Below are positions 1-64,000 of a DNA stretch of 64,000 bases, piece by piece. Every line of letters begins with the position of its first letter. Position 1 is the first letter of the stretch. Position numbers and translations under genes: made by a program. The DNA comes from Tistrella mobilis (GTDB lineage Bacteria; Pseudomonadota; Alphaproteobacteria; Tistrellales; Tistrellaceae). Where the stretch lies: the NCBI RefSeq assembly GCF_039634785.1, contig NZ_JBBIAB010000007.1:62001-126000 (forward strand), read 5' to 3'. The notes beneath the pieces are model-generated. The model was not told the DNA's origin, made no database searches, and saw only the letters and a list, made by a program, of their open reading frames with translations.

Positions 1-53
1 CGGCCCGGGTCTGGGCGGCACTGGGCGCCGCGCGCAGCACCGCTGCGGCCTGA
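1..53 (+). CDS. C-terminal end of an unidentified protein (5' truncated)
   Basis: An open frame enters from the left edge and stops at TGA 51-53. The visible tail is about 16 residues, Ala-rich (…WAALGAARSTAAA). A perfect hairpin with a TTCG loop follows 24 bases later, which is what one expects after a real gene end. Too little is visible to name the product, and the frame rests only on the stop and the following terminator. Confidence 0.4.
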   Translation, partial: ARVWAALGAARSTAAA

Positions 54-76
54 GTGACGCCCGGCCATATCGACTG

Positions 77-112
77 GAAACGGGCCCTGCGGTTCGCCGC
101 AGGGCCCGTTTC
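77..112. terminator. Bidirectional-looking hairpin terminator, 16-bp stem with TTCG loop
   Basis: GAAACGGGCCCTGCGG (77-92) pairs perfectly with 97-112 around a TTCG tetraloop. It sits between a + strand gene end at 53 and the end of the - strand gene at 146, so it can serve both convergent genes. There is no long T-run. Confidence 0.8.
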
Positions 113-145
113 ACATCCGAAGACCCGGGTGATCCGGCCGGTCGG

Positions 146-727
146 TCAAAGGATGTAGCGCATCAGCACGAAACCGCCGACCAGCAGCACGCAGAACAGA
201 ACCGTGAACAGGCCGAGCCGCTTCTCGACGATGGCAAGGGTCTTGGGCCCGAACCAGTAGATGATCGCGGTCACCGCATAGAACCGGATACCGCGCGCCA
301 CGATCGCAGACAGAATGAAGCTGACGACATTCATGCCCGTGACGCCGCTGGTGATGGTGATCACCTTGAACGGGATCGGCGTGATGCCGGCCAGCAGCAC
401 CATCACCCAGCCGAGTTCATTATAGCGGGCGGCGGCGGCGGCGAAGTCCTGGCGCAGGCCATAGATGTCAAGGATCGCCTGGCCGACGCTTTCAAACAGC
501 AGATAGCCGATCAGATAACCCAGCACCGCCCCCGCCACCGAGGTGAGGGTGCAGATGAGCGCGAACCGCCAGGCCTTGGAGCGCTGGGCCAGCACCATGG
601 GGGCGAGGATCACGTCCGGCGGGATCGGGAAGAACGAGCTTTCGGCGAAGCTGACGACACCGAGGGCACGTTCGGCGTGACGATGGCCGGCAAGCGCCAT
701 GGTCCGGTCGTAGAGGCGGCGGAGCAT
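146..727 (-). CDS. YqaA/DedA-family (SNARE-associated) inner-membrane protein
   Basis: A 193-residue protein with several hydrophobic segments (about residues 20-45, 50-80, 105-125, 130-155 and 170-192). It carries the ESSFFPIPPDVILAPMVL stretch typical of the VTT/DedA superfamily, in particular the short YqaA subgroup (usually 140-200 aa), and a GITPIPFKVITITSG segment that matches the conserved re-entrant region. DedA relatives act in membrane lipid or proton-coupled transport; the substrate of YqaA-type members is unknown. The ATG at 727 is preceded by a weak AAAGG. It is a single gene with a hairpin on each side. Confidence 0.8.
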   Translation of the reverse strand: MLRRLYDRTMALAGHRHAERALGVVSFAESSFFPIPPDVILAPMVLAQRSKAWRFALICTLTSVAGAVLGYLIGYLLFESVGQAILDIYGLRQDFAAAAARYNELGWVMVLLAGITPIPFKVITITSGVTGMNVVSFILSAIVARGIRFYAVTAIIYWFGPKTLAIVEKRLGLFTVLFCVLLVGGFVLMRYIL

Positions 728-825
728 CGGGACCTTTCGGGATGGGTCGGCGAAGCCTGGAGACTAGCACCGGCCATGCCCCCCGGCATCCCCAATTCAG
801 GGCGGCGAGAACACCATCTCCGCAT

Positions 826-863
826 GAAGACGCCCCGGACGGTTTCCCGTCCGGGGCGTCTTC
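826..863. terminator. Hairpin terminator, 17-bp stem
   Basis: GAAGACGCCCCGGACGG (826-842) pairs perfectly with 847-863 around a 4-base loop. It lies just beyond the stop of the chemoreceptor gene on the - strand (stop at 889) and upstream of the membrane-protein gene, so it probably ends chemoreceptor transcription. Confidence 0.8.
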
Positions 864-888
864 GCCGTCAGGCGTGCGGTAAACCGGC

Positions 889-3042
889 TCAGCCGGCGCG
901 CACCGCTTCAAGGAAGCTGCGGACTTCGCTGTCCAGATCGGTGGCCTGGCGGGCGAGTTCGCCGGCCGAGGACAGGATCTGCTGCGAGGCGCTGCCGGTG
1001 GCCTGGGCGGCGTCGCGCATGTCGTCGACGCTGCGGCTGACCTGTTCGGTACCGCGGGCGGCCGCCTGGACGTTCGAGGCGATCTCCTGGGTCGCGGCAC
1101 TCTGCTGTTCGACCGCACTGGCGATCGAGGTGGCGATGTCGTTGATCTCGACGATGATCTTGCGGATGCCTTCGATCGCGCCGATCGCCTGGTTGGTCTC
1201 GCCGCGCACCGCCGCAATCTGGGTCGAGATTTCCTCGGTCGCCCGCGCCGTCTGATTGGCGAGGCTCTTGACCTCGGAGGCCACGACCGCGAAGCCCTTG
1301 CCGGCTTCGCCCGCCCGGGCCGCCTCGATGGTGGCGTTGAGCGCCAGAAGGTTGGTCTGCTCGGCGATGTCGGTGATCAGCCGCACCACGTCGCCGATCT
1401 TCTCGGCCGCGGCCGCCAGGCCATAGACGGTCTGGTTGGTGCGCTCGGCCTCGTCGACCGCGCGGCCGGCGATGGTCGAGGACTTGTGGACCTGCCGGCC
1501 GATCTCGGAGATCGAATGCGACAGCTCTTCGGCGGCGGCTGCCACCGTCTGCACGTTCTCGGTCGCCTGGGCGGTGGCATGGGCCACCTCGTCCGACTGA
1601 TGGCGGGCGCCATCGGCGGTGGACGACATCGAGCGGGCGGTGGCATCCAGCTCGGTCGCAGCCGCCGTCACCCCGCGCAGCACGCCGCTGACCCGGTCGT
1701 CGAAGCTGCGGGTCAGGCGCACCAGTTCCTCGGCGCGCTTCGACTTCTCTTCCTGATCAAGCCGCTGGGCCTCGGCCAGGCGCTGGCTTTCGACCATGGC
1801 GTCCTTGAAGACCTGCACCGAGGCGGCCATCTCGCCGATCTCGTCGCTGCGGTCACGATCGGGAATGTCGATCGAGAGGTTGCCGTTCGAGAGTTCCTTC
1901 ATCGCGCCGGTCATCCGGCCGAGCGGGCGGGTGACGCCGCGGGCGACCAGCATACCGATGGAGCCGACGATCACGATCAGGCCGACGGCCACCGCGGCGA
2001 TCATGTTGCGCATGTCGACGACCGGCGCCAGGATCTCGTCCTCGGCGACGTCGGCGATCACCGCCCAGCGCTGCCCCAGGAATTCCAGCGGCTCGTAGGC
2101 GCTCAGCACCGGATAGCCGCCGGGGCCGATATCGCGGACAGAACCGCTCTTGCCGGCCAGCGCTGCGGCGACGGCATCGGTGTTGACCTGCCGCTCCAGC
2201 ACGGTGGTGTCTGCCGACAGCCGCGAGTTGGAGCGCATATAACCGTCGGAGCCGACCAGATAGGTCTCGCCGGTCTCGCCCAGGCCCTGGGCGCTCTGCA
2301 TCACCTCGTCGACGCCCTTGACCGACAGACGCACGACCACGGCACCGACATAGCCGCCGTCACCGAAGACCGGCACCGCCAGGAAGGCGCTGACCTCGTT
2401 GTTGGCCTGGGGGTGATAGGTGAAGTCGATCAGCGACACCTGGCCCGGCTCGGTGGTCGCCTGCGCGGCGGCGACGGCACGGCCGAGACCGGTCTGGCCG
2501 ACATCGCTCTCGTCGAGCTTGACCGCAAAATCCGTGTTCTTCTCGACCGAGTAGACCACCCAGCCGTTCTTGTCGACGAGATAGAGATCGGCATAGCCCT
2601 TGGAGCGTGCAGCTGCCCGCAGCCAGGGATGATAGCGCTCGTGACTGTCGCTGAAGAAGGTGCCGTCACCGGCCTTGTTCAGCACCGCCCGATCGGTTTC
2701 GGGATTGTCGGTGATGTACGACTTCTGAAGGATCTGATCGGGCTTATCATCCATAAGCGAGATCAGCTCGAAGGCGTAGGTGAAGTCGATCAGGGTCTGG
2801 CGCAGCACCGAATTGTCGGCCAGCACCGCCACATCGGACCGCACCCGTTCCAGATAGTCGTTCAGACGGGCCTTGCGGCCCTCGGTGATCGCTTCCAGCT
2901 TGGTTTCCGATGCCTCCACCAGCTCCCGCGACGACACCAGATAGGCGACGACGCCGAGTACGATGGATGTGATCGCGACCGCAGCCACGATGGCACCGGG
3001 AATTTTATGAACGATGCGCAGCCCACGCGCCGCAGCCGCCAT
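889..3042 (-). CDS. Methyl-accepting chemotaxis protein with extracytoplasmic Cache sensor domain
   Basis: 717 residues with the standard layout: short cytoplasmic tail, membrane segment about 16-36, a ~290-residue periplasmic region, a second membrane segment near 345-370, HAMP, then a long MCP signalling domain. The periplasmic part has the features of a double Cache domain, including [16 protein letters not shown] and the later [15 protein letters not shown]. The tip of the signalling hairpin is visible as [20 protein letters not shown]. The chosen ATG (3042) has GAGGG about 9 bases upstream; an upstream in-frame start at 3120 would add 26 residues without a better site. Cache MCPs bind small organic ligands and signal through CheA/CheW. 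No che genes are nearby, so it feeds a pathway encoded elsewhere. The ligand cannot be predicted. Confidence 0.93.
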
Positions 3043-3259
3043 ATCGGTGTCCCTCTTCCCAAGATGTCCCGTGAGCGGGTCTCTCACTGCCAGACCGGAC
3101 CCGCCATGCCCACTGTTCAATATCCCGAAACTCCCCCCGGTCGGAAGTTATCGCAGGGGAGAAGTTAATCATTTGTTAGGATCGGCGAGCAAACTGCCAC
3201 GAGGGGCACGAAAATGCGTCGCATTTCGCATATGCAACACATTTTAGATAAATGAAACC

Positions 3260-3283
3260 GGCCGCGGACCATGGTCCGCGGCC
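3260..3283. terminator. Perfect 24-bp palindrome, likely terminator of the - strand oxidoreductase gene
   Basis: GGCCGCGGACCATGGTCCGCGGCC is self-complementary and lies 41 bases past the stop of the 3324-4298 gene on the - strand. It could fold into an 11-bp hairpin. A separate small palindrome, AAATGCG-T-CGCATTT (3212-3226), lies between it and the chemoreceptor start and may belong to that promoter. Confidence 0.6.
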
Positions 3284-3323
3284 ATCCATGCTTCGAGATG
3301 CAGTCGAAGCAGACGTTCGCGGG

Positions 3324-4298
3324 TCAGTTCAGATCGATGACGACCTTGCCGGTCGAGCGCCGCTCCATCAGCGCCCTGAGCGCCTTGGGGGCCTCGACCA
3401 TCGGGAAGGTCTCGGAGACATGCGGCTTGAGCTTGCCTTCGGCATACCAGCCGAGCAGCGTCTTCAGGCTGTCGCCCAGCACCTTGGGATCCTTGTGCAT
3501 ATAGGCCCCCCAGAAGGTGCCGACGACCGACACGTTCTTGACCAGCAGCAGGTTGGCGGGGATCTGCGGGATGGTGCCGCTGGCGAAGCCGATCACCAGG
3601 ATGCGGCCTTCCCAGTTGATGCAGCGGAGCGAGGCATCGAAGGCGGCACCGCCGACCGGGTCGTAGACCACGTCGACGCCGCCGACCAGCTCCTTCACCT
3701 TTTCGCGCAGATCATCCTTCGAATAGTCGATCAGGTGGGTCGCGCCGTGGGCGCGGGCGATTTCCAGCTTCTCGGGGCTGCTCGCCACCGCGACCACCTC
3801 GGCGCCCATGGCGGCACCGATCTCCACCGCCGTCAGGCCGACGCCGCCGGCTGCCCCCAGCACCAGCAGCTTTTCGCCCGCCTTCAGATGCGCCCGATGG
3901 TCAAGCGCCACATGCGACGTGCCGTAGGCGACCGGGAAGGCGGCGGCGCTTGCGAAATCCATCATGTCGGGGATCGGCACGACGGCGGCCGCAGGCAGCA
4001 CGACTTCCTGGGTATAGGCGCCGCTCTGCGCCATGCCCATCACCCGCTGCCCGGGCTTCAGATGGGTCACGTCGGCCGCCACTTCCGTCACCTCACCCGC
4101 CAGTTCGATGCCGGGCGAGAAGGGCAGTTCGGGCCGCACCTGGTACTTGCCCTGGATGATCAGCGTGTCGGCGAAGTTCACCCCCGCCGCCCGCACCCGC
4201 ACCCGCACATGGCCGGGTTTCATCTCGGGCGCCTGAATCTCCTTGATCTCAAGATCCTCGGGCCCACCCAGCTTCGTGCACAGAACCGCCTTGATCAC
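3324..4298 (-). CDS. NADPH:quinone oxidoreductase-like medium-chain dehydrogenase/reductase
   Basis: 324 residues, the normal length for zinc-free MDR quinone oxidoreductases (QOR/zeta-crystallin type). The N-terminal GroES-like domain contains AAGVNFADTLIIQGKY and the Rossmann domain carries the AxxGGVG motif in VLGAAGGVGLTAVEIG (about residues 146-161). Typical structural or catalytic zinc cysteines are absent. Reaction: NADPH-dependent reduction of quinones or enones/enoyl thioesters. The start is GTG at 4298 with GGAGG six bases upstream. It lies 56 bases downstream of the TetR gene on the same strand and is probably co-transcribed, so it may reduce an intermediate of the acyl-CoA pathway encoded around it. 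The substrate is not predictable. Confidence 0.88.
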   Translation of the reverse strand: MIKAVLCTKLGGPEDLEIKEIQAPEMKPGHVRVRVRAAGVNFADTLIIQGKYQVRPELPFSPGIELAGEVTEVAADVTHLKPGQRVMGMAQSGAYTQEVVLPAAAVVPIPDMMDFASAAAFPVAYGTSHVALDHRAHLKAGEKLLVLGAAGGVGLTAVEIGAAMGAEVVAVASSPEKLEIARAHGATHLIDYSKDDLREKVKELVGGVDVVYDPVGGAAFDASLRCINWEGRILVIGFASGTIPQIPANLLLVKNVSVVGTFWGAYMHKDPKVLGDSLKTLLGWYAEGKLKPHVSETFPMVEAPKALRALMERRSTGKVVIDLN

Positions 4299-4354
4299 GT
4301 CTTTCCTCCGTTCGACCGGTTTCGATCCGTATCCGTTTCAGTCTTGGGCGCCCG

Positions 4355-5083
4355 TCAGGACGCCGCCTCTACCGCCTCATCCTCTTCCGCCTGCGCGCGC
4401 GGCGATGCCGCCGGGGCGTTCTGGCCAAGGGTGAAGACGGGTATCTGGTGCAGCGGCGGCGCATTGCGGAAGCCCGCCGCGGCAAAGGCCACCATCCGCC
4501 GGATCAGCGCGTCGTAATCCTCCAGATCGCAGACGCCCTGCGAAATCGCCTCCAGGCGGCTGAGATCGGTGATGGTGTAGTGCATCATGCCCAGCGAGAA
4601 ATGCAGCCGCCAATAGATCTCCTCGGCCGCCAGGTCCGGCAGCGCCCGCTGCAGGGCCGGCACGAAGCGGTGCAGGTGGCGCACGTCGCGGTCCAGCAGC
4701 GCCTTCATCTCGGGCGTGCCGTCGGCGCGGCAGCGGGCCAGGAACTGCACGAAAACCGACAGCCCGCGCCCGGGATCCGACATCCAGCGCATCGGCGGCG
4801 CCAGAAGGGCGTAGAGCACCTCTTCCAGCGGCAACGGCCGGTCGCCTGACTTGGCCTCGATCTCGGCCAGCAGCGCCACGCGCTCGCGGTTGAGGTCGCG
4901 CGCCCGACGGTGAAACACCGCCTGCAGCAGCGCATCCTTCGATCCGAAATGATAGTTCACCGCCGCCAGATTGACGTTCGCTTCGGCCGTGATGGTGCGG
5001 AGCGACACACCGGCATAGGTGTGCTCGGCGAACAGACGCTCGGCCGCGTCCAGAATCCTCTCCTTGGTGTCGGTGCCCGCCAT
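4355..5083 (-). CDS. TetR/AcrR-family transcriptional regulator of the acyl-CoA gene block (candidate)
   Basis: 242 residues. The N-terminal TetR HTH is clear: ERILDAAERLFAEHTYAGVS then LRTITAEANVNLAAVNYHFG, followed by SKDALL. The C-terminal ligand domain has the MRWMSDPGRGLSVFVQF and HFSLGMMHYTITDLS segments seen in CerR/PsrA-like regulators of fatty-acid metabolism. It is divergent from the acyl-CoA dehydrogenase at 5460. The intervening 376 bases carry three matches to a CGTTYGTTTGA-like operator, so self-regulation plus control of 5460 is likely. The same motif recurs upstream of the SDR operon (14540) and the ligase (15743). Acyl-CoA as inducer is inference from family and neighbours. 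Confidence 0.9.
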   Translation of the reverse strand: MAGTDTKERILDAAERLFAEHTYAGVSLRTITAEANVNLAAVNYHFGSKDALLQAVFHRRARDLNRERVALLAEIEAKSGDRPLPLEEVLYALLAPPMRWMSDPGRGLSVFVQFLARCRADGTPEMKALLDRDVRHLHRFVPALQRALPDLAAEEIYWRLHFSLGMMHYTITDLSRLEAISQGVCDLEDYDALIRRMVAFAAAGFRNAPPLHQIPVFTLGQNAPAASPRAQAEEDEAVEAAS

Positions 5084-5172
5084 CGATGCGTTCCCATCCG
5101 ATGCTGTTCGCCCGTTGCGGCGGCCGGACCGGCGATGCGATGCGGGGGCATCACATGCGGGCGCTCCATGGC

Positions 5173-5212
5173 CGTTCGTTTCAGGCGACGTTTTAAATCA
5201 ACGTTCGTTCGA
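5173..5212. promoter_or_regulatory. Two operator-like elements upstream of the TetR gene
   Basis: CGTTCGTTTCA (5173-5183) and AACGTTCGTTCGA (5200-5212) each differ by one base from the right half of TCAAACGTTCGTTTGA seen intact at 14643-14658. They are 27 bases apart and 90-130 bases upstream of the TetR start. Autoregulation is inferred. Confidence 0.5.
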
Positions 5213-5383
5213 ATATCGATGACACAGGCGTGACGGCGCGACAATGTAAAACATGCATGTCCGGACAGCGCGGCGATCCAGCCCACCATCTCCGCCCGCT
5301 GCCTGCGTCGCCTCCCCGGCCCTCACCTCTCTTGCGGTTTCTCCATCGACAACGCCCCAAGCCCTGTGCTATCACAGCCTAGA

Positions 5384-5399
5384 TAAAACGTTTGTTTGA
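5384..5399. promoter_or_regulatory. TetR-type operator upstream of the acyl-CoA dehydrogenase
   Basis: TAAAACG-TT-TGTTTGA matches 14 of 16 positions of the palindrome TCAAACG-TT-CGTTTGA (14643-14658). It lies 61 bases upstream of the ATG at 5460, a position suited to overlap with the promoter. The format resembles PsrA-type fatty-acid operators (GAAAC/CAAAC half-sites). Confidence 0.6.
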
Positions 5400-5459
5400 T
5401 ACAAGTGTTGGCAAGCCAGCCGGGCCCCGAAGGTCCGGCCAGATCAGGAGGAAGCCCCC

Positions 5460-6671
<1,212 letters not shown>

Positions 6672-6728
6672 TCCTCGATCAGACCACCGGCCCCGCCTGC
6701 ACCGCAGGCGAGGCCGGACTGCCTTCGG

Positions 6729-6758
6729 AACCCCCCGTCCGGCTGCGGATGGGGGGTT
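6729..6758 (+). terminator. Rho-independent terminator of the acyl-CoA dehydrogenase gene
   Basis: AACCCCCCGTCC (6729-6740) pairs with GGATGGGGGGTT (6747-6758), one G-T wobble, 6-base loop, followed by TT. It begins 57 bases after the stop at 6671. Confidence 0.8.
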
Positions 6759-6808
6759 TTCGCGTGTCGCGGCCCCACCGCCCCCTCGCTCTTGCCTCCC
6801 GTGAAAAG

Positions 6809-6821
6809 TATCATAATGATA
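6809..6821. promoter_or_regulatory. Odd palindrome TATCAT-A-ATGATA, probable autoregulatory operator
   Basis: A perfect 13-bp inverted repeat in an AT-rich patch, ending 23 bases before the GTG of the HTH gene at 6845. HTH-type antitoxins commonly bind such palindromes over their own promoter. No other copy was noticed nearby. Confidence 0.6.
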
Positions 6822-6844
6822 TCTCGATCACGATGGAGGCAGCC

Positions 6845-7303
6845 GTGACCGACACCCTCTACCCCTACACCGAATGCGGGCTGGACAACGTCTATCTCGC
6901 AAACGGCTACACCCTGCGCGAGACACCCTATGGCGAGACGCTCGCCATCCACGACATCGACCGCCTGCATCGGGCGATCGGTCTTGCCCTGGTTCGCAGG
7001 TCAGGCGGGCTGAGCGGTGCCGAGCTCAGGTTTCTGAGGGTCGAACTCGGCTGGTCGCAGGAAGAGCTCGCCCGGCTGCTGGGCCGCGACAAGCAGACCG
7101 TCGGTCGATGGGAACGGGGTGAGAGCAACATCGATCCGCTCGCCGAACGGGTCCTGAAGCTGATCTTCACCGAACATGCCGGCGCGGAGAACACACCACG
7201 CCTGACCGAGCGGCTGTCGGCCTTCGCGGCAGAGACGGCCGGCGGAGGCCGGATGGATGTGGTGATGGAAGAGCGTGGCGGATGGCAGAGCCGGGCGGCG
7301 TGA
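6845..7303 (+). CDS. HTH regulator of MqsA/HigA-antitoxin type
   Basis: 152 residues from a GTG start with GGAGG five bases upstream; an ATG at 6833 would overlap that ribosome site. The C-terminal half is an XRE-type helix-turn-helix: LSGAELRFLRVELGWSQEEL then ARLLGRDKQTVGRWERGESN. This pattern is typical of the DNA-binding domain of MqsA-like antitoxins. The N-terminal ~60 residues (YTECGLDNVYLANGYTLRET) are conserved-looking but lack a visible zinc-cysteine cluster. A palindromic operator lies just upstream. Two more genes of a toxin-antitoxin-like module follow after 125 bases. Whether this protein is an antitoxin or a plain autoregulator is not settled by sequence. Confidence 0.75.
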   Translation: MTDTLYPYTECGLDNVYLANGYTLRETPYGETLAIHDIDRLHRAIGLALVRRSGGLSGAELRFLRVELGWSQEELARLLGRDKQTVGRWERGESNIDPLAERVLKLIFTEHAGAENTPRLTERLSAFAAETAGGGRMDVVMEERGGWQSRAA

Positions 7304-7428
7304 CGCCTTTGCGTTCAGCCTCAAGCTGACCCTGTTCATCGGTGTCGCGAAAAATGCCTGGCAGATATTGCGAAACCACCCGGCGGCGGCCAGATTCATG
7401 GTCGGGCAATCCTCTGGCGGAGACTGAG

Positions 7429-7839
7429 ATGCGCGGCATGACGGCTGAAGAATTGCAGGCCGCATATGATGCCGGTGCGGTGTCTGACGTCACGCTCAAG
7501 GGTGATGGCGGCGACTTTCTGATCGAGATCACGACGCGCAGCGGCGCAGGTCTGCTGACCACGGCCGGGCGCGCCGACATACGCCGCTTCGACGATCCGA
7601 TCACCGCCCTGGCCCTGCTTCACGAGATGGGCATCACCATCGGCCACTTCGATGCCCGCCGATGGAAACCGCATACGCGCGAAGAGACCCCTGAGGCCTA
7701 TGGCCACTGGCTGTTGTCCGAAATCGATGCGGCCCTGGCCGACCCTGCCCCCAGTCTGCCGCATGACGAGGTGATGGCAGACATGGACAGAGAACTCCAT
7801 CAGGTCTTTGCCAGGGCGGGCAGGCGGTCGCCCCGGTAA
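7429..7839 (+). CDS. Hypothetical protein, putative antitoxin partner of the ParE/RelE gene
   Basis: 136 residues starting at ATG 7429 with GGCGGAGA about six bases upstream. The sequence opens MRGMTAEELQAAYDAGAVSD and has a mixed alpha/beta composition. No DNA-binding motif is obvious and no family is recognised with confidence. Its stop overlaps the next start (TAATG at 7837-7841), a translational coupling typical of toxin-antitoxin pairs in which the antitoxin comes first. The antitoxin role is inferred purely from this position. Confidence 0.6.
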   Translation: MRGMTAEELQAAYDAGAVSDVTLKGDGGDFLIEITTRSGAGLLTTAGRADIRRFDDPITALALLHEMGITIGHFDARRWKPHTREETPEAYGHWLLSEIDAALADPAPSLPHDEVMADMDRELHQVFARAGRRSPR

Positions 7840-8129
7840 TGCGGCCGGTGTTCGACATCGTCTGGCGTCCGCGCGCCAGAGCCGACCTTATCGCCATTGT
7901 CCGCCATATCGCGCAAGACAGCCCCCTCCATGCCGAAGCCTTCGGCGCCATGATCCGGCAACAGACCGACAGGCTCTCGGCGCATCCTCATTCAGGCCGG
8001 CCCGGACGCTATGGCGCGTACCGGGAACTGGTGGTGCACCGGAATTATCTCGTGCTGTATCGGATTATCGAGGAGACCGGGATCGTTGAGATCCTGGCGG
8101 TCAAGCACGCCAGACGTCGCCACCCCTGA
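7839..8129 (+). CDS. RelE/ParE-family toxin-like protein
   Basis: 96 residues, the usual ParE/RelE length. The pattern is recognisable: FDIVWRPRARADLIAIVRHI, then the helix with FGAMIRQQTDRLSAHPHSGR, and the C-terminal YRELVVHRNYLVLYRI followed by IVEILAVKHARR. Family members either poison gyrase (ParE) or cleave mRNA on the ribosome (RelE); the wording and the conserved GRPGRYG-YRELVV segment fit the ParE/RelE-StbE group. It is coupled to the upstream gene through TAATG. The module has no separate terminator before the next gene at 8254. Confidence 0.85.
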   Translation: MRPVFDIVWRPRARADLIAIVRHIAQDSPLHAEAFGAMIRQQTDRLSAHPHSGRPGRYGAYRELVVHRNYLVLYRIIEETGIVEILAVKHARRRHP

Positions 8130-8253
8130 CAGGTCGACCGCCGTCATCCATCCACCTCACGCATGGCACCAGAACCGTAACATACCAGGACTAGCATCTG
8201 CGCCCGGCCGGCCGCACGACCGACCCTGTCCTGGATGTTCGGAGATCTGTTCC

Positions 8254-10185
8254 ATGTCCACTCTGCCCGAGGCTTCGCGCCGCACGGTTCTCCGCCTGCT
8301 GGCGGGCATGCCGCTTCTGCCCGTGGCGGGGCTTGCCGCCGGCTCGACGGCGACCGCCTTCGGCCGCACCGCTTTCGCCGCGACCGGTGGCGCCGCCGCG
8401 GCGCCCAGGTCGGTGGAGTTCGTCGCCATGTCGGCGCCTGCCACCGCGGCGGCACAGGCCACCACCACGGTCGGCTCGTCGATGGTGGTGACCTATGCCG
8501 ACGGCAAGACGCAGAATTTCGCGCTGGGCTACGAGCCGCTGTTCATCACCGGCGACGACCTGCCCGACGGCAAGGGCGGCAAGGTGCTGGCCGGCGGCTA
8601 TGTCGACATCAACGGCAAGCCGATCATGGACGCCTCGGGCGAGAAGCCGGTGCAGTTCTTCTCCGACTGCCCGGACGGCTGCAACATGCTGATGCCGATG
8701 GATGCGAAGGTCGCCGGCGTGAAGGGCAACACCGTGTTCGCGGTGGTGCAGTTCGAATACACCACCCGCGATGCCGCCGATAAGGACATGTATGGCCGCC
8801 TGCCCTCGCCCATCGCGGTGCTGACGCTGGACCAGGATCCGGCGACCGGCGCGCTGAAGCTTGTGCAGTACCACAATGTCGACACCAGCCCGGTGCACGG
8901 CCTGTGGATCACCTGCGGCGCCAGCCTGTCGCCCTGGAACACCCATCTATCGAGCGAAGAGTACGAGCCCGACGCGCCCTTCGCCAGGACCGACGAGCAG
9001 TTCCGCGCCTTCAGCCAGAACCTGTTCGGCGATCCGGACAAGGCCAACCCCTATCACTATGGCCATCTGCCCGAGGTGAAGGTGAATGCCGACGGCACCG
9101 GCACCATCACCAAGCACTATTGCATGGGCCGCATCTCGCACGAGCTGGTGCAGGTGATGCCGGACCAGCGCACCGTGCTGATGGGTGACGACGCCACCAA
9201 TGGCGGCCTGTTCATGTTCATCGCCGACAAGCCCGCCGATCTGTCGGCCGGCACGCTTTATGCGGCGAAGCTGGCGCAGCGCGCGGGCGTCGACATCGAC
9301 AAGGGCGGTTCGTTCGATCTGACCTGGGTGAAGCTCGGCCATGCGACCAGCGACGAGATCCGCAAGCTCGCCGACACGCTGACCGCCGCCGACATCGTCG
9401 AGGTGGTGAAGGAGGATCCGAAGGACGCCTCGTTCACCCAGATCGGCTTCAACGGCAAGGCCCAGTGGGTGCGCTTCAAGCCGGGCATGGAGAAGGCGGC
9501 GGCCTTCCTGGAGACCCATCGCTGGGCGCCGCTGCAGGGGGCCACGCTGGCGCTGAGCAAGCTGGAAGGCGTGACCGTCAACGCGAAGGACAAGACCGCC
9601 TATATGGCCGTGTCCTACATCTACAAGTCGATGAGCGACGGCAAGAGCGGCATCAAGGTCGACAAGATCGATGCCGGTGCGGTCTATCAGCTGCCGATGG
9701 AAGGCGGCCGCAAGGATGCCGCCGGCAACGCCATCGACAGCGAGTGGGTGCCGGTGCATTTCTCGGCCGTTCCGGCCCTGGTCGGCCGGGATCTGGCCGA
9801 GCCGGATGCCGTCGGCAACACCGCCGATGTCGACCTGGTCGCCAATCCCGATAACGTGAAGTTCTCGGAGCGGCTGCGCACGCTGTTCATCGGCGAGGAC
9901 AGCGGCAACCACGTCAACAACTTCCTCTGGGCCTATGAGGTCGATACCGGCCGCCTGTCGCGGCTGCTGTCCTGCCCGGCCGGCGCCGAATCGACCGGCC
10001 TGCAGGCGGTCGACGACGTCAACGGCTTCGCCTACATCATGAGCAACTTCCAGCACCCGGGCGACTGGGGCAAGGGGCTGCACGACAAGGTGAAGGCCGA
10101 GGTCGCACCGCTGATCGACGCCAACTACCGCAACCGCCGCAGCGGCGGCGTCGGCTATATCGCCGGTATGCCCCAGCCGGTCTGA
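8254..10185 (+). CDS. PhoX-family (DUF839) phosphatase with Tat signal
   Basis: 643 residues. The N-terminus is a twin-arginine signal: SRRTVLRLLAGMPLLPVAGL with cleavage likely near residue 42 (AFA-A), so the protein is exported folded. Conserved PhoX-type segments are visible: MGDDATNGGLFMFIADKPA, a late GEDSGNHVNNFLWAYEVDTG, and LLSCPAGAESTGLQAVDD. Characterised PhoX enzymes are periplasmic, metal-cofactored alkaline phosphatases that release phosphate from esters. The ATG at 8254 has GGAG upstream; longer in-frame starts would hide the Tat signal. It is a monocistronic gene with a strong terminator. No pho box was identified. Confidence 0.88.
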   Translation: MSTLPEASRRTVLRLLAGMPLLPVAGLAAGSTATAFGRTAFAATGGAAAAPRSVEFVAMSAPATAAAQATTTVGSSMVVTYADGKTQNFALGYEPLFITGDDLPDGKGGKVLAGGYVDINGKPIMDASGEKPVQFFSDCPDGCNMLMPMDAKVAGVKGNTVFAVVQFEYTTRDAADKDMYGRLPSPIAVLTLDQDPATGALKLVQYHNVDTSPVHGLWITCGASLSPWNTHLSSEEYEPDAPFARTDEQFRAFSQNLFGDPDKANPYHYGHLPEVKVNADGTGTITKHYCMGRISHELVQVMPDQRTVLMGDDATNGGLFMFIADKPADLSAGTLYAAKLAQRAGVDIDKGGSFDLTWVKLGHATSDEIRKLADTLTAADIVEVVKEDPKDASFTQIGFNGKAQWVRFKPGMEKAAAFLETHRWAPLQGATLALSKLEGVTVNAKDKTAYMAVSYIYKSMSDGKSGIKVDKIDAGAVYQLPMEGGRKDAAGNAIDSEWVPVHFSAVPALVGRDLAEPDAVGNTADVDLVANPDNVKFSERLRTLFIGEDSGNHVNNFLWAYEVDTGRLSRLLSCPAGAESTGLQAVDDVNGFAYIMSNFQHPGDWGKGLHDKVKAEVAPLIDANYRNRRSGGVGYIAGMPQPV

Positions 10186-10214
10186 ACCGGCCGATCCGCC
10201 CGTCAGTCGACTGA

Positions 10215-10245
10215 AACGGCCGCCCGAGACTTTCGGGCGGCCGTT
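10215..10245 (+). terminator. Hairpin terminator of the phoX-like gene
   Basis: AACGGCCGCCCGA (10215-10227) pairs perfectly with 10233-10245, 5-base loop, 30 bases after the stop. Confidence 0.8.
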
Positions 10246-10596
10246 GATGACTTTATCCAGCCCGGTTCAGGACCGCCGGCATTGCGGGAGAGGCCGGCAG
10301 GACCGTGACCGCCCTCGTCCGGGTGGACGCGCCTCCGGTGCACTTGTGTACATGCTTGATGGCAGAATCAGCCAACGCACCGATCCCGATTGTGCTCAGC
10401 AGTATCCCTGATCAGGCGCCAGGGCTGGCGCTCAAGCCATGTGTCGCACTCAGGCGCGTCTCTCCATCAAAGCCGCGCACTGCTGTGCCCGTCCTCGACG
10501 GCGACCCACGGTCGATGCCTCAGGGGCAGGACCAGCTGCCAGAGAATTTCAGTCCCTGCCTGACTCCACAACGAAAAGGGAGCGGCCAAATCCTTG
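10246..10596. other. Noncoding stretch at the left border of the low-GC gene
   Basis: No convincing gene: the only long frame (10305-10607, +) has no ribosome site, no recognisable sequence and runs antisense into the methyltransferase gene. A 7-bp hairpin, GCGCCAG-GG-CTGGCGC (10416-10431), is present. Composition changes from GC-rich to AT-rich towards the right end. Confidence 0.5.
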
Positions 10597-11265
10597 TCAG
10601 GGTTTAGTAATAAGGGTAGGCGTCGCATAATAAGGCAGCTTAGACAACTGAAGCCCCTTGTCAGCAATAAACTTGTCGATCACTTCAGTCGCCCCCACAA
10701 CGGCATTATAGTCGTCGACGACAATCATGCCTCCCGGAACGATTCGATCGTACATCCTTTTCAGTGCAAATTCGGTCGGCTCTGCCACATCCATGTCAAG
10801 ATGAAGGAGAGCAAGACGCACGTGAGGGTTTTTCTCCAGGTATGCGGGAAGTGCTTCAAAAACATTCCCGCCGATCAATTCCACATTTCTAAAATTTTTA
10901 TGATTTAGAATCGCCTGCAACTCCGATTTATCCAGACCATCACCTCCCGAATTTTCAAATCTTTTTATGAACTCGATATCTCCATCATTAGTAATGTTGG
11001 TCGTGGGGAATTTCCCAAAGATATCAAATCCAACAATTTTCCGGGAGGACTCGTTTTCAAGCAAACTTCGGAATGTTATGAACCGCAGCAGAGACGTGCC
11101 TTTGTACACGCCAAATTCAAATATGTCACCGGGAAGTCCAGCGACCTTCTTGTAGATTTCATAATGTGCGAGAGCTTTATTTATTCGGGAGGGATGACTG
11201 AACCAATAAAAACCATTCTCATAGTCCCATGCTCTTTCGGCGTCCATCTCTCGTATGATGAGCAT
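10597..11265 (-). CDS. TylF/MycF-type SAM-dependent methyltransferase, probably horizontally acquired
   Basis: 222 residues. The SAM-binding beginning is DIFEFGVYKGTSLLRFITF, and the family core LLHLDMDVAEPTEFALKRMY plus IVPGGMIVVDDYNAVVGATE is characteristic of the macrocin O-methyltransferase (TylF) family. In the family the Asp residues in these two segments bind the catalytic metal. Members methylate sugar hydroxyls in antibiotics or in cell-surface polysaccharides. Base composition is far lower in GC than any neighbour, with many A/T-ending codons, so recent transfer is likely. ATG 11265 has AGGGAAG upstream. Directly before it is the palindrome CCCTGATCAGGG (11275-11286). It is a lone gene without biosynthetic neighbours, so the acceptor is unknown. 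Confidence 0.85.
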   Translation of the reverse strand: MLIIREMDAERAWDYENGFYWFSHPSRINKALAHYEIYKKVAGLPGDIFEFGVYKGTSLLRFITFRSLLENESSRKIVGFDIFGKFPTTNITNDGDIEFIKRFENSGGDGLDKSELQAILNHKNFRNVELIGGNVFEALPAYLEKNPHVRLALLHLDMDVAEPTEFALKRMYDRIVPGGMIVVDDYNAVVGATEVIDKFIADKGLQLSKLPYYATPTLITKP

Positions 11266-11716
11266 TTCAAACTTCCCTGATCAGGGTGATTTGGTACCAA
11301 TTCGAGCACTCAATTTAGAGATCTACCGCAAGGATTTTCTGGAATTTTGCAGGCAGGCGCAACGAAAATATCCGTGACGCGCAATCTGAATAAAACGCGC
11401 CAGATCTTCAACATCGCCACCTATGTCGCGTCATGTCGCGTCGGAGGAGGCGCTCTGCCTCCTCAGCCAGCGCCAGCCTCCATTTGGCCGCGATCGGAAC
11501 AGCGCCACAGCCCCGGCGCAACCGCACTCACCACCCGCGGTCGTCAGGGGGCCGCCAACCATCGACAGGCGAGCGGCTCGCCGACATGGACAAGGCACTC
11601 GCGAGGCACTGCTCCAGCAGCGTGCACCGCTTACTCCGACCAGCCCGCATCATGGCCGACAGTATATCCAGTAAAAAGAAGACAGAGGTTTCGGACTGCG
11701 CCTGCCGGTAAAGACG
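11266..11716. other. 450-base noncoding region on the right border of the imported gene
   Basis: AT-rich near the methyltransferase start, then GC-rich. It holds a palindrome CCCTGATCAGGG (11275-11286), a tandem 10-bp repeat ATGTCGCGTC (11423-11432 and 11433-11442) and an 8-bp hairpin GAGGAGGC/GCCTCCTC (11444-11464). Short frames on the + strand (for example 11423-11674) lack ribosome sites and recognisable sequence. It may be decayed mobile DNA, but no transposase residue pattern could be recognised. Confidence 0.45.
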
Positions 11717-12769
11717 TCAGTCGCTCGCGACCTGCTTCCAGCCCAGCTCGGCGAGCAGCGAGGCCCGGGCGCCGACCACCTTGGCACGCTCGGAGCTCGC
11801 ATTGCCAGTGATGCCGCGGTGATAGACGCCCTGAAGAATGGCGGCCAGGCGGAACATGGCGAAGGCCTTGTAGAACGGCCAGTCGTCGATGCCGTCGCGG
11901 CCGGTGCGGCGGCAATAGGCGGCGACGTATTCCTCTTCCGTCGGCACGCCCAGCGCTCCGAGATCGATCCCGCCGAGGCCGGGGAAGCCCTCGTCGCCGG
12001 CCGGCAGGCTGTAGAACATGGCGTTGTAGGCGAAATCCGCCAGCGGATGGCCGATCGTCGCCAGCTCCCAGTCCAGCACCGCCAGGATCTTCGGCTCGGT
12101 CGGGTGGTAGATCACATTGGCGATGCGATAGTCGCCATGGGCGATCGACACGCTGTCATCGGCCGGGATATTGGCCGGCAGCCAGGCGATCAGCTGATCC
12201 ATCGCCGGGATCTCGTGGGTCTTGGTCGCCTCGTACTGCTTGGACCAGCGGGCGATCTGGCGGGCCATGTAGTCGGTGGCCTTGCCCATATCGGCCAGCC
12301 CCGCCGCCGTGAAGTCCACGCTGTGCAGCGCCGCCATCACCCGGTTGAGCTCGTCATAGGTGGCGCGGCGCTCGTCGGGGCCAAGACCGGGCAGGGTCGG
12401 GTCGGTCAGCACCCGGCCTTCGACATAGTCCATGACATAGAAGGCCGTGCCGATGATCCCTGCATCTTCGCAAAGCAGCCGCGCCGGCGCGACCGGGACA
12501 TCGGTGTCGGCGAGCCCGGCGATGAAGCGATATTCCCGCTCCACCATATGCGCCGAGGGCAGCAGCTTGCCCGGGGGCTTCTTGCGCAGCACATAGCGGC
12601 GCCCCGCGCTCTTCAGCATATAGGTCGGGTTCGACTGCCCGCCCTCGAACTGCAGGATCTCGAGGTCGGCGGGGTCGAAATCGGGCAGACGGTCGGCCAG
12701 ATAGGCCGAAAGCGCCGCCTCGTCGAGGCGATGAGCCTCGCGGACCGGAACGAGATTGGGGCCGGACAT
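11717..12769 (-). CDS. APH-family phosphotransferase, ACAD10/11 kinase-domain-like
   Basis: 350 residues with an aminoglycoside-phosphotransferase fold. The nucleotide-binding part has FEGGQSNPTYMLKSAGRRYV then LRKKPPGKLLPSAHMVEREY; the catalytic loop is AHGDYRIANVIYH and the metal-binding segment is VLDWELATIGHPLADFAY. These exact patterns are those of the N-terminal domain of animal ACAD10/ACAD11 and of LvaA-like bacterial proteins, which phosphorylate 4-hydroxyacyl-CoAs, not of antibiotic-resistance APHs. The start at 12769 leaves the usual N-terminus; a longer frame to 12850 has no better site. It is last in a three-gene - strand operon behind two SDRs. It pairs functionally with the ACAD at 5460 (inference). 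Confidence 0.88.
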   Translation of the reverse strand: MSGPNLVPVREAHRLDEAALSAYLADRLPDFDPADLEILQFEGGQSNPTYMLKSAGRRYVLRKKPPGKLLPSAHMVEREYRFIAGLADTDVPVAPARLLCEDAGIIGTAFYVMDYVEGRVLTDPTLPGLGPDERRATYDELNRVMAALHSVDFTAAGLADMGKATDYMARQIARWSKQYEATKTHEIPAMDQLIAWLPANIPADDSVSIAHGDYRIANVIYHPTEPKILAVLDWELATIGHPLADFAYNAMFYSLPAGDEGFPGLGGIDLGALGVPTEEEYVAAYCRRTGRDGIDDWPFYKAFAMFRLAAILQGVYHRGITGNASSERAKVVGARASLLAELGWKQVASD

Positions 12770-12907
12770 GTGGCGCAGGATCTCCGGAGGTTCAGTGGTG
12801 GATGCAGACGGCCGCGGCCGGACATGACGAAACGGAAGGGCCGGCGTCACCGCCCGCCCCTCCGCTTCAATGTTCCGGCCGGGCTCGTATCGGATGGGTC
12901 CGCCCGC

Positions 12908-13684
12908 TCAGAGCGTGTCGCCGACGGTGACACCGCCGTCGATCACCAGCAGCTGGCCGGTGATGAAACGGGCGGCGTTCGACGCCAGGAACACGGCGGC
13001 GCCGCCGATATCCTCGGGCTCGCCGATCCGGTGCAGCGGGGCCGACTTCTCGACCTTCTCGCGCATCTTGGGGTTCTCCCAGAGCGCGCGGGCGAAATCG
13101 GTCTTGATCAGGCCCGGAGCGATGGCGTTGATGCGGATGTTGTGCGGCCCGTATTCGATCGCGAGGTTGCGCACCATCTGCGCCTCGGCGGCCTTCGACG
13201 CGGCATAGGCGCCCAGCACCGGCGTGCCGCGGATGGCGGCGATCGACGAGATCAGCACGATGGCGCCGTCGCGGCGCTCCTTCATCTCGGGCACCACCTG
13301 ATTGCAGAGCCAGAGATTGGAGAGCACGTTGTTCGACATGATCTTGACGAAGGCCTCGTCGGGCATCTCCGCCGCCGGGCCGTAATAGGGGTTGCTGGCG
13401 GCGTTGCCGACCAGGATGTCGACCCGACCGAACGCCTTGCGGGTCTCGGCGATCAGGTTCTCGCAATCATCCTTGCTGCTGATGTTGCAGGGAACGTCGA
13501 TCGCCTCGGCGCCCTTGGCGACCAGTTCCGCCCGCACCGCGGCGCAGGGCTCGGGCTTGCGGCTGGAGATCACCACCTTCGCACCGGCGGCCGCCATCTG
13601 CTCGGCGATCGACTTGCCGATGCCGCGGGTGGAGCCGGTGATGACCGCGACCTTGCCGGTCAGGTCGAACATCGGATTGGTCAT
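12908..13684 (-). CDS. SDR-family oxidoreductase
   Basis: 258 residues, classical short-chain dehydrogenase. Visible are the cofactor motif TGSTRGIG (about residues 15-22), the structural NAA (LVGNAAS), the active-site SS…YAASK and the C-terminal FITGQLLVIDGGVTVGDTL. The start at 13684 has GGGAGG nine bases upstream. It lies between another SDR and the phosphotransferase in one operon. Similar SDRs linked to ACAD10/11-type genes interconvert oxo- and hydroxyacyl-CoAs, which would fit making or removing a 4-hydroxyl, but the substrate cannot be read from sequence. Confidence 0.9.
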   Translation of the reverse strand: MTNPMFDLTGKVAVITGSTRGIGKSIAEQMAAAGAKVVISSRKPEPCAAVRAELVAKGAEAIDVPCNISSKDDCENLIAETRKAFGRVDILVGNAASNPYYGPAAEMPDEAFVKIMSNNVLSNLWLCNQVVPEMKERRDGAIVLISSIAAIRGTPVLGAYAASKAAEAQMVRNLAIEYGPHNIRINAIAPGLIKTDFARALWENPKMREKVEKSAPLHRIGEPEDIGGAAVFLASNAARFITGQLLVIDGGVTVGDTL

Positions 13685-13763
13685 GGGTCGGGAACCTCCC
13701 TCAGGATCTGTCATGGTCCGGCCTCTCGGGCGGGCCGGCTGGCTTGGCTGCGAAGGACCGCGA

Positions 13764-14540
13764 TCAGGCGGCGGTGTTGCCACCGTCGACCGCAAGCTCG
13801 GTGCCGGTCACGAAGCTGCTCTCGTCGCTGGCGAGATAGAGTGCGGCATAGGCGACCTCTTCCGGCCGGCCCATGCGCCCCATCGGTGCCGCGGTGGAGA
13901 GCGCCGCCTCCATCTTGTCCGGGTTGCGCGCGGCGGTGATCATGTCGCGCACCATCGGGGTCTCGGTGAAGGACGGGTGGATGGAGTTCACCCGGATGTT
14001 GTAGCCGCGCCGGGCACAATGCAATGCCGCCGCCTTGGTGAACAGGCGCACCGCCCCCTTGCTGGAGCAATAGGCCGCGAGGTTCACCGCACCGATCAGG
14101 CCGGCGATCGACGAGATGTTGACGATCGAGCCGCCGCCCGTGCCCTTCATCACCTTGATCGCCTTGCGGGTGCCGAGGAAGGGGCCTTCCGAATTCACCG
14201 CATGGACGCGCTTCCACTCGGCAAGCGTGGTCTCTTCCAGATCGGCCATATAGCCGATACCGGCATTGTTGATCAGCACGTCCAGCCGGCCGAATTCGGC
14301 GACACCGGCATCGACCACCTCTTCCCAGCGGGCTTCGTCGGTGACGTCCTGCTCCATCACCATCACCCGGTCGTGGCCATCGCCCGCCAGATCCGCCTTC
14401 AGCGCCTCCAGCCGGTCGGCCCCCATATCGGTCAGGATCAGCCGGGCCCCTTCGGCCGCGAACAGATGGGCCATCGCCCGGCCCAGGCCGCCGGCGGCCC
14501 CCGTGATCAGAACCACCTTCCCTGCCAGCCGTCCGCCCAT
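13764..14540 (-). CDS. SDR-family oxidoreductase
   Basis: 258 residues with TGAAGGLG cofactor motif, NNAG (VLINNAGIGY), catalytic Ser in NISSIAG and YCSSK. The C-terminus FVTGTELAVDGGNTAA is typical. The ATG at 14540 has GGAGGAGG eight bases upstream, better than the GTG at 14558. Gene order on the - strand is this SDR, the second SDR (79-base gap), then the phosphotransferase (138-base gap), with no terminator between. A palindromic TetR-type operator lies about 103 bases upstream. The enzyme is unlike its neighbour SDR in most positions, so the two probably act on different steps. Confidence 0.9.
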   Translation of the reverse strand: MGGRLAGKVVLITGAAGGLGRAMAHLFAAEGARLILTDMGADRLEALKADLAGDGHDRVMVMEQDVTDEARWEEVVDAGVAEFGRLDVLINNAGIGYMADLEETTLAEWKRVHAVNSEGPFLGTRKAIKVMKGTGGGSIVNISSIAGLIGAVNLAAYCSSKGAVRLFTKAAALHCARRGYNIRVNSIHPSFTETPMVRDMITAARNPDKMEAALSTAAPMGRMGRPEEVAYAALYLASDESSFVTGTELAVDGGNTAA

Positions 14541-14642
14541 GTCCGGGGCCTCCTCCACTGAAAGACATGACGGGTGGGACCGGTCTCGCTGCGGCCCCTT
14601 CCCGCTTGATCTCGGGCAGTGTTTCCGGTTTCATCGCCTACG

Positions 14643-14658
14643 TCAAACGTTCGTTTGA
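14643..14658. promoter_or_regulatory. Best copy of the TetR-type operator, TCAAACG-TT-CGTTTGA
   Basis: Perfect 7-bp arms around TT in the divergent interval between the SDR operon (start 14540, - strand) and the surE-like gene (start 14709, + strand). Related sites occur at 5173-5212, 5384-5399 and 15597-15606. Confidence 0.7.
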
Positions 14659-14708
14659 ACGAGACATCATCTCCACCCGTCTCGATCTGCCCGAGGATGC
14701 CGCCGACG

Positions 14709-15515
14709 ATGACCTCTGCCACCGCAGCCCCGCGCCGGATGCCCGCCCGCATCCTGCTGACCAATGACGACGGCATCGACGGCGAAGGCCTGGCGGTGCT
14801 GGAGCAGATCGCGCGGGAGCTGGCGCCCGAGGTCTGGGTCGTGGCCCCCAGCCGCGACAGCAGCGGCGGGTCCACGGCACTCACCATCCGCCGGCCGCTG
14901 CGGGTGCACGAGCTGGGGCCCCGGCGATACAGGGTCGACGGCACGCCGGCCGATTGCGTGGCGGTCGCCCTGTCTTATCTGATGCCCGATACGAAACCCG
15001 ATCTGGTGCTGTCGGGCATCAATCGCGGCGCCAATCTGGCGGAAGAGGTGATCTATTCGGGAACGGTGGGGGCGGCGACCACCGCCCAGCTGATGGGCAT
15101 TCCGGCAATCGCCCTCAGCCAGACCTTCCGCGACCCGGCCTTCATTCCCTGGGACACGCCGCGGACGCTTGCCCCGGGCATGCTCCGCCGCCTGATCCAG
15201 GCCGGGTGGCCCGCGGATGTCACGCTCAGCCTCAACTTCCCCGACTGCGCCGCCGACGAGGTTCGCGGCGCCCGGCTGACCCGTCAGGGCCGCGGCATGA
15301 TCGGCGGCATCCGCATCGAGTCCACCGTCGACCACCATGGCGACACCGATCTCTGGCTGCGCTTCGACCGCGCCGGTCTGGACCGGACGGACGACTGCGA
15401 CATTCAGGCGCTGCGCGATCGCCATGTGTCGGTAACCCCGCTCGGCGTGGACCGCAGCTGGGCCGGAGATCGCGCACCGCTCGCCGCACTCGCCCAGGGG
15501 CTGATCGATCGCTGA
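14709..15515 (+). CDS. surE: 5'/3'-nucleotidase SurE
   Basis: 268 residues. SurE metal-binding and active-site segments are all visible: ILLTNDDGIDGEG (Asp-Asp near residues 20-21), VAPSRDSSGGSTALT, GTPADCVAVALS and the signature VLSGINRGANLAEEVIYSGTVGAA. The enzyme is a metal-dependent phosphatase acting on nucleoside monophosphates. ATG 14709 has GAGGA upstream; ATG 14739 is an alternative that would still keep the catalytic start. SurE usually neighbours pcm/nlpD, but here it sits between acyl-CoA genes and its promoter region contains the shared operator. It may therefore be a paralogue recruited to lipid or CoA-ester metabolism (inference). Confidence 0.92.
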   Translation: MTSATAAPRRMPARILLTNDDGIDGEGLAVLEQIARELAPEVWVVAPSRDSSGGSTALTIRRPLRVHELGPRRYRVDGTPADCVAVALSYLMPDTKPDLVLSGINRGANLAEEVIYSGTVGAATTAQLMGIPAIALSQTFRDPAFIPWDTPRTLAPGMLRRLIQAGWPADVTLSLNFPDCAADEVRGARLTRQGRGMIGGIRIESTVDHHGDTDLWLRFDRAGLDRTDDCDIQALRDRHVSVTPLGVDRSWAGDRAPLAALAQGLIDR

Positions 15516-15532
15516 ACCTGCTGCCGCCGGTG

Positions 15533-15590
15533 GCGTGCCGGCACGCGATCGCGCGGTTCGCCGGCATTTGTGCGAAACGGGCACAAATGC
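15533..15590. terminator. Two hairpins after surE
   Basis: A perfect 14-bp palindrome GCGTGCC/GGCACGC (15533-15546) is followed by GCATTTGTGC (15564-15573) pairing with GCACAAATGC (15581-15590) across a 7-base loop. Either may end surE transcription. The second is close enough to the next operator to be part of a regulatory region instead. Confidence 0.5.
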
Positions 15591-15596
15591 GTGAGA

Positions 15597-15606
15597 CAAA
15601 CGTTTG
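15597..15606. promoter_or_regulatory. CAAACGTTTG palindrome upstream of the acyl-CoA ligase
   Basis: A perfect 10-bp palindrome in the context GACAAACGTTTGACC, 137 bases before the ligase start. It contains the left half-site and TT centre of the operator at 14643-14658 but with different spacing of the right half. Confidence 0.5.
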
Positions 15607-15742
15607 ACCTGTCGCGCAAGACCAGCCACGATAACGACGACCGGCCGCTCAAGAGCCGGCACTCAACGATAAACGGCACCGCACGCCGGGGGTGTGCGAA
15701 GCGGTGCCGGCCGTGCTGCTGCTAGGGAGGAATATCCGTATC

Positions 15743-17398
15743 ATGTCCCGTCCTCTGCCGCTTCTGGGGCAGATGATGGACAGGCCGCTGTCCATCATTG
15801 CGTTGCTGCAATACGCAGCCCGTTGCCACGCCACGACCGAGATCGTGTCGCGCAACTGCGAAGGCACCATCCACCGCTACGGCTATGGCGACGCCTATGC
15901 CCGGGTGCAGAAGCTGGCCCACGCCCTGGTTTCGCTGGGGGTGACACCCGGCGACCGCGTCGCGACGCTGGCCTGGAACAACCACCGGCATTTCGAGCTG
16001 TATTTCGCGATTTCGGGGATGGGGGCGGTCTGCCACACCATCAACCCGCGCCTCGCCGCCGACCAGATGGCCTATATCCTCAACCATGCCGAGGACAAGG
16101 TTTTGTTCGTCGACCCGACCTTCGTACCGCTGGTGGCCCGGCTTGCCGGCCAGTTGCCCAGGCTGCAGGCCGTGGTGGTGATGACCGACCGGGCGCATAT
16201 GCCCGACGCGCCGGCCGGCTTCGAGACGCTCTGCTATGAAGACCTGATCGAGGGCCAGCCCGAAAGCTATGACTGGCCGGAGCTGGACGAGCGCACGGCA
16301 TCGTCGCTCTGCTACACCTCGGGCACGACCGGCAAGCCCAAGGGCGTGATGTACAGCCATCGCTCCACCGTGCTCCATGCCATGGCAGCGGGTGCCGCCG
16401 AAGGCGTCGGCATTTCGGGCCGCGAATGCGTGCTGCCGGTGGTGCCGCTGTTCCATGTGAACGCCTGGGGCATTCCCTATGCCTGCGCCATGTTCGGCGC
16501 CAAGCTGGTGATGCCCGGCCCGCGTCTGGACGGCGAAGGCCTGCACGAGATGTTCGAGGCCGAGAAGGTCACGATCACCGCGGGCGTGCCGACGGTCTGG
16601 CTGAACCTGATCAACTATCTCCGCCAGTCGGGCAAGCGGCTCGACATGCTGAAGAATCTGCTTATCGGTGGTTCGGCGGCCCCGCTTGCCATGATCCGGA
16701 CCTTCGAGGAAGAGTTCGGCGTGCCGGTGGCCCATGCCTGGGGCATGACCGAGATGAGCCCCGCCGGCACTGTCGGCACGCTCAAGGTGACGGACGAGTC
16801 CAGGCCTGCGGAAGAACGCTGGCTGCTCAAGACATCTCAGGGCCGGATGATCTGCATGGTCGACATGAAGATCGTCGACCCGATGGGCAACCGACTGCCC
16901 CATGACGGCAAGGCCTTCGGCGAACTGCTGGTCGCCGGCCCCTGGATCACCAGCGGTTATTACGAGAATGCCGAAGCCAATGCCTCGGCCTTCGACGACG
17001 AAGGCTGGTTCCGCACCGGCGACGTCGCGACCATCGACCCCGACGGCTATATGCGCATCGTCGACCGGGCGAAGGACGTGATCAAATCGGGTGGCGAGTG
17101 GATCAGCTCCATCGACCTTGAAAATGCGGTGATGGGCCATCCCAAGGTGGCAGAGGCCGCGGTGATCGGCGTTACCCATCCGAAATGGGACGAACGGCCG
17201 CTGCTGATCGTGGTGCCGAAGCCGGGTGAGACCCCCACCAAGGACGAAATCCTGTCCTGGCTGTCGAGCCGCGTGGCGAAGCTCTGGCTGCCCGACGACA
17301 TGGTGCTGGTCGACGAACTGCCCCATAGCGGCACCGGCAAGGTGCTGAAGGCACAGCTCCGCCAGACCTTCCGCGACTACGCACTGCCCACGGCCTGA
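15743..17398 (+). CDS. Medium/long-chain acyl-CoA ligase, AlkK-like
   Basis: 551 residues, a class I adenylate-forming enzyme that activates a fatty acid to acyl-CoA with ATP. The opening LGQMMDRPLSIIALLQYAAR and the context SRNCEGTIHRYGY are close to the AlkK medium-chain ligase pattern. The P-loop is SSLCYTSGTTGKPKG, with the later GMTEMSPAGTVG, TGDVATIDPDGYMRIVDRAK and C-terminal GTGKVLKAQLR with the catalytic Lys. ATG 15743 has AGGGAGG upstream. A CAAACGTTTG operator-like site lies upstream, and a strong terminator follows. It could supply substrates to the dehydrogenases at 5460 and 26041-30387. Confidence 0.92.
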   Translation: MSRPLPLLGQMMDRPLSIIALLQYAARCHATTEIVSRNCEGTIHRYGYGDAYARVQKLAHALVSLGVTPGDRVATLAWNNHRHFELYFAISGMGAVCHTINPRLAADQMAYILNHAEDKVLFVDPTFVPLVARLAGQLPRLQAVVVMTDRAHMPDAPAGFETLCYEDLIEGQPESYDWPELDERTASSLCYTSGTTGKPKGVMYSHRSTVLHAMAAGAAEGVGISGRECVLPVVPLFHVNAWGIPYACAMFGAKLVMPGPRLDGEGLHEMFEAEKVTITAGVPTVWLNLINYLRQSGKRLDMLKNLLIGGSAAPLAMIRTFEEEFGVPVAHAWGMTEMSPAGTVGTLKVTDESRPAEERWLLKTSQGRMICMVDMKIVDPMGNRLPHDGKAFGELLVAGPWITSGYYENAEANASAFDDEGWFRTGDVATIDPDGYMRIVDRAKDVIKSGGEWISSIDLENAVMGHPKVAEAAVIGVTHPKWDERPLLIVVPKPGETPTKDEILSWLSSRVAKLWLPDDMVLVDELPHSGTGKVLKAQLRQTFRDYALPTA

Positions 17399-17409
17399 CC
17401 GGCACGGAA

Positions 17410-17441
17410 CACCCCCGGCCCGCCTTTGCGGACCGGGGGTG
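17410..17441. terminator. Bidirectional terminator between convergent genes
   Basis: CACCCCCGG (17410-17418) pairs with 17433-17441, with a further short inner pairing. It fits in the 48-base gap between the ligase and the MaoC gene, so it can serve both strands. Confidence 0.75.
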
Positions 17442-17446
17442 GCCGA

Positions 17447-17908
17447 TCAGGCGAAGTTCACGATCGACAGGGTCTCGGCGACGCAGACCGGCCGCTCCTG
17501 GCCTTCCCGCTCCACCGTGATCTCGACCGTCAGGCGCAGCGAGCCGGGCCCCTGCTCGTCCACCGCCTTCAGGACGCCCCGGCCGCGCACGCGGCTGCCA
17601 GCCGGAACCGGCGCCGTGAAGCGAACCTTGTTGGAGCCGTAATTGATCGAGGAGGCAACGCCTTCGATCTTCCAGATGCCGGCCATGATCATCGGAACCA
17701 GCGACAGGGTCAGATAGCCATGGGCGATGGTGGATTTCCACGGGGTTTCACGGGCGGCACGCTCGACATCCAGATGAATCCACTGGAAATCACCGGTTGC
17801 CTCGGCAAACTTGTTGATCCGGTCCTGATCGACAAGAATCCAGTCGCTGACCCCCAGCTCGGATCCCACGGCAGACTTCAGCTCTTCCGCTCCGCTGATA
17901 ACGCGCAT
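17447..17908 (-). CDS. MaoC-family (R)-specific enoyl-CoA hydratase-like protein
   Basis: 153 residues, a single hot-dog domain. The hydratase-2 signature is clear: INKFAEATGDFQWIHLD (catalytic Asp and His), then STIAHGYLTLSLVPMI. Such enzymes hydrate trans-2-enoyl-CoA to (R)-3-hydroxyacyl-CoA. The start at 17908 has GAGGAGG ten bases upstream. It is divergent from the Liv transporter and convergent with the AlkK-like ligase. Being alone in its operon, its pathway is inferred from neighbours only. Confidence 0.9.
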   Translation of the reverse strand: MRVISGAEELKSAVGSELGVSDWILVDQDRINKFAEATGDFQWIHLDVERAARETPWKSTIAHGYLTLSLVPMIMAGIWKIEGVASSINYGSNKVRFTAPVPAGSRVRGRGVLKAVDEQGPGSLRLTVEITVEREGQERPVCVAETLSIVNFA

Positions 17909-17941
17909 GAGTTTAAGGCCTCCTCTTTGGTTGCGCCTTTT

Positions 17942-18043
17942 GGTGGATTTTAAATACTGTTCATCCACCTGAAATTATATGACCACCCCAACGGTTTTTC
18001 AAAGAGTTTGCTCTGAATTCTGCACTGCGAAATGATATTTCGC
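17942..18043. promoter_or_regulatory. AT-rich divergent promoter region with two inverted repeats
   Basis: The 374-base gap between the MaoC gene and the Liv operon contains GGTGGAT (17942-17948)/ATCCACC (17963-17969) and the tighter GCGAAAT-GAT-ATTTCGC (18027-18043), which looks like an operator. The remainder (18044-18282) is GC-rich with short hairpins, for example ACCGGCC/GGCCGGT (18122-18142), probably the Liv mRNA leader. No gene is seen here. Confidence 0.5.
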
Positions 18044-18282
18044 TGTTTTTGAAGCCCAGGATCGATTAGGTTATAAGCAATTGTGGTGCAAGGCCCTGAG
18101 AGGCCGCACCGCCAACAACATACCGGCCAGGTAAAGGCCGGTCCGGATGCCGGTTCGACAGGAACGGGCATCCGTCAGGAACAGGCACCGCCGATGGCGG
18201 CGCGCGCCCCCGGGAGGGCGCCCGTGTCCGCGCCGGCAGATGTGCCGCTACGCAACGACGTAGGATGCCAAGGGAGGCTGCG

Positions 18283-19548
18283 TTGACGCCCAAGACCACT
18301 CTGACCGCCATGACCAGCGCGATCGCGCTTGCTGTGGCCGCTTTCGGCATGGCCGGTGCCGCTTACGCCGACGACACGATCAAGATCGCGTATATCGACC
18401 CGCTGTCGGGTCCGTTCGCGAATGTCGGTGACGCCGGTGCGAAGCACTTCTCGTACTTCATCGACTATTTCAACGAGCATGGCGGCTTCAACGGCAAGAA
18501 GCTCGAGCTGATCGCCATCGACAACAAGTCGAGCCCGAAGGACAGCCTGGTGGCGCTGAAGAGCGCGATCGACCAGGGCGCCCATTTCATCACCCAGGGC
18601 AACGGCAGCCATGTCGGCGCGGCGTTGAGCGAGGCTGTCGCCAAGCATAACGAGCGCAACCCCGATAACCGGGTGCTCTACCTGAACTATGCGGCGGTCG
18701 ATCCGGCGCTGACCAACGATGCCTGCAATTTCTGGCATTTCCGCTTCGACGCCAACAGCGACATGAAGCTGGAAGCCATCACGAACTACATCAAGGACCA
18801 GCCGGAGGTCAAAAAGATCTATCTGGTCAATATGGACTACTCGCACGGCCAGGCCGTGTCGAAGATCGCCCGCAAGCTTCTCAATGAGAAGCGTCCCGAC
18901 ATCGAGATCGTCGGCGACGACCTGCACCCGGTCGGCAAGGTGAAAGACTTCTCGCCCTATATCTCGAAGATCAAGGCATCGGGCGCCGATACCGTGATCA
19001 CCGGCAACTGGGGCGCAGATCTGGCGCTGCTGGTCAAGGCGAGCGCCTCGGCCGGCCTGAATGTCCAGTACTACACCTATTACGGCGGCGGCCTGGGCGC
19101 GCCGACCGCGATCGGCCCGGCCGGTGAGGGCAAGGTGAAGCAGGTCACCGAGTGGCATGCAAACCTGCCGGTCGAGACCCCGTCGGAACAGGGCAAGGTT
19201 CTGGAGGACGCCTATGTCGGCTTCCTGCAGAAGTATGACCTCGACTTCTATTACGGTCGCATCCGGACCATGCTCGGCATGCTCCAGGAAGCCATGAACG
19301 AGGCCAAGAGCGACAAGCCGGTCGATGTCGCCAAGGCGCTGGAAGGCATGACTTACCAGACCGCCATGGGCCCCGTGACCATGCGCGCCGACGACCACCA
19401 GCTCGCCCAGCCGCTCTTCATTTCGACCTTCGTGAAGGGCGTGAAGTACGACACCGAGCACACCGGTCTCGGCTGGAAGACCGACGCCAAGATCGACGGT
19501 CCGGCCACCGAGACGGCGACCACCTGCAAGATGCAGCGCCCGAGCTGA
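18283..19548 (+). CDS. Liv-type ABC transporter periplasmic substrate-binding protein
   Basis: 421 residues from a TTG start with AAGGGAGG five bases upstream; the ATG at 18265 has no ribosome site. The Sec signal peptide is about residues 1-24 (TSAIALAVAAFGMAGAAYA-D). The mature part begins DTIKIAYIDPLSGPFANVGD, the standard opening of periplasmic binding proteins of the branched-chain amino acid (peripla_BP_6) family. It is first of five genes encoding a complete importer. Family members bind branched amino acids but also aromatic acids, dicarboxylates, urea and amides. The adjacent beta-oxidation genes hint at an organic acid here (inference). Confidence 0.9.
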   Translation: MTPKTTLTAMTSAIALAVAAFGMAGAAYADDTIKIAYIDPLSGPFANVGDAGAKHFSYFIDYFNEHGGFNGKKLELIAIDNKSSPKDSLVALKSAIDQGAHFITQGNGSHVGAALSEAVAKHNERNPDNRVLYLNYAAVDPALTNDACNFWHFRFDANSDMKLEAITNYIKDQPEVKKIYLVNMDYSHGQAVSKIARKLLNEKRPDIEIVGDDLHPVGKVKDFSPYISKIKASGADTVITGNWGADLALLVKASASAGLNVQYYTYYGGGLGAPTAIGPAGEGKVKQVTEWHANLPVETPSEQGKVLEDAYVGFLQKYDLDFYYGRIRTMLGMLQEAMNEAKSDKPVDVAKALEGMTYQTAMGPVTMRADDHQLAQPLFISTFVKGVKYDTEHTGLGWKTDAKIDGPATETATTCKMQRPS

Positions 19549-19555
19549 CGTCGCC

Positions 19556-19588
19556 CGGCGGGCCGGAGGTGATCCCTCAGGCCCGCCG
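19556..19588 (+). terminator. Hairpin between binding-protein and permease genes
   Basis: CGGCGGGCC (19556-19564) pairs with 19580-19588, and inside it GAGG/CCTC adds four pairs after one mismatch. It starts eight bases after the stop of the binding protein. Such intra-operon hairpins commonly protect or attenuate so that binding protein exceeds permease. The following bases to 19791 are GC-rich and contain several CCCGGG elements but no gene. Confidence 0.6.
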
Positions 19589-19791
19589 ATATCCCCGCCC
19601 GCCATCCGTTCGCCCGGTCCCCGCCCGCGGGACAGATGGCAGGCCGGGAATCGCCAGACACCGGACGCCGGGATGCCCATCCCCGGGACCGCGACTCCCG
19701 GGACGGCGACCCGATCCCGGGGCGGCCTCGGACCGGCCCCGACCGCGCGCCATCGACGCGCTGGCCGACGCCGGCCGCGCCACACCTCGCA

Positions 19792-20757
19792 ATGACGAAG
19801 GGCGAGATGCTGGAAATCCTCGTCTTCTCCCTCCTCAACGGCGTGCTGTTCGGCATGCTGTTGTTCATGCTGTCGAGCGGGCTCACGCTCATCTTCAGCA
19901 TGATGGGTGTCCTCAATTTCGCGCATGCCAGCTTCTTCATGCTGGGTGCGTATTTCGCCTATCAGATCAGCACGGTCACCGGCTTCTGGATCGCCCTGAT
20001 CCTGGCCCCGCTGCTGGTCGGTGGCATCGGCATGCTGATCGAACGCTACGGCCTCAGGCGTGTCCACAAATACGGTCACGTCGCCGAGCTGCTGTTCACC
20101 TTCGGCCTCGCCTTCCTGATCGAAGAGGTCGTGGTCATGATCTGGGGCCGCATCCCGGTGGATTACGGGGTGCCGACGGATCTGAACTTCACCTTCTTCA
20201 CGCTCTTCGGCACGAACTTCCCGGCCTATCGCGCCTTCATCCTGCTGATCGCGGTGATGATGTTCGTCGCCCTGTTCCTCACCATCACCCGTACCCGCAT
20301 CGGCCTGATCATTCAGGCGGCGCTGACCCATCCCGATATGGTTGCAGCACTTGGTCATAACGTGCCGCGGGTGTTCATGATGGTGTTCGGCGGCGGCACG
20401 GCGCTCGCGGCGCTGGCCGGTGTGATCGGCGGCCCGATCCTGGTGACCGAACCCGGCATGGCCTTCCTGCTCGGCCCCATCATCTTCGTCGTGGTGGTGT
20501 TCGGCGGCATGGGCTCGCTCGGCGGCGCCTTCGTGGCCTCGCTGCTGATCGGTGTGATCCAGACGCTGGCGGTGGCGCTCGACTGGTCGCTCGGCGGCAC
20601 CCTCGCAGCGATCGGGATCACGGTGCCCGTCGATGGCTTCATCGGCACGCTGTCGCGGATCACCGTGTCGCAGACCGCGCCGATCCTGCCCTATCTGATG
20701 CTGGTGCTGATGCTGATCTTCCGCCCGAAGGGCCTGATGGGGACGCGCGAATCATGA
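19792..20757 (+). CDS. Liv-type ABC transporter permease, LivH-like
   Basis: 321 residues with eight or so hydrophobic segments. The family markers FSMMGVLNFAHASFFMLGAY (about residues 36-55) and the EAA-like loop HPDMVAALGHNVPRVF are present. The ATG at 19792 begins MTKGEMLEILVFS; an ATG at 19807 is possible. Its stop overlaps the next start (ATGA at 20754-20757). It forms the membrane channel with the next gene product. Confidence 0.9.
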   Translation: MTKGEMLEILVFSLLNGVLFGMLLFMLSSGLTLIFSMMGVLNFAHASFFMLGAYFAYQISTVTGFWIALILAPLLVGGIGMLIERYGLRRVHKYGHVAELLFTFGLAFLIEEVVVMIWGRIPVDYGVPTDLNFTFFTLFGTNFPAYRAFILLIAVMMFVALFLTITRTRIGLIIQAALTHPDMVAALGHNVPRVFMMVFGGGTALAALAGVIGGPILVTEPGMAFLLGPIIFVVVVFGGMGSLGGAFVASLLIGVIQTLAVALDWSLGGTLAAIGITVPVDGFIGTLSRITVSQTAPILPYLMLVLMLIFRPKGLMGTRES

Positions 20758-22073
20758 CCGACCGCACCCTTCCCACCGGCAAGACCACCGCCGCGGCGAT
20801 GCGCGGCGGCGCCCGCCCCGGGGGCCCCGGCTTCCTGGCCCGCTACGGGCTGTGGATCTTCGCCATCATCGTGATGATCGCGGCCCCCCAGTTCATGACC
20901 TCGGGCTTCTCGCGCTCGATGCTGAGCCAGATCGGCATCGCGATCATCTTCGCGCTCTCTTACAACATGCTGCTGGGCCAGGGGGGCATGCTGTCCTTCG
21001 GCCATGCGGTGTTCTACGGCCTGGGCGGCTTCGCGGCCATCCACGTGCTGAACGAGATCTCGCCCGACGGCTTCCCGCTGCCGCTGGAACTGCTGCCGCT
21101 GGCCGGCGGCATCGGCGCGATGGTCTTCGGCGTGATCTTCGGCTGGATCTCTACCGCCCGTGCCGGTACCACCTTCGCAATGATCTCGCTCGGCATCGGC
21201 GAACTGGTCTATGCCGGCACCTCGATGTTCCCCGACCAGTTCGGCGGCGAAAGCGGCATTTCCGGCAACCGGGTCACCGACACCAGCCTGTTCTTCGGAT
21301 ATGGTCCGCAGGTCGAGGTCTACTACCTGATCGCCTTCTGGTGCCTGATCTCGACCATCGTCATGTACCTGCTGACCCGCACGCCTCTGGGCCGCATGGC
21401 CAATGCCGTGCGCGACAATGAAGAGCGGGTGCGTTTCGTAGGCTACGATCCGCGCATCGTGCGCTTCGTGCAGTACGTGCTCGCCAGCTTCTTCGCCGGC
21501 ATCGCCGGCGGCCTGACCGCGATCAACTATGAAATCGTGACGGCTGAGAATGTCAGCGCGGTCACCTCGGGCTCGGTGCTTCTGATGACCTTCATCGGTG
21601 GTGTCGGCAACTTCGCCGGCCCGATCCTGGGCGCCATTCTGGTCACCGTCCTGCAGCTCAGCCTGTCGTCGATCACCGAGACCTGGCAGCTCTATTTCGG
21701 CCTGCTGTTCGTGGTGATGGTGATGTTCGCGCCCATGGGCCTCGCCGGCATCATCATGGCCCATCAGCCGGTCTGGCAGGCGGGACGGATGGGGCGGCTG
21801 GTGGCGCCCTACGCCATCGGTCTCGTCACCTTCCTGATCATGGGCCTGGGTCTCGTCGCCCTGATCGAGATGAACTACTACATGTCGACCACCTACGACG
21901 CCTCGATCCCGATGGAGCTGTTCGGCCAGAAAGTCTCGGTTCACGAGACCATCCCCTGGGCACTGGCGATCGCCGCCACCATCATCGGCGGCTACCTCTT
22001 CCGTCTGGCGATCCGGGGCATCGTCCGCGCCTGGGATGCCGTGGTGGCCGAGATCAAGCAGGGAGGTGCGTGA
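20754..22073 (+). CDS. Liv-type ABC transporter permease, LivM-like
   Basis: 439 residues, longer than many LivM (about 320-425). The core permease motif is ALSYNMLLGQGGMLSFGHAV, with the cytoplasmic loop RDNEERVRFVGYDPRIVRFV contacting the ATPases. The C-terminal ~110 residues contain two extra hydrophobic segments and an extracytoplasmic-looking loop with SVHETIPWALA. Its start overlaps LivH and its stop overlaps the next gene, so the operon is translationally coupled throughout. Confidence 0.9.
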   Translation: MTDRTLPTGKTTAAAMRGGARPGGPGFLARYGLWIFAIIVMIAAPQFMTSGFSRSMLSQIGIAIIFALSYNMLLGQGGMLSFGHAVFYGLGGFAAIHVLNEISPDGFPLPLELLPLAGGIGAMVFGVIFGWISTARAGTTFAMISLGIGELVYAGTSMFPDQFGGESGISGNRVTDTSLFFGYGPQVEVYYLIAFWCLISTIVMYLLTRTPLGRMANAVRDNEERVRFVGYDPRIVRFVQYVLASFFAGIAGGLTAINYEIVTAENVSAVTSGSVLLMTFIGGVGNFAGPILGAILVTVLQLSLSSITETWQLYFGLLFVVMVMFAPMGLAGIIMAHQPVWQAGRMGRLVAPYAIGLVTFLIMGLGLVALIEMNYYMSTTYDASIPMELFGQKVSVHETIPWALAIAATIIGGYLFRLAIRGIVRAWDAVVAEIKQGGA

Positions 22074-22825
22074 TGTCGACGCTTGCACTCGAACTCACCG
22101 ATCTCCGCAAGAGCTTCGGCCCGACCGAGATCATCCGCGGCCTGAACCTGCAGGTGCAGCAGGGGCATCGCCATGCCGTCATCGGTCCCAACGGTGCCGG
22201 CAAGTCGACCCTGTTCCACCTGATCAGCGGCCGCTTCCCGCTCACCTCGGGTTCGATCAAGCTCAACGGCGAAGAGATCAGCGGCCTGCCCGCACAGCAG
22301 ATCAACCGCCGCGGGCTCAGCCGCAGCTTCCAGGTCACGAACATCTTTCCCAAGATGAGCGTGTTCGAGAACCTCCGCTGCTCGCTGCTCTGGTCGCGCG
22401 GCTACAAATACTCGTTCTGGCAGATGGTCTCGAAGCAGCGCCAGTTGAACGAGGATGCCGAGCGGATCCTGGAGCGCATCCATCTCCAATCCCGCCGCAA
22501 CGTGCTTGCCGGCTTCCTCTCTTATGCCGAACAGCGGGCGCTGGAGATCGGGCTGACCATCGCGGGCGACCCCGATGTCATCCTGCTCGACGAACCGACC
22601 GCGGGCATGAGCAATACCGAGACCGAACAGGCGGTGGAGCTGATCCGCGATGTGACCGTGGGCAAGACCCTGGTCATGGTGGAGCACGACATGGGCGTGG
22701 TCTTCGGCCTGGCCGACCGCATCTCGGTGCTGGTCTATGGCGAGGTGATCGCGACCGACACGCCCCAGGACATCCGCAAGAACCGCGCCGTGCAGCAGGC
22801 CTATCTCGGCGAGGAAGCCGCATGA
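22073..22825 (+). CDS. Liv-type ABC transporter ATP-binding protein, LivG-like
   Basis: 250 residues. Walker A is GPNGAGKST, the signature region is LSYAEQRALEIG (instead of the usual LSGGQ-like LSYGxQ), Walker B is VILLDEPTAGM, and the switch is VEHDM. ATG 22073 overlaps the LivM stop (TGATG), with GGGAGG upstream. It partners with LivF to energise import. Confidence 0.92.
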   Translation: MSTLALELTDLRKSFGPTEIIRGLNLQVQQGHRHAVIGPNGAGKSTLFHLISGRFPLTSGSIKLNGEEISGLPAQQINRRGLSRSFQVTNIFPKMSVFENLRCSLLWSRGYKYSFWQMVSKQRQLNEDAERILERIHLQSRRNVLAGFLSYAEQRALEIGLTIAGDPDVILLDEPTAGMSNTETEQAVELIRDVTVGKTLVMVEHDMGVVFGLADRISVLVYGEVIATDTPQDIRKNRAVQQAYLGEEAA

Positions 22826-23526
22826 CCACGATGCTCGACGTCCGCGACCTGCACGCCTATTACGGCAAGAGCCACATCCTGCAAGGGGTGAGCTTCGACG
22901 TGAAGGAGGGCGAGATCGTCAGCCTTCTCGGCCGGAACGGCGTCGGCCGGTCGACCACCATCAAGGCGATCATGGGGCTGGTGCCGCCGCAGGGCACCGT
23001 GAACTATCGCGGCCGCAACATCGCCGGCATGACCCCGCACGAAATCGCCCATCAGGGGCTGGGCTATGTGCCGGAAGACCGGTCGATCTTCCCGACCCTG
23101 ACCGTGCGCCAGAACCTGCTGCTCGGCCAGAAGAGCACCCGCAAGCAGGGTCGCTGGTCGGTCGATGACATGTACAAGCTGTTCCCGCGCCTTCAGGAAC
23201 GTGCCGACACCCTGGCCGGCGTGCTCTCGGGCGGCGAACAGCAGATGCTGACCATGTGCCGCACTCTGCTCGGCGATCCGGATCTGATTATGGTCGACGA
23301 GCCGACCGAGGGGCTTGCGCCCAAGATCACCGAACAGGTGGGCGATCTGCTGTCCGAGATCGCCCGGCGCGGCGTCAGCGTGCTGCTGGTCGAACAGAAG
23401 CTGACGATCGCGCTGCGCATCTCGCAGCGCCTCTATGTCATGGGGCATGGCCATATCGTCTACGAGGGCACGCCGGATGCCCTGGCGAAGGACGAGGCCG
23501 TGCGTAAGGAATGGCTGGAGGTCTGA
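22822..23526 (+). CDS. Liv-type ABC transporter ATP-binding protein, LivF-like, with Arg in Walker A
   Basis: 234 residues. Walker A reads GRNGVGRST, so the usual P-loop Lys is Arg (CGG at about residue 41). The signature is LSGGEQQ, Walker B LIMVDEPTEGLAP and the switch region VLLVEQ. The overlap ATGA at 22822-22825 couples it to LivG. LivF proteins with GRxGR-type P-loops exist in this family, so this is more likely a natural variant than a mutation. With LivG carrying a normal Lys, the pair would have unequal ATP sites. Confidence 0.9.
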   Translation: MTTMLDVRDLHAYYGKSHILQGVSFDVKEGEIVSLLGRNGVGRSTTIKAIMGLVPPQGTVNYRGRNIAGMTPHEIAHQGLGYVPEDRSIFPTLTVRQNLLLGQKSTRKQGRWSVDDMYKLFPRLQERADTLAGVLSGGEQQMLTMCRTLLGDPDLIMVDEPTEGLAPKITEQVGDLLSEIARRGVSVLLVEQKLTIALRISQRLYVMGHGHIVYEGTPDALAKDEAVRKEWLEV

Positions 23527-23579
23527 CGCGCGGAGCGTAGTCTGATACACGCTTGGGCAACCAGCCCCGGCATATTTGC

Positions 23580-23617
23580 GACGCGGCCGGCGCCGGCCTT
23601 CCGGTGACGGCCGCGTC
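23580..23617 (+). terminator. Hairpin after the Liv operon
   Basis: GACGCGGCCG (23580-23589) pairs perfectly with 23608-23617 over an 18-base, itself GC-rich, loop. It lies 54 bases after the livF-like stop and before the beta-oxidation gene at 23703. Confidence 0.6.
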
Positions 23618-23702
23618 GTCCGGTCCAAAACCCGCATCCGGCCGCGCAAGGCGCTCCCTCCCCGGGCAGATGCCGGATCCGACAGTCGAGGTGACCAGTT
23701 TC

Positions 23703-25802
<2,100 letters not shown>

Positions 25803-25809
25803 TCCGGCA

Positions 25810-25842
25810 GACCGGCCGCCACGTTTTACGGGGCGGCCGGTC
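25810..25842 (+). terminator. Hairpin terminator of the FadJ/PimF-like gene
   Basis: GACCGGCCGCC (25810-25820) pairs perfectly with 25832-25842 around an 11-base loop that includes TTTT. It begins 8 bases after the stop. Confidence 0.75.
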
Positions 25843-26040
25843 GTCCATGATCTGCAGCCGGGCCGTGACGCTTTCCCCTCTGCCGCAATGGGACGTATCG
25901 ACGAAATGTCCCGATCTCGCGGTTTTCACTGGCCTCGGCGTAAAACAGTCGTATGTTTCAAAGACGGATCGACCTTGAGGGGGGGACGGTCCTGAACCAG
26001 GGGTCCGGGGACCCCGCAGATTTCAGGGAGCAGGGGCGCG

Positions 26041-27237
26041 ATGAAGCTTACCCTCAGCGCCGAAGATCAGGCGTTCCGCGAGGAGGTCCGCGAGTTCATG
26101 CGGACGTCGTTGCCGGAGGACATCAAGGCGCGCTTCGAGCGCAGCATCCATCTGCCGAAGGAAGATTTCGTCCGCTGGCAGAAGATCCTCTACAACAAGG
26201 GCTGGATCGCCCCGGCCTGGCCGAAGGAATATGGCGGCACCGGCTGGGATCCGATCAAGCGGTACATCTTCGACCAGGAGATGAACGCCGCCGGCGCGCC
26301 GCCGCCGATCGCCTTCGCTTTCAGCATGGTCGGCCCGGTGCTCTACACCTTCGCCAACCAGGCCCAGAAGGACCATTTCCTGCCGCGCATCCTGTCGTCG
26401 GAAGATTTCTGGTGCCAGGGCTTCTCCGAGCCGGGCTCGGGCTCCGACCTCGCCTCGCTCAAGACCCGCGCGGTGCGTGACGGCGACGAATATGTCGTCA
26501 ACGGCTCGAAGATCTGGACCACGCTCGGCCAGTATGCCGACTGGATCTTCTGCCTGGTGCGCACCGACAGCACGGTCAAGAAGCAGGAGGGCATCTCCTT
26601 CCTGCTGATCGACATGAAGACCCCGGGCATCTCGGTCACCCCGATCATCACCATCGATGGCGGCCACGAGGTCAACCAGGTCTTCTTCGAGGACGTCCGC
26701 GTCCCGGTCGAGAACCTGGTCGGCGAGGAAGGCAAGGGCTGGACCTATGCCAAATTCCTGCTGAGCCACGAGCGCACCGGCATTGCCGGCGTCGGCCGCT
26801 CGCGCCACCAGCTGCGCAAGCTGAAGGCGCTGGCCGCGAAGGAAGTGGACGACGAAGGCCGCCCGCTGATCGAGAATGCCCGCTTCATGGAGCGGCTGGC
26901 CGCGGTCGAGATCGAGCTGATGGCGCTGGATGCGACCGTCATGCGCATGATCACCACCTCGAAGAGCGGCCGTCCGGGCCCTGAATCCTCTCTGCTCAAG
27001 ATCAAGGGCACCGAGATCCAGCAGGCGATCACCGAGCTGCTGCTCGAAGCCGTCGGCCCCTACGCGCAGCCCTATCTGCCCGAGAGCCAGCATCCCGGCT
27101 GGAACGGCGAGCCGATCTCGAGCCTCGAGGCCAATCTGGCCGCGCCCTACTACCTCAACTGGCGCAAGAGCTCGATCTACGGCGGCTCGAACGAGATCCA
27201 GAAGAACATCATCGCCAAGGCCTTCCTGGGCCTCTGA
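26041..27237 (+). CDS. Acyl-CoA dehydrogenase, PimC-like large subunit
   Basis: 398 residues. Strong resemblance in wording to pimeloyl-CoA dehydrogenase large subunits: WPKEYGGTGWDPIKRYIFDQ, FWCQGFSEPGSGSDLASLKT, KIWTTLGQYADWIFCLVRTD and TIDGGHEVNQVFFEDVRVP. The C-terminus has SSIYGGSNEIQKNIIAKAFL. It is followed after 29 bases by a second, divergent ACAD that matches the small subunit, so the two probably form one heteromeric dehydrogenase, as in PimC/PimD and the steroid side-chain FadE pairs. The start follows CAGGGAGCAGGGGCG. The 238-base upstream gap holds the previous terminator and presumably a promoter. Confidence 0.92.
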   Translation: MKLTLSAEDQAFREEVREFMRTSLPEDIKARFERSIHLPKEDFVRWQKILYNKGWIAPAWPKEYGGTGWDPIKRYIFDQEMNAAGAPPPIAFAFSMVGPVLYTFANQAQKDHFLPRILSSEDFWCQGFSEPGSGSDLASLKTRAVRDGDEYVVNGSKIWTTLGQYADWIFCLVRTDSTVKKQEGISFLLIDMKTPGISVTPIITIDGGHEVNQVFFEDVRVPVENLVGEEGKGWTYAKFLLSHERTGIAGVGRSRHQLRKLKALAAKEVDDEGRPLIENARFMERLAAVEIELMALDATVMRMITTSKSGRPGPESSLLKIKGTEIQQAITELLLEAVGPYAQPYLPESQHPGWNGEPISSLEANLAAPYYLNWRKSSIYGGSNEIQKNIIAKAFLGL

Positions 27238-27266
27238 CGCACGACCGGGACAAGGATCCGAGTTTC

Positions 27267-28415
27267 ATGGACTTCTCACTCAGCGACGAACAGCAGCTCC
27301 TGGTCGAGAGCGTCGAGCGCTTCGTGCGCAACGAATACACCTTCGACGCGCGCCGCAAGCTGGCCGAGAGCGAGGACGGCATCTCGGCGAAGAACTGGGG
27401 CACGCTCGCCGAAATGGGCCTGCTGGCGGTGATGGTGCCTGAAGACCAGGGCGGCATCGGCGGCAGCATGGTCGATGCGGCCCTCATCCTGGAAAAGCTG
27501 GGCGCGGGCCTGGTGCTCGAGCCCTTCATGCCGACGGCGGTGCTGGGCGTGCGCGCCCTGACGGCCGGCGCCAAGGGCGACGTGCGCGATGCCCTGCTCG
27601 GCCAGGTCGCGGAAGGCGCGCTCAAATTCGGCTTCGCCCATTACGAGCCGCGCGGCCGCTATGCCCGCACCCGGGTCACCACCCGCGCCGAGCGTTCAGG
27701 CGAGGGCTTCACCCTCTCGGGCGTCAAGGCGGTGGTGCGCAACGCCCAGCATGCCGACAAGCTGATCGTCAGCGCCCGCACCGCGGGTGGCGAGCGTGAT
27801 GCCCAGGGCATCACCCTGTTCCTGGTCGATGCCGGGGCCGCGGGCGTGTCGCTCAAATCCTACATGACCGTCGATGGCGGCCGGGCGGCCGACGTCACTT
27901 TCGAAGGCGTCCAGGTCGGCCCCGAGGCGGTTCTGGGCGAGGTCGACGGCGGGGCTGCCCTGCTCTCCGACCTGCTCGACCATGGTGCGGTGGCGGTTTC
28001 GGCCGAGGCGGTCGGTGCCATGAAGGCGCTGCACATGCTGACGGTCGACTACCTGAAGACCCGCGAGCAGTTCGGTGTGGCGATCGCGAACTTCCAGGTG
28101 CTGCAGCACGCCGCGGTCGACATGATGAACCACATGGAGCAGAGCCGTTCTCTGGCCTATGCCGCCGCCATGGCCCTGGCCGAAGAGGATGATGCCACTG
28201 CCCGCGCCCGTGCGGCCGCTGCCTGCAAGGCGCATACCTCGCGCTCGGGCCGTCTGGTCGGCCAGGCCGCGATCCAGCTGCATGGCGGCATCGGCATGAC
28301 CGAGGAATATGCCGCCGGCCACTACTTCAAGCGGCTGACCATGATCGAGGGCGAGTTCGGCGATCACGATCACCATCTCGACCGCATGGTGGCGATGATC
28401 CGTCGCGCCGCCTGA
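27267..28415 (+). CDS. Acyl-CoA dehydrogenase, PimD-like small subunit
   Basis: 382 residues. The opening MDFSLSDEQQLLVESVERFV, the YLKTREQFGVAIANFQVLQH segment and IQLHGGIGMTEEYAAGHYFK are those of PimD-type small subunits. The central beta domain is shortened compared with the partner, and the usual FAD-contacting TEPxAGSD stretch is replaced by HYEPRGRYARTRVTT, which is normal for the small subunit of heteromeric ACADs. It is transcribed with the large subunit and ends at a T-rich terminator. Substrate class (dicarboxyl-CoA versus other) is inference from resemblance. Confidence 0.9.
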   Translation: MDFSLSDEQQLLVESVERFVRNEYTFDARRKLAESEDGISAKNWGTLAEMGLLAVMVPEDQGGIGGSMVDAALILEKLGAGLVLEPFMPTAVLGVRALTAGAKGDVRDALLGQVAEGALKFGFAHYEPRGRYARTRVTTRAERSGEGFTLSGVKAVVRNAQHADKLIVSARTAGGERDAQGITLFLVDAGAAGVSLKSYMTVDGGRAADVTFEGVQVGPEAVLGEVDGGAALLSDLLDHGAVAVSAEAVGAMKALHMLTVDYLKTREQFGVAIANFQVLQHAAVDMMNHMEQSRSLAYAAAMALAEEDDATARARAAAACKAHTSRSGRLVGQAAIQLHGGIGMTEEYAAGHYFKRLTMIEGEFGDHDHHLDRMVAMIRRAA

Positions 28416-28440
28416 CCGGATTCCCCAGGAACCGGACCTC

Positions 28441-28479
28441 AAAAGGGGGCGGCGGCCGCTTGCGGCGCCGTCCCCTTTT
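28441..28479 (+). terminator. Rho-independent terminator after the dehydrogenase pair
   Basis: AAAAGGGG-G-CGGCG (28441-28454) pairs with CGCCG-T-CCCCTTTT (28466-28479), followed by another T. It starts 26 bases after the stop. Confidence 0.85.
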
Positions 28480-28575
28480 TCGTGGCCATCCGCACCGACC
28501 GAACATTTGGTCTGCACGTCCCTCGCCTCGACTGCGGGCCTGAATTTCCAAGATCTCCAGGGAGGATCGAGGCTC

Positions 28576-30387
28576 ATGGACTCGAAGATCATCAACCGGC
28601 GCGACCTCGACTTCATGCTCTACGACATGCTCGACGTCGAAAGCCTGACCACCCGGCCGCGCTTCGCCGACCATAGCCGCGACACCTTCGATGCGGCGAT
28701 CGACCTGTCGATGAAGATCGCGACCGATCACTACCTGCCGCATCTGCGCAAGAACGACACCAACGAGCCGCGCTTCGAGAACGGCCGGGTGGTGATGATC
28801 CCCGAGGTGAAGGCCGCCGTCGATCAGTTCATCGAGGCCGGATTGCTGGCGGCGGGACAGGAAGAGGAATGGGGCGGCATGCAGCTGCCCACCACCGTCG
28901 CCCATGCCTGCTATGCCCTGTTCGACGGCGCCAACGTCGCCACCGCTTCCTACACCTTCCTGACCATCGGCGCCTCGAACCTGATCAAGAGCTTCGGCTC
29001 CGACGCGCAGCGCGAACGCTATCTGCGGCCGATGCTGGCCGGGCGCTTCTTCGGCACCATGGCCCTGACCGAGCCCCAGGCCGGATCGGGCCTGGCCGAC
29101 GTCCGCACCCGGGCCGTTCCCCAGGACGACGGCACCTACCGGATCACCGGCAACAAGATCTTCATCTCGGCCGGCGATCACGAGCTGTCCGAGAACATCA
29201 TCCACATGGTGCTGGCCCGGATCGAGGGCGCGCCGGCGGGCGTGAAGGGCATCTCGCTGTTCATCGTGCCCAAGGTGCTGGTCAACGAGGATGGCAGCCT
29301 GGGCGCACGCAACGACGTGGCGCTGGGCGGGCTGATCCACAAGATGGGCTGGCGCGGCACCACCTCCACCATGCTGAATTTCGGCGAGAACGGCGGCGCG
29401 GTCGGCTATCTGGTGGGCGAGCCCCACAAGGGCCTCAGCTACATGTTCCAGATGATGAACGAGGCGCGGATCGGCGTCGGCCGCTGCGCGGTGATGCTGG
29501 GCTATGCCGGCTATCTCCACTCGCTGGACTATGCCCGCAACCGCCCGCAGGGGCGGCTGCCCACCGACAAGGACCCCGCCAGCCCGCAGGTGCCGATCGT
29601 CAATCATGCCGATGTGAAGCGCATGCTGCTGGCCCAGAAGGCCGCGGTCGAAGGCGGGCTGGCGCTCACCCTCAGCTGCGCCCGGCTGGTCGATGAACAG
29701 GAAACCGGCGAGACCGAGGCCGCCCGCGCCGAGGCGCAGCTGCTGCTCGACATCCTGACCCCGATCGCCAAGGCCTGGCCGTCGGATTACTGCCTGGAAG
29801 CCAATGTCCATGCCATTCAGATCCATGGCGGCTATGGCTTCACCCGGGAATATCAGGTCGAGCAGTATTACCGCGACAACCGGCTGAACCCGATCCATGA
29901 AGGCACCAACGGCATCCAGGCGATCGACCTTCTGGGCCGCAAGGTGACGATGATGAACGGTGCCGCCCTGCAGGCCCTGGGCAAGCGCTACGCCCAGGCG
30001 ATCACCGAGGCCCGCGCCTCGGGCGACGACCGGGTGCTGTGGCTGGCCGACCGGTTCGAAGAGGCGGTCGCACGTCTGCGCAAGACCACCGAAACCCTGG
30101 TGCCGATGGGGGCCGAAGGCAAGGTGGAGCTGTTCCTCGCCAATGCCACGGCCTATCTGCACCAGTTCGGCCATACCGTGCTGGCCTGGATCTGGCTGCG
30201 CCAGGCGACCACCGCCGCCCGGCTTGCCGCCGCGGCCCCGCATGACGCGGAGCGGGCCTTCCTGGACGGCAAATTCGCGGCCGCCCGGTATTTCTATGTC
30301 TGGGAACTGCCCAAGACCGCGGTCTGGGCCGGGATCCTGGAATCGAAGGACGACACCCTGCTCGCCACCGCCGACGCCTCGTTCTGA
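28576..30387 (+). CDS. Long-form acyl-CoA dehydrogenase with C-terminal extension (DmdC-like)
   Basis: 603 residues, the length of the DmdC/AidB-like ACAD group that carries an extra C-terminal acyl-CoA dehydrogenase domain (about residues 470-600). The opening DSKIINRRDLDFMLYDML is a subgroup hallmark. The catalytic core shows MALTEPQAGSGLADVRTRA, KIFISAGDHELSENIIHMVL and QIHGGYGFTREYQVEQYYRD followed by NPIHEGTNGIQAIDLLGRK. ATG 28576 has GGGAGGAT upstream; a longer frame to 28507 has none. DmdC acts on 3-methylmercaptopropionyl-CoA; other members use varied short or branched acyl-CoAs, so the substrate is open. It is followed after 60 bases by a hydroxyacyl-CoA dehydrogenase, probably the same operon. 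Confidence 0.92.
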   Translation: MDSKIINRRDLDFMLYDMLDVESLTTRPRFADHSRDTFDAAIDLSMKIATDHYLPHLRKNDTNEPRFENGRVVMIPEVKAAVDQFIEAGLLAAGQEEEWGGMQLPTTVAHACYALFDGANVATASYTFLTIGASNLIKSFGSDAQRERYLRPMLAGRFFGTMALTEPQAGSGLADVRTRAVPQDDGTYRITGNKIFISAGDHELSENIIHMVLARIEGAPAGVKGISLFIVPKVLVNEDGSLGARNDVALGGLIHKMGWRGTTSTMLNFGENGGAVGYLVGEPHKGLSYMFQMMNEARIGVGRCAVMLGYAGYLHSLDYARNRPQGRLPTDKDPASPQVPIVNHADVKRMLLAQKAAVEGGLALTLSCARLVDEQETGETEAARAEAQLLLDILTPIAKAWPSDYCLEANVHAIQIHGGYGFTREYQVEQYYRDNRLNPIHEGTNGIQAIDLLGRKVTMMNGAALQALGKRYAQAITEARASGDDRVLWLADRFEEAVARLRKTTETLVPMGAEGKVELFLANATAYLHQFGHTVLAWIWLRQATTAARLAAAAPHDAERAFLDGKFAAARYFYVWELPKTAVWAGILESKDDTLLATADASF

Positions 30388-30447
30388 GGCGCCGGCGGCG
30401 CGGACAACCGACCGACAAGAAGACGCTCCACGGAAGGAAACGCCACC

Positions 30448-31305
30448 ATGACCACCCGCATCGGCGTCGTCGGCGCCGGCATGATGGGCTCGGAGATCGC
30501 CCTGATCTTCGCACTTGCCGGCAATGACGTGCTGCTGACCGATCAGAATGTCGAGGCGGCCCGGGCCGCGATCGGCCGGCTCGAGGGCGTGCTCGACCGC
30601 GGCATCGGCCGCGGGCTGTTCTCGGAGACCGACAAGGGCCGCGCGCTCGGCCATCTTCGCGCGGCGGAAAGCCTTGAGGCCTTCGCCGATCGCGAACTGG
30701 TCGTGGAGGCGGTGTTCGAGGATCAGGAGATCAAGCAGGCGGTGTTCCGCCGCCTCGACGGCATTCTGGGGGCGGAGGCGATCATCGCCAGCAACACCTC
30801 GACCATCCCGATCTCCACGCTCGCCTCGGCAGTCTCCGCCGGGCGGCAGACCCGGTTCCTGGGCACGCATTTCTTCTCGCCCGTGCACCGCATGAAGCTG
30901 GTCGAGGTGATCCCCGGCTTCGACACCACCGACGAGGTGATCACGCGGGTGATGGATCTCTGCCGGGATGCCGGCAAGGAGCCGATCCGGGTCAAGGACG
31001 TGCCCGGCTTTGCGGTCAACCGCGTGCTCCACGCCTTCCTGATCGAGGCGGTGAAGCTGGTCGAGGAAGGCGTCGCCACCCCTGAGGACATCGACAAGGC
31101 CTGCCGGCTGGGCCTGGGTCACCCCATGGGGCCGTTCGAGCTGATGGACGTGGTGACCAACAGCCTCAGCCTTCAGGCGCAGGAAATCATGCACGACGCC
31201 TATGGCGAACGCTTCCGCCCGGCTTCCCTGCTCAAGCAGAAGGTCGCTGCCGGCCATGTCGGACGGAAGGCGGGGCGGGGCTGGAAGGTCTATCCGAAAG
31301 CATAG
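30448..31305 (+). CDS. 3-hydroxyacyl-CoA (3-hydroxybutyryl-CoA) dehydrogenase
   Basis: 285 residues, the normal size for stand-alone enzymes. The NAD motif is GVVGAGMMGSEIALIFALAG, the catalytic His lies in LGTHFFSPVHRMKLVEVIPG, and the C-terminal dimer domain has PGFAVNRVLHAFLIEAVKLV and CRLGLGHPMGPFELMDVV. It oxidises L-3-hydroxyacyl-CoA to 3-oxoacyl-CoA. GGAAGGAAA precedes the ATG. It probably works with the upstream dehydrogenase. Confidence 0.93.
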   Translation: MTTRIGVVGAGMMGSEIALIFALAGNDVLLTDQNVEAARAAIGRLEGVLDRGIGRGLFSETDKGRALGHLRAAESLEAFADRELVVEAVFEDQEIKQAVFRRLDGILGAEAIIASNTSTIPISTLASAVSAGRQTRFLGTHFFSPVHRMKLVEVIPGFDTTDEVITRVMDLCRDAGKEPIRVKDVPGFAVNRVLHAFLIEAVKLVEEGVATPEDIDKACRLGLGHPMGPFELMDVVTNSLSLQAQEIMHDAYGERFRPASLLKQKVAAGHVGRKAGRGWKVYPKA

Positions 31306-31380
31306 TGGGCACCTGCGGATGGATGCGACCGGACACTTCGGCTAGACTGTCCGCGAACTGGTTCACGCGGGGGAGACGGG

Positions 31381-33606
31381 ATGGCCGGTCGGCGACGGAC
31401 GATCATCCTCGTGGCATCCATCGCCGCACTTGCGGCTCTGGGCGTCGGAGCCTGGCGTTATGGCCCGGTTCTGGCCGTCGACCTGGCGGCAGATGCACTC
31501 ACCCGCCGCGGCCTCGGGCCGGTAACGGTGGCCGATCGCCACTTCGCGGATGGCGCACTGGTTCTGGACGACGTGACGCTCGGCGCCCCCGCCGACGGCA
31601 GTTCAGCTGCCTCGGGCGCCCATGCCCGCCGGATCACCCTCGCCTTCACACTCGATGCGCTTCTCGACGGCCGGCTGGCGGATCTCAGGATCGACGGTCT
31701 GACGTTGCGGCTGGTCGAGGGGCAGCCCGGGCCGTTCGCGCCGCTTCTTCAGCCTGCCTCCGGCCCGGAAGAGACCACGCCCGCCCCGCTGACCCTGCCG
31801 GTCGACGGCGCCGCGATCGACGATATCGACGCAGCCTGGCTCTCAGCCGATGGCACGCCCCTGCTCCGCTTCCAGGGCAGCGCTGGCGCCGACCGCCTGT
31901 CCTCCGATCCGGACATCACCCTCACCGGCCGGCTCGCCTGGTCGACGGCCGACGGGGCCACCGACGCCGCTGCCGATCTGGCCCTGTCCGCCCGGCTGTC
32001 GCGTGCAGACGGCCGCGAACGCATCGAACTGGGCGGCGATGTGGCGCCGACCGGCGGCGGCCCCGGCTGGCATGTGGATCGCGACCGGCCGGTTCCGGTC
32101 GCCTTCACCCTGACCCGCAGCCTGGTCGATGGCGGCGTGCGGATCGACCTTGCCGACTGTCTCAACCTCCCGGCCCTGACCCTGGACGCAGGAGAGACAA
32201 CGCTTCGCCTGAGCGAGGGACGGCTCTGCCCAATAGAGGGCCAGCCGCTGCTCGATCTGACCGATGGCGCCAGATCGGTTCAGGGGGTGCTCGCCGGGGC
32301 CCGGATCGACGGGGACGCGGTGACCGGCCGGCTGCCGACCGTCACGCTGGCCGGCGACCCGCTGGACGGCCCCCTGCAGATGACCGCGTCGGACGGGGAT
32401 CTCCGGCTGCCGGCCGCCGATCTCGCGATTTCGGGGCTGACGGTCGAGGCCGGCATCGAAGCGCCGGATGCGCCGGAACCGGTGGTCACCATCGGCCGGC
32501 TGTCCGCCCGCCTGACGGACATCGCCACCCCGCTGCGCTTCGCGCCCCTCGACATCGCGCTCTCGGGCCGGGCTGCCGCCCAGGGCATCGAACTGGCGGG
32601 TGAGGTGCATGATCCGCGGCAGCGAGCCCGGGCCGACATCACCCTCTCCCACGACCCCGCCAGCGGGCGCGGTACGGCCCTGGTCAGACTGCCCGCCGTC
32701 ACCTGGGCGCGCGAGCGGCTGCAACCGGCCGATCTGGTGCCGTCGGCGGGCGGCATCGTCACCGGTGTCGCCGGCCAGACGGCAGCCACCGCCACGATCC
32801 GCTGGGGCGGCGGCCCGCTGCGGCTGCGGCTGGTGGCAAGCCTCGCCAATGCCGGCTTCACCGCCGAGGCGGCGACCGTCTCGGGCCTGACAGGCCAGCT
32901 GGTGCTGACGGGCCCCGATCCCTGGGTCACCGACGGGCCGCAGACGCTCGACATCGGCCGGATCGAGGCGGGGCTGCCCCTGACCGACGGCCGGATGACC
33001 GCGATCCTGACCCCCACCACCTTCGATGTCGTCAACGCGGAATGGCCTTTCGCCGGCGGCCGCTTGTCGGTGGAACCGGTACGGGTGCCGCTGGGCGCGG
33101 GCGACCGGCGGGTGATCCTGCGGGCCGAGAACCTGGAACTCGGCCTGCTCGCCGCCTTTGCCGACGAACCGGCACTGAATGCCGACGGACGCATTTCCGG
33201 CTTCGTGCCGGTGGTGCTGGGGGACGAGGGTATCCGCATCGACCATGCCGAATTCACCGGCCAGGCCGGCCGGCTGAGCTGGGCATCGAATACGGCCGAG
33301 GCCGCGGCCGGCAGCGCGGGCGAAGGCGCCGACCTGCTGGCGCGTGCGCTGGAAGACTTCCGCATGCGGCATCTGCGCCTCACCCTCGACGGCCCGCTGG
33401 AGGGTGAGCTGACCGCGGGATTGTCGCTCGCGGGATCGAGCCCGGCGGTGTATGACGGGTATCCGATGGAGATCAACCTCGACGTCCGCGGGCCGCTCGC
33501 CCAGCTGCTCTCCGTCGAAGGGCGGCTGTTCGATTCCGGTGCGGAGGGTTTCGGCCAGTCCCTCGTGAAAGAGCAGTCGCGGATGAAGAGCCGGTCGCCC
33601 GAATAG
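31381..33606 (+). CDS. ydbH: YdbH-family AsmA-like intermembrane lipid-transport protein
   Basis: 741 residues, shorter than E. coli YdbH (about 880). A single N-terminal membrane anchor (about residues 6-24) is followed by a long, almost entirely beta-type periplasmic region with the repeated short strands and Asp/Gly turns of AsmA-like bridge proteins (ADLRIDGLTLRLVEGQ). The C-terminal YdbH domain is suggested by LSWASNTAEAAAGSAGEGAD…LLARALEDF. What secures the call is the order: a YnbE-type lipoprotein and a YdbL-type protein follow directly. In E. coli YdbH bridges inner and outer membrane with YnbE and transports phospholipid redundantly with TamB and YhdP. ATG 31381 has GGGGGAGACGG upstream. 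Confidence 0.85.
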   Translation: MAGRRRTIILVASIAALAALGVGAWRYGPVLAVDLAADALTRRGLGPVTVADRHFADGALVLDDVTLGAPADGSSAASGAHARRITLAFTLDALLDGRLADLRIDGLTLRLVEGQPGPFAPLLQPASGPEETTPAPLTLPVDGAAIDDIDAAWLSADGTPLLRFQGSAGADRLSSDPDITLTGRLAWSTADGATDAAADLALSARLSRADGRERIELGGDVAPTGGGPGWHVDRDRPVPVAFTLTRSLVDGGVRIDLADCLNLPALTLDAGETTLRLSEGRLCPIEGQPLLDLTDGARSVQGVLAGARIDGDAVTGRLPTVTLAGDPLDGPLQMTASDGDLRLPAADLAISGLTVEAGIEAPDAPEPVVTIGRLSARLTDIATPLRFAPLDIALSGRAAAQGIELAGEVHDPRQRARADITLSHDPASGRGTALVRLPAVTWARERLQPADLVPSAGGIVTGVAGQTAATATIRWGGGPLRLRLVASLANAGFTAEAATVSGLTGQLVLTGPDPWVTDGPQTLDIGRIEAGLPLTDGRMTAILTPTTFDVVNAEWPFAGGRLSVEPVRVPLGAGDRRVILRAENLELGLLAAFADEPALNADGRISGFVPVVLGDEGIRIDHAEFTGQAGRLSWASNTAEAAAGSAGEGADLLARALEDFRMRHLRLTLDGPLEGELTAGLSLAGSSPAVYDGYPMEINLDVRGPLAQLLSVEGRLFDSGAEGFGQSLVKEQSRMKSRSPE

Positions 33607-33638
33607 CGACCCGATACCGCAGGCCGGGGAGGACAGGA

Positions 33639-33833
33639 ATGGCCGGACCGATACGTTTGCTGCCGCTGGCAGGCATTCTGGTGCTGCTGGCGGCCTGCCA
33701 GCCGACCGTGAGGGTCGAGGCGCCCGAGAAGCCGATCGTCATCAACGTCAACGTCAAGATCGAGCACGAGGTCCGGGTCCGGGTCGAAAAGGACATCGAG
33801 GATCTGCTCGCCGAAGAGCCGGAGCTGTTCTGA
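33639..33833 (+). CDS. ynbE: YnbE-family outer-membrane lipoprotein
   Basis: 64 residues. Lipobox LLAAC with Cys at residue 20, then the family core QPTVRVEAPEKPIVINVNVK (about 21-40), then IEHEVRVRVEKDIEDLL. The size and the VNVKIEHEVRV strand match YnbE, which extends the YdbH beta-sheet at the outer membrane. GGGGAGGACAGGA precedes the ATG. The stop overlaps the next start (TGATG). Confidence 0.92.
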   Translation: MAGPIRLLPLAGILVLLAACQPTVRVEAPEKPIVINVNVKIEHEVRVRVEKDIEDLLAEEPELF

Positions 33834-34225
33834 TGCCGACCCTGCCCGCCCGTCGCCGCACCGCCGCCCGGTTCATCGCCGTTCTGCTGGCCGCCGCCCT
33901 GCCCGTCGCCGCCGTCCTGCCATTGGCCCTGCCCCGCGCCGCCATGGCCCAGGAAGCCGGCCTCGATGCGCTGAAGGCGCAGGGGCTGGTCGGCGAGCGC
34001 TTCGACGGCTATGTGGGTGCCGTAAAGTCCCAGACCGATGCCGCCACGCAGCAGGTGATCGACCGGATCAACCTGCAGCGCAAGGACCGCTACCGGGCCA
34101 TCGCCGCCAAGCGCGGCGCCTCGCTCTCGGCCGTCGAGCGTATCGCCGGCGCGCAGGTGATCGAGCGCGCCCCGTCCGGAACCTGGGTGATGCCGGAAGG
34201 CAGCGGCTGGGTGCAGAAGCCCTGA
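33833..34225 (+). CDS. ydbL: YdbL-family (DUF1318) periplasmic protein
   Basis: 130 residues with a signal peptide (cleavage likely near residue 38, AAMAQEA). The mature part GLDALKAQGLVGERFDGYVG and the later NLQRKDRYRAIAAKRGASLS fit DUF1318. YdbL modulates YdbH-YnbE assembly in E. coli. The C-terminus (PSGTWVMPEGSGWVQKP) is the usual short tail. It is the last gene of the three-gene unit. Confidence 0.92.
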   Translation: MPTLPARRRTAARFIAVLLAAALPVAAVLPLALPRAAMAQEAGLDALKAQGLVGERFDGYVGAVKSQTDAATQQVIDRINLQRKDRYRAIAAKRGASLSAVERIAGAQVIERAPSGTWVMPEGSGWVQKP

Positions 34226-34336
34226 GGCCATGCCCCTGCGGGCGGAAGCCTTGCCGGCCCGGGGCAGACGCGGCAGGATCTGCAGGCCCCGGCAGGCCAT
34301 CGAACGAGCCTCGGGGCCAACCGGAGGACCCGCCCG

Positions 34337-35986
34337 ATGCTCGACGCTCCCCGCCCCGACGAAACCATTGCCGGATGGCGCGCCCGCTTTCGCTGGCAGA
34401 TCCCGGCGCGGCTGAACATCGCCGCCCAGACCGCGGGCCGCTGGGCGCATGAGGCACCGGATCGCACGGCCCTGATCCATGTCGAGGAAGACGGCAGCCG
34501 CAAGGTCTTCAGTTTTGCCGACATCGACCGGCTGGCGGGGCGTCTGGCCGCCGGGCTTCTGCATCTGGGGGTCGGGCGCGGCGACCGGGTGGGGATCTGC
34601 CTGTCGCAGAGCCCCGAAGCGGCGCTGGCCCATATGGCGATCTACCGGATCGGCGCCATCGCCCTGCCGCTCTTCACGCTCTTCGGCCCGGAAGCGCTCG
34701 CCTATCGCCTGGCCGACAGCGGCACCCGTGCGGTGATCGTCGATCCCGGCCGGCTGGACGCCGTGATGTCGGTGCAGGCCGACTGTCCGGATCTTGCCCG
34801 GGTGATCGTGACCGGCCCCGAGCCGGTGCCGGCCGGCACCATCGCCTTCGACCGGCTGATCCGCGATGCCACCGGCACCCCGCCTGCGATCCTCGACACC
34901 GCGGCCGATGATCCCGCCGTGATCATCTATACCTCGGGCACCACCGGCAATCCCAAGGGTGCGCTGCATGCCCACCGGGTGCTGTCGGGCCATCTGCCGG
35001 GCGTGCAGATGCCGCACGACTTCCCGCCCCGGCCGGACGACCTGTTCTGGACACCGGCCGACTGGGCCTGGATCGGCGGGCTGTTCGACGTCCTGCTGCC
35101 GGCCTGGGCCATGGGGATCGGCGTCGTTTCGCAGCGCATGCGCAAATTCGACCCCGAAGCCGCCCTCCGGCTGATGGCGACGGAGCGGGTGCGCAACACC
35201 TTCCTGCCGCCGACCGCGCTGAAGCTGATGCGTGGCGTGCCCCGCGACCGGGTGCCCGCCGATCTGGCGCTCCGCTCCGTCGGCAGCGGCGGCGAGAGCC
35301 TCGGGTCCGAGCTGCTCGACTGGGGGCGCGAGGTTCTGGGCGTGCCGATCAATGAATTCTACGGCCAGACCGAATGCAATCTGACCGTGTCCTGCAACCA
35401 GCGGATCGAACCCTCGCCCCCGGGCGCCATGGGCCGCGCCGTGCCCGGCCATGAGGTGCTGATCGTCGACGAGGCGGGCCAGGCCGTGCCCGACGGCGAG
35501 ACCGGCGAAATCGCGGTCAGTGCCCCCGACCCGGTGATGTTCCTGCGCTACTGGAACAACCCTGCGGCCACCGAGGCCAAGTTCTGCAACGGCCGGCTGC
35601 TGACCGGCGATATGGGCCGGCGCGACGCGGACGGTCTGTTCCACTTCATGGGTCGGGCCGACGATGTGATCACCAGCGGCGGCTACCGCATCGGCCCGGC
35701 CGAGATCGAGGACTGCCTGATCCGGCACCCGGCGGTGGCCATGGCCGCCGTGATCGGCAAGCCCGATCCGGTGCGCACCGAGATCGTGAAGGCCTTCGTG
35801 GTTACGGCCCCGGGGGTCGAGCCGTCGGACGATCTGGCCCGCGCGCTGGGCGCCCATGTTCGCGACCGTCTGGCGGCCCATGAATACCCGCGCGAGATCG
35901 CCTTCGTTACGGAACTGCCGATGACCGCAACCGGGAAGATCATGCGGCGTGTTCTGAAGCAACGCGAGGCGACAATAGGCGATTGA
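34337..35986 (+). CDS. Acyl-CoA synthetase, medium-chain (ACSM)-like
   Basis: 549 residues, adenylate-forming. The opening FRWQIPARLNIAAQTAGRWA is that of acetyl-CoA-synthetase-like and ACSM-type enzymes. P-loop AVIIYTSGTTGNPKGALHAH; acceptor-site segments EFYGQTECNLTVSCN, LTGDMGRRDADGLFHFMGRA with DDVITSGGYRIGPAEIED; C-terminal TATGKIMRRVLKQRE with the catalytic Lys. It activates carboxylic acids to CoA thioesters. Its stop codon lies inside a Fur-like box for the next gene. Confidence 0.9.
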   Translation: MLDAPRPDETIAGWRARFRWQIPARLNIAAQTAGRWAHEAPDRTALIHVEEDGSRKVFSFADIDRLAGRLAAGLLHLGVGRGDRVGICLSQSPEAALAHMAIYRIGAIALPLFTLFGPEALAYRLADSGTRAVIVDPGRLDAVMSVQADCPDLARVIVTGPEPVPAGTIAFDRLIRDATGTPPAILDTAADDPAVIIYTSGTTGNPKGALHAHRVLSGHLPGVQMPHDFPPRPDDLFWTPADWAWIGGLFDVLLPAWAMGIGVVSQRMRKFDPEAALRLMATERVRNTFLPPTALKLMRGVPRDRVPADLALRSVGSGGESLGSELLDWGREVLGVPINEFYGQTECNLTVSCNQRIEPSPPGAMGRAVPGHEVLIVDEAGQAVPDGETGEIAVSAPDPVMFLRYWNNPAATEAKFCNGRLLTGDMGRRDADGLFHFMGRADDVITSGGYRIGPAEIEDCLIRHPAVAMAAVIGKPDPVRTEIVKAFVVTAPGVEPSDDLARALGAHVRDRLAAHEYPREIAFVTELPMTATGKIMRRVLKQREATIGD

Positions 35987-35998
35987 CAATCATTCTCA
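35984..35998. promoter_or_regulatory. Fur-like box upstream of bfd
   Basis: TGACAATCATTCTCA matches 12 of 14 fixed positions of the 7-1-7 Fur core TGATAATnATTATCA. It begins on the ligase stop codon and lies about 95 bases upstream of the bfd start. A near copy occurs at 36301-36315. Confidence 0.6.
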
Positions 35999-36093
35999 GC
36001 ATTGCCACTCTATCCATGCGAACGGTTCGCAGTGGCGGCGAAGTGCCCCTTCCCGCCACTGCAACCAGCCCCCGGATCGGAGTGCGGCTCAGC

Positions 36094-36303
36094 ATGTATG
36101 TCTGCATCTGCAACGGATTGACGGAACGGCGTGTGCGCGAGGCTGCGGCCGGTGCGCGAAGTGTCTCGGGCGTCTACCGCGCCCTGGGGACCCGGCCGCA
36201 ATGCGGCAAATGCGTCGACTGCGTCCGGGCCATGCTGCCCGGCTGCGGCAGCACCGGTGCCGAGGCGGCAAATGCGGCGGTTCCGGCGTCGATCCGCGCC
36301 TGA
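36094..36303 (+). CDS. bfd: Bacterioferritin-associated ferredoxin
   Basis: 69 residues. It starts MYVCICNGLTERRVREAA with Cys at 4 and 6 and a second pair CGKC at 37 and 40, the [2Fe-2S] ligand spacing of Bfd (BFD-like domain). Bfd reduces ferric iron stored in bacterioferritin so that it can be released under iron limitation. An extra Cys at 43 and one at 50 lie outside the cluster pattern. A Fur-like box lies upstream, consistent with induction when iron is low. bfr follows. Confidence 0.93.
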   Translation: MYVCICNGLTERRVREAAAGARSVSGVYRALGTRPQCGKCVDCVRAMLPGCGSTGAEAANAAVPASIRA

Positions 36304-36315
36304 CAATCACTCTCA
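36301..36315. promoter_or_regulatory. Second Fur-like box, between bfd and bfr
   Basis: TGACAATCACTCTCA differs from the upstream box by one base and matches 11 of 14 Fur-core positions. Its first three bases are the bfd stop codon. Confidence 0.5.
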
Positions 36316-36332
36316 GGCTTCGATCGCGCAGT

Positions 36333-36379
36333 TGCGACGCAAACTCAAGAAAAGCTCGAAGCTGCGACGCAAACTCAAG
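36333..36379. repeat. 17-bp direct repeat in the bfr leader
   Basis: TGCGACGCAAACTCAAG occurs at 36333-36349 and 36363-36379, 30 bases start to start, about three helical turns. The first copy is preceded by T, making TTGCG-A-CGCAA an odd palindrome. The location between a Fur-like box and the bfr start suggests tandem regulator sites. Confidence 0.6.
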
Positions 36380-36514
36380 TAATTCCACGATTTTTTGAAG
36401 AATTCCAGCCTGTCCGCACTGGCCGCGGGACAGAGTTGTGGCTATAGTCTCGTTCAAAGCCGGCGCCTTCCCCTGCAGCCGGCATCGGGTCACGAGAACG
36501 AGGACGAGACGGCC

Positions 36515-36997
36515 ATGAAGGGCGATCCGAAGATCATCAAGCACCTCAACACGGTGCTGAAGAACGAACTCACCGCCATCAACCAGTATTTCCTTCACGC
36601 CCGGATGCTGAAGGACTGGGGCTATCGCAAGCTCGGTCACGTGGAATACCACGAGTCGATCGACGAGATGAAGCACGCCGATAAGGTGATTGAGCGGATC
36701 CTGTTCCTGGAAGGTCTGCCCAACCTTCAGGATCTGGGCAAGCTGCACATCGGCGAGACCGTGCCCGAAATGCTCCAGGCCGATCTGGATCTGGAGATGA
36801 AGGCCGTCGGCGACCTGCGCGTCGCCATCGCCGATTGCGAGACCAAGGCCGATTTCGTCACGCGCGATCTGCTGCGCGAGATTCTGAAGAGCGAGGAAGA
36901 GCATATCGACTGGCTGGAGACCCAGCTGGGCCTGGTCGATCAGCTCGGCCTGCAGAACTATCTCCAGACCGCGGCCGGCGAGATCGAGGAGCCCTGA
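36515..36997 (+). CDS. bfr: Bacterioferritin
   Basis: 160 residues, typical length. Ferroxidase ligands are visible at Glu18, Glu51 and His54, and the haem-ligand Met52 is present (ESIDEMKH), so it should form a haem-containing 24-mer. [20 protein letters not shown] and [10 protein letters not shown] are canonical. It oxidises and stores iron and detoxifies Fe(II). ATG 36515 is the first residue of the standard Bfr N-terminus. A bidirectional terminator follows. Confidence 0.96.
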
Positions 36998-37027
36998 TCC
37001 GGGCCGCGCCGACAGCGTTGATCAACG

Positions 37028-37059
37028 GAAGGGCCGGCAGTTTTCACTGCCGGCCCTTC
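37028..37059. terminator. Bidirectional terminator after bfr
   Basis: GAAGGGCCGGCAG (37028-37040) pairs perfectly with 37047-37059 around TTTTCA. It separates convergent bfr and the 37091-37474 gene. Confidence 0.85.
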
Positions 37060-37090
37060 TGCTTGAAGCCTTGCCGGTAATCCCGCCGGT

Positions 37091-37474
37091 TCATCCCTGC
37101 GGATCCACCCACCGGCCCTCGTTGACCATCGCGATGGCACGGTCGGTCTCGGCCTCGATCTCACGCAGGCGTGCGGCGCGGCGGTTCAGGTCGTCTGCGA
37201 TCCCGCCCAGCCGCTCGACATGCCGGGCCAGCTGGCCGCGCTGATCGTCGAGGCGCCGGTGCTGATGATCCAGCGCCCCCCGCGCGGCGGCAAGATCGGC
37301 ACCGGCGGCATCGATCGCCTCCAGCGCCCGCGACAGCCGGTCGACCGCACGCTGCCGGCGATCGAAAGCAACCACCACCGGTGCAGCCCCACGCACCGCA
37401 TCCTTCGGCGGCATCGGCACGCGCTCACCGCGATGCCGGCCGAGTTCAACGATCTTCGCGCCATCCTCGGTCAT
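37091..37474 (-). CDS. Hypothetical coiled-coil protein
   Basis: 127 residues. No family recognised. From about residue 40 on it is Ala/Arg/Asp/Glu-rich with heptad-like spacing (RLSRALEAIDAAGADLAAAR, then LDDQRGQLARHVERLGGIAD), so a long coiled coil is likely. No signal peptide or membrane segment. The start at 37474 has GGGAGG eight bases upstream. It lies 160 bases downstream of a chemoreceptor on the same strand; a functional link is possible but unproven. Confidence 0.7.
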   Translation of the reverse strand: MTEDGAKIVELGRHRGERVPMPPKDAVRGAAPVVVAFDRRQRAVDRLSRALEAIDAAGADLAAARGALDHQHRRLDDQRGQLARHVERLGGIADDLNRRAARLREIEAETDRAIAMVNEGRWVDPQG

Positions 37475-37634
37475 GTGGGGCCTCCCATTCCGGTGGATCT
37501 GCCGGCCCCGGATATGGAAGGGCCCATTCCTATAAAAATGGGGCGACGGTTGTATGAGGGAAAGGCATGATTGACGGGAAAGATGCGAGGGGATATCCGC
37601 GCCCGACGACATACCCCCCCGCACCCATCGGCCA

Positions 37635-39908
37635 TCAGGCGCTGCGCAGACGATCCAGGAAGCCGCTCATCGACCCGTCGAGATTGCGGGAGGCCGCGCC
37701 CAGCGCATCGGCGGCATGCCGCACCTGATCCGCCCCTTCCGACGTGCGGCGGCTGGCATCGGCGACATCGGCGATCGATGTCGACACCTCGCGGGACCCG
37801 GCACTCAGCTCGGCCACGCTGCGGGCGATCTCCTGGGTGGAACTGCCCTGCTGCTCGACGGCGGCCGCGATGGCACTCGCAATCTCGTTCAGCCGCAGGA
37901 TCGTGTCACGCACGTCGCGGATCGCCTGGACCGCCTCTCCGGTGCGGTTCTGGATCGCTTCCACCCGCTGGCTGATCCGACCGGTCGCCTTGGCGGTTTC
38001 GGCCGCCAGGGTCTTCACCTCGCCCGCCACCACCGCAAAGCCCTTGCCGGCCTCGCCGGCACGCGCCGCCTCGATGGTCGCGTTCAGGGCCAGCAGATTG
38101 GTCTGGCCGGCGATCTCGCCGATCAGCCGCACCACCTCGCTGATCTCCTCGCTGGCCTTGCCCAGCTCCTCGACCGTGGTGTCGGTACGCTCGACCTGGG
38201 CGACCGCACCCCGGGCGATGGTCGATGCCTCCTGGACCTGATTGCCGATCTCGGCAACCGCACCCGAGAGCTGGCGGGTGGCATCGGAGACCGTCTCGGC
38301 GTTGCGTTCCGCCTCTTCACTGGCCGCCGCGACGGTCTGGGCACGCTCGTCGCCCCGGGCCGCAGCTGCGGTCAGCTCCGACGAACTGGCACCCAGCGCC
38401 GAAACCGCCTCTGCCAGCTGGTCGACCACGCCCTTGACCTCGGCCTCGAAAGTGGCGGCCAGATCGAGCATTTCCCTGCGCCGGATTTCCCGCTGCCGCT
38501 CTTCCTCTGCCGCCGCGCGGGCCTTGGCCGCCTCGACCTCGGCGGTGGTGTCGCGGAAGACCTGCAGGGCCTCGGTCATCCGGCCGATCTCGTCGCCGCC
38601 CGCCGGCGGCAGTTCCACCGTCAGGTCGCCGGCCGCGACCGAACGCATCGCCCGCTCCAGACGCCGCAAGCGGCCGATGACCCGCCGGCCGACATAGCCG
38701 AGCGCGATCAGCAGCGAGACCGCGACGCTCGCACCGGCAAGCGCGAGCAAAACCGTCCGGCTGCGGGCCAGGTCTTCGGTCGTGCGGCTGCGCACCTCGG
38801 CGATGGCGCCCGAGGTCTGGAAGACCAGCCCGTCGACATCTTCCGCCAGCAGCTGGCCGGCCTCGCGGGCGGCCTGCAGACGCTGGTCGACCTGGGTCAG
38901 CGCCGTGATTTCCGCCACGCGCATCTCGAAGACATTGTTTTTGTCGCCGGGCGTCGCCGCCTGGGAGAAGCGTGTCACCGCCTCGAGCAGGGGGCCCTTG
39001 TTCACCCGCTCGTCCAGGGCCTTGGTGTCGCGATCGAGCGCATAGGCGGCCGCCTGAAGCCGCTGACGCAGCCGTTCCAGATGTGTGGCGTTGGTGATGG
39101 TCGCGGTCTCGGCAACGATGCCCTGGGCGGCCGCGATGTCACCGCGCAGCTGGATGCTGAGCTGAAGGGCCGGCAGCTGCCGGCTGGTCAGATCATAGAC
39201 CGCCTCCTGCAGCATGCCGAACTCGAACATGCCGGCGGTCGCCTCCGCCTTGTTGCGGAAGTCCTGGGAGATCCGCTGCGCCCCCGGAGAGATGGCCGCC
39301 AGATAGGTGTCGCGTGCACCGGCCAGGTCGCGGATGGCGGCTTCACGCCGGGCGGTCAGCGCATAGCGCTCTTCAACCGCCTTGAGCAGTTCATCGAGCC
39401 GGGCGATCAGGGCGTCGACATCCTCGCCGACCATGCCGACCAGGCCGGCATCCAGCCCGGCCGATTGCAGGGCGGCAAGATCGCCGCGCATGCCGCCGAT
39501 CGCGGAGGTGATCGCCTGGCGTTCCTTGTCGAGCGCCTCGGCCGAGCCGGCACTGGCGACAGCCGGGGCCGAGGCCGCCAGCACCTCCGCCTGCCGGGCA
39601 AGACGCAGTGCCGCGGTCAGCGGCCGCACGCCCTGTTCCTGCACCTCCTCGAAGCCACGCTCCACCCGACCGTAAGAGATCCAGGCGACACCGCTCGCCA
39701 CGACGGCCAGGATCGACACCACCGCAAAGGCCAGGAACAGCTTCGGCCCAAGCCCGATCCGGCCCAGCCGCCCGGGGCGCCGGACGTCCCGGCCGCGGGG
39801 CCCCTCGGCCCGGCGGCGCCGGAAACGTCGGCGACGGCCGGTTTCCGGTGCCGGCGTGGTCGTGACATCGGCTCCCGCACCGGTGGCCTGCTGGTCATGC
39901 TCGCTCAT
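37635..39908 (-). CDS. Methyl-accepting chemotaxis protein with helical periplasmic sensor
   Basis: 757 residues. An unusual Arg-rich cytoplasmic N-terminus (about residues 24-47, [20 protein letters not shown]) precedes the first membrane segment (about 55-78). The ~270-residue periplasmic part is predicted all-helical, long enough for a helical-bimodular (HBM-type) sensor. The second membrane segment ([20 protein letters not shown]) is followed by HAMP with [17 protein letters not shown] and the signalling domain with [20 protein letters not shown]. The start at 39908 has GGGAGG upstream. HBM sensors in other bacteria bind organic acids or purines; here the ligand is unknown. Confidence 0.92.
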
Positions 39909-40065
39909 GTCGTCCCAACCTCCCCTGATCGTTCTTCTTTGTCGTTTCCGCGTCCTGCCCGCGGCATGCGACGGTCGGAGCCCCCCCGGCCCGGCCGTCG
40001 CATGGACCTTCATGACAACATCATTAAGGGATGAAACTTATCGGTCCGTTAACGCCAGACGATGA

Positions 40066-41079
40066 TCAGCCGTCGCCGAGGCCGGCCACAGCAGAGAAAA
40101 GCGCGGCGCGCAAGCGGCCGGCATCGCCCTCGACCATCCAGATCACCCGCGATCCGGCCCCGACCTCGTCCCCGGCATCGAAAGAGGCGAGCGTCTGCCC
40201 CCGCGCCGGCCCGTGGAGGACGACCCGCAATCGCCCCGATACCGCCCTAACGGCCCCCGGCGCCAGCAGATCGGCGATGACGCAAGGATCGTGCAGAGGC
40301 GCCTCGTCGGCGGGCGCGCCGCCCATCCCGGGCAGCGGCGCCACCCGGTGCCGGTCGAGATAGGCCCCCAGCATGCCGGCGACGGCCCGCCCCGCCCGGC
40401 TGTCGAGGGCGGCATATCGGGCGATCTCGGCACGATCGGCGGTGACGGTATGGGTGAGCGTCAGCCCGTAAACGTAGAACGGCACGCCGTCGGCACCGGC
40501 CGCATCCAGGGTGGCCGCCACCCGTTCCAGCGCCTCGGGATCGACATAGGCGTTGAATTCGGCCGCAGGGGTGATGTTGCCGCGCCCGGCACTGCCGATC
40601 ATGGCGCGCACCTCCAGCAGCCCGTCTGCGATGTCGGGCGCCATGATCAGCGCCGTCGCCAGATTTGTCAGCGGCCCCAGCGTCACCAGCCGGACCCGGC
40701 GGCCCTCTGCCGCCGCCCGCCGCAGCCGGTCGATCAGAAAGGTCACCGCATGGACCGGTTCCACCTCTCCCTGCGGCTCGGGCAGGCCGGCGCCGTCCAG
40801 ACCGTCGGCACCGTGGACGTCGGCGGCGTCGGTCAGGGCGCCGATCATCGGCCCGGGGCAGCCGGCATAGACCGGAAGCGCTGCGGCATCCAGCCCGGCC
40901 GCCTCGCGGATCCGCAGCGCATTGCGCCGGGTGTGACGGAGCGCGACATTGCCCGCGACCACCGTCACCGCCTCGAGGCCGCTGAGGTGCCGGGCACCGA
41001 TCGCCGCGAACAGGGCATGGGCGTCGTCAACGCCCGGGTCGCAGTCGATGATGGTGGGCGGCACGGCGACAGCGGTCAT
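40066..41079 (-). CDS. Nucleoside hydrolase (inosine-uridine preferring family)
   Basis: 337 residues. The Ca-binding aspartate cluster IIDCDPGVDDAHALFAAI (DCDPGVDD at about 12-19) defines the family, with VTLGPLTNLATALIMAPDIA and the C-terminal catalytic region PLHDPCVIADLLAP (His, Asp). It hydrolyses ribonucleosides to base and ribose. The ATG at 41079 is preferred over an upstream TTG. It is divergent from an MFS transporter; nucleoside or base uptake by that transporter is possible. Confidence 0.93.
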   Translation of the reverse strand: MTAVAVPPTIIDCDPGVDDAHALFAAIGARHLSGLEAVTVVAGNVALRHTRRNALRIREAAGLDAAALPVYAGCPGPMIGALTDAADVHGADGLDGAGLPEPQGEVEPVHAVTFLIDRLRRAAAEGRRVRLVTLGPLTNLATALIMAPDIADGLLEVRAMIGSAGRGNITPAAEFNAYVDPEALERVAATLDAAGADGVPFYVYGLTLTHTVTADRAEIARYAALDSRAGRAVAGMLGAYLDRHRVAPLPGMGGAPADEAPLHDPCVIADLLAPGAVRAVSGRLRVVLHGPARGQTLASFDAGDEVGAGSRVIWMVEGDAGRLRAALFSAVAGLGDG

Positions 41080-41122
41080 GGGCACGGCTTTCAAATGGCG
41101 TTCGGGGCCGACAGAGTGACAT

Positions 41123-41183
41123 GTCCGATACCCGGGGGGGAAGAGGTCCGATACACGATATGGACGCCACGCGATATGGACGC
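41123..41183. promoter_or_regulatory. Repeated motifs in the nucleoside hydrolase/MFS divergent region
   Basis: CGATATGGACGC occurs at 41156-41167 and 41172-41183 (16-base period), and TCCGATAC occurs twice in the preceding 40 bases. These could be tandem regulator sites. No regulator gene is adjacent. Confidence 0.35.
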
Positions 41184-41279
41184 GGCGGTTTCAACAGGTC
41201 AGGATGGTGAAAACACCCCGGGCCCGCCGGCTGATGCGGGGCACATCCCGGACCAGAAGGATGCGGAGTTCCCACCCCC

Positions 41280-42500
41280 ATGACCGCCACCGTCACCGAC
41301 CCGGCCCGTGCGCCGGGCGGCAGCCGCCGCGCCATTGCACTGCTGTCCCTGTCGCAGGGCTTCTACACCATCATGACCATGCTGCTGGTGACGGTATCGG
41401 CCCTCGCCGGCCATATGCTGGCCGAAGACAAGAGCCTGGCCACCCTGCCCTTCGCGCTGACCTTCATCGCCAATACCGCCACCACCATCCCGGCCTCGAT
41501 GCTGATGGCGCGGCAGGGCCGGCGGGCGGGCTTTGCGCTCGGCGCCTGTCTCGGCATCGCCGGGGCGCTGCTCGCGGCCGTCGCCATCGCCATGGCGAGC
41601 TTCCTGCTGCTCTGTGCCGCCATGGTTCTGGTCGGCATGTCGAACGGCTTCAGCGTCTTCCTGCGCCATGCGGCGGGCGAGGCCGCGCCACGCGGCGGCG
41701 AGGCGCGGGCGATCGCCTTCGTCATCTCGGGCGGGCTGCTCGCCGCCCTGGTCGGCCCCACGCTGGCCGGCGCATCACGCGACGCGATATCGCCCTATCC
41801 CTTCCTCGGCACCTATCTGGTGATCGCCGGTGCCGCGGTTCTGATGCTGATTGCCGCCCTGGCCCTGGACCTGCGCAAGCCGGCCGGCACGGTCAAATCG
41901 CTCTCGGGCGGGCTGGGCGCCGCCTTCCGGCGGCCGCGTTTCGTGATCGCGATCCTGGCCGGCATCACCGCCTATACGGTGATGAACCTGCTGATGACCG
42001 CAACACCGCTGGCGATGGTCGCCTGCGGGCTGGATTTCACCTCCACCGCCCAGGTCATCCAATGGCATGTGCTCGGCATGTTCGCCCCGGCGCTGATCGT
42101 CGGCCGGCTGATCGAACGTTTCGGCCTGATGCCGATGATGCTGGCCGGCTGCCTGCTGATGGCGATGGCGATCGGCGTCGGCGCCTCAGGGATCAGCGTC
42201 TGGCATTTCAGGATCAGCCTCACCCTGCTCGGCCTCGGCTGGTCGGCCCTGTTCGTCGGTGCCACCACCCTGGTATCGCTGTCGCTGCTGCCGGCCGAAC
42301 GGGGCCCGGGTCAGGCTGCCAATGATTTCCTGGTCTTCGGGCTGGTGGCGCTCTCGGCCTTTTTCTCGGGCCAGCTCATCGAGCGCTTCGACTGGGCCAC
42401 GCTCACCCTCTCGGCCCTGCCGCCGGTGGCGCTGACGGCCTGTGCCCTGGCCTGGCTCTGGGCCATGGAAGGCACTCGCCCGCGCGCCATAGGCGTCTGA
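41280..42500 (+). CDS. MFS transporter
   Basis: 406 residues with twelve hydrophobic segments separated by a central loop near residue 200. The segment after helix 2 reads MARQGRRAGFALGACLG, the conserved MFS loop. The family resembles drug- or metabolite-type MFS but the substrate is not evident. It is divergent from the nucleoside hydrolase and ends in a textbook terminator. Confidence 0.9.
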   Translation: MTATVTDPARAPGGSRRAIALLSLSQGFYTIMTMLLVTVSALAGHMLAEDKSLATLPFALTFIANTATTIPASMLMARQGRRAGFALGACLGIAGALLAAVAIAMASFLLLCAAMVLVGMSNGFSVFLRHAAGEAAPRGGEARAIAFVISGGLLAALVGPTLAGASRDAISPYPFLGTYLVIAGAAVLMLIAALALDLRKPAGTVKSLSGGLGAAFRRPRFVIAILAGITAYTVMNLLMTATPLAMVACGLDFTSTAQVIQWHVLGMFAPALIVGRLIERFGLMPMMLAGCLLMAMAIGVGASGISVWHFRISLTLLGLGWSALFVGATTLVSLSLLPAERGPGQAANDFLVFGLVALSAFFSGQLIERFDWATLTLSALPPVALTACALAWLWAMEGTRPRAIGV

Positions 42501-42515
42501 TCGTCATGCGCCACA

Positions 42516-42540
42516 ACGCCCGGATGAACCATCCGGGCGT
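42516..42540 (+). terminator. Rho-independent terminator of the MFS gene
   Basis: ACGCCCGGAT (42516-42525) pairs with ATCCGGGCGT (42531-42540), followed by TTTTCTTTTC. Confidence 0.9.
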
Positions 42541-42685
42541 TTTTCTTTTCCATAAAGAAATCATCAGTAGAATTTTGGATTGAAAAAGAAGCATCTCCGT
42601 GGAATCTTCTGCTGGCGAAAAGGCAGGGGGCAGTTCCATCCGCCGCGCGGCCACGCCACCGGTCCGCGCCGCACGGAGACCACTG

Positions 42686-43432
42686 ATGACCGCGACACCG
42701 GAGACATCCCGGATCGTGGAGCTGGCCGCCGGTGACGGTATTGCCGTTGCACCGGCCCGTTGGAGCTTTGCCGGCGATGTCGCCGGCAAGTTCGACGGCC
42801 ATGTCTCCCGATCCGTGCCGCTTTACGACAGCGGCCATGATCTGACGGCCAGGCTTTCGGACTATTTCGTCCGGGCGGGGTCCACCGTCTACGAGATCGG
42901 CACCTCCACCGGCACCCTGCTGCGCCGGCTGGCGGCACGCCATGGCGACCTCGCCGACACCCGCTTCATCGGGCTGGACGTGGAACCCGACATGATCGCC
43001 CATGCCCGGCAGGTCCATGCCGACATGCCGAACATGTTCTTCCAGACCGCCCGGGCGGAGCGCTTCGCCTTCGAACGCTCGGACCTGATCACCGCCCATT
43101 ACACGGTGCAGTTCATCCCGCCCAAACATCGGCAGGCGCTGTTCGACCGGATCTGGGACGCCCTCGACTGGGGCGGCGCCTTCATCCTGTTCGAGAAGGT
43201 GCGGGCCAACGACGCCCGTTTCCAGGATGCCTTCACCACGCTCTACAACGAATTCAAGCTCGCCAACGGTTACGACCATCACGAGGTCCTGGCCAAAAGC
43301 CTGAGCCTGAAGGGCAAGATGGAGCCCTTCACCTCCGAGGCGAATGTCGACTTCATGCGCCGGGCCGGGTTCACCGACATCATCACGGTCCAGAAATATC
43401 TCTGCTTCGAAGGGTGGCTCGCGATCAAATGA
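42686..43432 (+). CDS. CmoA-like class I SAM-dependent methyltransferase
   Basis: 248 residues. The order of segments follows CmoA (carboxy-SAM synthase): WSFAGDVAGKFDGHVSRSVP, STVYEIGTSTGTLLRRLA, LITAHYTVQFIPPKHRQALF and LYNEFKLANGYDHHEVLAKS. CmoA proper has Arg/Lys-rich residues after this last motif for the carboxylate; here KSLSLKG replaces QKRSML, so it may not bind carboxy-SAM. No cmoB is adjacent. ATG 42686 has CGGAGACC upstream and an AT-rich promoter patch lies at 42540-42600. It is first of four genes coupled by 4-bp overlaps. Confidence 0.85.
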   Translation: MTATPETSRIVELAAGDGIAVAPARWSFAGDVAGKFDGHVSRSVPLYDSGHDLTARLSDYFVRAGSTVYEIGTSTGTLLRRLAARHGDLADTRFIGLDVEPDMIAHARQVHADMPNMFFQTARAERFAFERSDLITAHYTVQFIPPKHRQALFDRIWDALDWGGAFILFEKVRANDARFQDAFTTLYNEFKLANGYDHHEVLAKSLSLKGKMEPFTSEANVDFMRRAGFTDIITVQKYLCFEGWLAIK

Positions 43433-44253
43433 CCGACATGTCCCTGCCCCTGACCCGTTTCGCGGTGCGCGGTACCAGCTTCGCCCTCCACGATCCGGGC
43501 GACACCGTGGCGCGCGAAACCTTCTCGGCCATCGGCTATGAACCCGCCGTGGTCGATCTGCTCGACCGGATCGCGGACAGGCTGCCGGCCGCCACCTTCT
43601 GCGATGTCGGCGCGCTGCACGGCTATTACCCCTGCCTCGTCGCCGCCCGCTATCCAGGCTGGCGGGTGGAGGCTTTCGAGCCCAACCCGCAGGCTTTCGA
43701 GGTGCTGGCCGGAAACATCCGCCGCGCCGGAGATGTCCATGCCACCAGGGAACCCGGCCGCGCCCATTGTCTGGCGCTCAACGACACCGGCGACAGCCTG
43801 CATTTCCGTGGCCGGACCATCGTCGCCCCCGACACGCCGGACGCGATCATCGTGCCCGGCCGGCGCTTCGACGATCTGGCCTGCGACCTGCCCGCCGGAC
43901 CGCTGGTGGTGAAGATCGACGTGCACGGTGCCGAGGGGGTGGTTCTGGCCGGCATGACCGCCTGCCTGGCCGGCAGCCTGCCCGGCATCGACCTTCGGGC
44001 CGTGCTGATCGAGGTGCATGCCCATCATCTGCTGGTCGGCGGCCACGACTATGAAGGCATGCTGGGGCGGCTGGAAGGCGCCGGGCTCGAGGTGTTCGAG
44101 ATCCGCGACTTCCGCGATACCGATACCGCACTGCCGGTGCCGCTGACCGGGGAAACCCGGCGGCGCTTCGTCGATCCCGCGCTCTGGACCCAGGCGCAGA
44201 TCGATCGCGAACGGCTGATCCTGGCCACCCGTCCCGGGACCTTCCGACCTTGA
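43429..44253 (+). CDS. FkbM-family methyltransferase
   Basis: 274 residues. The FkbM fold is suggested by TFCDVGALHGYYPCLVAARY, VEAFEPNPQAFEVLAGNI and LVVKIDVHGAEGVVLAGM. FkbM-type enzymes O-methylate sugars or macrolides. ATGA overlap with the upstream methyltransferase and TTGA overlap with the downstream exporter show strong coupling. The acceptor is unknown. Confidence 0.85.
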   Translation: MTDMSLPLTRFAVRGTSFALHDPGDTVARETFSAIGYEPAVVDLLDRIADRLPAATFCDVGALHGYYPCLVAARYPGWRVEAFEPNPQAFEVLAGNIRRAGDVHATREPGRAHCLALNDTGDSLHFRGRTIVAPDTPDAIIVPGRRFDDLACDLPAGPLVVKIDVHGAEGVVLAGMTACLAGSLPGIDLRAVLIEVHAHHLLVGGHDYEGMLGRLEGAGLEVFEIRDFRDTDTALPVPLTGETRRRFVDPALWTQAQIDRERLILATRPGTFRP

Positions 44254-44909
44254 CCGCACAGCTGTTCGGATCGGTGATGCTGCTGGCGGTGGTGCATCTC
44301 GCCGCCATGCTCTCCCCCGGGCCGACCGCGCTGATCGTGCTGCGGCACGGCGCCGAACCCCGCATGGGGCCGATGGCGCCGCTGGTCTCGGGCATCGTCG
44401 GGGCGACGGTCACCAATGTCGCGCTGATGATGGCGGGGGTGGCGGCGGTGATCGCCGCCTCCCCCGCCCTCGGCCTGGCCCTGGCGTTGGGCGGCGCCGC
44501 CTATCTGGTCTGGCTCGGCATCCGCAATCTGATGGCCGCGGTCACCAAGATGCGCCACCGCCGCGCGGCACGCGCTGCGGCAGCCCCGGTCCCGCCCCCG
44601 CCGCAGCGTCGCTCGCCGGCGGCGCTGTTTCGCGACGGCTATCTGGTCAACCTGCTCAACCCCAAGATCGCGATCTTCTATGTCAGCATCTTCTCGCAGG
44701 TCGCCACCCCCGATCTGCCGCGTGCAGCCCTTGCGGTCTTCGGCGGCCAGCTGATCCTGCAATCGGCCCTGTTCTGGTCGTGTTTCGCGATCCTCGCCCG
44801 ATCGGGCGTGATCGCCCGGGCGGTCGATGCCTCCAATGGCTGGGTCGATTTCGTCTTCGGCGGCGCGCTGATCGGCTTTGCCACCACACTTGCATGGAGT
44901 GCCCTGTGA
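44250..44909 (+). CDS. LysE/RhtB-family exporter
   Basis: 219 residues with about six membrane segments and the family start HLAAMLSPGPTALIVLRHG (about residues 16-34), then GYLVNLLNPKIAIFYVSIF. The start is TTG 44250 overlapping the previous stop; ATG 44277 would lose the first 9 residues. The central cytoplasmic loop carries a Pro/Arg-rich stretch (PVPPPPQRR). LysE proteins export amino acids or related solutes. Being coupled to two methyltransferases suggests it exports their product (inference). Confidence 0.88.
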   Translation: MTAQLFGSVMLLAVVHLAAMLSPGPTALIVLRHGAEPRMGPMAPLVSGIVGATVTNVALMMAGVAAVIAASPALGLALALGGAAYLVWLGIRNLMAAVTKMRHRRAARAAAAPVPPPPQRRSPAALFRDGYLVNLLNPKIAIFYVSIFSQVATPDLPRAALAVFGGQLILQSALFWSCFAILARSGVIARAVDASNGWVDFVFGGALIGFATTLAWSAL

Positions 44910-45490
44910 CCGCCCCCTCCCCCGCCAATCAGCCCTCTTTGACCAGTGTCGACTGGAGCAGCATCCCGGCCCCCGTCGATGACGGTGCCGCCGCACATCT
45001 GACCGGTGCCCGTCTGCCGGATCTGGCCCTGCCCTCGACCGCGGGCGGCACCGTCCGTCTGGCCGATCTCGCCGGCTGGAGCGTGCTCTATTTCTATCCG
45101 ATGACCGGCCGGCCGGATCAGCCCCTGCCCGAGGGCTGGGACATGATCCCTGGTGCCCGCGGCTGCACGCCGCAGTCCTGCGCCTTCCGCGACCATGCCG
45201 CCGAGCTGGCCGAGGCCGGGGTCTCCGCGCTCTATGGCATCTCCACCCAGGACACCGCCTGGCAGCGCGAGGCGGCAGAGCGGCTGCACCTGCCCTTCCC
45301 GCTGCTGTCGGACGCAGATCTGCAGGTGACCCGGGCGCTGAACCTGCCGGTGATGGAGGTGGGCGGGCACCGGCTGATCCGCCGGCTGACCCTGATCACC
45401 CGCGATGCTGTGGTGCAGCAGGTGTTCTATCCGGTCTTCCCGCCCGACCGGAATGCGGGCGATGTGCTGGACTGGCTGCGCCGGCGCTGA
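44906..45490 (+). CDS. PrxQ/BCP-type peroxiredoxin
   Basis: 194 residues from a GTG at 44906 (overlapping the exporter stop) with GGAG seven bases upstream. Thioredoxin fold; the reactive segment is GARGCTPQSCAFRDH with Cys at about 87 and 92, the CX4C spacing of atypical 2-Cys PrxQ enzymes. It reduces peroxides at the expense of thioredoxin. Its place at the end of a methyltransferase-exporter operon is odd. It is convergent with the MFS gene 33 bases away. Confidence 0.9.
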   Translation: MTAPSPANQPSLTSVDWSSIPAPVDDGAAAHLTGARLPDLALPSTAGGTVRLADLAGWSVLYFYPMTGRPDQPLPEGWDMIPGARGCTPQSCAFRDHAAELAEAGVSALYGISTQDTAWQREAAERLHLPFPLLSDADLQVTRALNLPVMEVGGHRLIRRLTLITRDAVVQQVFYPVFPPDRNAGDVLDWLRRR

Positions 45491-45523
45491 CGGCCAGCCC
45501 CACACCCTTCAGCCCCACACCTG

Positions 45524-46795
45524 TCAACCCCTGACCGGCGGCCGGAGCGTGCGAACCGCACCGGCCGCCAGGAAGCACAGGATACCGGCGGCGAAGAAGG
45601 CCGGCAGATAGGTGCCGAGTTCGCTCCGCGACAGCCCGGCGCCGAAGGCCGCGGTGGCGGCGCCGATCTGGTGGCCGGCGAAGATCCAGCCGAAGACCAT
45701 CGGCGCCCGCTCCCGGCCGAAGCGGTCGGCGGTGAGTTTGATGGTCGGCGGCACCGTCGCCACCCAGTCGAGACCATAGAACATCGCGAACAGCGACAGG
45801 CCGTAGAGGGTGAAATCCGAATAGGGCAGGAAGACCAGCGACAGCCCGCGCAGGCCATAATACCAGAACAACAGCTTGCGGTTGTCGTAGCGATCCGACA
45901 GCCAGCCGGACAGCACCGTGCCGATGAAATCGAAGATGCCCATCAGGGCCAGCAACCCGGCGGCCCTGACCTCGGCCACGCCGAAATCGACACAGAGCGG
46001 TACCAGATGGGTCTGAACCAGGCCATTGGTGCTGGCGCCGCAGATGAAGAAGGTCAGGAACAGCACCCAGAAGACCCTGGTCCGTGCCGCATCCTTAAGC
46101 GCGCCGATGGCCGCCAGGGCGACCGAGGCGCCAGCCGGGCCTGCCGGCGGCGGCATCACCTCGGTCTCGCCATAGGCCGGCAGGCCCAGATCGGACGGGC
46201 GGTCGCGGAGCAGGATCAGGGCCAGGATCGCCGCCAGCGCCATCAATCCGCAGAGCAGCATCACCGCGGGGCGCCAGCCCATGCCGTCGGCGATCCAGGC
46301 GATCAGCGGCATGAACACCAGCTGGCCGGTGGCGGTGGAGGCGGTCAGCAGGCCGATCACCAGGCCGCGCCGCTTCACGAACCAGCGGGTCGCGACCGTC
46401 GCCCCCAGCACCATGGCGATCATGCCGGTGCCGATGCCGACAACCACGCCCCAGAGCAGGATCAACTGCCAGAGTTCGGTCATCGCCAGCGAGAGCGCCA
46501 GCCCGCCGCCCACGGTGGACAGCGACGCCAGCACCATGCGCCGGACGCCGAAGCGGTTGATCAGCGCGGCTGCAAACGGCCCCATCAGGCCGAACAGCAG
46601 CAGGCGGATCGCCATGGCGCCGGAAATCTCGGATGTCTGCCAGCCGAAATCCCGCTGCAACGGCAACAGCAGCACGCCGGGCGCGCCCACCGCCCCTGCC
46701 GCCACCAGCATGGTGAGAAAGGTCGTGCCCGCGACCACCCAGCCGTAATGGATCCGCCGGCGGGCAAGGGCCGCCGCGATCACCGTCGATGCCAT
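45524..46795 (-). CDS. MFS transporter, monocarboxylate/oxalate-type
   Basis: 423 residues with twelve membrane segments. The opening RRIHYGWVVAGTTFLTMLVA and the LSGWLSDRYDNRKLLFWYYG loop are those of the bacterial MCT-like/OFA MFS group. It is divergent from a TetR gene with an operator-like region in between, so the pair probably forms an inducible exporter or importer. The substrate is unknown. Confidence 0.9.
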   Translation of the reverse strand: MASTVIAAALARRRIHYGWVVAGTTFLTMLVAAGAVGAPGVLLLPLQRDFGWQTSEISGAMAIRLLLFGLMGPFAAALINRFGVRRMVLASLSTVGGGLALSLAMTELWQLILLWGVVVGIGTGMIAMVLGATVATRWFVKRRGLVIGLLTASTATGQLVFMPLIAWIADGMGWRPAVMLLCGLMALAAILALILLRDRPSDLGLPAYGETEVMPPPAGPAGASVALAAIGALKDAARTRVFWVLFLTFFICGASTNGLVQTHLVPLCVDFGVAEVRAAGLLALMGIFDFIGTVLSGWLSDRYDNRKLLFWYYGLRGLSLVFLPYSDFTLYGLSLFAMFYGLDWVATVPPTIKLTADRFGRERAPMVFGWIFAGHQIGAATAAFGAGLSRSELGTYLPAFFAAGILCFLAAGAVRTLRPPVRG

Positions 46796-46876
46796 TCGTC
46801 CGCTCCTGCCCAGGCCCGGCAGCCGTCGGCTGCCCTGCCGTCCACCGCCGCATTGCCGCCCAACGGCGTTCGGTTT

Positions 46877-46916
46877 ATGATGACGGCCATCATGTTTTAT
46901 TGATGATGAACGTCAT
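46877..46916. promoter_or_regulatory. Operator-like inverted repeats in the MFS/TetR divergent region
   Basis: ATGATG-ACGGC-CATCAT (46877-46893) and the related ATGA-ACG-TCAT (46906-46916) have centres 26 bases apart within an AT-rich patch. They lie between the MFS start (46795) and the TetR start (46985). Binding by the adjacent TetR is inferred. Confidence 0.6.
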
Positions 46917-46984
46917 ACCCGCCGTCAAGAGCAGATCGATGCATGCGCGACCGATCGACGTGCGGAAGAAAGGGGGCCAAAGCG

Positions 46985-47569
46985 GTGAAGGTGACCAGGG
47001 AACAGGCGGCCGCCAACCGGGCCGCCATCGTGAAGGCGGCCGGTCGGCTGTTTCGCGAGCGCGGCTTCGATGGTGTCGGCGTGGCCGAGATCATGAAGGC
47101 CGCCGGGCTCACCCATGGCGGCTTCTACGGCCATTTCGCATCCAAGGACGCACTTGCCGCCGAAGCCTGCGGCAAGGCCTTCGGCGACACGATCGAGCGG
47201 CTGGAGGCGGGGCGCGACCAGGCGGGCCGCGATCTCGGCCGCTTTGTCGAGACCTATCTGTCCGACACCCATCGCAGCCGTCGCGACATCGGCTGCCCGA
47301 TCGCGGCATTGGCGACCGACGTGCCGCGGCAGGAGCCCGGCGTACAGACGAGCTATGCCGAGGGTGTCGACCGTTTCATCGACACCCTGGCGGCGCGCTT
47401 CCCGGCACTGGCCGGAACCGAGAGCGATCGCAACCGGGCGATCCTGGTGATGTCGGCCCTGGTCGGCGGTCTGGCACTTGCCCGCGCCACCGAGGCCAGT
47501 GACCGCGCCCTCTCGGACGAGATCCTGGCCGCAGTGCGCGACGAGATCACGAAGCTTCCCCGGACCTGA
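46985..47569 (+). CDS. TetR/AcrR-family regulator
   Basis: 194 residues from GTG 46985 with GGGGG nine bases upstream; an ATG at 46943 would add 14 residues. The HTH reads REQAAANRAAIVKAAGRLFR, then VGVAEIMKAAGLTHGGFYGH and FASKDALAAEACG. It probably represses the divergent MFS gene. It is convergent with metA with only six bases between stops and no terminator space. Confidence 0.92.
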   Translation: MKVTREQAAANRAAIVKAAGRLFRERGFDGVGVAEIMKAAGLTHGGFYGHFASKDALAAEACGKAFGDTIERLEAGRDQAGRDLGRFVETYLSDTHRSRRDIGCPIAALATDVPRQEPGVQTSYAEGVDRFIDTLAARFPALAGTESDRNRAILVMSALVGGLALARATEASDRALSDEILAAVRDEITKLPRT

Positions 47570-47575
47570 CCGTCG

Positions 47576-48517
47576 TCACCGGCCGGAGGGCACGTGATCC
47601 TCGATTCCGATCCGCCCCAGATCGAAGGGGGTGGTCTGGTAAATCTCGTTGATCCAGTTGCCGATCAGCAGATGGGCATGGCCGCGCCAGAGATTGTGAG
47701 GCAGACGGCCGGGATCGTCGCCGGGGAAATAGCCGACCGGCAGGGTCACCGGCACCTCGGCCGCGACGTCCCGGTGATATTCTTCCGCCAGCGAGACCGT
47801 GTCGTATTCCAGATGGTTGAACATGTGCAGCGCCCGGTGGGCCGGGTCGTCGAGCAGACAGAGACCGGTCTGATCGCTTTCGGCCAACACGGTCATGCCG
47901 CTCGAAGCGGGCACATCCTCGGCCCGCACCTCGGTCCAGCGCGAGACCGGCGTGGTGAAGATGTCCGGAAAGCCGCGCAGCCAGGGCGAGGCCGGCGCCA
48001 GCACCCGGTGGGCATAAAGCCCGAAGGCCTTGGCGGGCAGGTCGTATTTGGCCATGCCGTGGAAGTGATGCACCGCCGCCTGCGCGCCCCAGCAGATCGT
48101 CAGGTTGCGATGAACATTGGTCTGGGTCCAGTCGAGGATCCGGCGCAGCTCGTCCCAGTAGGTGACCTCTTCGAAGCGCAGCCGCTCCACCGGCGCACCG
48201 GTAATCACGAACCCGTCGAAGCGTTCGGTCGCAACCTCGGCCCAGGGCCGGTAGAAGGCCGACATATGGTCGGTGGCGGTGTGGCGCGAGACATGATCGG
48301 TGATCTTGACCAGGGTCAGCTCCACCTGCAGCGGCGTGGAGCCGAGCAGCCGGGCGAACTGGGTCTCGGTCCGGATCTTGTTGGGCATGAGGTTGAGCAG
48401 ACCGATGCGCAGCGGGCGGATGTCCTGGCGGACCGCGTCGGTCTCGCCCATCACCATCACCCCTTCCGCTTCCAATGTGCGGCGGGCGGGCAAATCGTCA
48501 GGAATCTTGATCGGCAT
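47576..48517 (-). CDS. metA: Homoserine O-acyltransferase (probably O-acetyltransferase), MetA
   Basis: 313 residues, near the E. coli length (309). It begins MPIKIPDDLPARRTLEAEGV as MetA does. The catalytic Cys is in NLTICWGAQAAVHHFH; the His and Glu are in HMFNHLEYDT and the following helix. Where E. coli has TGAPLG before the acyl pocket, this protein has TGAPVE, the Glu form linked to acetyl-CoA rather than succinyl-CoA preference in studied homologues. The first step of methionine synthesis. The start at 48517 is the conserved one; 48538 adds 7 residues. An unusual inverted repeat lies in the leader. Confidence 0.95.
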   Translation of the reverse strand: MPIKIPDDLPARRTLEAEGVMVMGETDAVRQDIRPLRIGLLNLMPNKIRTETQFARLLGSTPLQVELTLVKITDHVSRHTATDHMSAFYRPWAEVATERFDGFVITGAPVERLRFEEVTYWDELRRILDWTQTNVHRNLTICWGAQAAVHHFHGMAKYDLPAKAFGLYAHRVLAPASPWLRGFPDIFTTPVSRWTEVRAEDVPASSGMTVLAESDQTGLCLLDDPAHRALHMFNHLEYDTVSLAEEYHRDVAAEVPVTLPVGYFPGDDPGRLPHNLWRGHAHLLIGNWINEIYQTTPFDLGRIGIEDHVPSGR

Positions 48518-48553
48518 CGGCGCGTCCCCACTCGGCATGTCAGGGGCGGACGC

Positions 48554-48624
48554 GGTGGCGTGATCCGTTTGATTGCCGGCTCGGCCACATCTTCCCGATC
48601 ACAGGGATCACCGGGAGTGCCACC
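48554..48624 (-). promoter_or_regulatory. Structured leader of metA (13-bp interrupted stem), candidate cis-regulatory RNA
   Basis: On the + strand GGTGGC-GTGATCC (48554-48566) is complementary to GGATCAC (48605-48611) and GCCACC (48619-48624), with a 7-base bulge between the two right arms. It begins 37 bases upstream of the metA start and folds the metA leader. The ~38-base loop contains further GC pairing. The core of known SAM-II riboswitches could not be matched. It may be a new metA leader element or a simple hairpin. Confidence 0.45.
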
Positions 48625-48757
48625 TTGCCCGGATGCGGCAGGTTGGCGTTGGGCGTCGCCCCAACTCTTGATGTGGCGCGGATCATAAGGCCATCGCACC
48701 CGCTCCGCAATGGCCGCCATGCGCGCCGCTGCGAAGCGGGTGGGACTGCCCGTCGCT

Positions 48758-51700
48758 TCAGTCGCCGCCATCGGCGATGGTGGTCATCAGCCGGGTGTCG
48801 CCGCCGGCCGCGGCGGTGTTGACCGACAGCACGCGCTCGACCGCAAACCGATGCAGATAGCGCGGTCCCCCGGCCTTGGGGCCGGTGCCCGACAGCCCCT
48901 CGCCGCCGAAGGGCTGGGTGCCGACCACCGCCCCGATCATGCTGCGGTTGACGTAGAGATTGCCCACCCGGGCCAGCTCCGCCACCCGGCGCACCGTCCG
49001 GTCGATGCGGCTGTGCACGCCCATGGTCAGCCCATAGCCATAGGCATTGATCCGCTGCACCACGGCTTCCAGATCACGCGCCTCGTAGCGCCAGATATGG
49101 AGCACCGGCCCGAAGACCTCGCGGGTCAGGCGGTCGGGGCTGTCGATCCGCCAGGCGGTCGGGGCGAGGAAGGTCCCGGCTTCGGCCCTGGCCGGCAGCG
49201 GTGCCTCGGCGATCTTCGTCTGGCCGGCCGCCTTCAGCGCCGCCAGATGGGCCTTCAGCCCGTCCAGCGCCTCGGCATCGATCACCGGCCCGACATCGGT
49301 CGCAAGCCGCATCGGGTCGCCCACCTCCATCACCGCCATGGCGCCGGCGAGCATGGTCTCGATCCGGTCGGCGACATCCTTCTGCACACACAGCAGGCGC
49401 AGCGCCGAACAGCGCTGGCCGGCAGAGCCGAAGGCCGAGGTCAGCACATCCGCCACCACCTGTTCGGGCAGCGCCGAACTGTCGACGATCATGGCGTTGA
49501 GCCCGCCGGTCTCGGCGATCAGCGGCACGATCGGCCCGTCACGCCCCGCAAGGCCGCGGTTGATCAGCTTTGCGGTCTCGGTCGAGCCGGTGAAGGCGAT
49601 GCCGGCGATCCGGTCGTCGGCGACCAGCTTGGCCCCCACCCGGGCGCCGTCGCCGGGCAGCAGCGCGATGGCGCCGGCCGGCACGCCGGCCGCCAGCATG
49701 TGACGCACCGCCCAGGCGGCGATCAGGGGCGTCTGCTCGGCAGGCTTGGCCAGCACCGCATTGCCGGCGGCCAGCGCCGCCGAGACCTGGCCCGTGAAGA
49801 TCGCGAGCGGGAAGTTCCAGGGCGAGATGCAGGCAAAGACGCCGCGCCCCGCAAGCCGGATCTCGTTGCTCTCGCCCACCGGTCCGGGCAGGGTGACGGG
49901 GCCGGCGAAATCGGCGCGCGCCCGGGCGGCGTAGTAGCGCAGAAAATCGATCGCCTCGCGGATCTCGGCCAGGGCGTCGGGCCAGGTCTTGCCGGCCTCG
50001 CGGATCAGGATCGCGAAGGCGCGGTGGCGGTCTTCCCAATAGCGGTCGGCGATCGCCTCCAGCACGGTGGCGCGGGCGGGCCCGCCCAGCGCATCCCAGC
50101 GGCCCCAGGCAGCGCGGGCAGCCGTGATCGCCGCCTCGACCGCGGCATCGTCGGCCTCGGCCACGCGCCCCACCACCACCGACCGGTCGGCGGGGCTGCG
50201 GATCTCCGCAAAGGCGCCGCCACGATCCCGGCCTTCGACGATCGCCGAGGCCTCGGCGGGCGTGGCGGCGGCAGCGGCGACGGCGGCGTCCAGCTCCAGC
50301 ACCACCAGCGGATCGGCCAGATCCAGCCCCTGGCTGTTCGGCCGTTCGGGGGCGTAGATCGCGCCCGGCAGCGGGATCGACGGGTTGGGCCGCGAGGCCC
50401 GGCCGGCAAGCTTCGCCACCGGATCAGCGACCAGATCGCCGATCGCGACACTCTCATCGGCCAGGCGATGCACGAACGAGGTATTGGCCCCGTTCTCGAG
50501 CAGGCGCCGGACCAGATAGGGCAGAAGATCCTCATGTGCGCCGACCGGCGCATAGATCCGGCAGCTGACGCCGCCCTTCGACGGCGCATCGCCCAGCGCC
50601 GCCTCGTAAAGCGGCTCGCCCATGCCGTGCAGGCGCTGATATTCGAAGCGGCGGTCATTGCCGGCCATCACGTCGATCGCCGCCACGGTATGGGCGTTAT
50701 GCGTGGCGAACATCGGATAGAGCCGGTCGCGGGCCGCCAGCATGCGGCGGGCGCAGGCCAGATAGGAAACGTCGGTCGCCTCCTTGCGGGTGAAGACCGG
50801 GAAGGAGCTGAGGCCGCGTTCCTGCGCCCGCTTGATCTCGGTGTCCCAATAGGCGCCCTTGACCAGGCGGGTGGGGATGATGCGGCCGGTGCGGCCGGCC
50901 AGGTCCACCACATGATCGATCACCGCATGGGCGCGCTTCTGATAGGCCTGGACCGCCAGCCCCAGACCGTTCCAACCGGCAAGCGCCGGGTCGGCCGCGG
51001 CAGCTTCCAGCAGGTCGAGCGAGATGTCGAGCCGGTCGGCCTCTTCGGCATCGATGGTGAGCCCGATGCCCACCGCCTTCGCCTCGCGGGCCAGTTCGGC
51101 CAGCCGGCCGCCCAGCGCCTTCAGCATCCGGCCATCCTTGGCCGCCTCGTAGCGCGGATGCAGCGCCGACAGCTTCACCGACACGCTGGGACGGGTGATC
51201 TCGTCCAGCTCCCGCGGGGCCGCCTTGCCGACCGCGCGGATCGCCGCCAGATAGGCCTCGTGATAGCGGGTGGCATCGGCCTCGGTGCGGGCGGCCTCGC
51301 CCAGCATGTCGAAAGAGTGGCGCCAGCCCTTCGCCCAGCCGGTGCGGGCGCGATCCAGCGCTTCCTGAATGTTTCGCCCCTGGACGAACTGCTTGCCCAT
51401 CATGCGCATCGCGGCATGCAGGGCCTGGCGGATCACCGGCGCGCCCGACCGCGACACAAGCCGGCCGATGGCCGAAGAGGCACCGCCGGCCACGTCCTCG
51501 GGCGCCAGCCGGATCACCCGGCCGGTCAGCATCAACCCCCAGGTTGATGCATTCACGAACAGGCTGTCGGCGCGGCCCAGATGCGCATCCCAATCGGCCT
51601 CGCCCAACTTGTCGCGGATCAGCCGGTCGGCGGTCGCGGCATCGGGCACGCGCAGCAGGCTTTCGGCCAGGCACATCAGCACCACACCTTCGCGGGTGCC

Positions 51701-51940
51701 GAGCCCGTATTCCTTGAGGAAGGCCTCGACGCCGCGCGCCGGCTCGTCTCCGGCGCGGACCTTGGCGACCAGCGCCTCGGCGCGGCTGCGCACGGTCGCG
51801 GCCATGCCATCGGGCAGGCGGGCATCCTCGATCAGCCGGGCGGTGATCTCGGCCTCGGGGGCGAGGTTCAGCTCCGCGATCCGGCGGCGGCCGGCATCGG
51901 TGGTGAGAGCGAAGGGACGAGCGTCGGTATCGCGGATCAT
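48758..51940 (-). CDS. putA: Bifunctional proline dehydrogenase / L-glutamate gamma-semialdehyde dehydrogenase
   Basis: 1060 residues. The PRODH barrel (about 160-470) shows [40 protein letters not shown] and [14 protein letters not shown]. The P5C dehydrogenase (about 530-1030) has [36 protein letters not shown] and [17 protein letters not shown] with the catalytic Cys. There is no N-terminal ribbon-helix-helix, so this is the bifunctional form and does not self-repress; a separate Lrp-type gene is divergent. It converts proline to glutamate with FAD and NAD at the membrane. The start at 51940 has GGAGACG upstream. Confidence 0.96.
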
Positions 51941-52121
51941 GATGTGTCGTCTCCGGAGGGGCGGCACGCGGTTGGGCGCCAGAGCCAGACCGGAAGAGAT
52001 CGGGCGGATGGGGCGCAATCTCCGGAGATTACCCGTGAGCAGGCAGAATGTGCGGCTGTTCTGGCGGTTGCGGCGTTATATTCTTTGCCTGAACCCCGAT
52101 CCGGCAGCATGAGATCCGCCA

Positions 52122-52604
52122 ATGACCGATGACGCCACACAACGCCCGCTCGACCGCATCGACCGGCGCATCCTGACCGAGCTTCAGAGCGACGGCCGGC
52201 TGACCAATGTCGAGCTGTCGCGCCGGGTGCATCTCTCCCCCACACCCTGTCTCGAACGGGTCCGGCGGCTGGAGCGCGCGGGCTATATCCGCGGCTATCG
52301 CGCCGAACTCGACCCGGCCATGCTGGATCGCGCCCTGCTGGTCTATATCGAGGTCAGCCTGGACCGCACCGACGAGACGGTGTTCGAAGCCTTCAAGGCG
52401 GCGATCCGCCAGCAGCCGGATGTGCTGGAATGCCATATGGTCGCCGGTGGTTTCGACTATCTGGTCAAGGCGCGGCTGGCCGATATGGCGGCCTATCGCC
52501 GCTTCCTGGGCGACTGCCTGGTCAGCCTGCCGGGGGTGCGCACCACCCATACCTATGTGGTGATGGAAGAGGTGAAGACCGACGCGCGGTTGCCGGTGGA
52601 TTGA
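52122..52604 (+). CDS. putR: Lrp/AsnC-family regulator, PutR-like
   Basis: 160 residues. N-terminal HTH: LDRIDRRILTELQSDGRLTN, then VELSRRVHLSPTPCLERVRR. The C-terminal RAM ligand domain ends LPGVRTTHTYVVMEEVKTDA. It is divergent from putA with 181 bases between starts, the classic alphaproteobacterial arrangement in which PutR activates putA with proline. The gene assignment is by context as well as family. Confidence 0.9.
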   Translation: MTDDATQRPLDRIDRRILTELQSDGRLTNVELSRRVHLSPTPCLERVRRLERAGYIRGYRAELDPAMLDRALLVYIEVSLDRTDETVFEAFKAAIRQQPDVLECHMVAGGFDYLVKARLADMAAYRRFLGDCLVSLPGVRTTHTYVVMEEVKTDARLPVD

Positions 52605-52800
52605 TCCCCGACCGCGAGATGTGACGTCTGTTATCACGCGCCGGAAACGGCCTGTTCACGAGAGCGGCCACTTCCGCACCGCAACAGGCCGCCCCATCTG
52701 GACGGATGCATGCCCGCGGCATCTGACGGGCCCACCCCGGCGCCTCGGCCGGCGGCCGGCCCGCCGCTCCGCATTTTTTCGTCCGAGGATACCTGACCCG

Positions 52801-53916
52801 ATGACCGACCAGATTTCCGATGCCCGCCTGTTCCTGCCGGTGACGCTGGGCTCGCTGACGCTCGCCAATCGCATCGCCATGGCGCCGCTGACCCGCTCGC
52901 GCGCCGGCGCCGACGGCGTGCCCTCGCCGCTTGCCGCCACCTATTACGCCCAGCGCGCCGCGGCCGGCCTGCTGATCACCGAGGCGACCAATATCAGCGC
53001 CGAAGGCCGCGGCTATGCCTGGACCCCGGGCATCTTCACGCCCGCGCAGGTGGCCGGCTGGAAGGCGATCACCCAGGCCGTCCACGCCCAGGGTGGCCGG
53101 ATCTTCATGCAGCTCTGGCATACCGGCCGGATCTCGCATCCCAGCCTGCAGCCGGGCGGCGTGCCGCCGGTGGCGCCCTCGGCCATCCGCCCGGAAGGCC
53201 AGGCCTTCACCGAAGCGGGCTTCGTGCCCTTCGAAACCCCGCGCGCCCTTTCCGCCGACGAGATGCCGCGGCTGATCGAGGATTATCGCAAGGCGGCGGA
53301 GAATGCCAAAGCCGCCGGGCTCGACGGCGTCGAGATCCACGGCGCCAACGGCTATCTGCTGGAACAGTTCCTGCGGGACGCCACCAACACCCGCACCGAC
53401 GACTGGGGCGGCAGCATCGAGAACCGCGCCCGGCTGCTGCTGGCGGCGACCGATGCCGCGATCTCGGTGTTCGGCGCCGACCGGGTGGGCGTGCGGCTCT
53501 CGCCGGTGACCCCGGCCAATGATGCCGGCCAGGATTCCGACCCGGCCGCGCTTTATGGCCATGTCGCCACGGAACTCGGCCGGCGTGGCATCGCCTTCAT
53601 CCATGTGATCGAAGGCGCGACCGGCGGCCCGCGCGACAATCAGCCCTTCGACTATGCCGCCCTGCGCAAGGCCTTCGGTCGCCATGGCTGGATCGTGAAC
53701 AACGGCTATGACCGCGCGGCCGCGATCGCCGCGATCGACGAAGGCCGGGCCGATATGGTCGCCTTCGGCCGGCCGTTCATCTCCAACCCCGATCTGGTCG
53801 ACCGGCTGCGCCGAAACGCGCCGCTGGCACCGCTCGATCGCGACACGCTCTATGGCGGCGGTGCCAGGGGCTATGTCGACTATCCGACCCTTGATGGCCG
53901 GGTCGCCGCCGCGTGA
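52801..53916 (+). CDS. Old Yellow Enzyme-family alkene reductase (NemA-like)
   Basis: 371 residues. FMN-binding barrel with NRIAMAPLTRSRAGADGVPS, QLWHTGRISHPSLQPGG and the substrate His/Asn pair in VEIHGANGYLLEQFLRDATN, then ADMVAFGRPFISNPDLV. NAD(P)H-dependent reduction of activated alkenes, nitro compounds or nitrate esters. ATG 52801 has GAGGA upstream. Monocistronic with a strong terminator. NemR-type regulator not seen. Confidence 0.93.
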   Translation: MTDQISDARLFLPVTLGSLTLANRIAMAPLTRSRAGADGVPSPLAATYYAQRAAAGLLITEATNISAEGRGYAWTPGIFTPAQVAGWKAITQAVHAQGGRIFMQLWHTGRISHPSLQPGGVPPVAPSAIRPEGQAFTEAGFVPFETPRALSADEMPRLIEDYRKAAENAKAAGLDGVEIHGANGYLLEQFLRDATNTRTDDWGGSIENRARLLLAATDAAISVFGADRVGVRLSPVTPANDAGQDSDPAALYGHVATELGRRGIAFIHVIEGATGGPRDNQPFDYAALRKAFGRHGWIVNNGYDRAAAIAAIDEGRADMVAFGRPFISNPDLVDRLRRNAPLAPLDRDTLYGGGARGYVDYPTLDGRVAAA

Positions 53917-53947
53917 CCTGAGGGACCGTCTCCGACGCCCCCTCCGG

Positions 53948-53989
53948 CGGGCCGGGTTCCGCCTGCAATTGCAGGCAGGGCCCGGCCCG
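53948..53989 (+). terminator. Long hairpin terminator after the OYE gene
   Basis: CGGGCCGGG (53948-53956) pairs with 53981-53989, enclosing the perfect palindrome GCCTGCAATTGCAGGC (53961-53976). Confidence 0.8.
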
Positions 53990-54141
53990 TTCGCGTGTTG
54001 ATGGCCGCCGGACGTCCCCCTTGATGGACGCGGGATTCCGCCCGGTGGACGGCAGTGGAAATCTGCCGGGGCCACGGCTTGCGGGAATTGTGCGGCCGCC
54101 CCGGGGCTGGCATGCTGCCCGGCGCGCCGGCCCCCGCAGTG

Positions 54142-54190
54142 ACGACCCCCATGCTCACGACCCGCATCGTAACGAGCCGCATCGTTACGA
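54142..54190. repeat. 15-bp tandem repeats with embedded inverted repeat upstream of the aldehyde dehydrogenase
   Basis: Units begin ACGACCCCCATGCTC (54142), ACGACCCGCATCGTA (54157), ACGAGCCGCATCGTT (54172) and ACGACCCGG (54187). Within them TCGTAACGA (54167-54175) and TCGTTACGA (54182-54190) are inverted copies. The array ends 48 bases before the ATG. The rest of the 53990-54237 interval shows nothing else. Confidence 0.65.
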
Positions 54191-54237
54191 CCCGGGGGCC
54201 CGGATGGCGCAACGACCACCAGGGAGGCAAGGAACCC

Positions 54238-55716
54238 ATGAGCGGCACGAACGAGATCAAGCGGAGCTGGCAGCACTATATCGACGGCCGCTTCGTCGAC
54301 AGCCTGGACGGCACCCGCATCCCGGTGGTCAACCCGGCGACCGGAGAGGTCATCGCCGACATCGCCTGCGCCAAAGCCGCCGATGTCGACATGGCGGTGG
54401 CCGCCGCGCGCAAGGCCTTCAACGCCCGCCTGCTGCAGAACATGAAGCCGGTGGAACGGTCGCGGATGATGCACCGCATCGCCCGGATCCTGCTGGAGCG
54501 GACCGAGGAGATCGCGCTGGTCGAAACTCTCGACAACGGCAAGCGTATCTCGGCTGCACGTGGCGACGTCGCCGCGGCCGCGCGCTATTTCGAGTATTAC
54601 GCCGGCATGGCCGACAAGCTGGAAGGCAAGTCGATCCCGCTCGGCCCCGACTATATCGACTACACCGTGCATGCGCCCTTCGGCGTGTCGGCCCAGATCG
54701 TGCCCTGGAATTTCCCGCTCCAGATCGGTGCCCGCTCCATCGCCTGTGCGCTCGCCACCTGCAACACCGTGGTGATGAAGACCCCGGAGCTTTCGGCCCT
54801 GTCGCTGGCAGCACTCGCCCAGGCGGTCCACGATGCCGGCGTGCCGGCCGGTGTCGTCAACATCCTGACCGGCTTCGGCCACGAGGCGGGTGCCGCCCTC
54901 GCCGGCCATGGCGATATCGACCATCTGGTCTTCACCGGCTCGGTCCAGACCGGCAGCCGGATCCTCCATGCCCTGGCCGACCGGGTCGTGCCGGCGGTGA
55001 TGGAGCTGGGCGGCAAGTCGGCCGGCGTGGTGTTCAGGGATGCCGATATCGATCAGGTCATCACCTCGACCCGCGGCGGCATCTTCACCAATGCCGGCCA
55101 GGTCTGCTCGGCCTCGTCCAGGCTGGTGGTGGAACGGCCGGTCTATGACCAGGTGGTGGAGCGCATGGCCGCCGCCGCCTCGGCGCTGAAGATCGGCCCG
55201 GGCATCGAGGATGCCGAGCTGACCCCGGTGATCTCGGACGGCCAGCTCGACAAGATCGAGGCCATGTGCCTGCGCGCCGTTCAGGCCGGCGCCACCGCCG
55301 CCGCCGGCGGCCGCCGGGTCGACCGGCCGGGCTATTTCATGGCGCCGACCGTCATCGCCGGCACCACCCCCTCCTCCGAAATCGCCCAGAACGAAGTCTT
55401 CGGCCCGGTGTTGACCATCCTGCCCTTCGATGATGCCGAAGAAGCACTCGCCATCGCGAACGGCACCGATTACGGTCTCTGTGCGGGTGTCTACACCCGC
55501 GATCTGGCCCGGGCGCATCTGGTGGCGGACCGCCTGATCGCCGGCCAGGTCTTCGTGAACGAGTGGTTCGCCGGCGGCATCGAAACGCCGTTCGGCGGCA
55601 TGAAGCGGTCGGGCTATGGCCGGGAGAAGGGCGTCGAAGCCCTGCTCGGCTATGTCCAGACCAAAAACGTCGCGATCCGGCTGACCGCCGGCGCGACCGG
55701 CCGTCCGGGCGCCTGA
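54238..55716 (+). CDS. NAD(P)-dependent aldehyde dehydrogenase
   Basis: 492 residues, classic ALDH. Motifs: VPWNFPLQIGARSIACALAT, FTGSVQTGSRILHALAD, the Glu in VMELGGKSAGVVF and the catalytic Cys in FTNAGQVCSASSRLVVERP; C-terminal ETPFGGMKRSGYGREKG. ATG 54238 has GGGAGGCAAGGAA upstream. A RidA-family gene follows after 45 bases and is probably co-transcribed. Oxidises an aldehyde to an acid; the substrate is unknown. Confidence 0.93.
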   Translation: MSGTNEIKRSWQHYIDGRFVDSLDGTRIPVVNPATGEVIADIACAKAADVDMAVAAARKAFNARLLQNMKPVERSRMMHRIARILLERTEEIALVETLDNGKRISAARGDVAAAARYFEYYAGMADKLEGKSIPLGPDYIDYTVHAPFGVSAQIVPWNFPLQIGARSIACALATCNTVVMKTPELSALSLAALAQAVHDAGVPAGVVNILTGFGHEAGAALAGHGDIDHLVFTGSVQTGSRILHALADRVVPAVMELGGKSAGVVFRDADIDQVITSTRGGIFTNAGQVCSASSRLVVERPVYDQVVERMAAAASALKIGPGIEDAELTPVISDGQLDKIEAMCLRAVQAGATAAAGGRRVDRPGYFMAPTVIAGTTPSSEIAQNEVFGPVLTILPFDDAEEALAIANGTDYGLCAGVYTRDLARAHLVADRLIAGQVFVNEWFAGGIETPFGGMKRSGYGREKGVEALLGYVQTKNVAIRLTAGATGRPGA

Positions 55717-55761
55717 CAGGGTCCGGGCGTCCTCCCCACGACCGAAGGAGCAAGCTGAGCC

Positions 55762-56229
55762 ATGTCGGGCAAGATCGAGGCGCGTCTCGCAGAACTGGGC
55801 ATCACCCTGCCGGTGCCCGCCGTCCCCGTCGCGAATTACGTGCCTTATGCCGTGACCGGCAATCTGGTCTACACCTCCGGCCAGGTCCCGGTCGCCGATG
55901 GTGCGGTCGTCTGGAAGGGCAAGGTCGGTGGCGAGCGCTCGATCGAAGACGGCGCCGCCGCGGCCCGGCTTTGCGCGCTCAACTGCATCGCACAGCTCAA
56001 GGCCGCCTGCGGCGGTGATCTCGACCGCGTGAAGCGGATCGTGAAAGTGGTGATCTTCGTGTCCTCCGCCGCCGGCTTCAACGGCCAGCCGCAGGTGGGC
56101 AACGGTGCCTCGGACGTGCTGGTCGACATCTTCGGCGATGCCGGCAAGCATGCCCGATCGGCGGTGGGGGTGAACGAACTGCCCCTGGATGTGACGACGG
56201 AAGTCGAGATCGTCGCCGAGATCGCCTGA
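55762..56229 (+). CDS. RidA/YjgF-family protein (reactive imine deaminase-like)
   Basis: 155 residues, longer than E. coli RidA (128) and closer to the YjgF_endoribonuc-like subgroup. Recognisable are VTGNLVYTSGQVPVADGAVV, LNCIAQLKAACGGDLDRVKR and GVNELPLDVTTEVEIVAEIA. The canonical active-site Arg of RidA (in the RVCVYL-like strand) is not evident here (RIVKVVIFVSSAA), so deaminase activity is uncertain. It follows the aldehyde dehydrogenase. Confidence 0.88.
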   Translation: MSGKIEARLAELGITLPVPAVPVANYVPYAVTGNLVYTSGQVPVADGAVVWKGKVGGERSIEDGAAAARLCALNCIAQLKAACGGDLDRVKRIVKVVIFVSSAAGFNGQPQVGNGASDVLVDIFGDAGKHARSAVGVNELPLDVTTEVEIVAEIA

Positions 56230-56239
56230 TCCGGATCCG

Positions 56240-56270
56240 AACCGCCGCAGCCCCCCGGGCTGCGGCGGTT
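56240..56270 (+). terminator. Hairpin terminator after the aldehyde dehydrogenase-RidA operon
   Basis: AACCGCCGCAGCCC (56240-56253) pairs perfectly with 56257-56270 over a 3-base loop. Confidence 0.8.
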
Positions 56271-56303
56271 TCGCTTGTGCCCCCCGCTGCAGGATCCCCG
56301 CCC

Positions 56304-58028
56304 ATGACCGGAACCGACGCCTCCGCGACGACGCCGCCCTCGGGCGGCGAGGCCATCATCCGCACCCTGATCGCCCATGGCATCGACACCGCCTTCTGCG
56401 TGCCGGGCGAAAGCTACCTGGCCGTGCTGGAGGCGCTGCGCGTCCATGCCGACCGCATCCGCCTGCTGGTCCATCGCCACGAGACCGGCGCCGCCTGCGC
56501 CGCCGAAGCCTGGGCGCGCGCCCGCCGCCTGCCCGGCATCGCCATGGTCACCCGCGGCCCCGGCGCATCGAACGCCGCCCATGGCGTGCATGTCGCCGCC
56601 CAGGATTCCACGCCGCTGGTGCTGATGGTCGGCCAGGTCGCGACCCGCGAGCATGGGCTGGAGGCGTTTCAGGAAGTGGATTACGGCGCCATGTTCGGCC
56701 ATGCGGTCAAGGCGGTGATCGAACCGCGCACCGCCGCCGATTGTGCCGGGGCCACCGCCCGCGCCCTGCGCATCGCCATGGCCGGCCGTCCCGGCCCGGT
56801 GATCCTGGTCCTGCCCGAGGACGTGACCGAAGGCGAGATCGCGGCGGATGCCCTGCCCGATATCGCCGGCGGCGTGCGCGCCAATGGTCCCGATCTCGGC
56901 CGGTTGCGGGCCGCGGCCGGCCTGCCCGGTGCCGCCCAGACCATCGCCGCCGCCGAGGCACTGGCCGCAGCCGCCCGCCCGATCGTGATCGCGGGCGAGA
57001 TTGCGGCCTTCGACCGCGCCCATGCCGCCCTCGACCGGCTGGCCCGGGTCAGCGGCTGCGGCCTCGCCACCGCCTTCCGCCGCCAGGATCTGGTGCCAGC
57101 CGACCATCCGGCCTGGTTCGGCCATCTGGGGCTGGGCCGCAGCCCGGCACAGAAGCGTGCCTTTGCCGAGGCCGATCTGATCCTGGTCGCCGGCAGCCGG
57201 CTCGACGACGTGACCAGCGAGGGCTGGACGCTTCCCGCCCCGCATCAGACGGTCATCCATCTCTACCCCGATGCCGGGGAAATCGCCCGCGCCGCCGGCC
57301 GCAGCGCCCGCCTGCCGGACCATATGCTGGTGGCGGATGTGGCAGCCGGGCTCGACGCGCTCGCCGACCGGCTGGCAGAGCATCAACCGCCGGCCGACCG
57401 GATCAACTGGCGCGATGCGATCCACAAGGGCGTCGCCGATTTCGCCGCCCGGCCGGTCACGCCGGTGCTGGGTGCGGTCGACATGGCCGCGGTGGTGACG
57501 ATGGCCGCAGAGATTGCCGGCCCCGAGGCCGCGGTCGCGATCGATGCCGGCAATTTCGCCGGCTTCGTGCACCGCTACTGGCCGTTCCGGCGGCCCGACA
57601 CGCAATTCGCCACCCAGGCCGGCGCCATGGGCTATGGCCTGCCGGCGGGGCTTGGGGCCGCCACGGCCGATCCCGATCGCCCGGTGGTGGTCTTCGCCGG
57701 CGATGGCGGCTTTCTGATGACCGGTCAGGAACTGGCGACCGCCGTGCTCGAAGGCCTGCCGGTCAAGGTGGTGGTGGTCGATAACGGCGTCTACGGCACC
57801 ATCCTGATGCACCAGACCCGGCGCATCGGTCGCGATCGCGGCCATGGGATCGCCCTGTCACGGCCCGATTTCGCCCTGCTCGCCCGGGCCTATGGCGCCG
57901 CCGGGTTCACGGTGGAGCGGACGGAGGATTTCGCCGAGGCCTTCCGCGCGGCCATGGCCCATGACGGCCCGGCGCTGGTGCATGTGAAAACCGACCCCAG
58001 GGACATCTCGGCCTACGGACCGCTCTGA
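56304..58028 (+). CDS. Thiamine diphosphate-dependent enzyme, acetolactate synthase-like
   Basis: 574 residues with the three-domain ThDP fold. The N-terminal domain has FCVPGESYLAVLEALR and the activating Glu in HRHETGAACAAEAWARA; the C-terminal ThDP motif is VFAGDGGFLMTGQELAT…VVVDNGVYG (GDG then about 27 residues to N). The family includes acetolactate synthase, glyoxylate carboligase and benzoylformate decarboxylase. No small ALS subunit is adjacent, so a catabolic role is more likely than branched amino acid synthesis. It lies after the ALDH-RidA operon, separated by a terminator. Confidence 0.88.
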   Translation: MTGTDASATTPPSGGEAIIRTLIAHGIDTAFCVPGESYLAVLEALRVHADRIRLLVHRHETGAACAAEAWARARRLPGIAMVTRGPGASNAAHGVHVAAQDSTPLVLMVGQVATREHGLEAFQEVDYGAMFGHAVKAVIEPRTAADCAGATARALRIAMAGRPGPVILVLPEDVTEGEIAADALPDIAGGVRANGPDLGRLRAAAGLPGAAQTIAAAEALAAAARPIVIAGEIAAFDRAHAALDRLARVSGCGLATAFRRQDLVPADHPAWFGHLGLGRSPAQKRAFAEADLILVAGSRLDDVTSEGWTLPAPHQTVIHLYPDAGEIARAAGRSARLPDHMLVADVAAGLDALADRLAEHQPPADRINWRDAIHKGVADFAARPVTPVLGAVDMAAVVTMAAEIAGPEAAVAIDAGNFAGFVHRYWPFRRPDTQFATQAGAMGYGLPAGLGAATADPDRPVVVFAGDGGFLMTGQELATAVLEGLPVKVVVVDNGVYGTILMHQTRRIGRDRGHGIALSRPDFALLARAYGAAGFTVERTEDFAEAFRAAMAHDGPALVHVKTDPRDISAYGPL

Positions 58029-58151
58029 TCGCCCCCACCAAAAGGTGATGAGAACGGCTCGCATGAACACAGGGTTGCGCGGGGCGCCGTTGCCGGCTAT
58101 CTGAGAAGACCGCCGCGTGCCGGCGCCCCCCAACTTTCCGAGCCGCGCCCC

Positions 58152-59288
58152 ATGGACCAGACCCTGCCCGCCTCCGCCCCGTCCACCCGCTGGACCCGCT
58201 TCCACGGCGTGCGGCGGGTCTTCCGCAACCTGGTCCTGCGGGGGGCGCTGCTTGAACTCGTCACCTTCGGCTTCTACCGCTTCTGGCTGGCCACCGACAT
58301 CCGCCGGCACCTGTGGTCCCATACCCTGGTCGATGGCGACCCGCTGGAATATGTCGGCCGCGCCCGCGAACTGCTGATCGGTTTCCTGATCGCGACCGCG
58401 ATCCTGATGCCGGCCTATCTCGTGTATTTTCTGATCGGCATCGAGGCCGAGCGGGTGCAGGCCTTCGCCAGCCTGCCGCTTTCTCTGTTCCTCTATCTCT
58501 TTGCCCAGTTCGCGGTCTATCGGGCCCGCCGCTATCGGGTGACCCGGACCGTCTGGCGGGGGCTGCGCTTCACCATGACCGGGTCGGGCATCGGCTATGC
58601 CTGGCGGGCGGCACTCTGGGATCTGGCGGTGCTGCTGAGCCTGGGCGCCGCCCTGCCCTGGCGGCAGGCGGCGCTTGAGCGCTATCGCATGCGCCACACC
58701 GCCTATGGCGACCTTCAGGGCGGGTTCGACGGCACGGGGCGCGAGCTGTTCCGCCGCGGCTGGCATCTCTGGCTGCTGACCGTGCCGGCCCTGCTGACCA
58801 TCATCCCCCTGCCCTTCCTGATCGCCGCCTGGCGGGCGACCATGCTGCAATGGTGGGTGTCAAATGTCCGCTTCGGCGAGGTCCGCTTCCACAGCTATCT
58901 TGAGCGCCGGGCGCTGTTCGGCACCTATTGGAAGGCGACCGGCTGGTGGGTGTTGCTGGGCATTCTGATGGGTCTTTGGGTGTCCGGCATCTTCGGCCTC
59001 GCCGCCGCCCTGGCACAGCCTGCCCCCGACGGCACGCCCGATTACGCCGCCGCCTTCGCCCATCCGCTGGCGCTGGGCGGCCTGGGGCTCGGCTATCTGC
59101 TGATGGCGCTCGCCGCAGGCGTGGTGGTGCGGATCTACCTGACCCGCGACATCTGGGCACGGATCGTCGAAACCACCGCGGTCTACGGGCTGGAGGCGGC
59201 CGACCACGCAACCGGTCAGGGCGAGGCGGTGGACGCGATCGGCGAAGGCTTCGCCGGCGGGCTCGATCTCAATATCGGGGGTCTCTGA
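58152..59288 (+). CDS. DUF898 (YjgN-type) membrane protein
   Basis: 378 residues with about six to seven membrane segments. The repeated DUF898 motifs are visible: NLVLRGALLELVTFGFYRFW and LATDIRRHLWSHT near the start, and EVRFHSYLERRALFGTYWKA near residue 245. The function of DUF898 is unknown. It is 2 bases upstream of an M48 peptidase, a pairing that recurs in proteobacteria, suggesting joint action at the membrane. Confidence 0.88.
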   Translation: MDQTLPASAPSTRWTRFHGVRRVFRNLVLRGALLELVTFGFYRFWLATDIRRHLWSHTLVDGDPLEYVGRARELLIGFLIATAILMPAYLVYFLIGIEAERVQAFASLPLSLFLYLFAQFAVYRARRYRVTRTVWRGLRFTMTGSGIGYAWRAALWDLAVLLSLGAALPWRQAALERYRMRHTAYGDLQGGFDGTGRELFRRGWHLWLLTVPALLTIIPLPFLIAAWRATMLQWWVSNVRFGEVRFHSYLERRALFGTYWKATGWWVLLGILMGLWVSGIFGLAAALAQPAPDGTPDYAAAFAHPLALGGLGLGYLLMALAAGVVVRIYLTRDIWARIVETTAVYGLEAADHATGQGEAVDAIGEGFAGGLDLNIGGL

Positions 59289-59290
59289 CC

Positions 59291-60469
59291 ATGACCGAGG
59301 CGTCCGGAACCGATGCCCGCGCGATCTTCTTCGACGGCCGGAGCGCGCGCCGACGGCAGGTCACGATCATCATCGGCCCGGTGCTGGAGATCGTCGAAGA
59401 GGGCACGCCGCTCGCCCGCTGGGCCTGGGACGACATCCGCCGCGCCGACGGCCACGGCCGGCTGCGCCTGAAGACCCTGGCGGGGAGCAACCCGCTGGCA
59501 CGGCTGGAGATCGCCGACCCCGGGCTTGCGCGCGCCGTCGAAACGCGCTGCCCCGCGCTCGATCATGGCCAGGGCCGCGGGCGCACCCGCCAGGTGCTCG
59601 GCTGGTCGGCGGCCGCCTGCGTCTCGATCGTGCTGCTGGCGCTTTATGGCATCCCTTTCGCGGCCGACCGGATCACGCCGCTGGTGCCGCGTTCGGTAGA
59701 GGCCCGGCTGGGAGAGGCCACCGACCGTCAGGTCCGGGCGCTGCTGGGTGGCGAGGCCTGTACCCGTCCCCAGGGTCAGGCCGCGCTGGGGCAGATGGTC
59801 CGGGCCCTGATCGATGCCGGCCTGCCGCCCGAGGACGACGAGACCGTCATCGACGTGGTGGTGCTGTCGTCCGACGTGGTCAACGCCATCGCCCTGCCGG
59901 GCGGGCGGATCTACGTCTTCGACGGCCTGTTGCAGAAGGCCGAAACCCCCGACGAACTGGCCGGGGTCATCGCCCACGAGATCGGCCATGTCCATCATCG
60001 CGACGGGCTCCGGATGGTGATCCGGGCCGGCAGCACCTCTTTCGTGATCGGGCTGCTGTTCGGCGATGTGGCAGGTGGCGCGGCGATCGTCACCGCCGCC
60101 GATGCCGTGCTGAATGCCGCCTATTCCCGCGATGCGGAAACCGCCGCCGACGACTTTTCGGCCGCGGCCATGACCAGGCTGGGCCGCTCTCCTGCGGCTT
60201 TCGGCGACCTGCTGGTGCGGGTGACCGGCGAGACCGAAGGCCATGGCACCCTGCTGGACAGCCACCCCTTCGGGGCCGACCGTCTGGCCCGCCTGGCCGC
60301 CGCCGGAACCGCCGCGGCCGGGACCGCCACCGAGGGCCCCGCCCTGCTGAGCGACACCGACTGGCAGGCGCTCAAGGGCATATGCGGCGGTTCTTCTGCA
60401 TCCGGCCCGCCGGCCCCGGGGCCGGAACGTCAGCGGCTGAAGAACAGCGACAAGCCCTCCGGTTCGTGA
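59291..60469 (+). CDS. M48-family metallopeptidase with N-terminal membrane segment
   Basis: 392 residues. A membrane segment lies at about 102-123 (LGWSAAACVSIVLLALYGIP). The zinc motif HEIGH is within LAGVIAHEIGHVHHRDGLRM, followed by the third-ligand region AYSRDAETAADDFSAAAM. The N-terminal ~90 residues are cytoplasmic or sensor-like and resemble a small beta domain (IIIGPVLEIVEEGTPLARWA). M48 enzymes degrade misassembled envelope proteins. Start two bases after the DUF898 stop. Confidence 0.9.
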   Translation: MTEASGTDARAIFFDGRSARRRQVTIIIGPVLEIVEEGTPLARWAWDDIRRADGHGRLRLKTLAGSNPLARLEIADPGLARAVETRCPALDHGQGRGRTRQVLGWSAAACVSIVLLALYGIPFAADRITPLVPRSVEARLGEATDRQVRALLGGEACTRPQGQAALGQMVRALIDAGLPPEDDETVIDVVVLSSDVVNAIALPGGRIYVFDGLLQKAETPDELAGVIAHEIGHVHHRDGLRMVIRAGSTSFVIGLLFGDVAGGAAIVTAADAVLNAAYSRDAETAADDFSAAAMTRLGRSPAAFGDLLVRVTGETEGHGTLLDSHPFGADRLARLAAAGTAAAGTATEGPALLSDTDWQALKGICGGSSASGPPAPGPERQRLKNSDKPSGS

Positions 60470-60490
60470 CCCGCCGCACCGGGTGCCATC

Positions 60491-60513
60491 CGCGTATCAG
60501 GGGATAATACGCG
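60491..60513. promoter_or_regulatory. Inverted repeat in the AT-rich promoter of the halogenase cluster
   Basis: CGCGTAT (60491-60497) and ATACGCG (60507-60513) flank a 9-base spacer containing GATA. The following 60514-60600 are unusually AT-rich for this genome and likely hold the promoter for the SDR-ligase-acyltransferase-halogenase operon. Confidence 0.5.
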
Positions 60514-60693
60514 TATATCATTGAACATATCACAACCAAAAATAAGGTTGGATATTGCCAAAGCGCGGGTCTACCCTGAATTAAGCAACCCAGACGTTAT
60601 GACCGCGGGCCGCCGCCGCCGATGGCGAGCGGGACGGAATGATGCTGGCGGACCATCAACCCCAGGGTAATTTCTTCTTCGAGGTTGCACCTC

Positions 60694-61533
60694 ATGGATG
60701 AAGACGCCCCGCTTCCGGCCGAGGACGGCACCACAGAGACGACGCCAGGCGCCGGCCGGGCGGCATCTGTCGCCCGCGGGCCGGACGTATCCGGCCGGGT
60801 GGTGGTGGTGACCGGGGCGAGCAAAGGGATCGGCCGGCGGGCGGCGGCACATTTCCTGGAACGGGGTGATCTGGTGCATGGCTGTGCCCGCAGCCCCTCG
60901 CCCATCGAGCATCCGGCCTATGTCCACCACCGGCTGGACGTCGCCGACGAGGCGGCGGTCAAGACGATGATGTCGACCATCCGGCGCACCCATGGCCGGA
61001 TCGACGTGCTGATCAATGCCGCCGGCGAAGCCTCGATGAACCATGCGCTGCTGACCCCGGCCGAAACGCTGGACGCCCTGCTGCGCACCAATGTGATCGG
61101 CAGCTTCGTCTGCGCCCGGGAAGCGGCGCGGCTGATGCGGCCCGAAGCCCGCCGCCGGGATCGGGACGCCCCGGCAGACGCGCCCCCGGCGGGCGGGCGT
61201 ATCGTCAACCTGTCCAGCGTCGCCGTTCCCCTGAAGCTCGCCGGTGCGGCCGCCTATGCCGCCGCCAAGGCGGCGGTCGAAAGCCTGACCCAGACGCTGG
61301 CGCGGGAACTTGCCCCCATGGGCATCACCGTCAATGCCGTCGGCCCCGGGCCGGTGCGCACCCGCATGACCCGGACCGTGCCGCCCGAGACGATCGACCG
61401 GCTGCTTTCGGCCCAGACCGTGTCGCGGCTGGCCACCACCGACGAGGTGGTGCGGGTCATCGATTTCCTGGCCGACCCGGCGGCCGCGATGGTCACCGGC
61501 CAGATCATCTATCTGGGAGGGGTATCGCGATGA
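60694..61533 (+). CDS. SDR-family oxidoreductase of the halogenase cluster
   Basis: 279 residues. VVVVTGASKGIGRRAAAHFL, LINAAGEASMNH, NLSSVAVPL and YAAAK are all present, and the end MVTGQIIYLGGVSR fits 3-oxoacyl-ACP reductase-like SDRs. An N-terminal ~30-residue acidic/Pro-rich leader precedes the fold, and an insert (RPEARRRDRDAPADAPPAGG) interrupts it before the Ser strand. ATG 60694 has GAGG upstream. It is first of four ATGA-overlapped genes. Confidence 0.9.
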   Translation: MDEDAPLPAEDGTTETTPGAGRAASVARGPDVSGRVVVVTGASKGIGRRAAAHFLERGDLVHGCARSPSPIEHPAYVHHRLDVADEAAVKTMMSTIRRTHGRIDVLINAAGEASMNHALLTPAETLDALLRTNVIGSFVCAREAARLMRPEARRRDRDAPADAPPAGGRIVNLSSVAVPLKLAGAAAYAAAKAAVESLTQTLARELAPMGITVNAVGPGPVRTRMTRTVPPETIDRLLSAQTVSRLATTDEVVRVIDFLADPAAAMVTGQIIYLGGVSR

Positions 61534-62906
61534 CCGAAAGCCTGCTCGACCGGATCGCCGGCCTCGGCGCGGCGGTCGCCCTGATCGACGATGCAACCGG
61601 TATCGAGACCTCGTTCGCAGCCCTCGCCGATCAGGCCCGGGACGCGACGGAAGGGCTGCGGGCGGCCGGAGTTTCCGCCGGCGATGTGGTCAAGCTCGAC
61701 GGCGAGGCCGGCGCCCGGACGCTCGCCCTGCTGCTGGCCCTGCAGGCGCTGGGCGCCGTCGTGGCGCTCGACACCTCGACCGTGCCGGCCGAACGCGGCG
61801 ACAAGGCCGCCCTTGCCCGGGCGGTCTGGCAGCTGCGCCCCGAAACCGGCCACCGGCCGGAAGCGATCACCCCCGAAGGCGACGAGGCACCGCTGGTGGC
61901 ACAACTGCGCGAGGCGGGCCATGCCGGGCTGATCCTGTTCAGCAGCGGCACCACCGGCCGGCCCAAGGCGATGCTGCACGATCTGGACCGGCTGAGCGCC
62001 AGCTATCTGGGCGGCGCCCCCCGCACCAAGCCCCTGCGCCTGCTGCTTTTCCTGATGTTCGACCATATCGGCGGCATCAACACCATCTTCTCGAGCCTGG
62101 CCCAGGGCACGACCCTGGTGCTGCCCGCGGAGCGCACGCCCCTGGCGGTTGCCGGCGCCATCGCCCGGCACCGGGTCCAGGTGCTGCCCGCCTCGCCCAC
62201 CTTCCTCAATCTCATGCTGATGAGCGGCGCGATCGAGGCCCACGACCTCTCGACGCTGCGGATGATCACCTACGGCACCGAGCCGATGCCCGAAGGGCTG
62301 CTCGGCCTGCTGCGCAGCCGTCTGCCCCGCGCCCGGCTGCTCCAGACCTTCGGCACCTCTGAAACCGGCATCGTCTCCACCGTCAGCCGGGCTTCGACCA
62401 GCCTGGCCATGCGCTTCGACGACGAGGCGGTCGAGCATCGCATCGTCGATGGCGAGCTGTGGCTGCGCAGCCGGCGACGGATCGTCGGCTATCTCAACCA
62501 CCCGATGGATGCCTTCACCGATGACGGCTGGTTCCGGACCGGCGATCTGGTCGAGGAAACGCCCGACGGCTTCCTGAAAGTGAAGGGGCGCGCCAAGGAG
62601 ATCATCAATGTCGGCGGCGAGAAGGTGTTCCCGGCCGAGGTCGAAGGCGTGCTGATGGCCTCGGGCCTGGTCGCCGACTGCAAGGTTTTCGGCCAGCCCA
62701 ACGCCATCACCGGTCAGGCGGTGATGGCCGAGATCGTGCCCGCCCCCGACGCGGTGCCCGCCGATCCCGCCGCCCTGGTGAAGGCGGTCAAGGCCCATGC
62801 CCGCGAGCGGCTCGACCCGTTCAAGGTGCCGGTCCGGGTGAAGATCGTGACCGACATCCCCTATTCGGCCCGGTTCAAGAAGCTCATCTCGCGGGAGGCG
62901 TCATGA
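61530..62906 (+). CDS. Adenylate-forming acyl ligase of the halogenase cluster
   Basis: 458 residues, shorter than fatty-acid ligases and in the range of ligases that load acyl or amino acids on carriers. P-loop LILFSSGTTGRPKAMLHDLD; acceptor TFGTSETGIVSTVSRAS; TGDLVEETPDGFLKVKGRAK and NVGGEKVFPAEVEGVL; C-terminal Lys region ARFKKLISREAS. It activates an acid with ATP; the carrier or CoA is unknown. Coupled to SDR and acyltransferase by ATGA overlaps. Confidence 0.88.
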   Translation: MTESLLDRIAGLGAAVALIDDATGIETSFAALADQARDATEGLRAAGVSAGDVVKLDGEAGARTLALLLALQALGAVVALDTSTVPAERGDKAALARAVWQLRPETGHRPEAITPEGDEAPLVAQLREAGHAGLILFSSGTTGRPKAMLHDLDRLSASYLGGAPRTKPLRLLLFLMFDHIGGINTIFSSLAQGTTLVLPAERTPLAVAGAIARHRVQVLPASPTFLNLMLMSGAIEAHDLSTLRMITYGTEPMPEGLLGLLRSRLPRARLLQTFGTSETGIVSTVSRASTSLAMRFDDEAVEHRIVDGELWLRSRRRIVGYLNHPMDAFTDDGWFRTGDLVEETPDGFLKVKGRAKEIINVGGEKVFPAEVEGVLMASGLVADCKVFGQPNAITGQAVMAEIVPAPDAVPADPAALVKAVKAHARERLDPFKVPVRVKIVTDIPYSARFKKLISREAS

Positions 62907-63583
62907 CGGATCTGGTCATCTTCGGGTCGGGCGGTTTCGCCCGGGAAGTCGCGGCCTATGCCGCCGATGCCGGCTTCACGCTGCGTGGCTTCCTCGACCT
63001 GTCCCGCACGGCCTGGGAAGAGCACGGTGCACCGGCCCCCGCCTGGCTGGGGCGGCCCGAGGATTATCAGCCGGCCCCGGGCGAGGTCTTCGCGCTCGGC
63101 ATGGCCGAGATCGCGGTGCGCACCGAGCTGATCGCCCGCTGGTTCGACGACGCCGGCTGGCCCGCCGCCACCATCATCCATCCGACCGCAACCGTCATGC
63201 CGGGTGCGGAGATCGGCCCGGGCACGGTGCTCGGGCCCCGGGTCCATATCGGCGTCAACGCCCGGCCCGGGCCCTTCACGGTGATGAATTACGGCTGTTC
63301 CTTCGGCCATGACGGCGTCTCGGGCCGCAACAACGTGTTCTCGTCGGGGGTGCAGCTTGCGGGCTATGTCACGCTCGGCGCCAACAACTTCTTCGGCATC
63401 GCCGCCTCGGTTCAGCCGCGGCTGACGCTGGGCGACGGCAACCGCATCCAGGCCGGCGTATCGGTCGCGGCCAATGTTTCGTCCGGTGCCTTCGTCTTCC
63501 GCAAGGACCAGCCCAAGACCGCCTTCCTGTTCGCCCCCCAAGCTGCCACGCCCACCCCGTCCAACGAGGTCACGACCCCATGA
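62903..63583 (+). CDS. PglD/NeuD-type acyltransferase (left-handed beta-helix)
   Basis: 226 residues. The N-terminal PglD-like Rossmann part is LVIFGSGGFAREVAAYAADA; the hexapeptide repeats start at HPTATVMPGAEIGPGTVLGP and continue through GYVTLGANNFFGIAASVQPR and GDGNRIQAGVSVAANVSSG. Family members N- or O-acetylate sugars. Here, in a ligase-halogenase cluster, an O- or N-acylation of a small metabolite is plausible. The active-site His is likely in GCSFGHDGVSG. Confidence 0.85.
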   Translation: MTDLVIFGSGGFAREVAAYAADAGFTLRGFLDLSRTAWEEHGAPAPAWLGRPEDYQPAPGEVFALGMAEIAVRTELIARWFDDAGWPAATIIHPTATVMPGAEIGPGTVLGPRVHIGVNARPGPFTVMNYGCSFGHDGVSGRNNVFSSGVQLAGYVTLGANNFFGIAASVQPRLTLGDGNRIQAGVSVAANVSSGAFVFRKDQPKTAFLFAPQAATPTPSNEVTTP

Positions 63584-64000
63584 GCGATCCCGTGCTGATC
63601 ATCGGTGCCGGCCCGGCCGGCTGCGTTGCCGCCCTCACCCTGCGTCGCCGCGGTCGCGACGTCGTCCTGCTCGAACGTGCGACCGAACCCGCCTACAAGA
63701 TCGGCGAAAGCCTGCTGCCCGGCACGCTGTCGCTGCTCGACCGGCTGGGGCTGATGGACCGGATCATGGAACGCGGCTTCGTGCGCAAGCCCTCGGCCAC
63801 CTTCGTCTGGGGGCTGGGGCAGGCGCCCTGGACCTTCTCCTTCGCCACCCCGCGGCCCGAGCCCTGGATCTACGATCACGCGATCCAGGTCTACCGCCAG
63901 GAATTCGACGGCCTGCTGCTGGATGCCGCCCGCGATGCCGGCGTCGACATCCGCATGGGCCATGCGGTCGCCTCGGTCGATTACGACCATGGCGACGGCG
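63580..64000 (+). CDS. FAD-dependent halogenase-like oxidoreductase (3' truncated by window end)
   Basis: The visible 140 residues contain the FAD motif VLIIGAGPAGCVAALTLRRR, the halogenase-type YKIGESLLPGTLSLLDRLGL and KPSATFVWGLGQAPWTFSF, and the substrate-side YRQEFDGLLLDAARDAGV. These fit the variant-B flavin-dependent halogenases (CmlS/CndH-like), which act on carrier-bound substrates, or closely related monooxygenases. The downstream catalytic Lys region is outside the window. Start ATG overlaps the previous stop. Strongly suggests a natural-product cluster continuing to the right. Confidence 0.8.
   Translation, partial: MSDPVLIIGAGPAGCVAALTLRRRGRDVVLLERATEPAYKIGESLLPGTLSLLDRLGLMDRIMERGFVRKPSATFVWGLGQAPWTFSFATPRPEPWIYDHAIQVYRQEFDGLLLDAARDAGVDIRMGHAVASVDYDHGDG

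What the first reader, a model, noticed from the sequence alone, without database searches (positions are those of the whole stretch)
3324..17398. Candidate split ACAD10/11-type pathway for 4-hydroxyacyl-CoA degradation
Seen: an acyl-CoA dehydrogenase (5460-6671) with ACAD10/11-specific segments and a separate APH-like protein (11717-12769) that matches the ACAD10/11 kinase domain, with two SDRs and an AlkK-like ligase nearby. Known: animal ACAD10/11 fuse these two domains, and Pseudomonas LvaA (kinase) and LvaC (dehydrogenase) act together on 4-hydroxyacyl-CoA. Inference: this locus encodes the kinase, dehydrogenase, reductases and ligase of one pathway, split in two blocks around unrelated genes.
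Basis: partly seen in the sequence, partly recalled or inferred. Interest (0 to 1): 0.75.

Follow-up and report, generated by a model that had tools for sequence, protein, structure and literature searches.

The report
Split 4-hydroxy-acid kinase module with SurE
A bacterium carries, as separate genes with shared control sites, the kinase and lyase types that animals fuse in ACAD10/11 to break down 4-hydroxy fatty acids, and some related bacteria pair the kinase with a phosphatase-family protein (SurE) that may keep the phosphorylated intermediate in check.

Summary
Window 5460-6671 is an ACAD10/11-type dehydrogenase and 11717-12769 an ACAD10/11-type kinase. They match the two halves of mouse ACAD11 and keep the residues reported for the phospho-acyl-CoA site and kinase catalysis. 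(1) All 20 and all 48 kinase-bearing genomes of two samples also hold the dehydrogenase; in 13 of the 20 the genes lie within 6 kb. (2) Both blocks have PsrA-type palindromes in their promoter regions; 9 of the genome's 13 best sites flank acyl-CoA genes. (3) In Halopseudomonas, Stutzerimonas and Marinobacter the genes form one operon: dehydrogenase, SDR, kinase, SurE, then SDR or ligase.

I propose that it dephosphorylates the phospho-intermediate or restrains the kinase; that is inference. The split pathway itself is known (lva operon; B. pseudomallei orthologues). Substrate unknown; nothing was assayed.

The parts
3324..4298 (-). zinc-type quinone oxidoreductase / enoyl reductase-like protein, downstream of the TetR gene
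   Evidence: Pfam ADH_N + ADH_zinc_N; PIG3 family 250.6 bits, below its cut-off of 296.8
4355..5083 (-). TetR regulator, PsrA-like
   Evidence: TetR_N + TetR_C_30; best NCBIfam model PsrA repressor, 143 bits, below its cut-off of 300
5197..5212 (.). weaker PsrA-type palindrome on the TetR side (2 mismatches in the 12-base core)
   Evidence: inside a block identical in the window, G001 and T. mobilis
5384..5399 (.). PsrA-type palindrome TAAAACGTTTGTTTGA, upstream of the ACAD gene
   Evidence: conserved in L039 and L096
5460..6671 (+). ACAD10/11 (LvaC)-type acyl-CoA dehydrogenase, proposed to turn 4-phosphoacyl-CoA into 2-enoyl-CoA
   Evidence: R255, H263, C264, M265, R266 and D382 equal mouse R626, HCMR 634-637 and D753
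11717..12769 (-). ACAD10/11-type kinase (APH fold), proposed 4-hydroxyacyl-CoA kinase
   Evidence: R170, D213 and N218 equal mouse R176, D220 and N225
12908..13684 (-). SDR 1, next to the kinase; 55-64% identical to the SDR beside the kinase in 14 loci and 6 (T. mobilis not counted)
   Evidence: Pfam adh_short
13764..14558 (-). SDR 2
   Evidence: Pfam adh_short
14643..14658 (.). perfect PsrA-type palindrome TCAAACGTTCGTTTGA between SDR 2 and SurE
   Evidence: only zero-mismatch place in the 6.16 Mb genome
14739..15515 (+). SurE-family phosphatase (the genome's second SurE); same subfamily as the SurEs beside related kinases
   Evidence: PF01975 192.6 bits; second copy; residues; trees
15592..15607 (.). 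PsrA-type palindrome (2 mismatches) upstream of the ligase
15692..17398 (+). acyl-CoA ligase (AMP-binding)
17447..17908 (-). MaoC-type enoyl-CoA hydratase
   Evidence: PF01575 78.5 bits; start as
18265..23526 (+). branched-chain-type ABC importer (binding protein, two permeases, two ATPases); a permease-permease-ATPase-ATPase run also follows the ligase in the one related locus scanned (L215)
   Evidence: link to this pathway inferred

Best explanation
The locus encodes a split ACAD10/11-type pathway that brings 4-hydroxy (or 4-oxo) acids into beta-oxidation. Inferred route: the ligase makes the acyl-CoA; one SDR reduces a 4-oxo group if present; the kinase phosphorylates the 4-hydroxyl; the ACAD-type enzyme eliminates phosphate with FAD to give the 2-enoyl-CoA; MaoC and the downstream beta-oxidation genes continue. 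The two blocks are one regulon under PsrA-type operators, probably read by the adjacent TetR protein and relieved by acyl-CoA or fatty acid. A second SurE phosphatase belongs to the module. Its likeliest job is to remove phosphate from stalled or hydrolysed 4-phospho-acyl products, or to hold the kinase in check. Shown: homology, diagnostic residues, co-occurrence, linkage, sites and the SurE association. Inferred: substrate, order of steps, the regulator that binds, and the SurE function.
For: Homology to both halves of ACAD11. Equivalents of R626, H634, M636, R637 and D753 in 78 of 78 ACAD10/11-like rows and C635 in 77, rare in 21 other ACADs; kinase R176, D220 and N225 in 103 of 103 rows. 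Of 58 genomes (own, one congener, 56 of the class) all 20 with the kinase also hold the ACAD, 13 within 6 kb; so do all 48 of 145 genomes with a kinase in the Stutzerimonas order sample. PsrA motif C/GAAACN2-4GTTTG/C as quoted in PMC11233452 (passages read). In the genome 38 strand hits (up to 3 mismatches) against 7 for the reversed control. Of 13 distinct places with up to 2 mismatches, three lie in this locus, and 9 (those three included) flank acyl-CoA genes. SurE.
Against: In 7 of the 20 genomes that hold both genes they are not seen close together (some are drafts with the genes on different contigs). The genome has three other ACAD10/11-like kinases and two other such ACADs, so the partners are not fixed by position. 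Ligases of the gammaproteobacterial SurE operons are only 24-27% identical to this one, and one such operon (L214) has no ACAD gene beside it. The TetR scores below the PsrA cut-off and binding is untested. By count in the window the loose motif is not striking: 6 matches, with 9 of 100 shuffles reaching 6. SurE is divergent from the kinase here, about 1.7 kb away; its subfamily also occurs with no kinase within 1.5 kb in six genomes; and 51 of 58 such kinases in one sample have no SurE within 20 kb.
Confidence: 0.75

Rival explanations
1. Kinase and ACAD are a true pathway pair, but SurE is a bystander: an ordinary nucleotidase carried along in an operon, with no role in 4-hydroxyacyl-CoA metabolism.
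For: SurE lies on the opposite strand here, about 1.7 kb from the kinase. The same SurE subfamily is found with no kinase within 1.5 kb in six genomes. None of 51 other kinases in the Stutzerimonas order sample has SurE within 20 kb, so the pathway does not need it.
Against: Linkage in Tistrella, an Ectothiorhodospiraceae MAG, Halopseudomonas, Stutzerimonas and Marinobacter in different gene orders; in 6 of 17 non-Tistrella linked loci, some of the 17 being near-copies of each other, a SurE start codon overlaps the kinase stop by 4 bp, the only candidate start in two; 7 of 7 kinases of that clade in the order sample have it.
Confidence: 0.4
2. The two blocks are unrelated acyl-CoA genes that happen to lie close; the dehydrogenase serves another kinase and the kinase another dehydrogenase.
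For: Unrelated genes lie between them (HTH, PaaA2-like, PhoX, TylF). Paralogues of both exist elsewhere in the genome.
Against: Shared promoter palindromes conserved in Tistrella genomes; one operon in other bacteria. The TylF gene is at 44.5% G+C and absent from this place in two congeners, so part of the gap is recent.
Confidence: 0.1
3. The module works on a compound that is not a simple 4-hydroxy fatty acid, for instance a lactone- or terpenoid-derived hydroxy acid; the chemistry is the same but the physiology differs.
For: The adjacent regulator is TetR/PsrA-like, not the sigma-54 type of lva (PMC6692424, passages). An ABC importer and a large beta-oxidation cluster follow at 18265-35986. 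LvaB, LvaD and LvaE were not compared.
Against: Nothing specific; chain length and substrate cannot be read from these data.
Confidence: 0.4

Closest known systems
Mammalian ACAD10 and ACAD11 (PMC12440821, outline and passages read; PMC11342911, passages read)
   Same: Same kinase domain and same ACAD domain with R626, HCMR and catalytic D753.
   Different: Fused in one gene in animals (ACAD10 is cleaved later), separate genes here. ACAD10 adds a HAD domain; this locus has a separate SurE protein.
[quoted passage not shown] Rand et al. 2017 is not held; known here through passages of PMC12440821, PMC11342911 and PMC6692424)
   Same: Separate kinase and ACAD genes with SDR and ligase.
   Different: LvaA is reported as only 29% identical to the ACAD10/11 kinase domains (PMC11342911), whereas this kinase aligns to mouse ACAD11 at 292 bits. 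The regulator is of another family and SurE is added.
Burkholderia pseudomallei orthologues of LvaA/LvaC tested in vitro (PMC11342911, passages read)
   Same: Separate bacterial proteins of the ACAD10-like kinase and ACAD type, each able to replace the ACAD10 domain.
   Different: Not fetched or compared here; their gene neighbourhood was not examined.
Pseudomonas citronellolis lva cluster (PMC6692424, passages read)
   Same: A phosphatase-family gene lies next to the kinase gene.
   Different: There it is a histidine phosphatase next to an LvaA homologue; here it is SurE with an ACAD11-type kinase.
Canonical SurE 5'/3'-nucleotidase (best solved match 4zg5, 232 bits)
   Same: Same family; D10, D11, S42 and N95 kept (that these bind the metal is recalled).
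   Different: Second copy in a separate subfamily; positions 186 and 111 are G in 20 of 20 linked rows, where 47 other rows have R in 44 and A in 44.

Membership tests
ACAD10/11 (LvaC)-type ACAD | Much closer to ACAD11 than to other ACADs | tested here: met
   508 bits against 146 for the next ACAD outside the group
ACAD10/11 (LvaC)-type ACAD | Arg626, His634-Cys-Met-Arg637 and catalytic Asp753 | tested here: met
   R255, H263-C-M-R266, D382
ACAD10/11 (LvaC)-type ACAD | Turns 4-phosphoacyl-CoA into 2-enoyl-CoA without an external electron acceptor | not testable with these tools
   needs an enzyme assay
ACAD10/11-type kinase | Kinase-domain homology, catalytic Asp220/Asn225 and Arg176 | tested here: met
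   292 bits over residues 9-350; D213, N218, R170
ACAD10/11-type kinase | Arg86 beside the alpha-C Glu | tested here: inconclusive
   An Arg-Glu pair (R78-E79) is invariant in nine aligned kinases, but my numbering did not place the paper's R86 on it
ACAD10/11-type kinase | Phosphorylates the 4-OH of acyl-CoA but not the free acid | not testable with these tools
   needs an enzyme assay
lva operon | Sigma-54-type regulator LvaR | tested here: not met
   the adjacent regulator is TetR/PsrA-like
lva operon | Small accessory protein LvaB | not tested
   no LvaB sequence at hand
SurE phosphatase | PF01975 domain with the metal-binding residues | tested here: met
   192.6 bits; D10, D11, S42, N95 kept in 20 of 20 linked rows (the role of these residues is recalled)
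PsrA regulon | C/GAAACN2-4GTTTG/C palindromes at the promoters | tested here: met
   exact match at 14643-14658; site at 5384-5399 fits but for its first base; motif from PMC11233452
PsrA regulon | Regulator is PsrA | tested here: inconclusive
   143 bits against a cut-off of 300; binding not testable here

The most novel reading that the evidence does not exclude
4-hydroxyacyl-CoA kinases of the ACAD10/11 and LvaA kinds have repeatedly acquired an unrelated phosphatase-fold partner that limits or recycles the phospho-intermediate: a HAD domain in animal ACAD10, a histidine phosphatase in one Pseudomonas lva cluster, and a SurE paralogue here. If so, control of the 4-phosphoacyl-CoA pool is a general need of this pathway, and SurE-2 is a new phosphatase activity or kinase regulator.
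Probability: 0.35. Interest if true: 0.75.

Novelty: new variant of a known kind. Interest (0 to 1): 0.58.

Why it matters
The mammalian enzymes were assigned only in 2024-2025, and how the phosphorylated intermediate is kept from accumulating is open: the ACAD10 HAD domain restrains the kinase by an unknown route (PMC11342911, passages). Bacterial operons that couple the same kinase type to a SurE phosphatase give a tractable system for that question. The PsrA-type sites also tie 4-hydroxy acid entry, with sites before a paralogous dehydrogenase and, more weakly, a paralogous kinase, to a general acyl-CoA degradation regulon of Tistrella.

Tried and rejected
Looked for lva operons in the four Pseudomonadales loci with the most similar ACADs (L206-L209): blastp found no relative of the window kinase in the 13 kb held around each, though the unlabelled neighbours were not scanned. 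So no direct LvaA/LvaC comparison was made. The Rand 2017 paper is not held.

Thought at first that the kinase-linked SurEs form an exclusive clade. Adding the next-best SurEs of a 398-genome sample put six rows with no kinase within 1.5 kb inside the same starred group, so I dropped exclusivity. Whether five of those six are second copies, and whether those genomes hold a kinase elsewhere, was not checked; the sixth (G027, long branch) is that genome's only SurE. Four of the five gammaproteobacterial top hits lie on contigs of the same lengths as in genomes and are probably the same genomes, so they are not counted as new.

Looked for other phosphatases in ten proteins next to kinases without SurE: one HAD protein (L099), no histidine phosphatase; HAD is therefore not claimed as a general partner in this clade. 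Seven neighbours of three SurEs without a kinase show no shared theme.

First gene calls by base composition chose a false reading frame over the kinase and were replaced by a codon-based caller trained on the window. That caller missed the kinase in L098, L101, L105 and L112 (35-57% G+C); these, with L115, L030 and L031 (ACAD loci where no kinase was found), were left out of the neighbourhood counts. A residue-numbering offset was wrong, which also stopped with an error, and was corrected. Structure prediction and fold search were not used. Of the places with 3 mismatches to the palindrome only some had neighbours scanned.
Full report
Setting. The window lies in a 6.16 Mb Tistrella-like genome (62 contigs, window at C7:62001-126000). 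The closest named locus is Tistrella mobilis KA081020-065 (L039), kinase 97% identical; the module's genes there are 96-100% identical.

Observation. The ACAD matches mouse and human ACAD11 at 502-508 bits, against 146 bits for the next ACAD. The kinase matches mouse ACAD11 residues 9-350 at 292 bits, and 3ats (another APH-like protein) only at 54 bits. Residues that PMC12440821 (outline and passages read) assigns to the phosphate-binding site and catalysis are present: R255, H263, C264, M265, R266 and D382. Across 78 ACAD10/11-like rows from my loci these positions are R 78, H 78, C 77, M 78, R 78 and D 78; in 21 other ACAD rows they are R 3, H 1, C 2, M 1, R 5 and D 1. The kinase residues matching R176, D220 and N225 are kept in 103 of 103 rows. 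The paper's R86 could not be placed by number; an Arg-Glu pair like the one it describes is present.

Tree. In a quick 103-row kinase tree the window kinase lies in a 31-row group with the mouse ACAD11 kinase (SH-aLRT 89, unstarred) within a starred 51-row set. 9o56 falls outside with one other row; 3ats and other APHs were not in the tree. The place of the long mouse branch is unsure, as the program warns.

Genome copies. The genome holds four kinases of this type at E up to 1e-90 (C7 in the window, C2, C9, C4) and three ACAD10/11-like dehydrogenases (C7 in the window, C37 69% identical with HCMR, C33 50% identical with HAMR). So the window pair need not be exclusive.

Co-occurrence and linkage. 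In 58 genomes (own, one congener, 56 others of the class), 20 have the kinase (E up to 1e-90) and 22 the ACAD (E up to 1e-130); all 20 with the kinase have the ACAD (Fisher 1e-13, not corrected for relatedness). By coordinates the two lie within 6 kb in 13 of these 20, own and congener included; in the other 7 they are on different contigs or more than 20 kb apart. In 145 genomes of the Stutzerimonas order, 48 have a kinase (E up to 1e-75), all 48 have the ACAD (E up to 1e-110), and 29 have the ACAD only. Around 76 kinase loci (of 83 looked at) an SDR-cluster gene lies within 6 kb in 51, an ACAD-cluster gene in 42, SurE in 14, thiolase in 13 and an AMP ligase in 12; these clusters are broad, and three loci are copies of the window region.

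One operon elsewhere. In Halopseudomonas, Pseudomonas neustonica and P. abyssi the order is ACAD-SDR-kinase-SurE-SDR. In Stutzerimonas, Marinobacter and related genomes it is ACAD-SDR-kinase-SurE-ligase; one of these (L214) has no ACAD beside it. In L215, the one scanned, the ligase is followed by two permeases and two ATPases of a branched-chain-type importer, as in the window at 18265-23526. This supports joining the window's two blocks. In these operons the SDR before the kinase is 55-61% identical to SDR 1 (not in L047), but the ligases are only 24-27% identical to the window's. A ligase closer to the window's (54-58%) lies in the kinase loci L057, L063, L080 and L081.

Regulation. The TetR gene is closest to PsrA (143 bits, cut-off 300). 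PsrA binds C/GAAACN2-4GTTTG/C (PMC11233452, passages read). PsrA controls fatty acid degradation in several gammaproteobacteria (PMC5343134 and PMC3223726, passages read). The window has a perfect TCAAACGTTCGTTTGA between SDR 2 and SurE, a one-mismatch site before the ACAD, a two-mismatch site before the ligase, and a weaker one on the TetR side. At up to 2 mismatches in the 12-base core there are five sites in 64 kb; four lie in these intergenic regions and one elsewhere, at 42110. By count the pattern is at best weakly enriched in the window: 6 matches with 9 of 100 shuffles reaching 6, 6 matches with 2 of 100. Genome-wide, up to 3 mismatches, 38 strand hits (some palindromes count on both strands) against 7 for the reversed control. 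I count 13 distinct places with up to 2 mismatches. Three are in this locus. Six more flank an AMP ligase and a carboxyltransferase, a MaoC gene, the C33 ACAD paralogue (about 42 bases before its region of similarity, inside the longest reading frame), an enoyl-CoA hydratase, a biotin carboxylase and a thiolase. Four flank other genes or a contig end. A three-mismatch site lies just upstream of the C4 kinase paralogue. The sites sit in blocks identical between the window and the congeners aligned (two congeners for two regions, one for the third). The motif was not found at that stringency in the gammaproteobacterial operons looked at, save scattered 2-mismatch hits. Which protein binds is untested.

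SurE. Among the 58 genomes only the two of this genus have two full SurE matches (two others show split or partial matches). Of 12 locus genomes with a kinase-linked SurE, 11 hold two SurEs and one MAG only the linked one; of 8 without, 7 hold one and 1 none. In the 145-genome order sample there are 58 kinases. The 7 that are 64% or more identical to the Stutzerimonas kinase (itself included) all have SurE within about 150 bases by match ends; none of the other 51 has SurE within 20 kb, though some lie on short contigs. In 17 non-Tistrella linked loci SurE follows the kinase on the same strand; in 6 a candidate start overlaps the kinase stop by 4 bp, in two of them the only candidate. In Tistrella SurE is divergent, about 1.7 kb from the kinase, sharing the operator region with SDR 2. 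Linked SurEs fall in one starred group away from the other SurE of the same genomes, but the enlarged tree puts six rows without a kinase nearby in the same group, so the subfamily is not exclusive to this pathway. The metal residues (recalled as such) are kept; positions 111 and 186 are G in 20 of 20 linked rows, where 47 other rows have A in 44 and R in 44.

Reading. Free 4-phospho acids appear in mammalian cells, likely by hydrolysis of the CoA ester, and the ACAD10 HAD domain restrains the kinase although it has negligible phosphatase activity (PMC11342911, passages read). The P. citronellolis lva cluster has a histidine phosphatase gene beside the LvaA homologue, and no LvaB (PMC6692424, passages read). 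A SurE paralogue beside an ACAD11-type kinase would be a third phosphatase-fold partner. That SurE acts on 4-phospho acids or restrains the kinase is inference. I saw no paper linking SurE with these kinases among those listed by searches of the held library; the lists of 57 and 73 were cut at 15 of 57 and 10 of 51 papers, 'sure' is also a common word, and most subscription journals are missing.

What is known. Split kinase and ACAD genes are established in bacteria: the lva operon, and B. pseudomallei orthologues that replace the ACAD10 domains in vitro (PMC11342911, passages). The locus is thus a new variant of a known pathway: same chemistry by homology, a different regulator, and an added SurE.

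Noticed in passing
window 10597-11265 -: TylF-like methyltransferase gene at 44.5% G+C in a window of 67.5%; this place lacks it in two congeners (L096, L039), so it looks like a recent insertion between the two blocks.
   Followed up: partly
window 6749-8129: HTH protein, a PaaA2-type stability determinant and a 96-aa reading frame in a row: a likely toxin-antitoxin module between the blocks; the third protein was not scanned.
   Followed up: no
window 8254-10185 +: PhoX-like phosphatase gene whose N terminus (SRRT) suggests twin-arginine export; among the 57 loci it was found only in T. mobilis. If exported it cannot act on acyl-CoA.
   Followed up: no
window 18265-35986: Large beta-oxidation cluster: ABC importer, enoyl-CoA hydratase/3-hydroxyacyl-CoA dehydrogenase fusion, three ACADs, another 3-hydroxyacyl-CoA dehydrogenase and an acyl-CoA ligase.
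   Followed up: partly
L099 11280-11918 -: HAD-family hydrolase next to an ACAD10/11-type kinase in one alphaproteobacterial genome, recalling the HAD domain of ACAD10; no sequence relative in the reading frames of 150 aa or more of the loci then held.
   Followed up: partly
L224, L225, L227, L228, L229: SurE genes of the same subfamily with no kinase within 1.5 kb, in five genomes; role unknown, and not checked whether they are second copies.
   Followed up: partly
L206-L209: ACAD10/11-like dehydrogenases, 71-73% identical to the window's, with no relative of the window kinase found in the 13 kb around them.
   Followed up: no
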